From Chloroflexi bacterium GWB2_49_20 (GTDB lineage Bacteria; Chloroflexota; Anaerolineae; Anaerolineales; Villigracilaceae), in NCBI GenBank assembly GCA_001796335.1, contig MGMF01000015.1, positions 1 through 51,589 on the forward strand: 51,589 bases of DNA, given 5' to 3'. The position numbers and the translations under genes are program-made. Shown piece after piece: positions 1 through 51,589 of this stretch. How positions within the stretch are numbered: position 1 is the first letter of the stretch; every line of letters begins with the position of its first letter. Below the pieces are notes generated by a model. That model saw nothing but the letters and a program-made list of their open reading frames with translations, was not told where the DNA came from and made no database searches.

Positions 1-1026
1 CAGGTCATAGATAAGCTGTCCCACGGTCTCTTCAGGGTTTACCTTGAAGAATTCATAAAATGATCGGCTGGAGGAGACCACCCGGAGATCCTGATCCAGA
101 GAAATCAAGGGTTCACGCACAGTATTGATGACGCTCTCGGCAAATTCACTGACTTCATCTGCGGTTATTTTTATGATCTCCAGTTCTTTGCGGGTATTTT
201 CCAGCCCATTTTCTATCTCCCTGCGGGTGGCATCTGTCTGGTTAAGCGAGCGCGCCGTTACCAAAATCCCAATAACCAAAACAATTGTGTACGTCACTGC
301 CATGAGCGAGATGCCAAAGGTCGTATCGTACAACCCGGCTCGCTCCCCCATAAGACCGATCCAGCCCAGTACCACCGGAACGATGAGGGCGATGGGCAGC
401 ATGCGGAGGGTCAGAAGACCCGCATTGCCACTGTTATTAATTATCGCCATCAGTCCAATCTCAGATTGTGCGAAAAGCATGGACAGGCACAGGACGGTAA
501 AGGCTGCGCCCGTTTGAACCGGCATAAGCGTGTAGTCTAAAATGCCGAACAGTACCTTCGCACCATAAAAGTGGCCCACCACAGCCAACACAGCGATCAC
601 ACAGGCGGAGATGATCAGGTACTGGGCAGGGTGACGACCCTGGCGTGTTTCCCGATCCATAAGCAACAGGCCGATACCGACCAGAAGAAAATTCAAGGCG
701 GTATTTGGACCCATCCGGCCGGGGCTAAAGGTGCCAAAGGCGCCCACCGGTTCCTTGAACAAAAGTTGGTCAATCCCAAGATTCCAGCCGAACAGGTATT
801 GGCTGAGTGTAAGCAGACCGATCAAAGCCACTACGACAGCGCAAGCCTGTTTCAGGCTCTGAATGCGCCGGTCAGTCGGGTCAATCAACGCCAGCCTCAG
901 CGACACACCAGCCAGCAAAAACCCGACCGCAGCGTTGGCCTTTACCGAGAATGCGCCCAGTAAAAAGGTCTTCAATGCGGTAATGTCAAAGATCCAACCC
1001 AGGAGTACCAGGCAGCCGAAGAGCAC
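1..1026 (-). CDS. Membrane sensor protein with N-terminal TM region and PAS domain (3' end outside window)
   Basis: The reverse strand is open from about 1119 down to base 1. Read this way it gives several hydrophobic segments (for example around residues GIGLLL, VVVALIGLLTL, VLVIGILV), a short helical linker with NGLENTRKELEII, then a PAS-like start (FAESVINTVREPLISLDQDL, then FYEFFKVNPEETVGQLIYDL). This is the usual N-terminal layout of a membrane PAS histidine kinase or PAS-GGDEF protein; the output domain lies outside the window, so the class is open. No ATG is present in frame near the 5' end: GTG at 1026 is the first usual start, with CTG at 1053 or a non-canonical start further up also possible. 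Forward-strand ORFs here are its shadows. Confidence 0.75.
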   Translation of the reverse strand, partial: MLFGCLVLLGWIFDITALKTFLLGAFSVKANAAVGFLLAGVSLRLALIDPTDRRIQSLKQACAVVVALIGLLTLSQYLFGWNLGIDQLLFKEPVGAFGTFSPGRMGPNTALNFLLVGIGLLLMDRETRQGRHPAQYLIISACVIAVLAVVGHFYGAKVLFGILDYTLMPVQTGAAFTVLCLSMLFAQSEIGLMAIINNSGNAGLLTLRMLPIALIVPVVLGWIGLMGERAGLYDTTFGISLMAVTYTIVLVIGILVTARSLNQTDATRREIENGLENTRKELEIIKITADEVSEFAESVINTVREPLISLDQDLRVVSSSRSFYEFFKVNPEETVGQLIYDL

Positions 1027-1179
1027 GACAGCAAGGCTCCCAGCTCGCGCCAGGGATCTTAATTGCGAATTAAGGCGAACGACAGGATCTATGTTTCTAT
1101 TGGGTATGGCTGACCTCTTTTAAAGCTCAAATAGCTTGCGGGTCATGTTGACGAAGGTGCGAGCTGCACTCCCTTTTGT

Positions 1180-1462
1180 GTGTTAATTCTACCATAGGAT
1201 GGCGCAGGGTTTCGTGTACTCCTGGCCGAGCGGGAACCCCCTCCGCCTTCGGCACCTCCCATCTCAGACCTGACAGGTTTCATCGTGACCCGGATCGATT
1301 GTAAGTTCGTGCATCAGATCTCCCATCCCAGACCTGACAGGTTTTCACCGTGACTCGGATCAATCGTAAGTCCGTGCATCCAAGTCTGGCCGGTTGATAG
1401 GACTTCCACGGAAACCTGTCAGGTTTTTCTTCGACCTAAAAGGTTTCATCGTGACTTGAATC
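1180..1462. repeat. Direct-repeat block in intergenic spacer
   Basis: About 50-bp units recur: CCTGACAGGTTT, then CGTGAC, then GGATC(G/A)AT(T/C)GTAAG, then GTGCATC. Copies lie at about 1267-1315 and 1331-1380. A third begins near 1440 and resumes at 1702, being split by the MITE at 1463-1693. The CCTGACAGG / CCTGTCAGG core reappears at 1417, 1755 and 21600-22060. No gene is seen in the spacer between 1123 and 2172. Confidence 0.75.
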
Positions 1463-1693
1463 GTATCTACTTACCATATCAGATTTTGTCACTGCGAGCG
1501 CAGCGTGGCAGTCTCCTCTCCGGCAAGGGGATTGCCACCCCAAAAAGCATCGGGGTCTTCGGCGTCGCAGGGAGGACACGATAAGCCAGTGCGTATGTGC
1601 TCCTCGCAAAGACAGAAGATAGAGCTTTTTTGCATTGAACAGCAGCGTTCTGCCACTGTGGAATTAATCGCAATTATGGACGTGAGTAGATAC
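1463..1693. mobile_element. MITE copy A with 8-bp target duplication
   Basis: The element begins GTATCTACTTAC and ends GTGAGTAGATAC, so it has inverted termini. It is bounded on both sides by CTTGAATC (1455-1462 and 1694-1701), an 8-bp target duplication. It interrupts a unit of the surrounding direct repeat, which shows the empty-site sequence. Inside is a palindromic core (about 1487-1614) of the TGTCAYTGCGA...TCGCAAWGACA type. A second copy is at 33257-33476. No transposase is encoded, so it is non-autonomous; the mobilising transposase is not in the window. Confidence 0.85.
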
Positions 1694-1844
1694 CTTGAAT
1701 CAATCATAAGTCCGTGCATCCAAGTCTAGCCGGTTGATCAAACTTCCACGGAAACCTGTCAGGTTTTCAAGAGGATCAACCGACATACCCCCACAACCCA
1801 ATTGCCCTCGCGCCTCCCAAAGCCTGGCAGCATAACCACTCCTG

Positions 1845-1882
1845 CCTCCCCCAAATTCAACGCCTTCTGAATTTGGGGGAGG
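1845..1882. repeat. Palindromic repeat, 15-bp stem
   Basis: CCTCCCCCAAATTCA (1845-1859) pairs with TGAATTTGGGGGAGG (1868-1882). Related CCCCCAAAT / ATTTGGGGG palindromes occur at about 14687-14700 and 21640-21670, so this is a dispersed repeat family rather than a dedicated terminator. The rest of 1883-2005 holds nothing recognisable. Confidence 0.75.
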
Positions 1883-2005
1883 TGCCCCGAAGGGGCGGAG
1901 GGGGTTTACTCCCCACCCCTGGGGGATACTTCCCAATCTACCCCCACATCTGGCACACCCGCGCGGGCGGGTCTATATTACTCCCTTAAAAATCGGAATT
2001 GGGTC

Positions 2006-2034
2006 TTGTAATTTTAGAATATATGTTCTATTAT
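2006..2034 (+). promoter_or_regulatory. Promoter of capsid cluster with SOS-box-like operator
   Basis: TTGTAA (2006-2011) and TATTAT (2029-2034) are separated by 17 bp. The imperfect inverted repeat TAGAATATATGTTCTA (2015-2030) fills the spacer and overlaps the -10 box. It resembles the GAAC-N4-GTTC LexA boxes of Gram-positive bacteria with one mismatch (GAAT). The expected start of transcription is about 2041. The promoter is a sequence reading; LexA control is inference, since LexA sites in Chloroflexota are not uniform. Confidence 0.5.
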
Positions 2035-2040
2035 ATCCCT

Positions 2041-2073
2041 GGCAAGAGTCGCCCCCGGAATGCGACTCTTGCC
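2041..2073 (+). promoter_or_regulatory. Strong hairpin at predicted 5' end of capsid-cluster transcript
   Basis: GGCAAGAGTCGC (2041-2052) pairs perfectly with GCGACTCTTGCC (2062-2073), followed by GGTTGTTTTAAG. It lies just after the predicted promoter, so it would form the first bases of the mRNA. It could stabilise the 5' end, or the short U-rich run could make it a weak attenuator or terminator. Confidence 0.5.
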
Positions 2074-2172
2074 GGTTGTTTTAAGGGGGCGGCTCATGCC
2101 AGGACGAAGCGGCCATCGCACAGCATAGCATCCCCTGCGGGGGACAGGCCGCCAAAATGACAAGGAGTTAAC

Positions 2173-2421
2173 ATGCCTGAAAAAACTCTGGCCGGGCAGG
2201 CTTCCAGCCGGTGCCGGCTGGACCCCAAAGGCTGCAATGACCTGGCCGCCCTCAAAGAGAAGGTGGCCAACCTGGAGGCGGATGTGCTGACCAATACGCG
2301 CGAGATCCGCAACCTGATCGAACTGGCCGCCCAGATCAAGCTGCTCATGTCCCTGGCCATCGGCGGGGGAGCCATGTCGCTGCTCAACCTGGTCCTGTTC
2401 TTTCTCAACAATATTCACTGA
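2173..2421 (+). CDS. Small coiled-coil membrane protein, XhlA/holin-like
   Basis: 82 residues with a good ribosome site (AAGGAG) six bases before the ATG. Residues about 28-55 (LAALKEKVANLEADVLTNTR) look like an amphipathic coiled coil, and residues about 58-79 are a single hydrophobic C-terminal segment. This layout is that of XhlA-type phage membrane proteins, which act with a holin, but sequence similarity is not strong by eye. It is the first gene of the virion cluster and lies 17 bases before the portal gene. It may alternatively be a small structural or anchoring protein. GC and codon use match the following phage genes. Confidence 0.6.
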   Translation: MPEKTLAGQASSRCRLDPKGCNDLAALKEKVANLEADVLTNTREIRNLIELAAQIKLLMSLAIGGGAMSLLNLVLFFLNNIH

Positions 2422-2438
2422 CCTTGAAAGGACTTAAC

Positions 2439-3797
2439 ATGCCAACCCTTTTAGAACGCCTGCGCTCATTTGCAAACCCCGCCACACCACGCCCCACATT
2501 AACCGTAGTGGAAACCGACACCAATTTCTACACCGGCACATCCACCGCCGCCGACCTGTTCCGTGATCGCCTGGACTATGACCGCCTCACTATCCTGGCT
2601 GAAGCCTTGCGCGCATGGAGGACCAACCCCATTGCGCGCTGGATCGTGCAGCTCACCAATGTCTTTATCCTGGGCACGGGTATGGAATGGGAGTGTACGA
2701 ACAAACGTTCCAGTAAATTCCTCAAGGAATTTTGGGAACACCCGCTCAACCAGCTTGCTCTCCAACTTCCCAAGTGGCTCGACGAACAGACCCGGTCCGG
2801 AGATCTCTTTCTCCTGTTCTCAGTGGACGCCGCCGGCATGTCCTACGTGCGCGCCGTCCCTTCCGAGCGCATCAAAGAGATCCAATCCAAAGAGAACGAT
2901 TACCAGCAGGAAACCTTTTTCATCCAGGACGACTTGAACGCATCCCCCTGGCCGGCCTACAACCCCGCCGAACCGCAGACGACTTTCATGCTGCACTTCC
3001 CCATCAACCAGCCCGTAGGCTGCCAGTTCGGGGAGAGTGACCTGTCCCCCCTGCTCCCATGGATCGGACGGCTATCCACCATCGTTTCAGACCGCGTCAC
3101 CCTGAACCATGTGCGCTCGATGATCAGCTTTGTTATGCAAGGCAAGTTCATGGACCCGGCTTCAAAGCAGAAAAGGCAGCGTGAGATCGAGCTCCATCCT
3201 CCCAAGCAGGGATCGGTTCTGGTGACGGACGAGACCGAGGTTTGGAGTGTGTTGTCTGCCAAGCTGGATAGTTCGGATGCGAAAGAAGACATCCTGGCCG
3301 TCAAGAAGATGATCGCCGTCGGCGTAGGCGTACCCTTGCACTACCTGGCCGAACCCGAAAGCTCCACCCGCACCACAGCCGAAGCCGCCGGCACACCCAC
3401 TTTCAAGCGCTTCGATGACCGCCAAAGACAATTCAAGCACACCGTCTTGACCATCCTGCAAATTGCCCTGGCTGTTCGCCGGCACACGGACAAGAGCCTG
3501 CCGGCCGCACCGGAGATCGTGATCAACGCCGGAGATATTACAGAACGGGATAACAGCCTGCTCTCCCTGGCGGCTGCACGCGTGGAACCTGCCCTCGCTG
3601 ATCTCTATGACAGAAAGTTGATTGAAGAGCCGGAGTATCTACGGATTTTCTACCGCATGATCGGAGAATTACTGGACGAAGAAAAGATACCCACCTCCGG
3701 TTTGCGCAAAGACATCAACAAACCCACCGGCACCGGCCAGATCGCCGATCAGCCCACACCCGAAGACCAGGAACCCCAAGAGGACACACCCGAATGA
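2439..3797 (+). CDS. Phage portal protein
   Basis: 452 residues from ATG 2439, which sits seven bases after AAAGGA; the upstream TTG at 2424 has no such site. Portal proteins form the dodecameric ring at one vertex of the capsid through which DNA passes. The order of features fits: an early Tyr/Arg-rich segment with WRTNPIARWIV, a mid region with RSGDLFLLFSVDAAG and VRAVPSERI, then GESDLSPLLPWI and a C-terminal helical part containing GVPLHYLAEPESSTRTTAEA, a motif of the portal/phage head family. The acidic Pro-rich tail is probably disordered. Neighbours (protease-capsid, connector) support the call. No large terminase gene precedes it, which is unusual. Confidence 0.8.
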   Translation: MPTLLERLRSFANPATPRPTLTVVETDTNFYTGTSTAADLFRDRLDYDRLTILAEALRAWRTNPIARWIVQLTNVFILGTGMEWECTNKRSSKFLKEFWEHPLNQLALQLPKWLDEQTRSGDLFLLFSVDAAGMSYVRAVPSERIKEIQSKENDYQQETFFIQDDLNASPWPAYNPAEPQTTFMLHFPINQPVGCQFGESDLSPLLPWIGRLSTIVSDRVTLNHVRSMISFVMQGKFMDPASKQKRQREIELHPPKQGSVLVTDETEVWSVLSAKLDSSDAKEDILAVKKMIAVGVGVPLHYLAEPESSTRTTAEAAGTPTFKRFDDRQRQFKHTVLTILQIALAVRRHTDKSLPAAPEIVINAGDITERDNSLLSLAAARVEPALADLYDRKLIEEPEYLRIFYRMIGELLDEEKIPTSGLRKDINKPTGTGQIADQPTPEDQEPQEDTPE

Positions 3798-3820
3798 TCC
3801 TGTTCTTCCCACCCCATGTT

Positions 3821-3852
3821 CTTCTTCGTGTCTTTGTGCCTTAGTGGTTAAT
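3821..3852 (+). repeat. CTTTGTG-type dispersed repeat, copy before capsid gene
   Basis: CTTCTTCGTGTCTTTGTGCC followed by TTAGTGGTTAAT. Near-copies lie at 6641-6672, 8088-8120, 9010-9041 and 9085-9113, each just upstream of the ribosome site of the next phage gene. Degenerate versions are at 18210-18230, 28080-28105 and 37019-37048 outside the cluster. Confidence 0.75.
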
Positions 3853-3881
3853 ATATTTTTCCCTCAATAAAGGAGTAACCC

Positions 3882-5969
3882 ATGCCAGAACAATTCCTTT
3901 CCCAACCCTATCTTTCCAATGCTTCTCTTCCCCCCATTTTAGGTTTTCAAAATGGGGGGATCGAGGGGGGCAAAGCAGACATGCTCAGCAAGATCGAATC
4001 GGGAGAGATCGACCACCTCGACTTTCAGGCCGTGGTTTTCAAAGGTGGCAAGAACAGAAACTTCTATCGCTTCCCCGATGCGGAAATGTCCTCTTTCGCC
4101 GCCACATACGAAGGCCGTCCCTTCCTGCGCAACCATGACGAGTATGACATTGACGCCAGGGATGGCACGATCCTGCGCTCGTTTTACCTGATGGGTGAAT
4201 TATGCCAGGACATTCGCCTCACTACACGCAAAGGCATGATCTCCCTGCTCGAAGGCCAGATCGACCGCTTTTCCATCGGCTGGTTCTTCGACAAGGTTAC
4301 CTGCTCCGTCTGCACCCAGGACTTCCGCACCTGCCACCACTGGCCAGGACGTGAATACACCGTGTCACATGACAACGTGCAAACAAATGTTCTATGTGAA
4401 GTCATCTTCTCAGGTCTCTCCGGCAAGGAAACATCCGCCGTTAATGTCCCCGCCGTTGAAGGCACATCCATCCTGGCCAACCTCAAGGCCAATACCGTAG
4501 GGGCTGGGTCTCCCAGCCCAACAACGTCCCGGCGTACTTCCGGGAAGGAGAAAGAATCAATGACCGCACCAATCTTAAGCACCACACCGCAAGACCCGCC
4601 AGCCGACAATATGCCGGCACAGACCACAGAGGGAGCGAAGTTACTCGCGCAACAATGTGGTTTCGTTCTGACCGCCGCCCTCAATGCCTCCAACCTGCCC
4701 GAACTCACCCGGGCACGCATCAAGCGCCAATTCGACGGCCAGGTCTTCCAGCTTGCCACTCTCGACGCCGAGATCGAAGCCGCGCGCACAGAGGTAGCCA
4801 GCCTTTCTGCAGCCAGCCTGGTACAGGGACCAGCGCGCATATCTGGCATGGCCGCCAGCGCAGATCAGGTCTCCGCCGCAGTGGATGATCTGCTTGGCGC
4901 ACCCCGCTCAGCCGGCCAGGAGAACCTCAAGCCCGCCCGCTTGTCCGGCATCCGTGAGCTCTACCTGCTCACCACTGGAGATTATGAACTCCACGGCGGA
5001 TTTTATCCGGAGCGGGCATCTCTGGCCACCACCTCAGACTTCTCCGGCCTGGTCAAGAACGCTCTCAACAAGGTGGTTGCCCGCCAGTGGGAAGCCCTGG
5101 GACGTGCCGGTTATGACTGGTGGCAGTCCATCGTCAAGGTCGAGCACTTCGAGAGCCTGAACGACATCACCGGTATTCTTACCGGCACAGTCGGGGCATT
5201 ATCCACCGTCGCAGAACAGGGCGAGTACACCGAACTGCCCATCGGTGACAGCCCCGAGACCGCTTCCTTCACCAAGTACGGCAATTACATCCCGCTCACA
5301 TTGGAGTTGATTGACCGTGACGAGACCCGCAAGCTCAAGCAGTACCCCATCGAGCTTGCCAACGCAGGCATCCGAAACATCTCAAAGCTGATTGCAGCCG
5401 TGTTCACCGACAATGCGGCCATTGGGCCGACTATGGCAGACACCGGCGCTTTGTTCAATACCACCGCAGTCACCACCCTCGGCGGGCACAAGAACCTGCT
5501 CACCACCGCTCTGACAGCCGCCGAATGGGATGTGGTTGCAGCCGCCATGTACAACCAGCCCATGCTCATCAAACAGGCCGCCGGGTACTATGGCACAGGT
5601 TCGAAGATGGCAGTCGAGCCCCGTTTCTGTCTGGTACCGCGCGCTCTCCGCAAGGCCGCCTTCGATGCCTTCCTGAACGCCTGGGATGTGACCGACAACA
5701 AGCACAGCGAGAATCTGCTCAAGGGCAATGTGGTGCCGTTGGTTGTGCCCGAATGGACAGACGCCACCGATTGGGCGGCAGTCGCAGATCCCGCCATCGT
5801 GCCAGGCATCGTACTGGGCGAACGCTTTGGCATCAAGCCGGAGATCTTCATCGCCAACCGTGAGACCGCCCCCGCCGTGTTCATGAATGACGAACACCGC
5901 CTCAAGGTTCGCCACTTCCTGGCCGTCCTGGTCCAGGACTTCCGACCGTTGCATAAGAGCAACGTCTAA
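3882..5969 (+). CDS. Prohead protease fused in frame to major capsid protein
   Basis: 695-residue open frame with AAGGAG before ATG 3882. Residues about 28-200 look like an HK97-type prohead protease: His85 in FLRNHDEYD and Ser131 in QIDRFSIGWFF are the likely catalytic pair, and there is an unusual CxxC...C-H cluster after it. Residues about 227-695 form the major capsid protein. The two parts are joined by about 15 residues encoded by a dispersed palindromic repeat (4497-4541). Residues 14-27 are also encoded by a CCCCCATTTT-type palindrome. Normally these are two genes; the repeat seems to have removed the stop between them. An internal start (see 4560) probably supplies free capsid protein. 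Confidence 0.8.
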   Translation: MPEQFLSQPYLSNASLPPILGFQNGGIEGGKADMLSKIESGEIDHLDFQAVVFKGGKNRNFYRFPDAEMSSFAATYEGRPFLRNHDEYDIDARDGTILRSFYLMGELCQDIRLTTRKGMISLLEGQIDRFSIGWFFDKVTCSVCTQDFRTCHHWPGREYTVSHDNVQTNVLCEVIFSGLSGKETSAVNVPAVEGTSILANLKANTVGAGSPSPTTSRRTSGKEKESMTAPILSTTPQDPPADNMPAQTTEGAKLLAQQCGFVLTAALNASNLPELTRARIKRQFDGQVFQLATLDAEIEAARTEVASLSAASLVQGPARISGMAASADQVSAAVDDLLGAPRSAGQENLKPARLSGIRELYLLTTGDYELHGGFYPERASLATTSDFSGLVKNALNKVVARQWEALGRAGYDWWQSIVKVEHFESLNDITGILTGTVGALSTVAEQGEYTELPIGDSPETASFTKYGNYIPLTLELIDRDETRKLKQYPIELANAGIRNISKLIAAVFTDNAAIGPTMADTGALFNTTAVTTLGGHKNLLTTALTAAEWDVVAAAMYNQPMLIKQAAGYYGTGSKMAVEPRFCLVPRALRKAAFDAFLNAWDVTDNKHSENLLKGNVVPLVVPEWTDATDWAAVADPAIVPGIVLGERFGIKPEIFIANRETAPAVFMNDEHRLKVRHFLAVLVQDFRPLHKSNV
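4497..4541 (+). repeat. 45-bp palindromic repeat inside protease-capsid frame
   Basis: Starts GTAGGGGCTGGGTCTCCCAG and ends with GTCCCGGCGTACTTCC. The same 45-bp sequence, about 80-85% alike, lies at 7324-7368 inside another phage gene and is read in the same frame (VGAG.P.P.TSRRTS). Shorter relatives (GTAGGGGC-GGG...CCC-GCCC) lie outside coding sequence at 5973-5996 and 8943-8965. Confidence 0.85.
4560..5969 (+). CDS. Major capsid protein from internal start (alternative product)
   Basis: ATG 4560 is in frame with the fusion at residue 227. It has a strong ribosome site, AAGGAG at 4545-4550, nine bases upstream and directly after the repeat. The product of 469 residues begins MTAPILSTTPQDPP, has a helical Ala-rich N-terminus (possible scaffold-like delta region), and a C-terminal part with YTELPIGDSPETASFTKYG, SEPRF-like AVEPRFCLVPRALR and PGIVLGERFGIKPEIFIANR, a pattern of HK97-fold capsid proteins. 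This is probably the original capsid gene; whether the cell makes fused, free or both forms cannot be told from sequence. Confidence 0.65.
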   Translation: MTAPILSTTPQDPPADNMPAQTTEGAKLLAQQCGFVLTAALNASNLPELTRARIKRQFDGQVFQLATLDAEIEAARTEVASLSAASLVQGPARISGMAASADQVSAAVDDLLGAPRSAGQENLKPARLSGIRELYLLTTGDYELHGGFYPERASLATTSDFSGLVKNALNKVVARQWEALGRAGYDWWQSIVKVEHFESLNDITGILTGTVGALSTVAEQGEYTELPIGDSPETASFTKYGNYIPLTLELIDRDETRKLKQYPIELANAGIRNISKLIAAVFTDNAAIGPTMADTGALFNTTAVTTLGGHKNLLTTALTAAEWDVVAAAMYNQPMLIKQAAGYYGTGSKMAVEPRFCLVPRALRKAAFDAFLNAWDVTDNKHSENLLKGNVVPLVVPEWTDATDWAAVADPAIVPGIVLGERFGIKPEIFIANRETAPAVFMNDEHRLKVRHFLAVLVQDFRPLHKSNV

Positions 5970-6071
5970 TCGTAGGGGCAGGGTTTCCCTGCCCATCTTT
6001 CCTTCGTACCTACGTCCCGGCCTCTTTTTCCGGGATTGTGGTTACAAATTCTTTCAACAGGAGAATAGATC

Positions 6072-6572
6072 ATGATCCATAACACGCACGTTTCCCAATT
6101 CATCCCACCCACCGCTTTTCATCCGGTCACCGGCACATTCACCTGGGTAGCCGGCGCAGTGGCCGGAACCATCGCCATGAACCGCGCCGCCGCCAATGAG
6201 ACTTCGGTCATCAACATCCCCATCCTCATCCCCTCCAATTCGATTGCCCTGCAAGGCGCAAAACTGGTCAGCATCGAAATCGATTATGAGTTCTTCACCG
6301 CAGAACCGACCTCCTTAACCCCAGTCATCAACAAGGTCACGCGCGGCGTAGACACCGCAGTCGCAGTCGTGGCCGCCCAGGCCTTCTCCCAATCCCCCAC
6401 CGCCGCCAACAGCAAGACCGTTGATCAACACCGCCTGACTTTGACCCTGACCACACCCATCTGGGTTGACAATGATGAGTACGTCCTGGTCGAACTCTCA
6501 CTGGTTGCCGGCGCAGGTGGCAACACCGCCAAGTTCCTCGGCGCAGTGGCAAACTTCACCCTTCGAGTTTAA
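6072..6572 (+). CDS. Putative phage structural (decoration/head) protein
   Basis: 166 residues, ATG preceded by CAGGAG. Sequence is rich in Val, Thr, Ala and predicted beta strands, with no Cys, signal peptide or membrane segment. It carries no motif I recognise. Its place directly after the major capsid gene, in the same direction and with the same GC-rich codon use, is where capsid decoration or head-completion proteins usually are; that function is inferred from position only. Confidence 0.6.
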   Translation: MIHNTHVSQFIPPTAFHPVTGTFTWVAGAVAGTIAMNRAAANETSVINIPILIPSNSIALQGAKLVSIEIDYEFFTAEPTSLTPVINKVTRGVDTAVAVVAAQAFSQSPTAANSKTVDQHRLTLTLTTPIWVDNDEYVLVELSLVAGAGGNTAKFLGAVANFTLRV

Positions 6573-6698
6573 AGGCTAAACCTCCTGGCCTTTATTCCAG
6601 GCGGGAGGGACGCTCACCCTCCCGCCTTCCCCCCAAAGGTTCTTCTTAGTGTCTTCGTGCCTTTGTGGTTACAAATTCTTTCAACAAGGAGATCACCC

Positions 6699-7067
6699 AT
6701 GAAAGACCGCGCACGCATGATCATCGCTTTACTGGCAGGCATCCTCTTCATCGTCCTGAACGCCATCTTCCCAGACCTGCCCTTCACCGAAAACCAGACC
6801 ATTGTATTTGTCGGGTTGATCGGTGCTTACATTCTTGGCGAAGGTCTGGAAGGCCAAAGACTTGCAGATAATTTCAGGTTAGTCCTGCGCTCAAATAAAT
6901 TCCATGCGCTGGTGGCAGGGCTGTTAATAGTGACTGTACGATCATTTCTGCCAAACTTTCCCCTGTCAGAAGCACAACTTGCCGAACTTGTTTCCATCCT
7001 GGCCGTTCTCATCGTGGGTGCAGGAGTGCAGGGAGCTATAGATAATGCCGGCCAACCAAAGGGTTAA
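6699..7067 (+). CDS. Small multi-pass membrane protein, holin-like
   Basis: 122 residues from ATG 6699, nine bases after AAGGAG; the frame extends upstream but without a ribosome site and into the CTTTGTG repeat. Four hydrophobic stretches are visible (about residues 7-25, 33-50, 67-84 and 97-114), with short charged loops. Size, topology and location among virion genes suit a phage holin, the protein that makes pores for lysin release, but no lysin gene is seen nearby. It could equally be a membrane protein without lytic role. The stop overlaps the next gene by 23 bases. Confidence 0.6.
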   Translation: MKDRARMIIALLAGILFIVLNAIFPDLPFTENQTIVFVGLIGAYILGEGLEGQRLADNFRLVLRSNKFHALVAGLLIVTVRSFLPNFPLSEAQLAELVSILAVLIVGAGVQGAIDNAGQPKG

Positions 7068-7305
7068 AGGGATTGTTACAAACCATCCCTATTTATCCCG
7101 CCCCGCCAACCGTAAGCCGATCAACTGCAACCAGGACCATGAATCCATTGCCAAGGACATCGCTCTCAAATATGGTGGTGACGTGCTGATTTGGGAATAC
7201 GATCCACAATCCAATTCCCTGTTCGTCATGTTCACCAATCACCGTAAGTTTAGATTGTTTTTTTCGCAGATCCCCGAAAGGGGAGAGGAGATTTCAAATG
7301 ACTAA
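7045..7305 (+). CDS. Small uncharacterised protein, paralogue of next gene
   Basis: 86 residues. The start overlaps the end of the holin-like gene and its own end overlaps the next gene by 8 bases, which suggests translational coupling. The C-terminal half (IAKDIALKYGGDVLIWEYDP, then SLFVMFTNHRKFRLFF) aligns with the next gene's VVKDYEHQFKGEVLRWRLNK and LIILFVDGRKFHFLL. I do not recognise the family. A compact alpha-beta fold of about 45 residues with an RKF motif is shared by both. Confidence 0.55.
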   Translation: MPANQRVKGIVTNHPYLSRPANRKPINCNQDHESIAKDIALKYGGDVLIWEYDPQSNSLFVMFTNHRKFRLFFSQIPERGEEISND

Positions 7306-7540
7306 GAGAAAAGATAATTCACAGGTAGGGGCGGGGTTACCCCGCCCGGCAACGTCCCGGCGTACTTCCATTCCATCCCTCAATTCAAAATTCGAGGCCG
7401 TTGTCAAGGATTATGAACACCAATTCAAAGGCGAAGTCCTGCGTTGGCGGCTGAATAAAGGTGAAAACGAGTTGATCATTTTATTCGTGGATGGCCGCAA
7501 GTTCCATTTCCTGCTGCCCGTTGCCTGGATAAAGGCATAA
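7298..7540 (+). CDS. Small uncharacterised protein, paralogue of previous gene, carrying in-frame repeat
   Basis: 80 residues, ATG 7298 behind GGAGAGGAG. Residues about 10-24 (VGAGLPRPATSRRTS) are encoded by the same 45-bp repeat that joins protease to capsid. The remaining C-terminal 45 residues match the preceding protein, so the two are tandem duplicates, one with a repeat insertion in its N-terminal part. Function unknown. Confidence 0.55.
   Translation: MTKRKDNSQVGAGLPRPATSRRTSIPSLNSKFEAVVKDYEHQFKGEVLRWRLNKGENELIILFVDGRKFHFLLPVAWIKA
7324..7368 (+). repeat. 45-bp palindromic repeat inside small phage gene
   Basis: Second copy of the repeat at 4497-4541, again inside a coding frame and without a stop codon. 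The palindromic part is GGGGCGGGGT / ACCCCGCCC, followed by GTCCCGGCGTACTTCC. Confidence 0.85.
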
Positions 7541-7548
7541 ACCCATGT

Positions 7549-7582
7549 CCGCCCGAGTAGTGGCGGATCATTGACCCGCCCA
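7549..7582. repeat. Dispersed repeat related to the tRNA-Lys-linked tandem repeat
   Basis: CCGCCCGAGTAGTGGCGGAT followed by CATTGACCCGCCC. It matches the 27-bp unit next to tRNA-Lys (CTCGCCCGGGTAGTGGCGAA, then TTCTTGA). It fills the gap between two phage genes. Confidence 0.7.
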
Positions 7583-7601
7583 GACTTAAGGAAGATGTAA
7601 T

Positions 7602-8042
7602 ATGTTTGACGGTCAAAACTGGTACTCCATGAAAGATGGAAACGCCACAGCAAGGAACTTTTTTGATAAACATTATTCACGCCATTTTTATCAGGATGGC
7701 CGCAGACCAAAATTGTTTGTTGGTCCTGGCGAGAAAATGGTGCTAATGACTTCTGATTTTAAGGCTCTTTTCATTTGGAGAAAATTCATTAGCAAGAATG
7801 GGCAAAAAGGAATAAACTGTGCCGTCTTCCGAAATGAAAGTTATATGCTTTCAAGTACATTGATTTTGGAAGCTGAAAAGCTGGCATGGGATAAATGGCC
7901 GATGGAACGTTTATATACCTACGTGAATCCAAGAAAAATAACTTCCACAAATCCGGGCTATTGTTTCCTAAAAGCTGGCTGGCGTAAATGCGGAATAACG
8001 AAGGCCAAAAAATTAATAATACTAGAGAAAGAATTTGAATAA
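7602..8042 (+). CDS. Mom/GNAT-like protein (possible DNA-modification acyltransferase)
   Basis: 146 residues, ribosome site AGGAAG before ATG. Motifs seen: KHYSRHF near the N-terminus, FVGPGEKMVLMT, ALFIWRKF, INCAVFRNES, SSTLILEAEKLAW, RLYTYVNPRKI and NPGYCFLKAGWRKCG. This order (KHYS, then FRNE, then S.LI.EA, then a Gly-Trp near the end) is like the GNAT-fold group that includes phage Mu Mom, which modifies adenine to protect phage DNA. The resemblance is by eye and the substrate is unknown. It lies inside the virion cluster and its codon use is more AT-rich than the capsid gene, so it may be a later addition. Confidence 0.5.
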   Translation: MFDGQNWYSMKDGNATARNFFDKHYSRHFYQDGRRPKLFVGPGEKMVLMTSDFKALFIWRKFISKNGQKGINCAVFRNESYMLSSTLILEAEKLAWDKWPMERLYTYVNPRKITSTNPGYCFLKAGWRKCGITKAKKLIILEKEFE

Positions 8043-8167
8043 ATGAATATTCCAATTAAGACGCTATTGAAGTTCTTCCCCAAAAGTTCTTTCTTTGTGT
8101 CTTGGTGTCTTGGTGGTAAATTTTTTTCGTCCATCGTATATCGTCAACCGACTAACAGGAGGTTCCC

Positions 8168-8788
8168 ATGTCTGCAATCGCCGCATATAGAACAAAAATT
8201 CTCGCCCTGCTGGATGACCCTACCATACAGCGCTTCACCAGCGCGCAGATCGATGCTGCCCTGGTCTACGCAGTCGAAGAATATTCCCGCTGCAAACCCC
8301 TCGTCCGCTCTTACTCACTGGACAGCACCGGAGCACAGCGCATCACGTTACCGGCTGACTTTTCTTCCTTCTCAATTGTCAGGGTTGAATGGGTCAGGGA
8401 TGACTTCCACACCGATGAAGTCCCGTTCTATACCTACATGCAGGACGAGCAATGGATCCTCGAAACTTGTAATGTGACAATTCCCCTGGGTGAAGTTCTA
8501 GCGCTCACCTATTACTGCATGCACACCATCGATGGACTTGCATCGGCAGCCGGTACGACCATACCGGACACAGACGAAGACCTGGTAGTGTTGGGGGCAG
8601 CCGGTGAAGCCGCGCGCTCAAGAGCCATCTCCAAAACCGAGAGCAACAACCTCAACCCTGCTGAAGCTGAGCAGCTCACCGCCTTTGCACTCAGCATGTT
8701 GCACAAGTTCGAGCGCTCCCTCGGCAGGTATGAGACCGGCTACCAGACCGCCAGTTGGAACGACACCAGCATTGACAAGGCCTATTAG
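8168..8788 (+). CDS. Head-tail connector / adaptor-like phage protein
   Basis: 206 residues with AGGAGG eight bases before ATG 8168. The N-terminus (YRTKILALLDDPTIQRFTSA then IDAALVYAVEEYSR) is the typical helical start of head-completion adaptors such as gp6-like proteins, which form the ring below the portal. A beta-rich middle and an Ala/Glu-rich helical C-terminus (LVVLGAAGEAARSRAISK) follow, as in that group. Its position after capsid genes and before the tail gene agrees. No catalytic motif. Confidence 0.65.
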   Translation: MSAIAAYRTKILALLDDPTIQRFTSAQIDAALVYAVEEYSRCKPLVRSYSLDSTGAQRITLPADFSSFSIVRVEWVRDDFHTDEVPFYTYMQDEQWILETCNVTIPLGEVLALTYYCMHTIDGLASAAGTTIPDTDEDLVVLGAAGEAARSRAISKTESNNLNPAEAEQLTAFALSMLHKFERSLGRYETGYQTASWNDTSIDKAY

Positions 8789-9137
8789 ATTATCCTGGAT
8801 AAATTTGATGGTGGGACAAAATAGCGCAGATCCAGCTGGTGATATCGAACCTTTTAGCCCATAAATGGGGCAGAAAAGGAAATCCGAAGATCCTTTTTTG
8901 CCCCAAGTGGGACGATTTATTAACAAGGTGAAACATGATCTCAGTAGGGGCGGGGTTTCCCCGCCCTGATTTATTGGGCAATTATATTCTTGACAAACCC
9001 AATTTTGTCCTTCTTTGTGCCTTTGTGTCCTGGTGGTTAAATCTTTCCCGTCCTGTTTTATTGTTCCTCGTTGTTTTCTCATTTTGTCCTTCTTCGTGTC
9101 TTTGTGGTTAAATCTTTCTTGTTGAAACGGAGTTCCC
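8789..9137 (+). repeat. Spacer with repeats and duplicated start of tail gene
   Basis: No convincing full gene. A short frame at 8865-8969 (34 codons, starts MGQKRKSEDPFLPQVGRF) runs into the palindromic repeat and could be a remnant. ATGATCTCAGT occurs at 8935-8945 behind AAGGTG and again at 9138-9148, where it opens the tail gene. Between the two lie a GTAGGGGC palindrome (8943-8965) and two CTTTGTG repeats (9010-9041, 9085-9113). Confidence 0.6.
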
Positions 9138-11237
9138 ATGATCTCAGTTAACGCCAACCTCTTAGCCGCCTCCGAAAAAGGCACCGGCATACCCATCTTC
9201 ACCATCGAACTATTCCACTATCTCCCAGGTGGATGGATCAGCTCAGGCAGCTTCGATGTGATCCAGGCCAAACTTACCCGCCTCAAGTACACCATCCGCG
9301 TGCATGAAAACTTGGTGGGAGATCCTTACATTCTGACCACCGCAGGCGCACCCTACGCCATCACGGTCAGGCGTGGCTTGAACGTGGCTGGAACAGACTA
9401 TACCTACACATCCAGGAAGTATTTTGTTTCGGTCGCTTCCTACCTGGCCAACGAAGGCTACACCGAATTGATAGCGGACTTGCTGCCAGCCATTGCCATC
9501 AGGGGCATCGCCGCAGACGTGGCCGCCGCCACGGTCATTGACAATGCTCTCACTTCGGTTCTGGTCACGGATTATGCCCAGGACAACACACGCGATTGTT
9601 GGTACACCTGGCAGTTCTATCCCACCACCAAGACCCTCGACCTGTTCGACGCGCGCAGTCTCTCGCCTCTGTTGGCAACCAAATACTTTGCCTACCTGTT
9701 CCCCAGGTCAACCGGATTGTATGTCTACAATGTCCCTTCCAACTTCGAGAACGGGGAAGATGGCGCCTACATCCCCTTTTCCCATGCCCGCGTCAAGTCT
9801 GTGGTTGCATCCGACAAGTATCTTAACCTTTCCTGGGTGAGTGAGACCGGCAAGAATTACATGACGCGTGCCGCCGAATATGCCTATCATTATCTGGGCT
9901 TTATTGCAGACGCAGTTAATCCCATCACGGTAGGGAACTTCACAGAATGGGGACAGGTCTTCACCCGCCACACCTACGAGATCCACCAGAGACCCGACTT
10001 CCGATTGGAGCAAGGCGATCTGCTTACCCTGTCATTGGATGATTATGGTCATGTGCGCTGCATTGAACTGACGGAGATTTACAAGACCGGCAAAAATCCG
10101 GAATGGACGCAGATCATCACGCAGCTACCCCATCACCCACAAGCCGGTTCAGCCAGGATAGGCGATTTCCCCGACAATCCGGAACCCAAACCCACCGCCT
10201 CAAACGTACTGCTCGCCACCGGCAACTTCACCCAATTGCTCAGTCCCGCAGATTCGGATGTTCAAGCCGCCATGGACACGATTGACAATCTGGCCTACTT
10301 CCTCAAGATGGCCAATGGTGGCATCATAGGACAGACCGCCGGACCGCAGATCAAATTCGATGACACCCAAAATGAACTTGAGATTTCAAATGCAAACGTC
10401 GGCATCGGCACACCTTCACCAGACACTTTACTGCACTTACTCTCGGCAGTCTCAGCCGAACCTACCATCAAACTTGAGAACACCAATGCGGATAATAATG
10501 CCCCAAGTCTATATTTCTATAAGAATTCAGCCAGCCCATTGAATGCAGACTATATCGGTTTTCTCTCTTTTTACGGCAAGGATGATGCAGGTACTATACT
10601 CCGTCATGCTTTGATCAGTGTTCAAATGGCGGACGCTTCCGCCGGTGCAACGGTTACAAGACTGACGATCAAGGGCATGGTCAGTGGGGTGGACACAGCC
10701 GCTTTTACGATTGTAAATGGCAAGGTCGGCATCAACACAACAGCACCCGCCGCCCAACTCGCCATCAATGGCGGCCTGCACGTGGGCGGAGACAGTGACC
10801 CAGGCGACAATAATCTCCTGGTGGATGGGACTTTACAAACTACCGGGGACATTCTCATCGATGTAACTGCCAATGCCGTCTTTCGCTTCCTGATTTCCAG
10901 TGTGGAACAGGGAGCATTTTACTGTCTGACCACAGATGATAATTTCAACATCCGCGCCACCAAAGCCACAGGCAAATTGACTTTCAGGACCGGCGGAAGT
11001 ACGGTCAGGATGACCATCGATGCAGCCGGTAAAGTAGGAATTGCAGACGCCGCTCCTGCAGAAATGTTGGATGTGACCGGCAATGCCAATGTGACCGGTG
11101 TCTACAAGGTGGATGATGTGCAGGTGGTCGGCAACCAGGGAGCAGCAGTCGCCAACGCCACGGATGCAGCTTCCGTCATCGCCCGCCTGAATGATCTCCT
11201 GGCTCGTCTTCGCACGCATGGGTTGATCGCTACCTAA
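9138..11237 (+). CDS. Phage tail / fibre-like protein with C-terminal VGIGT-type repeats
   Basis: 699 residues, ATG after ACGGAG. Residues about 1-350 form a mixed domain with many aromatic residues (tail baseplate or hub-like; no catalytic motif recognised). Residues about 410-670 hold three copies of a beta-repeat motif: NVGIGTPSPDTLLHL, KVGINTTAPAAQLAI and KVGIADAAPAEMLDV, which are frequent in trimeric tail fibres and adhesins. A C-terminal helix (ASVIARLNDLLARLRTHGLI) may trimerise. As the longest gene and the last of the cluster it probably forms the host-contact or distal part. No separate tape-measure gene was found. Confidence 0.7.
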   Translation: MISVNANLLAASEKGTGIPIFTIELFHYLPGGWISSGSFDVIQAKLTRLKYTIRVHENLVGDPYILTTAGAPYAITVRRGLNVAGTDYTYTSRKYFVSVASYLANEGYTELIADLLPAIAIRGIAADVAAATVIDNALTSVLVTDYAQDNTRDCWYTWQFYPTTKTLDLFDARSLSPLLATKYFAYLFPRSTGLYVYNVPSNFENGEDGAYIPFSHARVKSVVASDKYLNLSWVSETGKNYMTRAAEYAYHYLGFIADAVNPITVGNFTEWGQVFTRHTYEIHQRPDFRLEQGDLLTLSLDDYGHVRCIELTEIYKTGKNPEWTQIITQLPHHPQAGSARIGDFPDNPEPKPTASNVLLATGNFTQLLSPADSDVQAAMDTIDNLAYFLKMANGGIIGQTAGPQIKFDDTQNELEISNANVGIGTPSPDTLLHLLSAVSAEPTIKLENTNADNNAPSLYFYKNSASPLNADYIGFLSFYGKDDAGTILRHALISVQMADASAGATVTRLTIKGMVSGVDTAAFTIVNGKVGINTTAPAAQLAINGGLHVGGDSDPGDNNLLVDGTLQTTGDILIDVTANAVFRFLISSVEQGAFYCLTTDDNFNIRATKATGKLTFRTGGSTVRMTIDAAGKVGIADAAPAEMLDVTGNANVTGVYKVDDVQVVGNQGAAVANATDAASVIARLNDLLARLRTHGLIAT

Positions 11238-11501
11238 GCACTGACCAGCCCTGACGCGGGTTCGTAACCCTCACAGCCCGTCCCTTTGCCCCCCTCCTCA
11301 AACGTGGGGCACGGGGCGGGCTTGTGTTTCGGGACTTGGCGCGGCTCAGGCCAAGGGCACGGGCGGGTTTTGAAGGTGCTTAACTCGCTCCCCTGCGACC
11401 TCCCGCCAAAAGCATGCGGGATCTGCGACCGCCAAAAGCATGCGGGACCTAAGGCGGGCATCCTGCTTACTAAACCCCGCCACAACCTGCGGGACAATGC
11501 T

Positions 11502-11563
11502 ATAATCCCGTATGTCTCAGACGGGATAATCCCGTATGTTCCTGACGGGATAATCCCGTCAGG
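11502..11563 (+). repeat. 24-bp tandem repeat
   Basis: Units ATAATCCCGTATGTCTCAGA+CGGG at 11502-11525 and ATAATCCCGTATGTTCCTGA+CGGG at 11526-11549, then a partial unit to 11563. Other parts of 11240-11500 carry GC-rich palindromic repeats (for example CCGCCAAAAGCATGCGGGA twice at about 11402 and 11430) and no gene. Confidence 0.8.
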
Positions 11564-11567
11564 TTTT
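11541..11567 (+). terminator. Terminator-like hairpin downstream of capsid cluster
   Basis: CCTGACGGG (11541-11549) pairs with CCCGTCAGG (11555-11563) over the loop ATAAT, followed by TTTT. It is built from the last unit of the tandem repeat and is the first likely stop for transcription of the virion genes. Confidence 0.5.
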
Positions 11568-11646
11568 GACAGAATAAGGTTGATGGTTGCCCGCATTACG
11601 GGCAGCAGAGGGAGTGCATGAGATGAGAAGTGGAGATCACAGCGGC

Positions 11647-11844
11647 ATGAAGGCCATTCTTTTATTCCTGGTTGGGGTTCTGATACTCTTTTCGATCGGA
11701 TACTACATCAATAAGGGTGTATGCGATGCCAAGACAAGCGACATTGGCTTCGCCCACCGCTTCTCGATCATGGGGAATTGTCAAATTGAGATCACACCCG
11801 GGCATTGGATCCCCCTCGATAATTACTATTTCCAGCAGCAATAG
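11647..11844 (+). CDS. Small single-pass membrane protein
   Basis: 65 residues from ATG 11647, with GGAG about 10 bases upstream (in-frame ATG 11623 is an alternative). Residues 2-20 form one hydrophobic helix; the outer part has two Cys (GVCDAK and MGNCQ) that could pair, then QIEITPGHWIPLDNYYF. Short bacterial and phage membrane proteins ending in a PGxWIPLDNYR-like motif are known to me but have no function assigned. It stands alone after the virion cluster. Confidence 0.6.
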   Translation: MKAILLFLVGVLILFSIGYYINKGVCDAKTSDIGFAHRFSIMGNCQIEITPGHWIPLDNYYFQQQ

Positions 11845-11956
11845 GAATAAGGATGTTGGGTTTCGCTGGATCATGGGCAGGGTAGGGTCATAGTTGATTC
11901 GCTCCCCTGCCTCCTGTGGAGACCTTCGGCGGGCAATATGCTTACTCTTCTACTCA

Positions 11957-13099
11957 TCATTCGAAGATATCCAGATAATTCTTGTAATAGTAAAGTTGGC
12001 CGTATTTAAGATCTGGATCTTTCTTTTGTAGAATGCCTTGATCGATGAAGCGTTCAATAACTTTTTGTGCTCCAGGTATGGAAAATCCTGTCCATTTACT
12101 TATTGTGGAGATACTTACAATAGGTTGTATAAAAAGATTGGGTAAGACAACAGCAGCGCTCTCTGCAGCGCGCTTGCCTAGACCAGCCATCTTTACAAGG
12201 TCTTGTTCCCGCAGTTTAGTGATCTTCGCAACAGTTTCAACGGCTTCTCCTGCGATTTCAATTACACCATCCAGGAAAAATTCAATCCATTTGTCAACCA
12301 ACCCATTATGGTAATCTTCCAGGCGGTTGATATAAATCTCTTTATGCTTCTTAAAATAACTGGATAGATACAATACAGGCTCTTCCAGGTATCCGACCTG
12401 CCATAAATAAAAGGTAATTAACATTCGACCCGTTCGGCCATTTCCGTCAAGGAAAGGGTGAATGATCTCGAACTGTGAATGAATTAACGCAGCTTTGATA
12501 ATGGGAGGAACCATGTCTTTGGAATGGATGAAATCTTCGAGTTGCGCCAGTGATGTTTTCATCACCTCCACTGGAGGTGGAACAAACCGGGCATTATCCG
12601 GCCGAGTGCCGTCCAACCAGTTCTGACTGGTGCGAAATTTCCCCGGATTTGAAAACTGGGTAACCCGGGCTTGATCCATTAACTCCTTATGAAGCTCACG
12701 GATGAATCGCAAAGAGATCGGGAATTTATCTTCTTTTACCCGTTGCATTCCAAATTTTAATGCCTTGATGTAGTGCAAAATATCATCTACATCTGGTGAA
12801 ACAGCTTCTCTGGATTTGACTTCTGCTTCGATTGCATCTATCATGGTTGCTTTGGTACCTTCGATTTGACTGGAAGCAGCAGCATCTTTCCGCAGATACA
12901 TAAGGAGGAAGAAATATAAATCCGGTAATAATCGGGTTATTCCATCCAGCTTACCGAGAAGTCTTACCGCTTCAAGGCTCTTTTGAATCACAGTTGCCTC
13001 AAAATGATAACCACCCACTGGGGGAAAAGGACCAGGGATGAACGCCGTGAACCCACCTGGTTGAGGTTGGAAATTACCGATCATGTATTTTTTTGTCAT
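11957..13099 (-). CDS. Fic-domain protein (adenylyltransferase family)
   Basis: 380 residues. The Fic active-site motif HPFLDGNGRTGR starts at His214; Fic proteins move AMP or similar groups from nucleotides to Ser/Thr/Tyr of target proteins. An intrinsic inhibitory helix motif is present N-terminally, S76-x3-E80-G81 (SSQIEG), which makes this a self-inhibited class II type. The C-terminal part (ISTISKWTGFSIPGAQKVIE) looks like a winged-helix DNA-binding domain. Length and domain order match the common stand-alone Fic proteins with a DUF4172-like/Fic_N region. No separate antitoxin gene is next to it. Confidence 0.9.
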   Translation of the reverse strand: MTKKYMIGNFQPQPGGFTAFIPGPFPPVGGYHFEATVIQKSLEAVRLLGKLDGITRLLPDLYFFLLMYLRKDAAASSQIEGTKATMIDAIEAEVKSREAVSPDVDDILHYIKALKFGMQRVKEDKFPISLRFIRELHKELMDQARVTQFSNPGKFRTSQNWLDGTRPDNARFVPPPVEVMKTSLAQLEDFIHSKDMVPPIIKAALIHSQFEIIHPFLDGNGRTGRMLITFYLWQVGYLEEPVLYLSSYFKKHKEIYINRLEDYHNGLVDKWIEFFLDGVIEIAGEAVETVAKITKLREQDLVKMAGLGKRAAESAAVVLPNLFIQPIVSISTISKWTGFSIPGAQKVIERFIDQGILQKKDPDLKYGQLYYYKNYLDIFE

Positions 13100-13291
13100 T
13101 TTGTTTATATCTCACAGGCAAATATTAACCAAGTATAGCAGATAGTTTATATTCATTCAAGCAATAGAAACAAGTATTCCAGTAAGTAAGCAGGTTGGGT
13201 TGAGCGGGTCTGACAATGGAAATGCCATCTCACAGAAGAGCGCATCGTACCCGCCCGTAGGGCATGCAGGGTGAAACCCAACATTCGGGCT
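13100..13291. repeat. Intergenic stretch with GTTGGGTT-type repeat
   Basis: Contains AGCAGGTTGGGTTGAGC at about 13188 and GAAACCCAACATT at about 13272, arms of a dispersed inverted repeat also seen near 14655, 21745 and 21940. Nothing else recognised. Confidence 0.55.
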
Positions 13292-14035
13292 TTATTGGGC
13301 GGTTTCCAATTTTATTTGTTCTCTGGTAAGTATTGATAAAGTTTCAGGAAGCAGGATCTTTCGGATCTGTTGAAACTTGTTATTGGGCAAAAGTGTATTC
13401 AGATCTTCATTGATTATTGTTTGGTTACCATGTTCTTTTATAAAATCGATTAATTTTCTGAAATAATCCTTTGGTTCAAGTCTGGTTCTTTCCTGGATAA
13501 CAGGTGTGTGGTAGGAATACCCGTGGATAAAAAAGTTGTGGATATCGTAAATATCTCTTCCAGCAATGGTCTGATGCAATTCAAATCGGTCTGTAACCGC
13601 TACCAATTTATTGGCAAACATCGTTTCTATAGTCTGGCTATTCATCAGCCGGTCAACTTCTGTAAAGTACTGTACTTTGTATTGGTTGGCATTAACCACC
13701 AGATTGCTGCCACTTATTTTCATGCTGTTACGCTTACCCGGATCGTTAGGATAACGCAATTGAAAAAACAAGACCTTATCAAACTCTCCGGAAATTTTTA
13801 ACCCCAGGTAGTCAAATACCTGGTGAAATTCATTCCGTAAAATAATTTCATCTGCATTTTTCAAAACATCAAAATCCAAATCGACTGAGTACCGATCCAA
13901 ATATCCAAGCATATTGGCGCAGGTACCGCCCTTGAAAGCCAGGTTATGGGCAAGCACAGGTCGGTCAATAATTTCCATTAAGAGCCTGTTTAGATAGGAC
14001 TTATGAAGGATATCTTCTGGTCTTAATTCCAGCAT
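13292..14035 (-). CDS. abiEii: AbiEii-type nucleotidyltransferase toxin
   Basis: 247 residues. FKGGTCANML (from Phe35) followed by SVDLDFDV (D52, D54) is the GG(T/S)...DxD core of the DNA polymerase-beta fold nucleotidyltransferases of the AbiEii/AbiGii family. The family acts as the toxin of type IV toxin-antitoxin systems; related enzymes add nucleotides to tRNA. The start overlaps the upstream abiEi gene by 13 bases, so the two are translated as one unit. Length agrees with the family. Confidence 0.85.
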   Translation of the reverse strand: MLELRPEDILHKSYLNRLLMEIIDRPVLAHNLAFKGGTCANMLGYLDRYSVDLDFDVLKNADEIILRNEFHQVFDYLGLKISGEFDKVLFFQLRYPNDPGKRNSMKISGSNLVVNANQYKVQYFTEVDRLMNSQTIETMFANKLVAVTDRFELHQTIAGRDIYDIHNFFIHGYSYHTPVIQERTRLEPKDYFRKLIDFIKEHGNQTIINEDLNTLLPNNKFQQIRKILLPETLSILTREQIKLETAQ

Positions 14036-14565
14036 GGATAACCTACTTCTTTTTGAATAAATTTAACATTTTTAAAGTCAATGCTTTCGGGAACGTCAAA
14101 ATGGTATTTGGGGTTGAAATACAGCATATCCGCTACTGCCCTTTCGGTGGAGGCTACAAAAACTCCGTTTTGATTTAATATCCCGATGGGGTTATAAAGA
14201 TATTCTTCCTTGAGCTGCCTGAATAGAAACGAAAAATTTTCCACCGATATTTTCTTGGGAAGGGTACTGACAAAAGTATATGCATAGGTAGCCTGGGCAA
14301 TAATTCCCGCTTTAGCCAATACCGATTCGGTGCTCAAGTAGGTGTATCTGTGAATGATGGCTTTGCCCAGGTCCAGCGGATCCAGTTGTGAAAGGGGAAC
14401 TGTGGAATACAACCCTTTATAAATAGATACCAGCACCCCTTTTTGAACATAGCGCTTGATGGTGGTATAAAGGGTGTTTTTATTGGTGATATTCCATAGA
14501 AGAGCCAGATCATTGCTATGATATATTTTGCGGTCCAGCTTGATAAGTTCACTTATTCTGTACAT
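14023..14565 (-). CDS. abiEi: AbiEi-type antitoxin / transcriptional repressor
   Basis: 180 residues. The N-terminal half is a winged-helix domain (HSNDLALLWNITNKNTLYTT, then YVQKGVLVSIYKGLYSTVP), the typical start of AbiEi antitoxins, followed by a C-terminal domain with YTFVSTLPKK and STERAVADMLYF. It represses its own operon in known cases. The ATG at 14565 lies inside a perfect palindrome (14553-14580), which fits autoregulation. A leaderless or very short leader is likely. Confidence 0.8.
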   Translation of the reverse strand: MYRISELIKLDRKIYHSNDLALLWNITNKNTLYTTIKRYVQKGVLVSIYKGLYSTVPLSQLDPLDLGKAIIHRYTYLSTESVLAKAGIIAQATYAYTFVSTLPKKISVENFSFLFRQLKEEYLYNPIGILNQNGVFVASTERAVADMLYFNPKYHFDVPESIDFKNVKFIQKEVGYPCWN

Positions 14566-14580
14566 ATATGTACAGAATAA
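14553..14580. promoter_or_regulatory. Perfect 28-bp palindrome at abiEi start, probable operator
   Basis: The half-site is TTATTCTGTACATA and its exact reverse complement follows without spacer. It covers the abiEi start codon (14563-14565). This is where an autorepressor would bind. Confidence 0.75.
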
Positions 14581-15073
14581 TACAATTAAACAGACTTGTC
14601 AAGAGGAGCCTGATGGCAACACAGCGTACCTTTCTCCATGAGAAAGTAGTAAGCAGGCTGGGTTGAGCGAAACCCCCTCCCAACCCTCCCCCAAATCCGA
14701 AAATCAGGGCTTTGTTGGGAATCACCTGGGTGTATACCCTAAACAAAGTTTTTTTAAAAATCCAGAAAGACCGAGATCCTAAAAATTTCGAGAAAAAATT
14801 TTCAAGAAGACCGAGATCCTATAGTTTATACCTGATCTGAAAATAAATCGCCAGAACTTATGTTCTGGCACGTTCTGGGCAAGATAAATGGGGATTGATA
14901 ATTCTTAGGAAAAGGATAGGAAATTTTTAAAGACCCAAAGTTTGAATTTTTTTAGAATGATAGTGTGTTGTTGCTATTCAAGATTATTAATCATATACTA
15001 TACTTAATGTTGAAGTGGTATTTAAGTCAAATTGGTTCTATGCTAGGGGAATAATTATTGTGGAATAAAAATT
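14581..15073. repeat. Intergenic region with dispersed repeats
   Basis: AAGACCGAGATCCTA occurs twice, 14767-14781 and 14807-14821. 14650-14720 holds a CCTCCCCCAAATCC / GTTGGG repeat. From about 14880 the sequence turns strongly AT-rich and stays so to 17850. No gene seen. Confidence 0.6.
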
Positions 15074-17314
15074 ATGGACAAGAAAAAAAATAAACTGGCT
15101 AGAGAAACTGCTAGTGTAATTTCTAATAATAATTCTCCAGAAAAGAAGCGAGCAAATTTAGTTGCTAGACCTATTCGAGTGGCTTTTATTCTCCACGACA
15201 ATCTTCAATCTGAAAATCTATTGGTCGTATTAACTTATATTTCATCTATTTGGGGTGGATATTATTGTTGCCTTATCCCAACTGATGGAAATACAATATC
15301 TGATGTAGACTGGGAAAGTATCGGTGTTTATGAACCTGATAGAGTAGTTTTATGTGCCAATGAAAATGAAGCAGAAGTATTCTCTTTGGAATTACTAGAA
15401 AAAATAAAAAATAAAACGCTCCCTTTTTCTTTGATAAATATTAATAATTGGAATTCCCAAAAAGATATATTTAATTTGAGGATGGAGAAAGCAAATGATC
15501 CATTAATATCTTCAATTCCGCTGACTATTCCAATGGTCCATAGGTTGAACCAACTGAAACAACCAATTGATGATGAAAAATCCAATGTTCGTATTCCTGA
15601 AATAAATCGGAATCATCCTTTCCTTTTGTTCGTAGCTGCACAAGTAGGTCTGGTAAGTGATTTTAATAAGAAGATTTATTTGGATGGATTTAAAGCTAAA
15701 AGTATTGAAATTGTTAATAATAATGTCAAAGATTATTTGTCATTATTAGCTGAATTCGAGACCAGATTTACTCCATTAAATATGACATGTTCATATATTG
15801 ATTTCAAAATAATGATTAGGGGAGCCGGCGAACGTCCCGAAGGGTTGAATATAGTCTTCGTGGGTAATAATTTCGTTCGGGATTTATGCCTGTTTTGGAA
15901 TCTGCGACTTGCTGAAAATTATCTAAAGAAATCCGTATTGCTATTCTTGCCATTTGATATATTTCGAGGAAGCAAGAATTTACGAGATCTTTGTGAAGCA
16001 ATTAAATTAAGTCCTTGGTTGCATAATAAAATAAACCTTCATTCAGTAAGTGTGGGATTACACAGATTGAAACACTTCGAAAAACGAATTAATGAAATGT
16101 TGACCTCCGAATCAAAAATTCAATTAGTAAAAGGTTCAATCCCCATTGCTTATTTTAAAACTAATAGTGTTGAAGAGACTGCCGAGATTCCAATTGATAA
16201 GAATACTTTTTCTTTTAAGTGTTTGAAGCCGGAATTTTCAAATTTAATTAAAGGTGGTGAATGGGCTGTTGATATTAAATTTGATCCTCCTTATGAATAT
16301 CCTACTTTTGCGAAAAGTAATCATTTCCTTTGCGGATCACCAAAAGAAGATTTATACGGATTTTATAATGGATATTGGATACGAGACGCTATGGAAAAAT
16401 TCGTTCATCGAGCAAGTAATAAGATGGATTTTTTGAAAGGGCATTTAATTAGTGACGAACAAGCTTTTCATGAAGTTTTCTATGAAAAAGGATTTTTCCT
16501 TCGATTGACTGATAAAAATTCTTACGCTGAAGGTTTTCTAAAATTAATTCAGACGCCAGAAATTCTTGACGACCATCGAGTTATTGAGTTCTTTCGAGTT
16601 ATGAAAAAACAAGACGCATATACTTTTGATAGTTTATGCACAGAACTAAAAAAAGGAGACGATGGATTAACTATCATTGACGATTTTGTATCTAAACGAA
16701 TACTAATCCGAGGAATGGAATTTCGATGTGGTTCTTGTGGTCTGCTGCATTTTTACCCAATTAATATCTTAGGTGAGGAAATGCAATGTCCTGGTTGCTT
16801 AAACCTCCTTCAGCCACCTTCGCTAGCTCCAATTAAATTCCGGCTAAACGAATTGGCTGCAAGAGCGATTGAACAAGGATCAATACCAGTTATATTAACA
16901 CATATATACTTAGGGAATTTACAAATCAACAAAAAACTTCGTTTGTTTGGGGCTGAGGTCTCAAAAGACGTTCAAAAGATTGATGTGGATTACATAACTA
17001 CCTTTGAAGGTAGGTTAGTCATTGTTGAGTGCAAAGATTTTTATCAAGGAGTAATTTCAAAAGAGAGAAAAAATGCATTATCTCAATTAAGAAACCTTGT
17101 TCGATTAGCAAAACAAGTAGATGCATTAGCTGTAATTTTAAGTACTATGATGCCATTTCCTAGCCCTGATTGTAACGATATCGCTTTTCAAATTGAAAAG
17201 ATGAAAAATAAGTATAAATTTCCAATACAATTAATTTCATTAAGAGGAAAAGGTATTGTAGATCTGAAGAATCCAGAGAAATTGGTTAAACAACCATATT
17301 TTCTTGATCTATGA
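15074..17314 (+). CDS. Large uncharacterised protein with zinc ribbon and PD-(D/E)XK-like nuclease domain
   Basis: 746 residues, AT-rich and unlike its neighbours in base use. The N-terminal part has YISSIWGGYYCCLIP (residues about 55-69) and YEPDRVVLC; I recall the WGG motif from large uncharacterised proteins. Cys552-x2-Cys555 and Cys572-x2-Cys575 form a zinc ribbon. The C-terminus has D639 in IDVDYITTFEGRLVI then E652-C-K654, the D...ExK core of restriction-type nucleases, followed by a helix with QLRNLVRLAK. This suggests a DNA-targeting defence enzyme. Start ATG 15074 is the first in frame; the ribosome site is weak. Specificity is unknown. Confidence 0.7.
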   Translation: MDKKKNKLARETASVISNNNSPEKKRANLVARPIRVAFILHDNLQSENLLVVLTYISSIWGGYYCCLIPTDGNTISDVDWESIGVYEPDRVVLCANENEAEVFSLELLEKIKNKTLPFSLININNWNSQKDIFNLRMEKANDPLISSIPLTIPMVHRLNQLKQPIDDEKSNVRIPEINRNHPFLLFVAAQVGLVSDFNKKIYLDGFKAKSIEIVNNNVKDYLSLLAEFETRFTPLNMTCSYIDFKIMIRGAGERPEGLNIVFVGNNFVRDLCLFWNLRLAENYLKKSVLLFLPFDIFRGSKNLRDLCEAIKLSPWLHNKINLHSVSVGLHRLKHFEKRINEMLTSESKIQLVKGSIPIAYFKTNSVEETAEIPIDKNTFSFKCLKPEFSNLIKGGEWAVDIKFDPPYEYPTFAKSNHFLCGSPKEDLYGFYNGYWIRDAMEKFVHRASNKMDFLKGHLISDEQAFHEVFYEKGFFLRLTDKNSYAEGFLKLIQTPEILDDHRVIEFFRVMKKQDAYTFDSLCTELKKGDDGLTIIDDFVSKRILIRGMEFRCGSCGLLHFYPINILGEEMQCPGCLNLLQPPSLAPIKFRLNELAARAIEQGSIPVILTHIYLGNLQINKKLRLFGAEVSKDVQKIDVDYITTFEGRLVIVECKDFYQGVISKERKNALSQLRNLVRLAKQVDALAVILSTMMPFPSPDCNDIAFQIEKMKNKYKFPIQLISLRGKGIVDLKNPEKLVKQPYFLDL

Positions 17315-17354
17315 TTATTATTTGCTTATACTCACTTAGTATGGAGGAAAAACG

Positions 17355-17723
17355 ATGATAAATATGCCAAGATATCTTGGTACTCCAGAGTACAATCTCG
17401 TTTGCGAGAATTTAAAAACAATTGCACGCCAAAGGGGAAATCCAACTGGTTATAAACTTGTTTTTAAAATCATGAAATTAACGCCAGGAAATTACGCTGC
17501 AAACCAAGCAGGGTATATATTAGGTGAGATTAGTGAACAGATGCACCTCGCTGGAAAGCCTATGCTAAGCGCCCTTATTATCAATCAGGATCTTGGCACT
17601 CCAGGTAAAGGCTTCTTTGAGCTAGCTACTCTTCTAGGGAAACTTCCTGCAGGAGCAAACGACCGGGAGAAGATAGCGTTTTGGAAAAAAGAATTGGCGG
17701 ACATTTATACAACTGAGTGGTAG
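17355..17723 (+). CDS. Small uncharacterised protein linked to the nuclease gene
   Basis: 122 residues with GGAGG eight bases before ATG. Ends with GKPMLSALIINQDLGTPGKG followed by FFELATLLGKL and FWKKELADIY. Proteins with the PMLSA(L/V)VVN...PGKGFF pattern are widespread as small hypothetical genes, in my memory often near defence genes. It follows the large gene by 40 bases and shares its AT-rich composition, so they probably form one transferred module. No enzyme motif is clear. Confidence 0.6.
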   Translation: MINMPRYLGTPEYNLVCENLKTIARQRGNPTGYKLVFKIMKLTPGNYAANQAGYILGEISEQMHLAGKPMLSALIINQDLGTPGKGFFELATLLGKLPAGANDREKIAFWKKELADIYTTEW

Positions 17724-17905
17724 ACATTTCTGGATTAGGTGATTCAAACACCAATAACCGATATTTATAATAAATGTTATCTCATCGTTTAATTATCAAT
17801 TCACATTTCCACAACGATAAAACCACTTGCCAAGATGCCTGATAAATCGCCCTCAATCCAACCTACTTATTAAAAACTCCCCGGGATGGGGGAGTTAAAA
17901 AAGTG

Positions 17906-17977
17906 TGAGCGAGGAGGGATTCGAACCCTCAACCAACGGCTTAAAAGGCCGCTGCTCTACCATTGAGCTACTCGCCC
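17906..17977 (-). tRNA. tRNA-Lys (anticodon TTT)
   Basis: Acceptor stem GGGCGAG (17971-17977 on the complement) pairs with CTCGCTC (17907-17913). D-arm AGCTCAATGGTAGAGC, anticodon loop CTTTTAA between GCGGC and GCCGT, T-arm GGTTCGAATCC. CCA is not encoded. Confidence 0.95.
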
Positions 17978-18059
17978 GGGTAGTGGCGAATTCTTGACTC
18001 GCCCGGGTAGTGGCGAATTAGTGCCTCGCCCGGGTAGTGGCGAATTCTTGACTCGCCCG
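17971..18059. repeat. 27-bp tandem repeat starting in the tRNA-Lys acceptor arm
   Basis: Three units at 17971-17997, 17998-18024 and 18025-18051 plus a partial unit to 18059. Each begins CTCGCCCGGGTAGTGGCGAA. The first seven bases of the first unit are the 5' acceptor arm of tRNA-Lys. A related single copy is at 7549-7582. Confidence 0.9.
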
Positions 18060-18538
18060 TGCGAATGGCATTCTATCATGCCAAACGGCTGGCGTCAACG
18101 GATTTTGTTTTCACAATACCCCCCTGCCTCCTGTTCAATGAAATGATTTGAAAATTAATCTGAAATAAATTTCCACTCAAAAAAACCGGGGGAAAACCAC
18201 AGCTTGTTTTCTGTGTGCCTTTGTATCCAAGTCCCGGCTTCTTTTTCCGGGATCGTGGTACCCTTTCTTTACACCAGGTCACAAGGAAACAATATTCAAT
18301 AAATTCCTGGTGTTTTGTATCTGCTCTTGACCCCGGATCAGAATATTTCCTCCCAATTTAGACAAATTCTTGACTTTTACCTCCCATTTATGATATGTTT
18401 ACAGGGAACTGCATGAGAACTTGTCCGATATATTTTTGTGTAGGTGGTACTTAACAGCCTTTAACTTTCACTTAAATTATACGGAGGGTGAGATTAATAA
18501 GCAGCAGAAAGCAATAATTATTTTGAGGTTTGTCATCC
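18060..18538. other. Intergenic, partial repeats and weak promoter
   Basis: Holds a GTCCCGGCTTCTTTTTCCGG+GA repeat (about 18231-18254) that matches 6014-6036 near the capsid gene. A possible promoter for the MBL gene is TTGACT at about 18371, 18 bp before TATGTT; this is weak. No gene seen. Confidence 0.4.
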
Positions 18539-19435
18539 ATGCACCGTGAACGTGTTTCTGAAAATGTATACTGGTTCCAGAGTGAAGTTTATGCCCAGGT
18601 TACAGCCGGGGTGGTGGTTGGGCCTCAATGGGCTGTCGTGATCGATACATTGGCGCTACCCGAGGAAACGCTTGGCATCCGTGATTTTATTGAGCACGAA
18701 CTGGACCTCCAGGTTCGCTACGTGATCAATACCCACTATCATGCCGACCACTCCTGGGGCAATTGCTTCTTTCCATCAGCAACCATTATTTCCCACACCC
18801 GCTGCCGTCAGTTGTTAATTGAGCGCGGCATACCTTCATTGGAGAACGTTCGCAAACAGAATCCATTGTTCCGGCAGACCAAGATCGTCCTGCCGCATTT
18901 GGTTTTTAACCAGGGTGCCCTCAATTTACGCGTGGGCAAGAAAAACCTGGCTCTCAGTCCTTCCATTGGACATAGCGAGGATGGGATTTCTGTATTTGTT
19001 GAAGAAGACCGCGTATTGTTTGCCGGGGATGCCTTCATGCCCCTGCCGTACCTGGTGGATGGCAACCTGGATGATATGGTCGCCTCCATAAAGAAAATTG
19101 GGCGTATGGGCCTGGAGAATATCATCCAGGGGCACGGCGATGTCATCCTGCGCGGCGAGATCGAAGCCGCGGTCAAGGAAAACCTGGCGTATTTGTCCAA
19201 TATTCGCAAAGTTGCAAAAGCTGCTGCCCGACGGCGGGAGCCCCAGGAATATATGGACGAGATGACCATTGACGCCTGTGGTAAAAGCCGCGTTCACCTG
19301 GGAGGCCTGGCCGTGGATCTGCATCGCAATAACCTGCTGTTTCTTTACCAGCAGGCACGCGCAGAACTCCTGGAAGCGAAACAAGAGGCCGCAGGCAAGG
19401 AAATAGCAATACAGAGTGACATGTTTCGGGATTAA
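18539..19435 (+). CDS. MBL-fold metallo-hydrolase
   Basis: 298 residues from ATG 18539, placed 11 bases after GAGG; the TTG at 18530 is too close to it. The metallo-beta-lactamase signature THYHADH is at residues 65-71 (H66, H68, D70, H71), with further ligands in GHSEDGI, LFAGDAF and GHGDV. It binds two metal ions and hydrolyses an unknown substrate; general family members include glyoxalase II-like and cyclase-like enzymes. No signal peptide. It is followed by a hairpin and the convergent plsY gene. Confidence 0.85.
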   Translation: MHRERVSENVYWFQSEVYAQVTAGVVVGPQWAVVIDTLALPEETLGIRDFIEHELDLQVRYVINTHYHADHSWGNCFFPSATIISHTRCRQLLIERGIPSLENVRKQNPLFRQTKIVLPHLVFNQGALNLRVGKKNLALSPSIGHSEDGISVFVEEDRVLFAGDAFMPLPYLVDGNLDDMVASIKKIGRMGLENIIQGHGDVILRGEIEAAVKENLAYLSNIRKVAKAAARRREPQEYMDEMTIDACGKSRVHLGGLAVDLHRNNLLFLYQQARAELLEAKQEAAGKEIAIQSDMFRD

Positions 19436-19440
19436 AAATC

Positions 19441-19479
19441 CTCCCGCAGTTGACCTGGTTTTTCGGGTAACTGCGGGAG
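19441..19479 (-). terminator. Terminator hairpin between convergent genes
   Basis: CTCCCGCAGTT (19441-19451) pairs perfectly with AACTGCGGGAG (19469-19479). On the reverse strand it is followed by GATTTTTAAT, so it fits plsY; it can also stop the MBL gene. Confidence 0.75.
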
Positions 19480-19504
19480 CTGTTATTTGAAGGTAAAAAT
19501 AGAA

Positions 19505-20185
19505 TTATTTTCCCGTCAAGGGTGCATGCGGCTGCCTGGATTGCCGGCGTTTGGCCCGCCAGCCTTGCAGGCGCTCGGTGCCGTTCAGCAGGCGCTTGAT
19601 GTTGGGGCGCAGTGCCCACATCAGCAGGATCTCAGCCAGGACACCAAACAGCACATATTGCCAGGGGGAAAGTCCCAGCACAGCGCGTACCGCAAAGATG
19701 AGGATGGCGATCAGTGCCACGCTCATGGTGGTAACCGATGCATACCCAATCCCAAACCAGATCAGCGCTCCCATCGGTATGATGATCAGGAAGGAGGGCG
19801 CCCAGAGACCCAATGCACCGCCCACGGTGGGAGCTCCTCCTGCTCCGCCGCGCAAACGGATGCGCCCGTCCTTGCGTTCGATCAGGAAGATGGAATAATT
19901 GTGTCCCAGCACGGATGCGAGCGGAGCCAGGCTGAGTGTCCACGCATTTGCGCCGACAGCCCGTGCCAGCCAGACTGCCACGGCGCCTTTAAGAACATCC
20001 AGAATGGCTGTCAACAATCCGGCTGAAAAACCGGCTGCACGCATGGCGTTTGTCCCTCCGGTGCGTCCGCTTTCAATCACGCGGATATCCTTGCCGGTTC
20101 GCCACTTAACGATCAGCAGCCCAAAAGGAATGGAGCCCAGTAAATAGGCAATTAATAATATGCCTGCTTCCAGAAAAATTTGCAT
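19505..20185 (-). CDS. plsY: Glycerol-3-phosphate acyltransferase PlsY-like
   Basis: 226 residues from ATG 20185, behind GGAGG; the frame continues upstream to 20230. PlsY transfers the acyl group of acyl-phosphate to glycerol 3-phosphate at the inner membrane, the first step in phospholipid synthesis. About five hydrophobic segments are seen, with LLGSIPFGLLI at the start and motif 1 as SGRTGGTNAMRAAG (39-52), GHNYSIF (94-100). Motif 3, usually GGKGVAT, reads GGAGGAPT (113-120), so the Lys is missing, and an extra charged loop lies before it. This may be a divergent lineage form rather than an inactive one. Confidence 0.8.
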   Translation of the reverse strand: MQIFLEAGILLIAYLLGSIPFGLLIVKWRTGKDIRVIESGRTGGTNAMRAAGFSAGLLTAILDVLKGAVAVWLARAVGANAWTLSLAPLASVLGHNYSIFLIERKDGRIRLRGGAGGAPTVGGALGLWAPSFLIIIPMGALIWFGIGYASVTTMSVALIAILIFAVRAVLGLSPWQYVLFGVLAEILLMWALRPNIKRLLNGTERLQGWRAKRRQSRQPHAPLTGK

Positions 20186-20354
20186 TCTAAATGGTTCCTC
20201 CAACTTGTGTTCTTGTGTAAAGCTGCCCAAACATCCAAAGAACAGACTGTGTGTATCTTTTTAAATAATTTGGGGGACACCCCATTTTTTATAAATCAGG
20301 GTAATTTATAGGGTCAGGTATGGATGGTAACACGGATAATGGACTGAAGTTACT

Positions 20355-20759
20355 CTAAATAACAATCTGTAAAGGCACTTCGGATACATGCCCGGCCTCA
20401 ATCCAGAAACCGCCCGCCTGCCAGTCTCCATCCCGGGGTGACCAGATGATCTGGACGGCTGAGTACAAGGCCTCTCGTATGTCCGTGGCCGACGGCTGGT
20501 GGGGGCCATTGGGATGGGAATGATAAATACCGAGCAATTCCATGCCCAAGTGCTCAATTTTATTAAAGGCGCGCCATTGGTCGTGTGGGTTCATCATGTA
20601 ACGCACCGGGCTTCTGGCTGCATTGCGCACCCCTACCACCAATTCCACCCGTCCATCCCTGCCAGCCAATAAACCGCAGGCCTCCAGAGGTGCCCGCCGT
20701 CGGACATGCCGCCGCATGGCAAGCCAGGCTGAACGAGGCAGGATCAGTTCCCTGGTCAT
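20355..20759 (-). CDS. JAB1/MPN (JAMM) metallopeptidase
   Basis: 134 residues. The JAMM zinc motif is complete: E26 in LEACGLL, then H80-S-H82-P and S90-x2-D93 (HSHPNGPHQPSATD). Bacterial members such as Mec+ or RadC-like peptidases cleave isopeptide or C-terminal bonds of small sulfur-carrier or ubiquitin-like proteins; no such partner is nearby. The start codon overlaps the stop of the upstream membrane-protein gene (ATGA), so the two are coupled. The longer upstream frame has no ribosome site. Confidence 0.85.
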   Translation of the reverse strand: MTRELILPRSAWLAMRRHVRRRAPLEACGLLAGRDGRVELVVGVRNAARSPVRYMMNPHDQWRAFNKIEHLGMELLGIYHSHPNGPHQPSATDIREALYSAVQIIWSPRDGDWQAGGFWIEAGHVSEVPLQIVI

Positions 20760-21571
20760 GCTTTCAGGAAGAAAGCCAGACCCCATAATAATCCCAGGAT
20801 GATGGCAGGTTCGATCATTGCCTGACGGAATGGAACCCCTTCTATCAGGCTGACAGCCAGGCTGGTGAGGGCGTAAACCGGCCCCAACAATGCCAGCCCG
20901 TACTGCACAGGCGTGAGAGGCCAATAGTGCAGGGCGGCACCCAGTTGGGTGGCGATCAGGGCTATTCCGATGGCCCAGCCAAATTCCCAGCGTTCGTTTA
21001 AACGCAGGTGCAGGACGCGCAGGGAGGCCAACCCGCTGGTAATGAACAAGGCCACCGAAAGCAGTACCAGGCGCGCACCAGTCGAGCGCAAGGCCACCGC
21101 CAAAATCAGCACCAGGGTGTAAGACAGGGCTGTCAGTGTCGCGGTTGCCAGGGGGTAACTGGTATCTCCCGGGTCAACCGCGGCATATTCCGAGCGAAAT
21201 ATCACCACCAGCAAAATTCCTCCCAGGCCGAAACCCACCCACCAGAAGACGCCGGTTGGCAGAGCGTACAGGGCAATTCCCATCACCAGCGCCATCAGGG
21301 TGGGCAGCAGCCAGTGTTCGATGGTTTCTCCCGGCTGGATGGAGGGATGACCGCGCAGCAGCCAATCCACACCCGTAGCTGCCAGCCCGCCGGCCAGGAA
21401 GGAGATGGCCATGTTGATATTCAAACTGAAAGCCAGGTGTATGTCTGCCAGGTTTACCCTGAAGATGTAATCCGGTGTGTTTATTACACGCGTCAACGCA
21501 TACGCCAGAAGGATGGTGGCGATAAGTACGTTGATGCGGTCGTTGTCAGGTTTGTAATGAGACAAAGCCAT
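20756..21571 (-). CDS. Multi-pass membrane protein of unknown function
   Basis: 271 residues with about seven to eight hydrophobic helices, short loops and a cytoplasmic-looking start (MALSHYKPDNDR). Similar lineage-restricted membrane proteins (DUF5656-like) are common in Chloroflexota genomes. No transport or enzyme motif is visible. It is first in a two-gene operon with the JAMM peptidase, which suggests a shared role. Confidence 0.7.
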   Translation of the reverse strand: MALSHYKPDNDRINVLIATILLAYALTRVINTPDYIFRVNLADIHLAFSLNINMAISFLAGGLAATGVDWLLRGHPSIQPGETIEHWLLPTLMALVMGIALYALPTGVFWWVGFGLGGILLVVIFRSEYAAVDPGDTSYPLATATLTALSYTLVLILAVALRSTGARLVLLSVALFITSGLASLRVLHLRLNERWEFGWAIGIALIATQLGAALHYWPLTPVQYGLALLGPVYALTSLAVSLIEGVPFRQAMIEPAIILGLLWGLAFFLKA

Positions 21572-21589
21572 ATTTTTATTTTACCTGTT

Positions 21590-22068
21590 TTTAAAAAAAC
21601 CTGTCAGGTTTGCTGTCTGACCCCACCCACCCAACCTCCCCCAAATCCTGATTTTCGGATTTGGGGGAGGTGCCAACGGCGGAAGGGGTTTCGCTTTTAA
21701 TAGATCAGGGCGGGATTCCATTCCCGCCGGAATGATGGCAGTAAGTAGGTTGGGTAGAGGATGGAGTATGCAAAAGTTTTGATCTGGCAAGCATGGAGCC
21801 CGAAACCCAACGGATCCTAAGGATTAACTATTTTTGAAAAAACCTGACAGGTTTCCAAAACCTGTCAGGTTTGATATCTGACCCCCATTTAATGGATCAG
21901 GGCGGGATTCCATTCCCGCCGGAATGATGGCAGTAAGTAGGTTGGGTAGAGGGCGGAGTATGTAAAAGTTTTGATCTGGCAAGCATGGAGCCTGAAACCC
22001 AACGGATCCTAAGGATTAACTATTTTAAAAAAAACCTGACAGGTTTCCAAAACCTGTCAGGTTTGATC
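21590..22068. repeat. Repeat block with 192-bp tandem duplication
   Basis: A unit starting GATCAGGGCGGGATTCCATT is at 21703-21894 and again at 21895-22068, over 95% alike by eye. Each unit contains GTAGGTTGGGTAGAG, a GAAACCCAACGGATCC arm and a terminal AACCTGTCAGGTTT palindrome. 21600-21690 has CCTGTCAGG and CCCCCAAATCC palindromes. The second copy stops 4 bases before tRNA-Pro. No gene. Confidence 0.9.
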
Positions 22069-22071
22069 TAG

Positions 22072-22144
22072 TCGGGGTGGGCGGACTTGAACCGCCGGCC
22101 CCCGCGTCCCAAACGCGGTGCGCTACCAACTGCGCTACACCCCG
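22072..22144 (-). tRNA. tRNA-Pro (anticodon TGG)
   Basis: CGGGGTG (22138-22144 on the complement) pairs with CACCCCG (22073-22079); D-arm AGCGCAGTTGGTAGCGC; anticodon loop TTTGGGA between CCGCG and CGCGG; T-arm GGTTCAAGTCC. CCA not encoded. Confidence 0.95.
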
Positions 22145-22159
22145 AACACAGGTTGTGAG

Positions 22160-22165
22160 TATAAT
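22160..22165 (+). promoter_or_regulatory. -10 box giving a leaderless mRNA for the esterase gene
   Basis: TATAAT ends six bases before ATG 22172, so transcription would begin at or next to the start codon. There is no ribosome site. No good -35 box is visible, though the tRNA-Pro gene on the other strand starts only 16 bases away. Confidence 0.55.
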
Positions 22166-22171
22166 GCGTGC

Positions 22172-23107
22172 ATGCCTAACCGTCAAGCAGCCGGTAAATC
22201 CGGTTATTTTCGCTCAGCCCTGTGTGGATTGGGTCTGGCTTTATTTTTTGGGTTGGCCTCCTGCAGCTTTAGCCCGGTGGATGCTGAACCCCCGCCAGCC
22301 ACAGTCTCCCCGCAGCCCGGCGGGTCCGCTTCGATGGTTTCGCCCACCCAAACGCCATCCCCCTCGGCAACCCCTGTCACGCCCACGCCTTCCCCCACCC
22401 CGGCCTGTATGGATGGGCTTGGGCAGGTGGAGGAAATTTCGTTGGATACCAGCCGGATGTATGAGCCATTCGAATTTCGCGTCTACCTGCCAGCCTGTTA
22501 TGAACAGGATGCGGACCAGCATTACCCGGTGCTGTACCTGTTTCATGGCATGTATTTTGGCGATGACCAGTGGACGCGCATTGGCGCAGTGGAAGTTGCC
22601 AACCGCCTAATCGTCACTGGAGAGATGCCTCCCTTCATTATCGTTATGCCCTATGACTCAAATGCGCGTGAACCGGGCAAAACCTCCTTTGATGAAGTTT
22701 TTATGGAAGAATTGCTGCCTTATATCGACGCAAATTACCGCACCATTCCCGAGCCTGCCTACCGGTCGGTGGGTGGCTTGTCGCGTGGGGCGGGTTGGGC
22801 CATCCATTTTGGTTTAACCAACCCTGCTCTTTTTGGAGCCATTGGCGCGCATTCGCCGATCATTTTCTGGGAAGATTCCCTGGAAATTGGCAAATGGCTG
22901 AATGCCATACCAAGATCCGGGATGCCGCGTATTTATATGGATATTGGTGACCGTGACCCGAACTCGGATTCGGCGGGTTTACTGGAAAACCTGTTAAAGG
23001 ATCGAAATATTCCGCATGAATATCATATCAATCCAGGCTATCATACAGAGCAATATTGGGAATCGCAGGTGGAAACCTATATGCGCTGGTATGCCGCCGG
23101 ATGGTAA
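22172..23107 (+). CDS. Lipoprotein esterase (alpha/beta hydrolase, esterase D-like)
   Basis: 311 residues from ATG 22172. A lipoprotein signal is present: positive start, hydrophobic helix and lipobox LASC with Cys31. A Pro/Thr/Ser-rich linker (about residues 40-88) follows, then an alpha/beta hydrolase domain with YPVLYLFHGM, the nucleophile Ser204 in GGLSRGAG and a late Asp (DIGDRDPNSD) and His (PGYHTEQYW). Family members split ester bonds of polysaccharide acyl groups or siderophores. Probably anchored on the outer face of the membrane; substrate unknown. Confidence 0.85.
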   Translation: MPNRQAAGKSGYFRSALCGLGLALFFGLASCSFSPVDAEPPPATVSPQPGGSASMVSPTQTPSPSATPVTPTPSPTPACMDGLGQVEEISLDTSRMYEPFEFRVYLPACYEQDADQHYPVLYLFHGMYFGDDQWTRIGAVEVANRLIVTGEMPPFIIVMPYDSNAREPGKTSFDEVFMEELLPYIDANYRTIPEPAYRSVGGLSRGAGWAIHFGLTNPALFGAIGAHSPIIFWEDSLEIGKWLNAIPRSGMPRIYMDIGDRDPNSDSAGLLENLLKDRNIPHEYHINPGYHTEQYWESQVETYMRWYAAGW

Positions 23108-23195
23108 AATGTGTGGTAGTTCGGAAAGGGAGCAGGTACTTCCCAAAAAAGGTGTGTGTCCCCTGAATTATTGAAAAGATACCGGGAGCATGATT

Positions 23196-24170
23196 ATGAA
23201 TATTTTTGTGACGGGTGGTGCTGGTTATATCGGTTCAGCCATGACCGAAGCCTTGCTAAATGCCGGGCATACCGTAACGGTTTATGATGCGCTCTATACC
23301 GGGCACCGGCAGGCGATTCCAGATGGTGCCCGTTTTGTGCACGCCGACATGGCGGATGATGAACGTTTAACCGTTGAGTTGGATAGCGAACCCTATGATG
23401 CGGTCATGCATTTCGCCGCGTTCATTGAGGCCGGGGAGAGTATGAAGAAACCCGGCAAGTTTATTCATAATAACCTGGTCAATTCCGCCCACCTGATCGA
23501 GGCTTCTTTACGGGCAGGCGTCAGGCGTTTTGTGTTGTCCTCCACGGCAGCGGTGTATGCCTCCAGCGACGAACCCCTGGATGAAACTTCCCCCCTGGAT
23601 CCGGCCAACACTTACGGGTTCACCAAACTGGCCATTGAGCAGATGCTGGAATGGTATTGCAAGATCCATGGCATGCACTATGCCGCGCTGCGCTATTTTA
23701 ATGCGGCTGGCGCTGTGCCAGGCAAGGGTGAAGCACACCACCCCGAATCGCATCTCATTCCACTGGTGCTGCGTGTTCCGTTGGGGCAGAGTCCGAACAT
23801 ATCCATCTATGGCACAGATTATCCCACGCCGGACGGCACGAACATACGTGATTACATCCATATTGCCGACCTGGTTTCAGCTCACTTGTTGGCACTGGAT
23901 GCCCTGGGCGAACATGACCGCCTGGTCTATAACCTGGGCAATGGCAATGGCTACTCGGTGCGTGAAGTGATCGAAACCGCGCGCCGGGTCACCAATCACC
24001 CCATACCGGTCCTTGAGACTGGGCGCAGGGCCGGGGATGCTTCCCGCCTGGTGGCTTCATCCGGCAAGATCCGGCGCGAGCTGGGTTGGGAACCAAAGTT
24101 TCCGGAGTTGCAGGATATTATCACCAGCGCATGGGAGTGGCATTCGGCACACCCGCATGGTTATTCATAA
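23196..24170 (+). CDS. galE: UDP-glucose 4-epimerase
   Basis: 324 residues from ATG 23196 (8 bases after GGGAG; ATG 23190 is too near). NAD-binding motif TGGAGYIG at residues 6-13, catalytic Y140-x3-K144 in YGFTKLA, and the family signature ALRYFNAAGA and TPDGTNIRDYIHI. It converts UDP-glucose and UDP-galactose (Leloir pathway, and precursor supply for surface sugars) in the cytosol. Length and motifs are canonical. Whether it also accepts N-acetyl sugars cannot be told by eye. Confidence 0.9.
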   Translation: MNIFVTGGAGYIGSAMTEALLNAGHTVTVYDALYTGHRQAIPDGARFVHADMADDERLTVELDSEPYDAVMHFAAFIEAGESMKKPGKFIHNNLVNSAHLIEASLRAGVRRFVLSSTAAVYASSDEPLDETSPLDPANTYGFTKLAIEQMLEWYCKIHGMHYAALRYFNAAGAVPGKGEAHHPESHLIPLVLRVPLGQSPNISIYGTDYPTPDGTNIRDYIHIADLVSAHLLALDALGEHDRLVYNLGNGNGYSVREVIETARRVTNHPIPVLETGRRAGDASRLVASSGKIRRELGWEPKFPELQDIITSAWEWHSAHPHGYS

Positions 24171-24249
24171 GAACCTGTCCTAAAATTCGGGAACCAACTC
24201 ACCTTCACCTGCAATCTTAATTTAGATACCAAGCGAGCGGAGAAATATA

Positions 24250-24894
24250 ATGACATTTCTGGTTGTAATTGTTGGCTGGATCTTCTCACTTTGCCTGCAT
24301 GAATTCTCACATGCTTTAGTGGCATACCTGGGGGGTGATTATACGGTGCGTGATAAGGGCTACCTGACCTTCAATCCGCTCAAATACACCCATCCGGTTT
24401 ATTCAATTCTCGTGCCGCTTATTTTCCTGATGATGGGGGGCATTGGCCTGCCGGGTGGCGCAGTCTACATTGAGAAATGGCGCTTGCGCACCCGGAATTG
24501 GGTCAGTGCGGTCTCATTGGCGGGACCCCTATCCAACCTGCTGCTGGCAATCATCCTGGCGCTGGTGCTGCGCTTTGCACCCGGCACGGCGACAGGGATC
24601 TGGCCCGGGTTGGCTTTCCTGGCTTTACTGCAGGTCATGGCTGTGGTCCTGAACCTGATCCCCTTGCCGCCTTTTGATGGGTATGGTGTCATCGAGCCGT
24701 TCCTGAGCGAAGCAGTACGCATGCAGATGGACCGCACCCGTGGTTACATGGTGTTCATTATATTTCTTGTACTGTGGTATGTGCCATTTGTCAGCAATCT
24801 GTTCTGGGGGGGCATTGGTTCCCTGTCGCAATTTCTCGGCATCCCCATGCCGCTGGCAGGGCTGGGGTATGATCAGTTTTTGTTCTGGAGATGA
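24250..24894 (+). CDS. Site-2 protease family (M50) membrane metallopeptidase
   Basis: 214 residues, several hydrophobic helices. HEFSH (17-21) is the HExxH zinc motif in the first helix, and PLPPFDGYG supplies Asp143, the third ligand of the M50 family. Such proteases cut substrates within the membrane; in Chloroflexota many short copies of unknown target exist. No PDZ domain. A diverged copy of its last 25 codons lies 0.9 kb downstream at 25748-25839, with the HEPN/MNT pair between. Confidence 0.85.
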   Translation: MTFLVVIVGWIFSLCLHEFSHALVAYLGGDYTVRDKGYLTFNPLKYTHPVYSILVPLIFLMMGGIGLPGGAVYIEKWRLRTRNWVSAVSLAGPLSNLLLAIILALVLRFAPGTATGIWPGLAFLALLQVMAVVLNLIPLPPFDGYGVIEPFLSEAVRMQMDRTRGYMVFIIFLVLWYVPFVSNLFWGGIGSLSQFLGIPMPLAGLGYDQFLFWR

Positions 24895-25033
24895 GGTAGA
24901 GACAGGTCTTCCGGGATGCAAAGATCCTCTGGTCAAAAATAAAGACCTGCACCTACTCTTGCCCTCCCCAAATCCACATCGTCCCGATGCCCTTTCGGGG
25001 CAGGATTTAGGGCGTAAAAGTGGTACAACAGAG

Positions 25034-25039
25034 TATAAT
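25034..25039 (+). promoter_or_regulatory. -10 box giving leaderless HEPN/MNT mRNA
   Basis: TATAAT ends seven bases before ATG 25047 and there is no ribosome site. As at 22160 and 34617, transcription should start at about the start codon. Confidence 0.55.
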
Positions 25040-25046
25040 CAGAGAT

Positions 25047-25442
25047 ATGATCCGCAAGGATACTGGCAACTGGGTAGCACTGGCAGAATATGACTTGGAG
25101 ACCGCTGTCCATATGTTCGAAACAGGACGCTTTCTCTATGTGGTTTTCCTTTGTCACCTGGCGCTTGAGAAAATGCTCAAGGCCCACGTAACCGAGGTCA
25201 CTCAAACATTTCCAGTCAAAACGCATGACCTGATTTATCTTGTCAAGAAGAGCGAACTGGAAATATCACAAGCACATCTCGATTTTATTGGAAAGATTAA
25301 TACGTCCAGTATTCCCACACGCTATCCAGAAGATTTACAACTCGCTGTCCGCGATTATCCAAAATCAATAGCGAAAGAATATCTCCATCAGACTCAGGAG
25401 ATCATCCAATGGTTGAAACAACATCCCAACTTAAAACGATAA
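25047..25442 (+). CDS. HEPN-domain protein (toxin-antitoxin partner)
   Basis: 131 residues from ATG 25047. NWVALAEYDLETAVHMFE and LALEKMLKAHV are the two helices typical of HEPN proteins that pair with MNT nucleotidyltransferases. In such modules HEPN is usually the RNase toxin, with an Rx4-6H motif; I could not place that motif with confidence here. Overlaps the next gene by 34 bases, so translation is coupled. The pair sits between two copies of the M50 gene's end. Confidence 0.85.
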   Translation: MIRKDTGNWVALAEYDLETAVHMFETGRFLYVVFLCHLALEKMLKAHVTEVTQTFPVKTHDLIYLVKKSELEISQAHLDFIGKINTSSIPTRYPEDLQLAVRDYPKSIAKEYLHQTQEIIQWLKQHPNLKR

Positions 25443-25735
25443 TCCGCCGCTTCCGCACCGAGCTTGAAAAGATGGGAATTCATGTTGATCGTGTGATGTT
25501 ATATGGTTCCCAGGCTTCCCAAACTGCACAGGACGGAAGTGACATAGACCTGATTATCATTTCTCCCGATTTTGCTCCCTACAGCCAGCGTGAGCGGCTG
25601 GAGATGCTTGGGGTTGCCGCGGCACGCATCCTCGAATCTGTGCAAGCCAATGGTTTCACTCCACAGGAGATAGAGAAGCGCCAATTGATGCCTTTCTGGG
25701 ATCAGATTCTACGGGAACAGGCAATTGCTGTTTAG
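25409..25735 (+). CDS. MNT-type nucleotidyltransferase (antitoxin)
   Basis: 108 residues. YGSQASQTAQDGSDIDLI holds the GS motif (G33, S34) and D45-x-D47, the core of minimal nucleotidyltransferases. In HEPN/MNT systems the enzyme inactivates the HEPN toxin by adding AMP. The length is that of the family. Confidence 0.9.
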   Translation: MVETTSQLKTIIRRFRTELEKMGIHVDRVMLYGSQASQTAQDGSDIDLIIISPDFAPYSQRERLEMLGVAAARILESVQANGFTPQEIEKRQLMPFWDQILREQAIAV

Positions 25736-25747
25736 AAATAAGTGCGA

Positions 25748-25839
25748 TGAATAGTTGGTTCCAACCCCTGGCACATCTGCTTGGGATTCCCATGCAGCTG
25801 GCAGGGCTGGGGTATGATCAGTTCCTGTTCTGGCGTTGA
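25748..25839 (+). pseudogene. Remnant of the 3' end of an M50 peptidase gene
   Basis: Read in frame it gives LLGIPMQLAGLGYDQFLFWR and a stop, against FLGIPMPLAGLGYDQFLFWR at the end of the gene at 24250. About 75% identical at DNA level by eye. No start or active-site part is present. Confidence 0.8.
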
Positions 25840-25935
25840 GATCGTTTTTAGTTCTTGTCAAAGCGTATAAGGAGTGAGGCTGCCTAGAATTTCTTTCCAG
25901 TCAGCCTCAAAAAAAACCAAATTAAAAAAAGCAAG

Positions 25936-25972
25936 AATAAAATTGATGGTCTAAAAAACCATCAATTTTATT
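25936..25972. terminator. Bidirectional terminator, 15-bp perfect stem
   Basis: AATAAAATTGATGGT (25936-25950) pairs with ACCATCAATTTTATT (25958-25972) over a 7-base loop. A second hairpin (TGAGGCTG / CAGCCTCA) is at about 25874-25909. It separates the forward HEPN/MNT region from the reverse-strand genes. Confidence 0.75.
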
Positions 25973-26143
25973 ATATTATGCCCCCATTATATTAAATTTC
26001 CAATAAATAGCGAAGGGCCTGTCCCTTACATCTTTTTGAACAGCCCCTTCGAATGATATTGATAAGTAAATATAATAACTTCAGTGAAGTGACAAATCTC
26101 ACATCCAAGTTTGGACAATCAAGATTGCTCTAATGTAATATAT

Positions 26144-26332
26144 CTATTTTTTTTCTTCGTCCTCTAATTTTAATAGCCCCCGATGATCTCTACCTTTGTC
26201 ATGATTTTTTATATCCTCTTGACAAGTTTTTTTATGAACAGAGCGCTGTCTTTCAGAATTATTTACTTCTGCAACATCATTTAGGTCATAAGGATTAAAT
26301 TGCTTTGTGAAAATTGACTGCTGTTTGCCCAT
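26144..26332 (-). CDS. Small charged protein downstream of TIR-like gene
   Basis: 62 residues, ATG 26332 with GAAAGG upstream, 36 bases after the stop of the next upstream gene. Highly charged and His/Lys/Asp-rich, no membrane segment or motif. It probably belongs to the same transcript; it may be spurious, as the region is AT-rich. Function unknown. Confidence 0.45.
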   Translation of the reverse strand: MGKQQSIFTKQFNPYDLNDVAEVNNSERQRSVHKKTCQEDIKNHDKGRDHRGLLKLEDEEKK

Positions 26333-26368
26333 GATAAACCTTTCATTAATAAGAGGATAGATATGTAC

Positions 26369-27784
26369 TTACTCGTTGAGGTAATAACCCCAAAATGAAT
26401 TAGTTAGCATCGGATCACCGGAGACAACCCGATAAATGCAACCAGAGATGTTTTCCTTAAGATACACGTATTTTTTGTTATTGTCAATCTGTTCCTCTAG
26501 AGAAAATTCCATCGCATTTGTCATTATCCTATAGATTAACTCAACACAGTCATTGATATTCCTTACAACCATTACTCCATTTGCCACACCAGTTCGTAAG
26601 TTCACTTGTATACCTAACGGATGTGTTTTGCTTAGTACCTCAGCCCGCTTATCATAATGGTCCTGCATTGTACTTTTAAGTTTGGCTTTTGCACTATCTA
26701 GATTCATTGAACTAGGCTTAGATAACCAGCGCTGAACTTCTGGGTCTATCCAAGCTGCTTTAGGATCAAATATCCTAAGCTGATTCAAGATAACTTGACG
26801 AATATCTTTTTCTGTATCAAGTTTGATAAGTCTTTCTAATAATTCCTTCGTGTATTCGTCATCAACGGTTGGTACATAGGCGATTACCGATTTTCCTTGA
26901 GCGAGTGTAGATGCTAACTCTGAATCCTTTCCTAAAGAGTCTATTTCTTGAGAAAAATAAATCGTAAATTTTGCTCGTTTGAGCATCAAACCCTCGAATA
27001 AACCTTTGTCGATTCGGTTCAGACAATAAGCCTGTGTTGGATCAAACCATCTTAATTTCAGAGGAGTTAGTTTTTCATGACTAAAAATGCTATTTATCCA
27101 TCTGTTTGCTAAATAGTACTCATGCCTTTCACGCATTGATGTAGCTATGTATACATCTAAATGGTCAGAAGCTAAATAGGCTTGATAGTTCTTTATTCCG
27201 ATTTGGATAATACTTTCTCCCTTTGCATCTTCTGCTAATGCCTGAGAATCATTCGGATTTTTTTCGAGAGCTTTTTTAATATTATCTTGAATTAAATACC
27301 CGAGGTAATATGTGTCTTCTCCTGAAATTTCTTTGATAGGATGAATGGGTTCATGTCTCTGCTTGAATTCCCCGGGGTCAATTGGTGCAATTCCTTCTAA
27401 CCACTCCTCCAATAATACTGGTTCTGTAGAAAGCCTCCGGAAAGCAAATTTCATGTTTCCAAACGCAAATAACGCTAGTCTCCTAAAACGCTTTATTCCA
27501 TTTTCCAAATCACCGATTTTTCCTAACGACGCACTTATCGTTACTTGACATGTTCCATCAATTAGAAACTGAAAGAATTCTGGTGAAACTCGATGATAAC
27601 CAAGGGTTAAAAGTAACTCATTGAATTGACTGTATCCAATGCCTGAACTTCGCCTTTCAAAGAAACCGTTTATATCCAAAACATCCGAATCGAATGAACC
27701 TTTCTCTCCAGTAAGTAATTCCAAGAGCTGTTTGACATTTGGTTCAACGGGACTGAGGTCTTTAATCTGGATTGGGTTTTCCAT
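26369..27784 (-). CDS. TIR / nucleoside-deoxyribosyltransferase-like protein, possible defence NADase
   Basis: 471 residues, AT-rich. Residues 209-305 have the pattern of the TIR/NDT-like fold: LDVYIATSMRERHEYY (beta strand and first helix), LKLRWFDPTQ, FTIYFSQEI and DSELASTLAQGKSVIAYVP, where Glu289 is at the position of the catalytic Glu of NAD-cleaving TIR and deoxyribosyltransferase enzymes. The flanking N-terminal 200 and C-terminal 160 residues are not recognised; they may sense the trigger. The gene stands in an AT-rich island, which suits an acquired defence gene. Assignment is by motif only; a metabolic enzyme is possible. Confidence 0.55.
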   Translation of the reverse strand: MENPIQIKDLSPVEPNVKQLLELLTGEKGSFDSDVLDINGFFERRSSGIGYSQFNELLLTLGYHRVSPEFFQFLIDGTCQVTISASLGKIGDLENGIKRFRRLALFAFGNMKFAFRRLSTEPVLLEEWLEGIAPIDPGEFKQRHEPIHPIKEISGEDTYYLGYLIQDNIKKALEKNPNDSQALAEDAKGESIIQIGIKNYQAYLASDHLDVYIATSMRERHEYYLANRWINSIFSHEKLTPLKLRWFDPTQAYCLNRIDKGLFEGLMLKRAKFTIYFSQEIDSLGKDSELASTLAQGKSVIAYVPTVDDEYTKELLERLIKLDTEKDIRQVILNQLRIFDPKAAWIDPEVQRWLSKPSSMNLDSAKAKLKSTMQDHYDKRAEVLSKTHPLGIQVNLRTGVANGVMVVRNINDCVELIYRIMTNAMEFSLEEQIDNNKKYVYLKENISGCIYRVVSGDPMLTNSFWGYYLNE

Positions 27785-28267
27785 AATCTAATCATCCTTA
27801 GTTAGTTGCACCCCTAGTTGGGAAAAAATATATAACGGAGCGATCTTGTAAGATTATTATAAAATAAAGAGATGTGATGATCTTTGCTATCTTTGCACTA
27901 ATCTAGATCCTCTTACCAAGTATGGATTTAATTTAAAGTTCCACGGGCGGATGGTTTCTTTAGATAAATTAGCCCCAAACAAATCGGAAAATTTTCTATG
28001 GATCATATTATATCCCGAATTGTTTCGTTATATAACTTTGAACACCAAAATACAAAGTCACCAAGACTCATTTTCATCATTTTTTGTGTCTTCCCGTCTT
28101 GGATGTGAAATGGAATTTTCAGGAGATTCATTAATTCGATTTAAACAAATTTACTTCACTTCATTTATTCAGAAAAACCCCGTCTCCTCCGTGTAAATTG
28201 TGTTTAATAAATCCCAAACCTTATCAAAAGGCGGATCATAAAAATAATTTTTCTAACATAACTTTTA
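27785..28267. other. Intergenic region, no gene recognised
   Basis: AT-rich. Degenerate copies of the CTTTGTG-type repeat lie in opposite directions at about 28044-28070 and 28082-28108. The 81-codon forward frame at 27951 has no homologous features and runs through these repeats. Confidence 0.5.
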
Positions 28268-28296
28268 TTGACGCTCTTTTTCAGGCATGGTATCAT
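28268..28296 (+). promoter_or_regulatory. Sigma-A promoter of the heat-shock operon
   Basis: TTGACG (28268-28273) and TATCAT (28291-28296) with a 17-bp spacer; expected start about 28303, just before the CIRCE element. Confidence 0.85.
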
Positions 28297-28310
28297 CCTA
28301 TCCGGATTGT

Positions 28311-28337
28311 TTAGCACTCTCGTCTTGAGAGTGCTAA
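28311..28337. promoter_or_regulatory. CIRCE operator (HrcA binding site)
   Basis: TTAGCACTC-N9-GAGTGCTAA, identical to the consensus. It lies between the promoter and hrcA, so HrcA represses its own operon and releases it on heat shock. Confidence 0.97.
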
Positions 28338-28347
28338 ATATTGAGGA

Positions 28348-29397
28348 ATGATGGACGAACTTACTGAACGTCAAAAATTGATCCTGACCCTGGTCGTGCG
28401 CGATTATATTGAGACCGCCCAACCGGTTGGTTCAAGGCGCATCCTGGAACGCTTTAATCTGGATATCAGCTCAGCCACAGTGCGCAACGAGATGATGGCA
28501 CTCAGCGAAGCTGGTTTATTGCGCCAGCCGCACTCCTCTGCCGGACGCATTCCCACGGAAGATGGCTACCGCTATTTTGTGACCCACTTCGTTTACCAGA
28601 CCGACCTGCCCGAGCCGACCCGCCATACCATTACGCACCAGTTTTACCAGGCCCGCCAGGATGTGGAGCAGTGGATGCACCTGGCAGTCTCCATTCTGGC
28701 CAACCACTCCCATGCGGCTTCATTGATCACCGCGCCGCATGCCGAACGCGCCAGTTACAAACACCTGGAACTGATCTCAACCCAGGGAAGGCAGGTTTTG
28801 ATGGTGTTGGTGCTGGTGGGAGGGGAAGTGCTCCAGCAGATCCTGACCCTGGCAGAACCAGCCTCGCAGGAGCAGCTGAGTTCAGCAGCCGACCGGCTAA
28901 ACCAGATTTGCATTGGGCGTACTGCTGAAGAGATCCTTAAATCGCCCACCCAAATGAATAATCTCGAGCAGGATATTCTAACCCTGCTGCTTGGCGATAT
29001 GACCAGCGGCGACCAGCGTGCCTCGGGGCAGATGTACCTGGATGGACTTACCAATGTTCTTTCAGAGCCGGAATTTGTAGAGTCAACGGATGCACGCCGC
29101 ACCCTGCGCAGGTTTGAGGAGCGTTCCCTGTTGCAGGATTTGCTTGCACGCACCACGGGCAGTGGAGCTGTGGGGATCGTGCAGGTGTTGATCGGTGGCG
29201 AGGGTGAGTTTGAAGAACTGAAGCAGTGCTCGGTGGTGCTGGCGCGTTATGGCATACCGGGTATCGCCACTGGCGCACTGGGTGTTTTTGGCCCAATGCG
29301 CATGTCTTATGCGCGTAATATCCCAACGGTCCGTTTTATGGCAGACTTGCTCAGCGGACTGGTGTCGGAAACCATGCTTGGAGATGAACCACGATGA
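28348..29397 (+). CDS. hrcA: Heat-inducible transcription repressor HrcA
   Basis: 349 residues. The N-terminal winged helix is clear (LTERQKLILTLVVRDYIETA, then GSRRILERFNLDISSATVRN) and is followed by the family's GYRYFVTHFV. It binds the CIRCE site upstream. GAGG lies 2-5 bases before the two candidate ATGs (28348 and 28351); the start is uncertain by one codon. First gene of hrcA-grpE-dnaK-dnaJ; its stop overlaps grpE. Confidence 0.95.
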   Translation: MMDELTERQKLILTLVVRDYIETAQPVGSRRILERFNLDISSATVRNEMMALSEAGLLRQPHSSAGRIPTEDGYRYFVTHFVYQTDLPEPTRHTITHQFYQARQDVEQWMHLAVSILANHSHAASLITAPHAERASYKHLELISTQGRQVLMVLVLVGGEVLQQILTLAEPASQEQLSSAADRLNQICIGRTAEEILKSPTQMNNLEQDILTLLLGDMTSGDQRASGQMYLDGLTNVLSEPEFVESTDARRTLRRFEERSLLQDLLARTTGSGAVGIVQVLIGGEGEFEELKQCSVVLARYGIPGIATGALGVFGPMRMSYARNIPTVRFMADLLSGLVSETMLGDEPR

Positions 29398-29942
29398 GAG
29401 ATAAAAAAGAGAACAGGAATATGCAGGCTGAACCTTTGAAACCTGAGGAAACCCCTCAGGGTGAAGCCCCGCTTGTTACACCGGAAGAATGGGAAGAGTT
29501 GAACAAGAAGTTGGACGAAACCCAGGCCAAAGCTGCTGAATTTATGGATGGCTGGCAGCGTGCCCGGGCTGAATTTGATAATTACCGCAAACGCATCGAG
29601 CGCGAGAATTCGCAGGTTTATCAAAATGCCATCGGTAACATTATCAAGCGTTATCTTCCGGTCATGGACGACCTCGAACGGGCTTTGCAGGCGCGCCCCA
29701 GCGACCTGCCCTGGGTTGCCGGAATTGACCTGATCTACCGTAAACTGCAATCCATCCTGGATTCTGAAGGTATTAAGCGCATCGAAGCCGAAGGACAGGC
29801 GTTTGATCCGAATTTTCATGAAGCTATTGCCCAGGAGCATAGTGATGAGCTTCCCGGCGGACATGTCATTGCAGTTGTGCAAAATGGTTACATGCTGGGT
29901 GATAAAGTGATCCGCCCGGCGATGGTGCGGGTTTCAGAATAA
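29394..29942 (+). CDS. grpE: GrpE nucleotide exchange factor
   Basis: 182 residues. A long N-terminal helical region (LNKKLDETQAKAAEFMDGWQ) and ARAEFDNYRKRIERE, then the beta domain ending VIAVVQNGYMLGDKVIRPAM. GrpE dimers release ADP from DnaK. The ATGA overlap with hrcA shows coupling. Length is typical. Confidence 0.95.
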   Translation: MRDKKENRNMQAEPLKPEETPQGEAPLVTPEEWEELNKKLDETQAKAAEFMDGWQRARAEFDNYRKRIERENSQVYQNAIGNIIKRYLPVMDDLERALQARPSDLPWVAGIDLIYRKLQSILDSEGIKRIEAEGQAFDPNFHEAIAQEHSDELPGGHVIAVVQNGYMLGDKVIRPAMVRVSE

Positions 29943-29965
29943 ATAAGGGTGTCTGTTGGCACGGC

Positions 29966-30114
29966 TGTCATTGCGAGCGGAGCGACACTTGCACCTGCAT
30001 GCAAGTACAGGTGAGCAATCTCACGGCTGCATTGGGATCCCACAAGGGGACAAGTGTTGCCACGTCGCGGAGAAAACACGATAAAACAGTGCGTTTGTGC
30101 TCCTCGCAATGACA
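29966..30114. repeat. Palindromic dispersed repeat in grpE-dnaK gap
   Basis: Begins TGTCATTGCGAG and ends CTCGCAATGACA, with internal GGTGAGCAATCTCACGG. The same family is at 35123-35240 and forms the core of the two MITEs (1487-1614, 33281-33395). No 8-bp target duplication is visible here. Confidence 0.85.
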
Positions 30115-30203
30115 AAACCTTAATGCTGACAGATGCATATTTTCAATCATTCTAGGCAAGGTTCCTCATTTTTTAGAAATTACTAACGGATCAAGGAGAA
30201 TAC

Positions 30204-32105
30204 ATGGCAAAAATCATTGGAATCGACCTGGGTACTACCAACTCAGTTGGGGCAGTCATGGTTGGCAGCGAACCGGTGGTGATCCCATCGGCAGAGGGCG
30301 AACGTCTGGTTCCTTCGGTTGTGGCGTTTAACAAAAATAATGAGCGCCTGGTTGGGCGTGTGGCTCGTAACCAGGGCATCATCAATTCTCAAAATACCAT
30401 TTTTTCCATCAAGCGTTTCATGGGGCGTAAATATGAGGATGAACAGGTACAGCGTACCCTGGCGCGCATCCCTTACAAAGTTGCCTCGGCTGAAAATGGA
30501 GATGTACGCGTGTTGATGGGTGGGCGGGAATTCTCTCCACCTGAAGTATCCGCCATGATCCTGGGAAAGATCAAGGCGGATGCCGAAGCCTACCTGGGGG
30601 AACCCGTCAACCAGGCGGTCATCACGGTTCCAGCTTATTTCAACGATGCCCAGCGCAATGCCACAAAGGACGCCGGCAAGATCGCCGGATTGGAAGTGCT
30701 GCGCATCATTAACGAACCAACGGCTTCTTCCCTGGCGTATGGGCTGGACAAGAAAAAGAACGAGATCATCGCAGTCTATGACCTGGGGGGTGGAACCTTC
30801 GACATTTCCATCCTGGATGTGGGCGAAGGTGTCTTCCAGGTACGCTCCACCAGCGGTGATACCTACCTGGGCGGTGATGATTTTGACCAGCGTATCATGG
30901 ATTACCTGGCAGATGAGTTCAAAAAAGACAATAACATCGACCTGCGTAAAGATACCCAGTCCCTGCAGCGCCTGAAAGAGGCGGCTGAAAAATGCAAGAT
31001 CGAGCTTTCAACCATGCTGCAGACCGAGATCAATTTGCCATATATAACAGCAGATGCCTCCGGACCGAAGCACCTGGTCATGACCGTTACGCGCGCCAAA
31101 CTGGATCAATTGACCAGCGACCTGGTTGAGCGTACACTGACCCCGGTCAGACAGGCACTCAAAGATGCCGGTTTGAATCCTGCCGAAGTGAACGAAGTGG
31201 TCATGGTCGGTGGAATGACGCGCATGCCTGCCGTACAGGAGGCTGTGCGCCGCATGTTCGGCAAGGAACCTCACAAGGGCGTTAATCCCGATGAAGTTGT
31301 GGCGGTGGGCGCAGCCATCCAGGCGGGTGTGTTGGGCGGCGAGGTCAAGGATATCCTCTTGTTGGATGTCACCCCCCTGACCCTGTCGATCGAGACCCTG
31401 GGCAGCGTTGCCACCCCCCTGATTGAACGCAATACCACCATCCCAACCCGCAAGAGCCAGGTGTTCTCCACTGCCAGTGACAGCCAGACCCAGGTGGAGA
31501 TCCATGTCTTGCAGGGCGAGCGCCCAATGGCGATTGACAACAAGTCCCTGGGCAAGTTCGTGCTGGATGGCATTCCTCCGGCGCCGCGTGGCATTCCCCA
31601 GGTTGAGGTTACCTTTGATATCGATGCCAACGGCATATTAAAGGTTACCGCCTCTGATAAAGCCACCGGGCGCAGTCAGAACATCACCATCACAGCCTCC
31701 TCCGGGCTATCCAAAGACGAAGTTGAGAAGATGCGCAAGGAAGCTGAAATGCACGCGGCTGAAGACAGCCAGCGCAAGGACCTGATCGAAGCGCGCAATC
31801 ACGCCGATAACAGCATATATTCTGCAGAGAAAGCGCTGAAGGACTTCGGCGAAAAATTGACTCCTGAACTCAAAGCGGAAGTGGAGGCGGGCATCGCAGA
31901 TGTGCGCAAGAATACCAGCAGCGAGGATGTGGAAGTCCTCCGCAAGGCGACCGAATCACTCGGGCAGCTTATCCAAAAGATAGGTGCCGATTTATATGCA
32001 CAGCAGCCAGATGCGGCACCCTCCGCTGAGCCTGCCGGTGATTCTGCAAAAACTTCCGGTTCGGATGACGACGATGTAATTGATGGCGAAGTAAAGGATG
32101 CATAA
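30204..32105 (+). CDS. dnaK: Chaperone DnaK (Hsp70)
   Basis: 633 residues, AAGGAG before [13 protein letters not shown] at the start, then [32 protein letters not shown] and [31 protein letters not shown] opens the substrate-binding part, and the tail ends in an acidic [13 protein letters not shown] motif. Folds proteins with DnaJ and GrpE in the cytosol. Preceded by a repeat but no separate CIRCE, so it is likely read from the hrcA promoter. Confidence 0.98.
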
Positions 32106-32132
32106 GCCTGGAAAGGCCGCAAAATATAAACC

Positions 32133-33251
32133 ATGACCCAACGTGACTATTATGAAATCCTGGGCTTGCCGCGCACAGCCTCGGTGGAAGAGATCAAGGC
32201 TGCTTTTCGCAAGCTGGCGCGCCAGTATCACCCGGACGTAAGCAAGGAAGAAGACGCCGAAGAAAAGTTCAAAGAGATCAATGAAGCCTATGGCGTTCTC
32301 TCTGATGAGCAGAAGCGCGCCCGTTATGACCAGTATGGCCGCGCCGGATTGGGCGATATGGGTGGCATGCCGGATTTTGCCACGATGGATTTTGGGGATA
32401 TTTTTGAAGAACTCTTCAGCAGTTTTGGATTTGGCGGAGGCGGTTCACGCTCCCGCCGCCCCAGGCGCGGGCGTGATCTTCAATACCAGGTTACCCTGAC
32501 TTTTGAAGAAGCCATATTCGGTGTTGAAAAAGAAATTGAGATCACGCGCAATGAGATCTGTTCCACCTGCCGGGGCTCATGTGCCGAACCGGGCAGCAAC
32601 CCGCAGCGCTGCTCCACCTGTGGCGGCCGCGGCGAGGTGCGCCAGGTGCGCCAGACCATTTTAGGCTCGATGATGCAGAGCTCCCCCTGCCCGACCTGTG
32701 GCGGGCGTGGCGAAGTCATCACCAACCCGTGCCATACCTGCCGGGGCAGCGGTCAGGAGCACAAGACAGTAAAAAAGATCGTACCCATCCCGGCTGGCGT
32801 GGATAACGGCACGCAGATCCGCCTGGGAGGCGAGGGTGAACCCGGAGCCAATGGCGGGCCGATCGGTAATTTGTATATCATCATCAATGTCCGTGACCAT
32901 AAATTCTTCAAGCGCCGTGAGAACGATATCCTGCTCAACCTGGATATCAATATTGCCCAGGCCGTCCTGGGAGCCCATCTGGAAGTGCCAACCGTGGATG
33001 GAGAGCATACTCTCCATGTCCCGGCCGGCACGCAGCCCGGCAAGGTATTCACGCTCAAAGGCAAGGGAGTGCCTTACCTGCGCAAGAACGGGCGCGGGAA
33101 CCAGCATATCATCGTTAACGTGAACATCCCCGAGAAATTGACCAAAGAGCAGCGTGAGCTGTTTGAAAAACTGGCTGCCACGCTGGGTACTATCCCCAAG
33201 CCCCAGGAAAAAGGCTTCCTGGACTGGCTGAATGAAGCCCTGGGAGGCTGA
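32133..33251 (+). CDS. dnaJ: Co-chaperone DnaJ (Hsp40)
   Basis: 372 residues: J domain with HPD (YHPDVSKEE), Gly/Phe-rich linker ([10 protein letters not shown]), zinc domain and C-terminal substrate domain. Three zinc repeats are standard ([24 protein letters not shown]); the first is CSTCRGSC, where the last Gly is Cys. 27 bases after dnaK. The stop codon lies in the 8-bp target duplication of a MITE, which kept it intact. Confidence 0.97.
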
Positions 33252-33256
33252 AGTTT

Positions 33257-33476
33257 GTATCTACTCACCATATCAGATTTTGTCATTGCGACATCGTCCC
33301 CATGCCCTTCGGGGAGCGAGTGTTTTCCGAGCGTGGCAATCTCCTCGTTGGCATGAAGATTGCCACGTCGCTGGGAGGATGCTCCTCGCAATGACAGAAA
33401 TTAGAGTAATTTTGCATTGAAAAGAGGCGTTCTTCCACCGTGGAGTTACTAACAATTATTGTTGTGAGGTAGATAC
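33257..33476. mobile_element. MITE copy B with 8-bp target duplication, inserted at dnaJ stop
   Basis: Begins GTATCTACTCAC and ends GTGAGGTAGATAC; flanked by TGAAGTTT on both sides (33249-33256, 33477-33484). The first three bases of the left duplication are the dnaJ stop codon. Internal core 33281-33395 is the TGTCATTGCGA...TCGCAATGACA palindrome. Related to 1463-1693, including the outer arms (CATATCAGATTTTGTCA, TTTTGCATTGAA). Confidence 0.92.
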
Positions 33477-33555
33477 TGAAGTTTAACCTTGCAAAGAAGT
33501 ATTTTGGGGTGTGCCCCAAACCCCAATTTGGTGATGATCCTGGAGGCTTAAACAG

Positions 33556-34464
33556 TTGAACTGGCTGGAAGTATCTCTGAATGTAAACGGTGAACTGGCT
33601 GAAGCAGTGGCGGATGTGCTGGCGCGCTTTGCTCCCAACGGGGTCGTGGTTGAGAACGGTGTTTATTTTAAAGATGCGGATGACCCCGGCACCTCCCTGG
33701 ATGTAGCCAATGTGCGTGCTTACCTGCCAGTGGACGAAAAGATCGACGAAACCCGCCAGCGCCTGGAAGAAGCTCTGTGGTACCTGGGCAGCATCCAACC
33801 ACTGCCAGAAGCGCTTTTCACTCCGATTGCTGACCAGAACTGGATGGAAGCCTGGAAAGAACATTACAAACCCATTCCCATTGGCGAAAAGTTGATCATT
33901 GTACCGGTCTGGCTGGAGTCTCCGGACCTCAGACGCATCCCGATCCGCATCGACCCGGGCGTGGCCTTTGGTACGGGTACACACCCCACCACCCAGCTCT
34001 GCCTGGAACTGCTGGAAAAATACGTCCAGTCCGGAAAAGATGTGATCGACCTCGGCTGCGGCTCCGGCATTCTCTCGATAGGGGCGCTCAAGTTGGGAGC
34101 CGGACGCGCCCTGGCCGTGGATATCGACCAGGCTGCCGTGGATGCCACCCGGGAGAATGCGCGTGCCAACGATATCACCTCCGGTTTGCTCACCGGACTT
34201 GGCTCAGTGGATGAGCTGCATGCGGGTAATTTTGCCTTCCAGCAGGCCCCTCTGGTTCTGGCTAACATCCTGGCCAATGTCCTCATCCGCCTTTTCGACG
34301 ACGGCATGGGTGACCTGCTCACTCCCGGCGGTGTGCTGATCCTGTCCGGCATCCTGCAGGAGCAGGCCGATTCAGTCATTCAGGCCGCGCAGACGCATGG
34401 CTTCAAATTGATCGAGAATCGGCAAACCGGGGATTGGGTGGCGTTGGCTGTCTCCCGCCCCTGA
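33556..34464 (+). CDS. prmA: Ribosomal protein L11 methyltransferase
   Basis: 302 residues. Start is TTG 33556, nine bases after GGAGG. SAM-binding motif DLGCGSGILSIGALKLGA, upstream signature DPGVAFGTGTHPTTQL and catalytic-site motif LANILANVL are those of PrmA, which trimethylates amino groups of L11. The start is read from the family N-terminus (NWLEVSLNV). Often next to dnaJ in bacteria, as here. Followed by a hairpin. Confidence 0.95.
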   Translation: MNWLEVSLNVNGELAEAVADVLARFAPNGVVVENGVYFKDADDPGTSLDVANVRAYLPVDEKIDETRQRLEEALWYLGSIQPLPEALFTPIADQNWMEAWKEHYKPIPIGEKLIIVPVWLESPDLRRIPIRIDPGVAFGTGTHPTTQLCLELLEKYVQSGKDVIDLGCGSGILSIGALKLGAGRALAVDIDQAAVDATRENARANDITSGLLTGLGSVDELHAGNFAFQQAPLVLANILANVLIRLFDDGMGDLLTPGGVLILSGILQEQADSVIQAAQTHGFKLIENRQTGDWVALAVSRP

Positions 34465-34500
34465 TCTCCCTTCTTCAACCTTAATCGTCCCTTAACCAAG

Positions 34501-34529
34501 ACTTCCGAAGTTTCAAAAACTTCGGAAGT
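34501..34529 (+). terminator. Hairpin downstream of prmA
   Basis: ACTTCCGAAGTTT (34501-34513) pairs with AAACTTCGGAAGT (34517-34529), 13 bp with a 3-base loop. Only a weak T-run follows (CTCTATTATT), so it may be a dispersed palindrome as well as a terminator. Confidence 0.55.
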
Positions 34530-34616
34530 CTCTATTATTAGGGAACCCCTTGTGGGGACTTTGGAAAGCCACCTTACTGCCAGGTTAAATTTTTCCCGTT
34601 AATCGCAAGTTTGTGC

Positions 34617-34622
34617 TATCAT
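34617..34622 (+). promoter_or_regulatory. -10 box giving a near-leaderless mRNA
   Basis: TATCAT ends nine bases before ATG 34632; no ribosome site in between (ACGGGCACA). No clear -35 box. Confidence 0.45.
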
Positions 34623-34631
34623 ACGGGCACA

Positions 34632-35111
34632 ATGAAATCAGGCTCACGCTGGTTGGTTTACATCCTTTTGAACATCATCATTTCGGCCACGGTCATTGGC
34701 GCGGTCCTGTTTTTTTATGACCGCTACCAGCGTACGCAGGAAAGCCCGACGACCGCCTCCGTCTTGCTGCCTACACCCGTTGAGCAGGTGAACTATGGAG
34801 ACCTGAAACTGGAGATCGTCAGCGTGATCGGTGCGGGTGTGGCGGATACCGAGATCGCGGTCATACAAAACAAAGGGGAGGATGCCGTGCTGCTGACCGG
34901 TTGGACCCTGCGCAATGGGGAGGGTTCATCCTATACGTTTCCACAGGTAAAAATGTTCAAGGATGGTATTGTACAGGTGCATAGCGCCGCAGGTGCAAAT
35001 ACGCCCGTGGATCTATATTGGGGGCGCAATCAACCGGCCTGGGTTTCGGGGGATACCGCCTCGCTGTTTGATACGCAGGGGTTTTTGCGTGCCACCTATG
35101 TGATCCCATGA
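34632..35111 (+). CDS. Membrane-anchored lamin-tail-domain protein
   Basis: 159 residues from ATG 34632. Residues about 7-29 form a signal anchor (WLVYILLNIIISATVIGAVL). Outside it lies a linker and an LTD-like beta sandwich: YGDLKLEIVSVIGAGVADTE, VIQNKGEDAVLLTGWTLRNG, YTFPQVKMFKDGIVQVHS and DLYWGRNQPAW. Bacterial LTDs are usually extracytoplasmic and may bind DNA or surface partners; here the role is unknown. Confidence 0.8.
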   Translation: MKSGSRWLVYILLNIIISATVIGAVLFFYDRYQRTQESPTTASVLLPTPVEQVNYGDLKLEIVSVIGAGVADTEIAVIQNKGEDAVLLTGWTLRNGEGSSYTFPQVKMFKDGIVQVHSAAGANTPVDLYWGRNQPAWVSGDTASLFDTQGFLRATYVIP

Positions 35112-35122
35112 GATATTGCATA

Positions 35123-35240
35123 TGTCATTGCGACATCGTCCCCATGCCCTTCGGGGAGCGAGTGCTCTCCGAGCGTGGCAATCTCAACTCCGGCGAGGAG
35201 ATTGCTTCGTCGGGGAAAATCACCCCTCCTCGCAATGACA
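35123..35240. repeat. Palindromic dispersed repeat before dnaX
   Basis: Begins TGTCATTGCGACATCG and ends CCTCGCAATGACA, very close to the core of MITE copy B (CATCGTCCCCATGCCCTTCG in both). No MITE termini or target duplication flank it. Confidence 0.88.
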
Positions 35241-35283
35241 AGTTCTTTCTTAATAATGTCATAAGAGATGGCAGGTTATTGAT

Positions 35284-36963
35284 ATGACTCAGGCTCTCTA
35301 TCGCAAATGGCGCCCTCAAAAGTGGGATGAGGTGGCCGGGCAGGACCATGTCACCAAAACCCTGCGGAATGCAGTGGCTGGTGGACGGATAGGCCACGCC
35401 TACCTCTTCTCGGGTCCGCGCGGCACCGGCAAGACCTCCGTGGCGCGCTTGCTGGCCAAAGCTGCCAACTGCCTGCACGAAACTCCCGCTGAACGGCCCT
35501 GTAATCAATGCCAGTATTGCCTGGCTGTGAATAAAGGCTCTTTTCTGGATCTGATCGAAATTGACGCGGCCTCCAACAATGGGGTGGATGATGTGCGTGA
35601 TCTGCGCGATAAGATCAATTTTTCCCCGAACCAGGGCAAATACAAGATATATATCATCGATGAAGTGCACATGCTCTCCACCCAGGCCTTTAATGCCCTG
35701 CTCAAAACCCTGGAAGAGCCACCCCCGCATGCCATTTTCATCCTGGCTACCACCGAGATAAACAAGATCCCTGCCACCGTGCTTTCGCGTTGTCAGCGGC
35801 ATGAATTCAAACGTGCCTCAGTTGAGGCCATCACCCTCCAGCTCAAAGAAATTGCCAATAGTGAGAAGATCCCGGCCGATGATGAAGCCCTGACCTTGAT
35901 CGCCCGCCAGGCTACCGGCAGTTTTCGGGATGCCATCTCCCTTTTGGACCAGATGGCCTCCACCGGGGAGAAGATCACCCTGAAAAACATCCATGAAATT
36001 TTGGGTACGGCTGCCAGCCAGAACGTGCTCGAGCTGGTGGATTCGATCCAAAAAAGTCAGCCAGCCGAAGGGCTGGATCACCTGCACGAAGCCCTGGATG
36101 CAGGCACCGATTCGCGTGTGTTGGCCCGCCAGATCGTGGAATATCTGCGCGCCCTGCTGCTGATCAAACTGGGCAACCCGGATCAAGCCAACCTGCCCAG
36201 GGAAACCCTTAAACAGGCTGCCAAACATGCGGGTGCTTTTTCCGCCCGGCACATCCTGCACATGATACGCGAGTTCAATGCCGCCGCCACGGATCTGCGC
36301 GGTGGCTGGCAGCCGGCATTAAGCCTGGAGTTGGCCCTGGCGGGCGTGATGGAACTGCCCGAAGAAAAACAGCCGGTTGTCCTCCTGCAAACCTCCAGCA
36401 CGCGGGCGACAACCAGGCCTACTTCGCAGGCGACAACCATGCCTACTTCGCAGACGGAAACCATGCCTACTTCGCAGGCGACAAACACGCCTACTTCGCA
36501 GGCGACAAACCCACCTACTTCGCAGGCGACAAACACGCCTACTTCGCAGGCACAAGACAGCCCCAAGCCGGTCCACCCGCCCAAAGAAAAACCCACGCTG
36601 ACCGCCCCGAAAGAAACGGATAGTGATTTTACCCGGCTGGCGAAGGAATGGAAGAAGATCAAATTAGCCGTAAAGATTGTCAACAGACCATTGGAAGCAG
36701 CCCTTAATTCCTGTCGGCCAAAAGAGTTAAAGAACGGAATATTGACTTTAGGGTGTGATAATGAGTTCGCGATGAATCTTGCCAGTAAGAACGATAATGT
36801 TGAGGTTGTTACAAAAGCTATTTTAGATACACTTGATATGGACCTGCAGATAAAATGTGTGATCAGCAATGCCAGGCAGGACACCCCCGCCGACATCAAG
36901 CAGGATGGCATGGTGGCCGAGGCATTGAAAGTTGGCGGCAAGATCACGGATATTCAGGATTGA
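35284..36963 (+). CDS. dnaX: DNA polymerase III subunit gamma/tau
   Basis: 559 residues. Walker A GPRGTGKT (44-51), zinc Cys63/73/76/79, IIDEVHML and the arginine-finger region SRCQRHEF are all present; DnaX loads the sliding clamp. Domain III runs to about residue 365. Residues 375-424 are an 8-residue repeat, (T/S)QATxxPTS, encoded by a 24-bp minisatellite, and the C-terminal domain after it is short. No slippery A-run for making gamma was noticed in this region. Followed by ybaB and recR, the usual order. Confidence 0.95.
   Translation: MTQALYRKWRPQKWDEVAGQDHVTKTLRNAVAGGRIGHAYLFSGPRGTGKTSVARLLAKAANCLHETPAERPCNQCQYCLAVNKGSFLDLIEIDAASNNGVDDVRDLRDKINFSPNQGKYKIYIIDEVHMLSTQAFNALLKTLEEPPPHAIFILATTEINKIPATVLSRCQRHEFKRASVEAITLQLKEIANSEKIPADDEALTLIARQATGSFRDAISLLDQMASTGEKITLKNIHEILGTAASQNVLELVDSIQKSQPAEGLDHLHEALDAGTDSRVLARQIVEYLRALLLIKLGNPDQANLPRETLKQAAKHAGAFSARHILHMIREFNAAATDLRGGWQPALSLELALAGVMELPEEKQPVVLLQTSSTRATTRPTSQATTMPTSQTETMPTSQATNTPTSQATNPPTSQATNTPTSQAQDSPKPVHPPKEKPTLTAPKETDSDFTRLAKEWKKIKLAVKIVNRPLEAALNSCRPKELKNGILTLGCDNEFAMNLASKNDNVEVVTKAILDTLDMDLQIKCVISNARQDTPADIKQDGMVAEALKVGGKITDIQD
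36406..36555 (+). repeat. 24-bp minisatellite within dnaX
   Basis: Five full units from 36421 (start ACTTCGCAGGCGACAA) plus partial ones on each side. Each encodes TSQATNTP or a variant. Period is a multiple of three, so copy change keeps the frame. Confidence 0.93.
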
Positions 36964-37146
36964 TTCTGCTGAAAAAAGACTTTACCACTAGTCACCAAGT
37001 AACGAAGCTTAATTTTAAAAGAATCTTTGTGCCTTTGTGGCTTGGTGGTATAGACACTGTTATATCGTGTGAAAGAAGTTTTTTTAGTCAACTCAACCCT
37101 TCAAGACTCATTAATGGGCGACACCCTTGCCGCCCGAGGAGAGCGT

Positions 37147-37479
37147 ATGGCAAAAGGATTTAATCGCCCGGTGGGTGGTAAACAGTCAGGGGGTGGACAG
37201 CTCCAGCAGTTGCAGCGCCTGCAGGAGCAGATGGCCGCGGCCCAGGCGCGCCTGGCTGAACAAACCGTCACTGCCAGCGTGGGTGGCGGCGCCATCCAGG
37301 TCACCATGACAGGCGACCAGGTTTGCCAGTCCGTGCAGATCAACCCCGATTTGTTGAAAGACCTGGATGCTGAAATGCTGCAAGACCTGGTGCTTTCAGC
37401 GGTGAATATGGCACTGGATCAATCCCGCCAACTGGCTTCTGAAAGCCTGGGACCCCTGGCGGGTGGCTTGCCCTTCTAA
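37147..37479 (+). CDS. ybaB: YbaB/EbfC nucleoid-associated protein
   Basis: 110 residues from ATG 37147, behind GAGGAGAG. Helical start (QLQQLQRLQEQMAAAQARLA), then VTASVGGGAIQVTMTGDQ and the C-terminal helix. It binds DNA as a dimer. The usual dnaX-ybaB-recR order supports the call. An upstream ATG at 37069 would add 26 residues unlike the family. Confidence 0.93.
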   Translation: MAKGFNRPVGGKQSGGGQLQQLQRLQEQMAAAQARLAEQTVTASVGGGAIQVTMTGDQVCQSVQINPDLLKDLDAEMLQDLVLSAVNMALDQSRQLASESLGPLAGGLPF

Positions 37480-37484
37480 ACATT

Positions 37485-38087
37485 ATGCTGCCCGATTCCC
37501 TTCAAAACCTGATCTATTCACTCGAACGTCTGCCCGGCATAGGCCCCAAAACGGCCTCACGCCTGGCCTTCTATCTTTTGCGCGCCCCCGAAGACCTGGC
37601 CTCCGGGTTGGCGGAAGCTTTGAGTGAGTTGAAGACTAAAACCGCCTTTTGCGGCCAATGTTTTCACATCACCTCTGCCGGGCGCGAGCGCTGTGAGATC
37701 TGTGACAGCCCTCAGCGCGAGGATACCCTGTTATGCGTGGTGGAAGAACCCCTGGACGTGCTGGCGCTGGAGCGTACGGGCGCTTTTAAGGGCAAGTATC
37801 ATGTCTTGCAGGGTGTGCTTTCTCCAATTGAGGGCATTGGCCCGGACGACTTGAAGATCAAACCCCTGCTGGAGCGCGTCCGCCTGGGGGTGGTGCGGGA
37901 AGTCATCCTGGCCACCAACCCGAGCATGGAGGGGGATGCCACCGCCTTGTACCTGCGCGGGCAGCTCCTGCCGCTGGGTGTACACGTCACGCGCCTGGCG
38001 CGCGGCCTGCCCGTGGGCGGTGACCTGGAGTACGCTGACCAGACCACCCTGCTAAGGGCATTGACGGGCAGGCAGGAGATGTCGTAA
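37485..38087 (+). CDS. recR: Recombination protein RecR
   Basis: 200 residues. Helix-hairpin-helix RLPGIGPKTASRLAFYLL, zinc finger CGQC...CEIC, and Toprim domain (LLCVVEEPLDVLALERTGAF, then GVLSPIEGIGPDDL). RecR with RecO/RecF loads RecA at gaps. Six bases after ybaB, in one operon. Confidence 0.97.
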   Translation: MLPDSLQNLIYSLERLPGIGPKTASRLAFYLLRAPEDLASGLAEALSELKTKTAFCGQCFHITSAGRERCEICDSPQREDTLLCVVEEPLDVLALERTGAFKGKYHVLQGVLSPIEGIGPDDLKIKPLLERVRLGVVREVILATNPSMEGDATALYLRGQLLPLGVHVTRLARGLPVGGDLEYADQTTLLRALTGRQEMS

Positions 38088-38353
38088 CCCCTACCCAGCC
38101 TCTCCCAATTATGACAGCTTATCTCTTCCTAAAACGGCAATTTGCCTGAAGACAGGAGAAGTAATACATTCATCAAAGGTAACGCAATAATCACGATGCA
38201 TTGGGAGAGTAATTATATAGTGTATAGTATTAAGGTTAACACCCTATATACAAAGCCCTATCTTAAAAATTAATTTTAGCACTATACTGTCACTAATAGT
38301 TTTCACAATCTCACACAAGAAGTTGATTGGAATATTCCCAGAAAGGATTTGAG
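38088..38353. other. Intergenic, possible promoter region
   Basis: AT-rich from about 38110, with repeated TATAGTGTATAGT and ACTATACTGTCACT stretches around 38216 and 38280 that could hold an operator for the next gene set. No ORF or strong promoter call. Confidence 0.35.
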
Positions 38354-38611
38354 ATGGCTGGTAAATACACACCTCTTCAACACTACCTCAAGGCTCTGCC
38401 CACAAATCAACGGGATATTACTCTTTCCTATGTTCAGATTGAGCGAATACTGAATGACAAGTTGCCTCTATCTGCCACTCAACATAGACCCTGGTGGAGT
38501 AATGAAATTGAAGGCTCACATGTGCAAGCTCGCGCTTGGTTGGATGCAGGCTGGAAAGTAGATACGGTCGATTCTAGTCAAAAATGGGTACGCTTCATTC
38601 GACAGAAATAA
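38354..38611 (+). CDS. Small DUF7662-like protein
   Basis: 85 residues from ATG 38354, behind AAAGG. YTPLQHYLKALPTNQRDITL, then YVQIERIL, HRPWWSNE, SHVQARAWLDAGWKVDTVD and WVRFIRQK follow the pattern of DUF7662 domains, which are common in small genes next to restriction and other defence genes. Function unknown. First of four genes with 6-76 base gaps. Confidence 0.65.
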   Translation: MAGKYTPLQHYLKALPTNQRDITLSYVQIERILNDKLPLSATQHRPWWSNEIEGSHVQARAWLDAGWKVDTVDSSQKWVRFIRQK

Positions 38612-38687
38612 TAACATTGGAGTCGAATTCTGAATAACAGATTTTGAAGTAATGCGTTCAAAGGTGGTTAAAAAGGAGAAATGAAAT

Positions 38688-38939
38688 ATGGCAACGGCAG
38701 AAGAAGTTAGGCGATATGTTCTCAAGCAGATTCAAACTGCCCGCCAGAATGGTGAGAAATCGATCAGCTTTTCGGCATTGGAAATTCATAATGGGCTGGG
38801 ATTGAAACAACGTTTTCCTCTGGTTTGTAGTGCTATCGATGCGGACAAGTTCCTGGATTTTGCATCGGTTATTTTAATCAAGCGCGATGGCCCCAAACAA
38901 AGCAGTACAGTCCGTTGGGTCTTTGATTTGAAGAAATGA
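38688..38939 (+). CDS. Small uncharacterised protein
   Basis: 83 residues, AAGGAG seven bases before ATG. Helical N-terminus with YVLKQIQTARQNGEKSISF and a C-terminus WVFDLKK; no membrane part. Six bases before the glycosylase gene, so co-translated. No family recognised. Confidence 0.6.
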   Translation: MATAEEVRRYVLKQIQTARQNGEKSISFSALEIHNGLGLKQRFPLVCSAIDADKFLDFASVILIKRDGPKQSSTVRWVFDLKK

Positions 38940-38945
38940 GAAAAT

Positions 38946-39677
38946 ATGTCTGATGCACATCTGGCTTTAATCACAAATACTTTGCTTAGGCATGGCAAAA
39001 CCATTTCTTCGCAAGTTTTATTCCCGACTGTTATTCCAGAAGCCTCCAATATAATTGCCAATGATCCATACGCGTTTTGTATAGCCTGCTGTCTTGATCG
39101 AGGTACCAAAGCAGAGATCATATGGACCATTCCCTATGATATGCAAAAAACATTGGGTCACCTCGACCCGCAGCGTATCTATACGATGACAATGGGACAA
39201 CTCGAGGGTTTATTCAAGCGACTGCCCCGCCGTCCGCGCTACGTAAACGACGCGCCAAAAACAATCCAGGATTTGACACGTTTCGTGGTGGAGAAGTGCA
39301 ATGGAGACGCCAGCCTGATCTGGAAAGGGAAGAAAGCCATCCAGGTACACCGGATTTTTGATTCTTTCCATGGCGTTGGTCCCGGGATAGCCAGCCTGGC
39401 AGTGTTATTGATTGAACAAGCATTTCCGGTGCGGTTTGAAGATCGGGATAATATGGATATTAAACCGGATGTCCATACTGTGCGAGTGCTGTATCGTTTG
39501 GGAGTCAGTGATGATATCACTCCCGAGTCTGCTCTGGAAGCCTCGCGCCGGATGAATCCCGAGTTCCCTGGTATTGTTGATGGTGCGTTGTGGGATATCG
39601 GACGTAACTGGTGTTTCTCAATCAACCCTAATTGTAGTAAATGCCCTGTATCTGGAGTTTGTGCAAAAATCAAATAG
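38946..39677 (+). CDS. Endonuclease III-like HhH-GPD DNA glycosylase with Fe-S cluster
   Basis: 243 residues. Helix-hairpin-helix-GPD region FHGVGPGIASLAVLLIEQ with Asp in KPDVHTVRVLY, and a 4Fe-4S motif at the C-terminus with C-x6-C-x2-C-x5-C spacing (WCFSINPNC, then SKCPVSGVC), exactly as in endonuclease III. Such enzymes cut oxidised or modified bases from DNA. The N-terminal 90 residues are not the standard EndoIII start, so the substrate could be an unusual base. It lies with three small genes, not with nth neighbours. Confidence 0.8.
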   Translation: MSDAHLALITNTLLRHGKTISSQVLFPTVIPEASNIIANDPYAFCIACCLDRGTKAEIIWTIPYDMQKTLGHLDPQRIYTMTMGQLEGLFKRLPRRPRYVNDAPKTIQDLTRFVVEKCNGDASLIWKGKKAIQVHRIFDSFHGVGPGIASLAVLLIEQAFPVRFEDRDNMDIKPDVHTVRVLYRLGVSDDITPESALEASRRMNPEFPGIVDGALWDIGRNWCFSINPNCSKCPVSGVCAKIK

Positions 39678-39695
39678 GTTACGAAAGGAAAAACA

Positions 39696-40100
39696 ATGAA
39701 AAAGATCGTGTTGATTTCCTGTGTCAGCCAAAAACAGTCCCATCGGTCAAAAGCAAAAGACCTGTACATCAGTGCGCTGTTCAAGAAGAATCTGGCCTAT
39801 GCCCGGCGGTTGAACCCGGATGCGATCTACATTTTATCGGCAAAATATGGCCTGATTGACCTGGACACCGAGATCGAGCCATACAATCTGACATTGAATA
39901 CCATGTCAGCTGGCGAGATCAGAAGCTGGGCTGACAGGATCCTACAGATGCTACGCCAGATAGCAGACCCCCATGATGACCATTTCATCTTTCTGGCCGG
40001 GATGAAATACCGAAAGTATCTCCTTCCGTATCTGAAATCATATGAAATTCCGCTGGAAGGATTGACTATCGGTAAACAATTGCAAGCTCTCTCAAGGTAG
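39696..40100 (+). CDS. DUF6884-like protein
   Basis: 134 residues. Starts KKIVLISCVSQKQSHRSKAK, then DLYISALFKKNLAYARRLNP, YILSAKYGLIDLDTEIEPYN and LNTMSAGEIRSWA, all features of the DUF6884 group. This group has a fold like YaaA or TGT-linked proteins and is found with DNA base-modification and defence genes. 18 bases after the glycosylase gene. Function not known. Confidence 0.75.
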   Translation: MKKIVLISCVSQKQSHRSKAKDLYISALFKKNLAYARRLNPDAIYILSAKYGLIDLDTEIEPYNLTLNTMSAGEIRSWADRILQMLRQIADPHDDHFIFLAGMKYRKYLLPYLKSYEIPLEGLTIGKQLQALSR

Positions 40101-40190
40101 CCTGATAAATTTCAACTCGGTCCCGCAACGAATTTAGAAATTCGAAGTGCTGTTGTGTTGGGGTCTCCTGACACTGTTGTGTTGGGGTCT

Positions 40191-40350
40191 TGTTGTGTTG
40201 GGGTCTCCTGACCCCAACACGCAATTGACCGCAGGTCTCCTCATGGAACATTATAAAATGCAGGAAGGCGTTGGCGTTTATTTTGTAACCTTAGCTTGGT
40301 ATTGGTCTCCTGACTTGATCCGCAAATCCACTCCATTCGATGTAACATAA
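40191..40350 (+). pseudogene. Truncated RAYT element fragment
   Basis: 40191-40293 is nearly identical to the start of the complete element at 40955-41057, including hairpin GTGTTGGGGTC/GACCCCAACAC (40195-40220) and the first codons MEHYKMQEGVGVYFVTL. After that the sequence diverges and the frame ends at 40350. Two further partial REP arms (TGTTGTGTTGGGGTC) lie at 40151-40190. Confidence 0.9.
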
Positions 40351-40422
40351 TAAACTACTAATTTCGGTGAGCCTTTTTAAACATCCGAAATAAAGCAGGT
40401 CAATTGTGCTAAAATTCATGTT

Positions 40423-40629
40423 ATGAGAGTTCGTGATGCCATCAGACTTATTGAGACCGACGGCTGGTACTTGATAATCACAAAAGGCAGCCATCGGCAG
40501 TATAAGCACCCAACCAAACCGGGACGTGTGACCATTGCAGGGCATCCGAGTCACGATTTAGCTCCAGGGACTTTCAACAGTATTATTAAGCAAGCACAAA
40601 TCAAGAAGCCGAAAAGCGGCGAGAGGTAA
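40423..40629 (+). CDS. hicA: HicA mRNA interferase toxin
   Basis: 68 residues: VRDAIRLIETDGWYLIITKG, SHRQYKHP with catalytic His24, VTIAGHPSHDLAPGTFNSII. HicA is a dsRBD-fold RNase that cuts mRNA. The antitoxin follows after two bases. Upstream lies the truncated RAYT fragment. Confidence 0.93.
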   Translation: MRVRDAIRLIETDGWYLIITKGSHRQYKHPTKPGRVTIAGHPSHDLAPGTFNSIIKQAQIKKPKSGER

Positions 40630-40631
40630 CC

Positions 40632-40847
40632 ATGTATCGCTTCCTTATCATTATTGAAAAAGCAAACGGTAATTACTCTGCTTATTCCCCGGATTTACCT
40701 GGCTGTATCGCAACAGGCAAGACACGTAAAGAGACAGAACGTAACATGTATGAAGCCGTAGAAATGCATGTACAAGGCATGCTTGAGGATAAAATGCCTA
40801 TCCCCGAAAGCGTCTCACTCGCGGAATATATTGCCATAGCAGTGTAA
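40632..40847 (+). CDS. hicB: HicB antitoxin
   Basis: 71 residues with YRFLIIIEKANGNYSAYSPD, LPGCIATGKTRKETERNMYE and an EAVEMHVQGM helix, the degenerate RNase H-like fold of HicB. The short C-terminus lacks an obvious ribbon-helix-helix or HTH DNA-binding domain, so autoregulation may rely on another part. Confidence 0.93.
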   Translation: MYRFLIIIEKANGNYSAYSPDLPGCIATGKTRKETERNMYEAVEMHVQGMLEDKMPIPESVSLAEYIAIAV

Positions 40848-40881
40848 TCAGCCAACGGGGTATTTTGTAAGGAAAAACGGG

Positions 40882-40992
40882 ATGAACATTGCTCCCCTGC
40901 TCACCATTCGCAACGAGCGCGAATACAACACGGCGGTAAAACAGCTTAACCAACTGTTGTGTTGGGGTCTCCTGACCCCAACACGCAATTGA
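40882..40992 (+). pseudogene. Interrupted HigA-like antitoxin start
   Basis: From ATG 40882 (behind AAGGA) it reads MNIAPLLTIRNEREYNTAVK then QLNQLL, similar to the N-terminus of COG5499/HigA antitoxins, then runs into the RAYT element's REP arm (from about 40955) and stops. The rest of the gene was not found downstream of the element. Confidence 0.5.
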
Positions 40993-41602
40993 CCGAAGGT
41001 CTCCTCATGGAACATTATAAAATACAGGAAGGCGTTGGCGTTTATTTTGTAACTTTCACGGTCGTTGAATGGCTTCCTATTTTTATCGATGAACCTGCCT
41101 GCAAGATCATCACCGAGAGTCTGAACTTTTGCGTGCGGAATAAATCCCTGTGTATCAATGCTTATGCTTTAATGCCAAATCATCTGCATGCCATTGTGTT
41201 TGACAGAGATTTTGATATTAAAAGACTAAAGCAAACACTGGATGATTTTCGGAAATTTACAGGGAGACGATTGGCGGACTACAGTGATGCTCATTTTTCA
41301 CCTGTTTTTGGGGATGCACTTCGCCGTGCAGCAGGTGAAGACCGCCAGCGACGCTTCTGGCAGCCGACACAACACCCTGTAGGGATCGTTTCCGAGCAGT
41401 TCTGGCAGCAGAAAATAAATTATATCCATGAGAATCCGGTACGCAAAGGGTTGGTGTTCCGGCCGGAAGATTGGCGCTTTTCTTCCGCACGATTTTGGAT
41501 GGATGATGATCAAAAAAATTCCGAAGTGGAAATTAGTGGCATTGGCTGGTAGTTGGGAGACCTGCGGTCAAAACCTGGGCGGGGTCAGGAAACCCTCGCC
41601 CA
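40955..41602 (+). mobile_element. Complete RAYT (REP-associated transposase) element
   Basis: 5' REP hairpin GTGTTGGGGTC/GACCCCAACAC at 40959-40984, then TTGACCGAAGGTCTCC. At the 3' end the matching inverse GGAGACCTGCGGTCAA (about 41555-41570), then a REP hairpin TGGGCG-GGGT/ACCC-CGCCCA (41576-41602). The transposase lies between. Confidence 0.88.
41007..41552 (+). CDS. IS200-like Y1 transposase (RAYT)
   Basis: 181 residues. HUH motif in MPNHLHAIV (His59, His61) and catalytic Tyr139 in QQKINYIHENPVRKGL, the order of TnpA_REP. It cuts and joins single-stranded DNA at REP hairpins. ATG 41007 follows the 5' REP arm; the longer frame from 40959 runs through the REP. It looks complete. Confidence 0.93.
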   Translation: MEHYKIQEGVGVYFVTFTVVEWLPIFIDEPACKIITESLNFCVRNKSLCINAYALMPNHLHAIVFDRDFDIKRLKQTLDDFRKFTGRRLADYSDAHFSPVFGDALRRAAGEDRQRRFWQPTQHPVGIVSEQFWQQKINYIHENPVRKGLVFRPEDWRFSSARFWMDDDQKNSEVEISGIGW

Positions 41603-41701
41603 GCAGTGTGTGAGCAAATACCAGGCGAAGCTTGGGATGCTCCATTCATTGTTCTTCGTCGTCATTCATCGCCCAATTCTCGAGGAAAACCCCATTTGCC
41701 C

Positions 41702-41730
41702 TTGACAGGAAACGCAGGGGATGGTTAAAT
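41702..41730 (+). promoter_or_regulatory. rRNA operon promoter P1
   Basis: TTGACA (41702-41707), 17-bp spacer, TTAAAT (41725-41730). Confidence 0.75.
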
Positions 41731-41879
41731 AAGTACATCGTACCCCGTAACCGGTTTCGTCACACCGACAAACCGATAACAACTGAAGAGAGCGTCTCGA
41801 GTCAGAGACACAAGACACTGGTTTTGAAGTCTGACAGCCGATGTTGGAAAACACATCGGCAATTTGCTCTCTCTAGACC

Positions 41880-41908
41880 TTGACAGTCGGGAACGTGGCG
41901 GGTAGAAT
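41880..41908 (+). promoter_or_regulatory. rRNA operon promoter P2
   Basis: TTGACA (41880-41885), 17-bp spacer, TAGAAT (41903-41908). About 178 bp after P1; both face the 16S gene. Confidence 0.85.
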
Positions 41909-42026
41909 ACAGCCCGCTCAGTTAAACAGGACCTTAACAACTGAAAAGTGATAGGAAGAAAGAAAATTTTACAGCCCTGTCGTAATAAAATATTACCGTA
42001 AACTTAGACCTCGCAAGAGGTTATTT

Positions 42027-43536
<1,510 letters not shown>

Positions 43537-43680
43537 CTAGAGAAAAATGAGCTAAAGTTTCGTCTCTCACGACAGACTGGTGCTCTATAATAAAAATCCA
43601 TCCCGCCGCGGTGGCGGGAGGGTCGCAGGGTTAATAATCTTCCTATCACTTCTCAGTTGGTAAGGGCCAACTATCCTCAT

Positions 43681-43754
43681 GGGCCTGTAGCTCAGCTGGT
43701 TAGAGCACAGTCCTGATAAGACTGGGGTCACTGGTTCGAGTCCAGTCAGGCCCA
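43681..43754 (+). tRNA. tRNA-Ile (anticodon GAT)
   Basis: GGGCCTG / CAGGCCC acceptor, loop CTGATAA, T-arm GGTTCGAGTCC. In the 16S-23S spacer, the normal place. Confidence 0.97.
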
Positions 43755-43766
43755 CCTGAGTCTCTC

Positions 43767-43838
43767 GGGGATGTAGCTCAGCGGGAGAGCAGCGCCTTTG
43801 CAAGGCGAAGGCCACGGGTTCGATCCCCGTCATCTCCA
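43767..43838 (+). tRNA. tRNA-Ala (anticodon TGC)
   Basis: GGGGATG / CATCTCC acceptor, loop TTTGCAA, T-arm GGTTCGATCCC. Second tRNA of the spacer. Confidence 0.97.
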
Positions 43839-44113
43839 CTGGATACATTTTGGAGAAAGGTTTGCAGAAATCTGAAATTGGCGATCGGGCAGTTGAATAG
43901 AAAATAGAAGGCTAATATCGCACAGGTGATCTTTTCGGCCCGGCGATCAGCCGGGTCGCTTTGTTTCTAAAAACAAATAAAAAGTTGACGGGTACTCGAT
44001 GCCCTTGACGCAAGTGGAGAGCATCGATCGCCGGTCAACGGCGGCAGCACCTTAATAACTGAATAGTAATTGATTTCTATAAAATATTTAAAAATTTTTT
44101 GTAGGCCGAAAGA

Positions 44114-44133
44114 AAAGTATCAATTTCTCCGCA
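44114..44133 (+). other. 23S processing stem, 5' arm
   Basis: These 20 bases (AAAGTATCAATTTCTCCGCA) are complementary to 47111-47130 with one mismatch, forming the stalk cut by RNase III around 23S rRNA. Confidence 0.8.
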
Positions 44134-44139
44134 TCACGT

Positions 44140-47106
<2,967 letters not shown>

Positions 47107-47179
47107 GTGGTGCGGAGAACTTGATACTTTTCAACCACAAAAAATCAATTACTGTTCAGAGCTTATTTGTGAATAAGTC

Positions 47180-47297
47180 TCTTGGTGATCAGAGCGACGA
47201 GGGTACACCCGGTCCCATACCGAACCCGGAAGTTAAGCTCGTCAGCGCCGATGGTACTTGGTGGGCGACTGCCTGGGAGAGTAGGTCATTGCCAAGA
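47180..47297 (+). rRNA. rrf: 5S ribosomal RNA
   Basis: Terminal stem CTTGG / CCAAG, conserved GTCCCATACCGAACCCGGAA and GAGAGTAGGTCATTGCC. Ends uncertain by a few bases. Confidence 0.95.
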
Positions 47298-47315
47298 GAC
47301 TTTTCTTTTTAATTT

Positions 47316-47352
47316 AAAAAAACCCGGCCAGCATTTTGCTAGCGGGTTTTTT
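47316..47352 (+). terminator. Rho-independent terminator of rRNA operon
   Basis: AAAAAACCCG...CGGGTTTTTT with an internal AGC..GCT part, ending in a T-run. 18 bases after 5S. Confidence 0.9.
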
Positions 47353-47644
47353 GTGTTAGCTGAACAAGATTGGGTTGAACGAAGGTAACCAAAACCCTAA
47401 CCTTTTCGTCCCGAAACGCACCATATCCGCAGGGTGCCCTACGGGCGGGTACTTCGCGTTGTGTTGGAGGATGGTTTTGAGCGAACGATCCACCTGGTTG
47501 GGAAGCGAGTCCTTATCTTCGGCGGCCTGTATTTTTGTGCTTACGGCGGCCAGGATGGAGAAGCGGAGTGGGGACATGGGATACTTTAACCAAATCTTCT
47601 TATTTCATGGTTATGTGAAATCTTCATGATTTATGCTAATAATA
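47353..47644. other. Intergenic, no real gene seen
   Basis: Begins with a partial GTTGGGTTGA-type repeat (about 47368). An 84-codon forward frame has low-complexity, antisense-like composition and no recognisable feature. Confidence 0.5.
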
Positions 47645-48586
47645 TTAGTAAGGACCTAAGAATCGTTTCCCATTAAAGTGGATCAGATGTGAAGGAGAAT
47701 CAGCTGACCATACTTCTGTTTCCCAAGCAATTTCAGTGAGATATCGGCCCAAAACGCTTCGAGTTGGGAATGCTGTTACGTAAACCAATCCTGCTAAAGA
47801 ATTGGCGAAAAGAGCAGACAATTCATTGTGACGTTTTGCGTCAACCGGGCCATGGCTTGTCACTGCTTCCACAAGAAGAAGCCAATTTTTCTCGGAAAAG
47901 TAAAATAAAACATCAGGCATTTTTCCGTGAGCATCAACATTTACTCCAAGCCTGATAAGTAGTTCTTTGTCGAAATACCCCCATTTATCTCCAGTGTCAC
48001 CGACATATATCAATTGACTTCCAGGAGCGAAGCGTGGTGCAAATTCATCAATTATTTTTCTGATCAGTTCACTATGATTTCCTGGGCTTAAATACACTGT
48101 AGTATTATCTTTTATTTGAACTGGAATCTTTATTTGTTTGCGTTCCCTAGCATAGTTTTCTGAAAGAGTTTGGCTATTTGATAAATATGACGCTAAATTA
48201 TCGGTCCACGTTGATGACCCGAACGTTCTGATGAGTTCCAGAGTTGTGCTTTCAATCTGATAAACTGCTTTTGGGCTGTTTGTAGAGCGATCAAGTTTAT
48301 CTGGATTATATAAAACTAAACCTGCTTGGACAAATTGGTGCATAGTGAAGCGGCGGAATGTCTCCCTTGAGTTTGGGGCATATCTCTTTTGGTAATATTG
48401 ACTTGACCAATCCATGATAGGGGTGATTCCGAGTAAAGGGTTTTCTGCTTGGCTCCAATCCTTATCAGGAGTAAGGTTGAGCAAGGCTAATAGACAAAGA
48501 GCTGACCTTTCATTATGTTGACCTTTTGGTAATCCTAAATCAGCCAGAAGTCTCAATGCTTCGTTTATGTGATCTGTTTCAATCAT
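47645..48586 (-). CDS. PstI/BsuBI-family type II restriction endonuclease
   Basis: 313 residues. RETFRRFTMHQF in the N-terminal half and, in the C-terminal half, SPGNHSELIRKIIDEFAPRF, YVGDTGDKWGYFD, HGKMPDVLFYF and LLLVEAVTSHGPVDAKRHNE match the BsuBI/PstI family; the D...E-A/x-K-like core is PDVLFYF...LLLVEAV. Family members cut CTGCAG, but specificity here is inferred. Overlaps the methyltransferase gene by four bases. Confidence 0.92.
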   Translation of the reverse strand: MIETDHINEALRLLADLGLPKGQHNERSALCLLALLNLTPDKDWSQAENPLLGITPIMDWSSQYYQKRYAPNSRETFRRFTMHQFVQAGLVLYNPDKLDRSTNSPKAVYQIESTTLELIRTFGSSTWTDNLASYLSNSQTLSENYARERKQIKIPVQIKDNTTVYLSPGNHSELIRKIIDEFAPRFAPGSQLIYVGDTGDKWGYFDKELLIRLGVNVDAHGKMPDVLFYFSEKNWLLLVEAVTSHGPVDAKRHNELSALFANSLAGLVYVTAFPTRSVLGRYLTEIAWETEVWSADSPSHLIHFNGKRFLGPY

Positions 48587-50055
48587 AATAACCCCTCGAC
48601 TTGCTCGTCTATTCCCGATTGTGTTAATGTGAAATCATGTTCTTTTGCCCATTCTCCAAGACGGATCAAGTCTTCCTTGGTTGGATATTTCATCCGTTTC
48701 AGATCGGTTGCATTGATTTGAGTGTGTCCGCTAAACCGGCGAAAATGTTCATCCACTATCGTTGAGTTTAGGAATATTGATAATCCTCGAGCTATATTCT
48801 CAGGCAACCCATGTTTCTTTGTGTGGAATACATTTAGATGGTTTTCAAAACCTAACATTTTATATTGCTGAAACGCTAATGGTTCCACTACACTTGCAAC
48901 CACCCGCCTTTTTTCTTCTTTTGATGAGAAACGCCGCACAATGCAATAATAACCAGTTGGGAAAAGAAAAGGCTCCGTTTCAGAATTTTGGGAAATGGAG
49001 TTTGGTTTTTTGAATCCGAGCTTTGGCCATTCTGTATGTTGAAAAGAAAAGTGACCTGGATAAAGCAATGGTACTGTTCCAGGTTCTGGAAAGCTTATGA
49101 GTTGATCTTTCACTCTAAAATCAACAACGGGTCCTGTTGATACCATTATGCCAAGATCATCCAGCGTATGGTTGATCCGCGGAGAAGATCCAACCGAATC
49201 AACCTTATTTGATGTTGGAATGTGGATGTATTTTTCCTGATCATCAGGAATAACTATCTTGTGAAATGAATATGAACTGCTAGATAAATCATCGAAAGTA
49301 TCATCAGAAGAAGTGGAAATAATTACATCGCCTTGTTGTCCGGCACGCTCTAAGTGAATAATGATGTTTTCCTGCAGGACATCATCATCTTTGAAAGCTT
49401 TTTTTCTGGATTCAAATAAGTGGATGTGCTTAATAGCAACACGATCTAATAACAGACTTCGGAAAGGTTTGTAATAAGGACCATTGCAGAAACTTCTCGG
49501 AATGATTGCTACAATTTGACCGTGGGGTGCCATTAATTTTATTGTTAATGCCAAAAATGCTGAATATAAATTTACAGTTTCAATTCCTACCTTGCGAAGC
49601 AATAACCGATAATCAGAATTACTATTTATCTTCTTATAGGGAGGATTGAGTATCGCATGGGTATAAGCACCTGCACCTTTTAATAAATCGTTTACAGCGC
49701 TGTCAATGAAATCGGTTTCGGTTATTCGGAAAGAATAATTTGGAATTTTTGAGTATTGAGAAAGGGATTTGGATAGGTTATCGTGAAGAGAATCGTCTAA
49801 CTCATAAGCTTCCACTTCGATGGATTCAAAATGATCATTATTCAAGGTTTTCCGTTCGAGGAAAGCGCACGAAAGCGATCCTATCCCAGCACCTGGATCA
49901 AGTAATCGGTAGTGCTTAAAAATGGATGGTTGAAATTGCTCAGCCATGAATTGAGCTATCCCATTTGGAGTCAGATATTGCCCGAGGCGAGATTTCTTGG
50001 TTGCTTCAGTGTTTTTGGAAAGTTTTAATCGGGCATACTCAAGATTTGAAAGCAA
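48583..50055 (-). CDS. Type II DNA adenine methyltransferase (PstI/Eco57I-like)
   Basis: 490 residues from TTG 50055, seven bases after GGAG. SAM motif LLDPGAGIGS (51-60), catalytic NPPY at 137-140, upstream LGQYLTPNGIAQFMAEQF typical of gamma-class N6-adenine enzymes. It should protect host DNA from the downstream nuclease. Gene order M then R, same transcript; no C-protein gene was found. Confidence 0.92.
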   Translation of the reverse strand: MLSNLEYARLKLSKNTEATKKSRLGQYLTPNGIAQFMAEQFQPSIFKHYRLLDPGAGIGSLSCAFLERKTLNNDHFESIEVEAYELDDSLHDNLSKSLSQYSKIPNYSFRITETDFIDSAVNDLLKGAGAYTHAILNPPYKKINSNSDYRLLLRKVGIETVNLYSAFLALTIKLMAPHGQIVAIIPRSFCNGPYYKPFRSLLLDRVAIKHIHLFESRKKAFKDDDVLQENIIIHLERAGQQGDVIISTSSDDTFDDLSSSSYSFHKIVIPDDQEKYIHIPTSNKVDSVGSSPRINHTLDDLGIMVSTGPVVDFRVKDQLISFPEPGTVPLLYPGHFSFQHTEWPKLGFKKPNSISQNSETEPFLFPTGYYCIVRRFSSKEEKRRVVASVVEPLAFQQYKMLGFENHLNVFHTKKHGLPENIARGLSIFLNSTIVDEHFRRFSGHTQINATDLKRMKYPTKEDLIRLGEWAKEHDFTLTQSGIDEQVEGLL

Positions 50056-50118
50056 ATTGTGTCTCCAATCTTTTCTCGGTCATAATAGATTGTATCCCCC
50101 TTCCTAAATTTTATTCAT

Positions 50119-50625
50119 CTATAGATTCAAGTTTAATTGCGGGTTTGGTTCGGACGGTTTGGGTTTTTCAATCCGAAGGTTATATTTTCTAGCGATCGGG
50201 CTGGTTAGTCCTAATATTCCAGGGCGGTTTTTACTGCTGCCATCGAAGGTGTGGAGAATATCACATTTATACTGTATTGCAGTTGCAATATGAATGCAAT
50301 CGGGAGTTGATAACGTAGAGTTATTAATTCTGTAATTACTTCTAATTTCTCCCGCTAATTCTGCTACGTCTCTGGTCACATCGGACAATTGAAAATTTGT
50401 TCGTGAAAATAATTGAAGAAAAGATTTGTATTCTTCTGTTGATAACGAACTTTCCATAAATTCAGTGAGAGTGATCGTGGAGGTTACCAGGTCAACCTGG
50501 CCCATATCAAACAAATTTGCGAACTCGCTTATACCAAGCTGATCCAAGGGATCAACACGTTGCTCATTGGTCAAGTGAGCGATAAAAATGCAGGTGTCCC
50601 AATATATCCGTTCTTTACCAGCCAT
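50119..50625 (-). CDS. PIN-domain RNase (VapC-like toxin)
   Basis: 168 residues. All four acidic residues are in place: D10 in YWDTCIFI, E55 in LTEFMES, D109 in TPDCIHIATAI, D128 in HTFDGS. PIN domains cut RNA with Mg2+. The upstream gene overlaps by 11 bases and would be the partner, though it is not a common VapB. C-terminal Pro/Asn-rich tail. Confidence 0.85.
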   Translation of the reverse strand: MAGKERIYWDTCIFIAHLTNEQRVDPLDQLGISEFANLFDMGQVDLVTSTITLTEFMESSLSTEEYKSFLQLFSRTNFQLSDVTRDVAELAGEIRSNYRINNSTLSTPDCIHIATAIQYKCDILHTFDGSSKNRPGILGLTSPIARKYNLRIEKPKPSEPNPQLNLNL

Positions 50626-51424
50626 TCCTGATTCCCCTTATAAAATCTTCGCTGGATTTTCCCCCGGTGATGTTTGGAGCAATACCTCTCAATTTTGAGA
50701 GTGTTGGAAGGTCCTTTTCTTCTGGATGCACTTCGATTTTTTGCGCATACATTTCGTAGGGAAATCTATTGTTAATGTTTGACTTAAATTTCTTTCTTCC
50801 ATAAACGGTTACATATCTCCCGATTGCGGCAATTGCCTCTCTTTTTAATTCGTTGGAGAAAATGCACTTTAATTTCGGAAAATGAGAGATAGGATAGATA
50901 TGAAAAATATTCTGATTGTGAATGTTGATTGATTCAAGCATTCCAGTATAGGATCCCATTTCGTACTCATCCAAGCCAACAATGCAGTCAATTTTCCTGG
51001 GAAGATCGAGAAGATAATTAGGTTCATCTCCGTTTTTGGAAATGATGATTTCGGCCACTTTTTTCTTTTCCCGCAGGCTGGTAAGATCTTTATATGCTTC
51101 GAATGTGTCGTGAGTGAATCCGGGCGGATATTCCCCCTGGTCGATATCCCTGATATTTGAAAAGAAATTTCTAACAAGCATTTCAGTTTGAAACTCATGC
51201 TCAAGTTTAAATGGGACAGCTTCAATGACGATTTGCGCAGGACTATTTTTTTGTAATTCGACAATTTTGAAATACGCAATTGATTGATCAGATAGCAACT
51301 TTTGCGTCTCTAAAAGGGCTTTTTTGAAAATCCCTAATTGTTGAACGAATTCATTAAGCCTGACATCTCCTCCATCTTCGTCAAGTCCTTTGATCTTCAT
51401 GGTTATTCTTTTTTCTGCGTCCAT
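50615..51424 (-). CDS. Uncharacterised partner of PIN toxin
   Basis: 269 residues from ATG 51424, with AAGGA about 10 bases upstream. Helical N-terminus (LNEFVQQLGIFKKALLETQK) with a mixed alpha/beta body and no membrane part. I do not recognise the family. Its overlap with the PIN gene and the lack of any other neighbour suggest an antitoxin, but it is much larger than VapB and has no visible DNA-binding domain. Confidence 0.65.
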   Translation of the reverse strand: MDAEKRITMKIKGLDEDGGDVRLNEFVQQLGIFKKALLETQKLLSDQSIAYFKIVELQKNSPAQIVIEAVPFKLEHEFQTEMLVRNFFSNIRDIDQGEYPPGFTHDTFEAYKDLTSLREKKKVAEIIISKNGDEPNYLLDLPRKIDCIVGLDEYEMGSYTGMLESINIHNQNIFHIYPISHFPKLKCIFSNELKREAIAAIGRYVTVYGRKKFKSNINNRFPYEMYAQKIEVHPEEKDLPTLSKLRGIAPNITGGKSSEDFIRGIRNGW

Positions 51425-51589
51425 ATCTCTTATTCCTTGTGAGGATTATTTATTTTTATTATACAGGAATAATTAGTTTTTACAATAATCTGCTATTGAG
51501 AGTGTTGAAAAACAAGTGACAAAATGGTTGGTTAATTGACGGAAGGGGAAAAATTTAATACAATTGGAGCAACCATCAATACAGGAGAG
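51425..51589. other. Intergenic end of window
   Basis: AT-rich stretch; may hold the promoter of the PIN operon, but no clear box is seen. Confidence 0.3.

Follow-up and report, generated by a model that had tools for sequence, protein, structure and literature searches.

Gene transfer agents (GTAs) such as RcGTA and BaGTA are encoded by prophage-like virion clusters without an integrase, the control of which is linked to the damage response; RcGTA is long-tailed and passed on vertically. Capsid-forming PICI satellites have their own capsid and portal and a reduced tail. The virion cluster described here is like these GTAs in being prophage-like, in having no integrase within the window and in its predicted link to the damage response, and it differs from RcGTA in its sporadic distribution in the host family and its predicted short-tail adaptor. 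It shares with the PICI satellites an own capsid and portal and a reduced tail, but no satellite regulator or integrase was found, and a terminase probably adjoins it. L228 (IMGVR_UViG_3300037424_002166; 24.8 kb), a temperate short-tailed phage in IMG/VR, has the same portal and TerL families and an integrase; a five-row portal clade (support 96) unites it with our locus, and its capsid start, at the locus end, was recognised by eye. In L228, TerL stands directly before the portal gene after a long early region, whereas the element described here is split by a kinase/response-regulator block. The sole phage record of the collection to match our portal was the distant, 41-kb Microcystis phage Mae-JY22 (PP438414), with matches (portal 24%, 5e-14; capsid 29%, 3e-18) that cover 63-64% of each protein.

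The whole stretch of DNA analysed (the window) is the complete contig C15, of 51,589 bp. Our preferred reading, which we consider probable, is that its virion cluster belongs to a resident, damage-inducible element of prophage type, from a small temperate, short-tailed family of Anaerolineales phages, with two co-oriented operons split by a signalling block. The features of the window are as follows.

1 to 1026, minus strand: N-terminal half of a sensor kinase, with PAS at its end; the frame is open up to base 1 and cut by the contig end
2006 to 2034, plus strand: promoter, hexamers read by eye (-35 TTGTAA at 2006-2011, 17 bp spacing, -10 TATTAT at 2029-2034)
2015 to 2030, plus strand: LexA-type (SOS) palindrome TAGAATATATGTTCTA, a predicted box within the cluster promoter
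2041 to 2073, plus strand: leader hairpin GGCAAGAGTCGC/GCGACTCTTGCC, with near-identical copies at C24:5964 and C25:34
2173 to 2421, plus strand: 82-aa coiled-coil protein with a membrane segment, holin-like by eye
2439 to 3797, plus strand: portal protein (phrog_10963, E = 2.4e-20)
3822, 6643, 8091 and 9011 (partial near 9082), plus strand: four copies of the cluster-specific repeat D1, from repeat comparison
3882 to 5969, plus strand: prohead protease-major capsid protein fusion (PF25209, 1e-26; phrog_4523, 1e-27; NF045541, 7e-35, under that model's curated cut-off)
3929 to 3972, plus strand: in-frame piece of a dispersed repeat at the capsid start (three matches, all on C11, 83-87%)
4497, 5972, 7325 and 8944, plus strand: four copies of the D4 hairpin, from repeat comparison
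6072 to 6572, plus strand: gp166, conserved (50-67% identity to 11 relatives)
6699 to 7067, plus strand: holin-like membrane protein (phrog_9987 holin, E = 0.0013)
7045 to 7305 and 7298 to 7540, plus strand: two small related ORFs, 30% identical to each other, with counterparts in L024/L025
7602 to 8042, plus strand: 146-aa protein of a phage family of no assigned function (phrog_24928, 5e-29)
8168 to 8788, plus strand: predicted portal-tail adaptor of short-tail type (fold match; model pLDDT 85)
9138 to 11237, plus strand: gp27/VgrG-like tail hub in the N-terminal 350 aa (hub model pLDDT 80), with a fibre-like C terminus (phrog_9942 tail fibre, 3e-7)

An earlier note, made from the sequence alone, had described collinear portal, protease, capsid, connector and tail/fibre genes under one promoter, and the profile matches, the adaptor fold and the hexamers at 2006-2034 bear this out: the portal, the protease-capsid fusion and the fibre-like C terminus are collinear with open frames between 2006 and 11237. 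The window portal was 75% identical to that of locus L024 and 35-48% identical to those of 13 further relatives; the Pfam model PF04860 gave no match in the window's own genome because it is too distant. The protein gp166, which had no PHROG or PDB match, is probably a decoration or head protein. Homologues of the holin-like gene at 6699-7067 stand after the capsid gene in many relatives, and no counterpart of the 146-aa protein was found in L024/L025.

Sequence comparison supports the adaptor weakly (PF24175, 0.009) and fold comparison clearly, with PDB matches to the adaptors of KHP30 (7e-7), A4 (1e-5), GP4 (1.5e-5), N4 (3e-5) and SU10 (3e-4) at TM-scores of 0.4-0.6. Sixteen PDB entries matched with an E-value of 0.001 or lower, and we assign nearly all of them to short-tailed phages; the P1 connector (4e-5) is a clear exception, and a GTA neck matched more weakly (2e-3). 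The hub model matched the diffocin hub (4e-11), the PVC spike (4e-10) and T4 gp27 (6e-9), a fold known above all from long tails. PDB sequence searches with the adaptor, hub and gp166 profiles gave no match. By inspection of genes rather than by profile, no tube or tape-measure gene was seen between adaptor and hub, which are at most 25 bp apart in 24 of the 29 rows showing both genes (some rows being one contig twice) and 349 bp apart in the window. The missing tape measure need not represent a loss, as the adaptor is predicted to fold like those of short-tailed phages, although the hub fold speaks against this. An encapsulin-type compartment would be an HK97 shell without portal and tail parts, whereas portal, adaptor and hub are present here.

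No TerL was found on C15 by two profiles. The contig C24, read in the orientation of the cluster, carries a leader hairpin, a DnaD-like gene, a gene for a 124-aa protein, TerS (3.9e-22, with a model that had this TerS among its training hits) and TerL (2.6e-203, with a profile holding no own-genome row). The left end of the window breaks inside the kinase gene, the PAS profile being matched at positions 4-49 of 113, and the other half is probably C24:1-858: the left ends of C15 and C24 were the only 2 of 56 contig ends with matching kinase halves (by eye, open frames of at least 100 aa). Calothrix and Nostoc plasmid kinases align in one piece across both halves (179 query residues over 525 bp, 33-35% identity), and query coverage was at least 80% in 5 of the 551 matching records; because kinases are common, this alignment points to a normal kinase and is not proof that both halves are one gene. 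The two ends are without overlap, with about 40-44 aa of the kinase missing between them. The join, which is based on contig sequences rather than on read data, is probable, and the kinase would be the point at which the element passes onto C24. Packaging genes would then lie about 5 kb upstream of the cluster, with an opposite-strand block of a sensor kinase and two response regulators between the two operons. The assembly ends beyond the C24 leader, so the flank of the element there is not assembled. As the window is a whole contig and C24 probably adjoins, the 'missing' terminase is most likely a contig-edge effect, and the claim that essential packaging genes are absent, although true of TerL on C15 itself, is probably wrong.

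Of 115 distinct portal and capsid loci that extend 1.9 kb or more upstream, 108 had TerL within 6 kb upstream; the seven without it comprise the window's own species (L023), L024 and five more. A TerL-less lineage common to the window and L024 was considered and dropped, the window's left end being a break inside a gene probably continued on C24; L024 cannot decide the matter because it has only 2.0 kb upstream. The clade of the C24 TerL (14 rows, support 93) and that of the window portal (22 rows, support 92) have nine loci in common (L095, L101, L107-L110, L222, L224 and L228); no other TerL in the tree exceeds 57% identity to the one on C24. An IMG/VR scan with the C24 TerL for a contig spanning the gap gave 17 pattern matches and no relative. 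The coil gene at 2173-2421 stands after TerL here, given the join, versus before the terminase genes in 50 of 53 distinct relatives with 2.5 kb downstream (next labelled 3' gene TerL in 33, TerS in 17); the three with portal next are L023 and L024/L025.

Further TerL genes lie on C1 and C11, both with LexA-type boxes upstream, and could serve instead of that of C24. A split, genome-wide GTA using these solo TerLs is possible, but the modules are not tied to the window's capsid, because solo TerLs also occur in genomes G113 and G126, in which the capsid profile search of 150 genomes listed no capsid. Points against the preferred reading include these TerLs, the lack of overlap between the C15 and C24 ends, the low identity of the C24 TerL to the others of the tree, a hub fold mainly of long tails, the order of the coil gene, and the integrase, repressor and endolysin results and the integrase shuffle test given below.

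The proposed link to the damage response comes from the promoter. The LexA-type box pattern had 15 and 16 strand matches in the genome versus 1 and 2 for the control, and the host lexA gene has a box of the same kind (AGAACGTATGTTCG) between TTGACA and TATTAT. A second LexA candidate at 28351 (LexA_DNA_bind, 2.7e-6, above the model cut-off) looks HrcA-like by eye and was set aside. The leader hairpin has a variant copy on C11 and is present in L024; its pattern in IMG/VR matched only the window's own species and L024. Covariation was dropped as support for the hairpin, since among 6 sequences two pairs changed on both sides and 86 of 500 shuffles reached this count, which is not significant.

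Under the preferred reading, operon 1 (leader, DnaD-like replication protein, 124-aa protein, TerS, TerL) would be on C24, and operon 2 would be the cluster (LexA promoter, leader, coil/membrane protein, portal, protease/capsid, gp166, holin-like protein, adaptor, hub/fibre). LexA would keep operon 2 off until DNA damage inactivates it; procapsids with portal, adaptor and hub would then be made, and TerS and TerL of operon 1 would fill them with the element's own or host DNA. This model builds on the gene identities, the LexA box with its like at lexA, the leader copies and gene constraint, and it predicts a LexA box for operon 1 (off its contig), joint expression and particle formation. The portal, the HK97-type capsid with protease, the terminase (given the join) and the short-tail adaptor are as expected of a temperate short-tailed phage. 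No repressor, integrase or endolysin was identified for the element. In agreement with the earlier note, an HMM built from relatives detected no integrase in the window, none was found on C24, and there was no endolysin among the ten cluster ORFs; no flanking direct repeat was found among the 20 repeat families listed. One integrase-family match was obtained in the smaller part of the genome that was searched, on C21 (L425), and no link to the element was seen.

The cluster genes are under purifying selection: dN/dS (NG86) against L024 was 0.10 for the portal, 0.13 for the capsid and 0.08 for gp166, with synonymous sites near saturation. The note's view that the frames stay open and that selection may act on them was thereby upheld. 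Intact frames and values well below 1 would also fit a host-maintained GTA-like particle system, in which the integrase was lost, both operons were kept under LexA control and host DNA is packed, as would the window's lack of an integrase, the occurrence in L024 of the same virion operon and leader in DNA with flanks that do not align to the window's, and a sister clade that behaves like a vertically inherited GTA. We nevertheless think this unlikely for the window. The constraint seen in the comparison with L024 may have arisen while the genes were carried by phages, and the window portal falls with those of temperate phages. When only tree loci of 14 kb or more are counted, 13 of 31 in the window's part had an integrase match, versus 1 of 19 in the syntenic clade and 0 of 20 elsewhere. 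The integrase label did not cluster on the portal tree in a shuffle test (18 changes versus a shuffled mean of 17.4), many contigs being too short to show an integrase. In the host's family, 7 of 150 genomes have the capsid family (the window's own among them, and two as weak matches), and no portal above 50% identity was found in 152 family genomes apart from the window's own. A complete prophage extending through this region in relatives had been named as a refutation of a domesticated or relic system; genome G033 offers a parallel, as 18 kb of a 977-kb contig hold genes for integrase, TerS, TerL, portal, capsid, adaptor and hub, which we infer to form one prophage.

It is quite improbable that the cluster is an old remnant, that of a defective prophage which insertion and rearrangement have split while its reading frames are still unbroken. 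The operons are split, C25 has an apparent decayed copy of the early region, a host repeat comes after LexA-type promoters at C9, C1:412k and C25:92k, and the TerL on C21 is truncated. Against this, the virion genes (about 2,700 codons) and the C24 operon are all open, and promoter and leader are 82% identical to L024 over 100 bp, more than the longer coding alignments, which give 64-75% (one 57-bp coding piece reaches 79%). Chromosomal dispersed repeats had also been claimed for the gaps. This holds for 3929-3972, absent from L024 (an alignment gap), and for pieces of the gaps 5970-6071 and 8789-9137, to which matches elsewhere were limited; it fails for D1 and D4, which span 3822..9126, and for D4b (two copies): 532 kb from elsewhere in the genome held 1, 0 and 0 matches to D1, D4 and D4b, respectively, and the window's remaining 42 kb held none. 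The main gap repeats are probably cluster-specific, not chromosomal. Of the idea of a domesticated or relic capsid system, the open frames, the selection and the lack of an integrase in the window stand, whereas the absence of packaging genes and the chromosomal nature of the main gap repeats probably do not. A capsid-encoding satellite taking terminase from a helper would suit the lack of TerL within the window and the portal directly 3' of the coil gene in the window and L024, but is very improbable, with TerS and TerL probably adjoining on C24, more TerL loci in the genome and no satellite integrase or regulator found.

A GTA-like reading fits a related clade in another bacterial family, the Anaerolineaceae, better than the window cluster. 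There, integrase was matched in the single long locus noted above, chromosomal neighbours are kept, the cluster co-diverges with them under purifying selection, and most members have a LexA box. A virion cluster with almost no integrase, which behaves as if inherited vertically at a fixed site, is found in this clade, whereas the window lies in an integrase-rich part of the tree with a cluster sporadic in the host family. On these sequence patterns, the Anaerolineaceae cluster is a candidate GTA and looks permanently adopted by its hosts. No GTA of Chloroflexota was found by title in the open-licence literature, as far as that was covered, which is weak evidence of absence. Tentatively, and with somewhat less confidence than even, we suggest that the family was captured by hosts at least once: the Anaerolineaceae would carry an integrase-free, SOS-controlled, short-tailed GTA inherited along with the chromosome, and the cluster of the window would be a temperate-phage relative in or near the same kind of capture, with packaging and virion genes in separate operons behind the same leader.

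For the window, a probably false 'relic capsid system' is removed, which shows how the edge of a contig can give rise to such a picture. Temperate phages appear to share one protein family with a LexA-boxed cluster that is fixed in the chromosome and diverges in step with its neighbours. The GTA reading is testable, since Levilinea saccharolytica KIBI-1, which is a named strain, has a related LexA-boxed cluster at locus L314 (outside the 16 synteny-marked loci). If the Anaerolineaceae cluster makes gene-transferring particles, the Chloroflexota would have a GTA that is closely related to phages, and the change from phage to GTA could therefore be studied directly.

The host genome comprises 3.37 Mb in 28 contigs and is 99.4% complete, and the window is the entire contig C15. 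All long frames of the virion cluster are co-oriented, about 2,700 codons in total.

2006-2034: promoter
2006-11237, + strand, in order: 82-aa coiled-coil protein with a membrane segment (coil), portal, protease-capsid fusion, gp166, holin-like protein, three small genes, adaptor, 699-aa hub/fibre protein
3822-9126: repeat D1, before the capsid, holin-like, adaptor and hub gene starts
3929-3972: capsid-start repeat

The adaptor model (pLDDT 85) matched the adaptors of the short-tailed phages KHP30, A4, GP4, N4 and SU10 (TM-scores 0.4-0.6) and also the P1 connector, with the neck of a gene transfer agent (GTA) as a weaker match (2e-3). The first 350 residues of the hub/fibre protein were modelled with the gp27/VgrG tail hub fold (pLDDT 80), a fold described chiefly from long tails, and its C terminus is similar to tail fibres. 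Of 29 compared rows that show both hub and adaptor genes, 24 have them at most 25 bp apart, so that no room for tube or tape-measure genes is seen there. A hub without a tube is odd in itself. Directly behind the cluster (11957-14565) are a Fic-domain gene (PF02661) and, recognised by eye, a nucleotidyltransferase/AbiEi-like toxin-antitoxin pair.

The earlier note held that essential packaging genes are absent, and two profiles found no TerL on C15; TerL lies within 6 kb upstream in 108 of 115 distinct portal-plus-capsid loci of relatives, each with at least 1.9 kb of upstream DNA, the seven others being L020, L023 (the window's own species), L024, L115, L126, L144 and L311. A profile built from six TerLs of relatives found TerL in the host genome on contigs C1, C24 and C11, with a truncated copy on C21. 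Contig C24, of only 6,000 bp, carries the packaging genes that we call operon 1, in minus-strand order:

leader
DnaD-like protein (phrog_186, 3.8e-22)
124-aa protein
TerS (3.9e-22; the model's training hits included this gene)
TerL (2.6e-203)

At the left end of C24 a histidine kinase is represented by its C-terminal half, and at that of the window a PAS sensor by its N-terminal half; by eye, such halves occur only at these two of all 56 contig ends. Plasmid kinases of Calothrix and Nostoc align without interruption across the two halves, leaving 40-44 aa between them, an alignment that shows a normal kinase, not yet that both halves are one gene. On the basis of these ends and this alignment, operon 1 would lie upstream of the cluster on the same strand, so that TerL precedes the portal as in the phage family and ends some 5 kb before it; the opposite strand in between would carry the kinase and two response regulators. 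The ends of C15 and C24 do not overlap, and their join is inferred. The C24 TerL clade and the window portal clade have nine loci in common.

TerL genes without an adjacent portal were also observed at L050 8678-10276 (C1) and L052 358-2118 (C11) and in related genomes (L082, L083 and L084 of G090, L085 of G113 and L090 of G126). They form two clades with support of 100 each, retain the conserved motifs, and gave dN/dS of 0.20-0.27 (NG86) or 0.08-0.12 (ML) in three pairs. In L050, L083 and L090 the phage order is reversed, TerS lying after TerL. Next to L052 is an Eco57I-type restriction enzyme gene, and next to L050 a HATPase gene.

The window promoter contains TAGAATATATGTTCTA. With up to 2 mismatches, this pattern gave 15 and 16 matches on the two strands of the host genome, at 16 places, compared to 1 and 2 for the reversed control. 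Because AGAACGTATGTTCG sits between the -35 and -10 of the host's own lexA gene (C1:172079), the motif type was read as a LexA box. Five of the 16 places precede genes of the window's phage family:

C15: the window cluster
C1: TerL
C11: TerL
C21: DnaD fragment with the truncated TerL
C25: early region, decayed in appearance

A sixth, C1:160034, precedes a gene judged TerS-like by eye alone. In the window and on C25 the promoter is followed by a leader hairpin, a near-identical leader copy lies at the end of C24, the contig stopping inside it, and the leader is a variant on C11 and degenerate on C1. In L024, a relative with 75% portal and capsid identity to the window, promoter and leader are 82% identical over 100 bp, compared to 64-75% for the longer coding alignments. 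Elsewhere in the genome, LexA-type boxes precede two similar membrane-protein genes (C22:74984 and C4:7296), one of them divergent from a DNA ligase-like gene (by eye). At C9:100, C1:160034, C1:412500 and C25:92253 a host dispersed repeat (TCTACTCAC...) lies directly behind LexA-type promoters, as if it had inserted behind several damage-inducible promoters.

According to the earlier note, chromosomal dispersed repeats lie in nearly every gap of the cluster and in two coding frames. Matches elsewhere were seen for the capsid-start repeat (three, all on C11) and for parts of two gaps, but hardly for the main repeats. Of these, D1 is about 30 bp long and occurs four times, 25-100 bp upstream of a gene start in each case; the hairpin D4 also has four copies, and D4b has two. 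Across 532 kb of the remaining genome (16% of it) D1 matched once and D4 and D4b not at all, and the other 42 kb of the window held no match to any of the three. A D4-like hairpin stands behind the L024 capsid gene, as in the window. These repeats seem to belong to the element, and D1 might be a processing or translation signal.

The dN/dS values of the window relative to L024 (NG86) were 0.10 for portal and 0.13 for capsid (neither near 1), 0.08 for gp166, 0.15 for the holin-like gene, 0.18 for the adaptor and 0.34 for coil, and that of hub/fibre relative to L025 was 0.33. As dS was 0.69 for the short coil gene and at least 1.47 for the remaining genes, the ratios are approximate; under ML they were lower and dS reached 29. 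The ratios show constraint since the window-L024 split, and do not indicate where it acted.

The proposal of a domesticated or relic capsid system rested mainly on the contig end, the missing tape measure and the supposedly chromosomal repeats. The co-orientation of the virion genes stands, but the terminase gap is probably due to a contig end, the main repeats are probably not chromosomal, and the absence of a tape measure weakens as an argument since this adaptor type does not call for one. In the most likely reading, the cluster forms one of the operons of a prophage-type element inducible by DNA damage.

Many relatives occur in IMG/VR (340 confirmed capsid and 466 TerL loci), 80 of each kind being taken further. 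A portal tree was built with FastTree from 165 rows and rooted at the midpoint, after removal of duplicates, rows below 330 aa and the distant L020-L022. In it the window and L024 fall in an 88-row part with support of 99, as do 17 of the 18 integrase-labelled rows. The label did not cluster in a shuffle test, most contigs lacking the length needed to reveal an integrase. Of the loci of at least 14 kb, those with an integrase match make up 13 of 31 within the window's part of the tree, 1 of 19 within the syntenic clade described below (Fisher p 0.008 between these two) and 0 of 20 elsewhere. An integrase-family match in the host genome (within C21:120000-139999) is far from the window element. 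In the host's family, the capsid profile matched 7 of 150 genomes, the host included and two weakly, and no portal above 50% identity was found among 152 genomes apart from the host's own.

Among named genomes, a scan returned 56 loci (L289-L344, for example L295, L324, L335 and L314), 52 labelled as Chloroflexota taxa and four otherwise, which brought out an unexpected sister clade of Anaerolineaceae clusters. None of the 56 matched an integrase within the locus DNA examined (at least 14 kb in 35). The L295 cluster occupies about 11.5 kb, followed by chromosome:

L295, in order: TerS, coil, TerL, GH25 endolysin, portal, protease-capsid, gp166, holin-like, adaptor, two unassigned genes

Among the 35 long loci, the endolysin lies between TerL and portal in 19 and the unassigned genes occur in 18 and 19; a GH1 glycosidase lies downstream in 10, a DegV gene in 12 and one or both in 16, and a YgjP-like peptidase lies upstream in 11. 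The capsids of the 16 GH1/DegV-flanked loci are 57-91% identical, and therefore these are not recent copies. Identity matrices correlated between capsid and DegV (r 0.86, n 12) and TerL and DegV (0.85, n 11; Mantel p 0.0005 each), and with GH1 (n 10) for capsid (0.46, p 0.006) and TerL (0.60, p 0.0005). Six pairs compared for TerL, portal and capsid gave dN/dS of 0.05-0.14, with 3 of 18 values saturated. A LexA box (up to 2 mismatches, within 400 bp before TerS) was found in 23 of 33 sister loci relative to 0.15 expected from shuffles, and in 10 of 93 phage and family loci relative to 0.1. The smallest clade that takes in every one of the 15 synteny-marked portals comprises 36 rows with support of 99: these 15, 14 other genome rows, six from viral contigs and one bearing an integrase (L159). 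Ten changes on the tree are required for the synteny label, and the syntenic loci therefore do not form a single block.

The sister clusters are partly syntenic and mostly LexA-boxed. Judged from sequence, their fixed site, co-divergence, near-absent integrase, constraint and damage control are as expected of a GTA, and we regard this candidate GTA clade as a bold lead.
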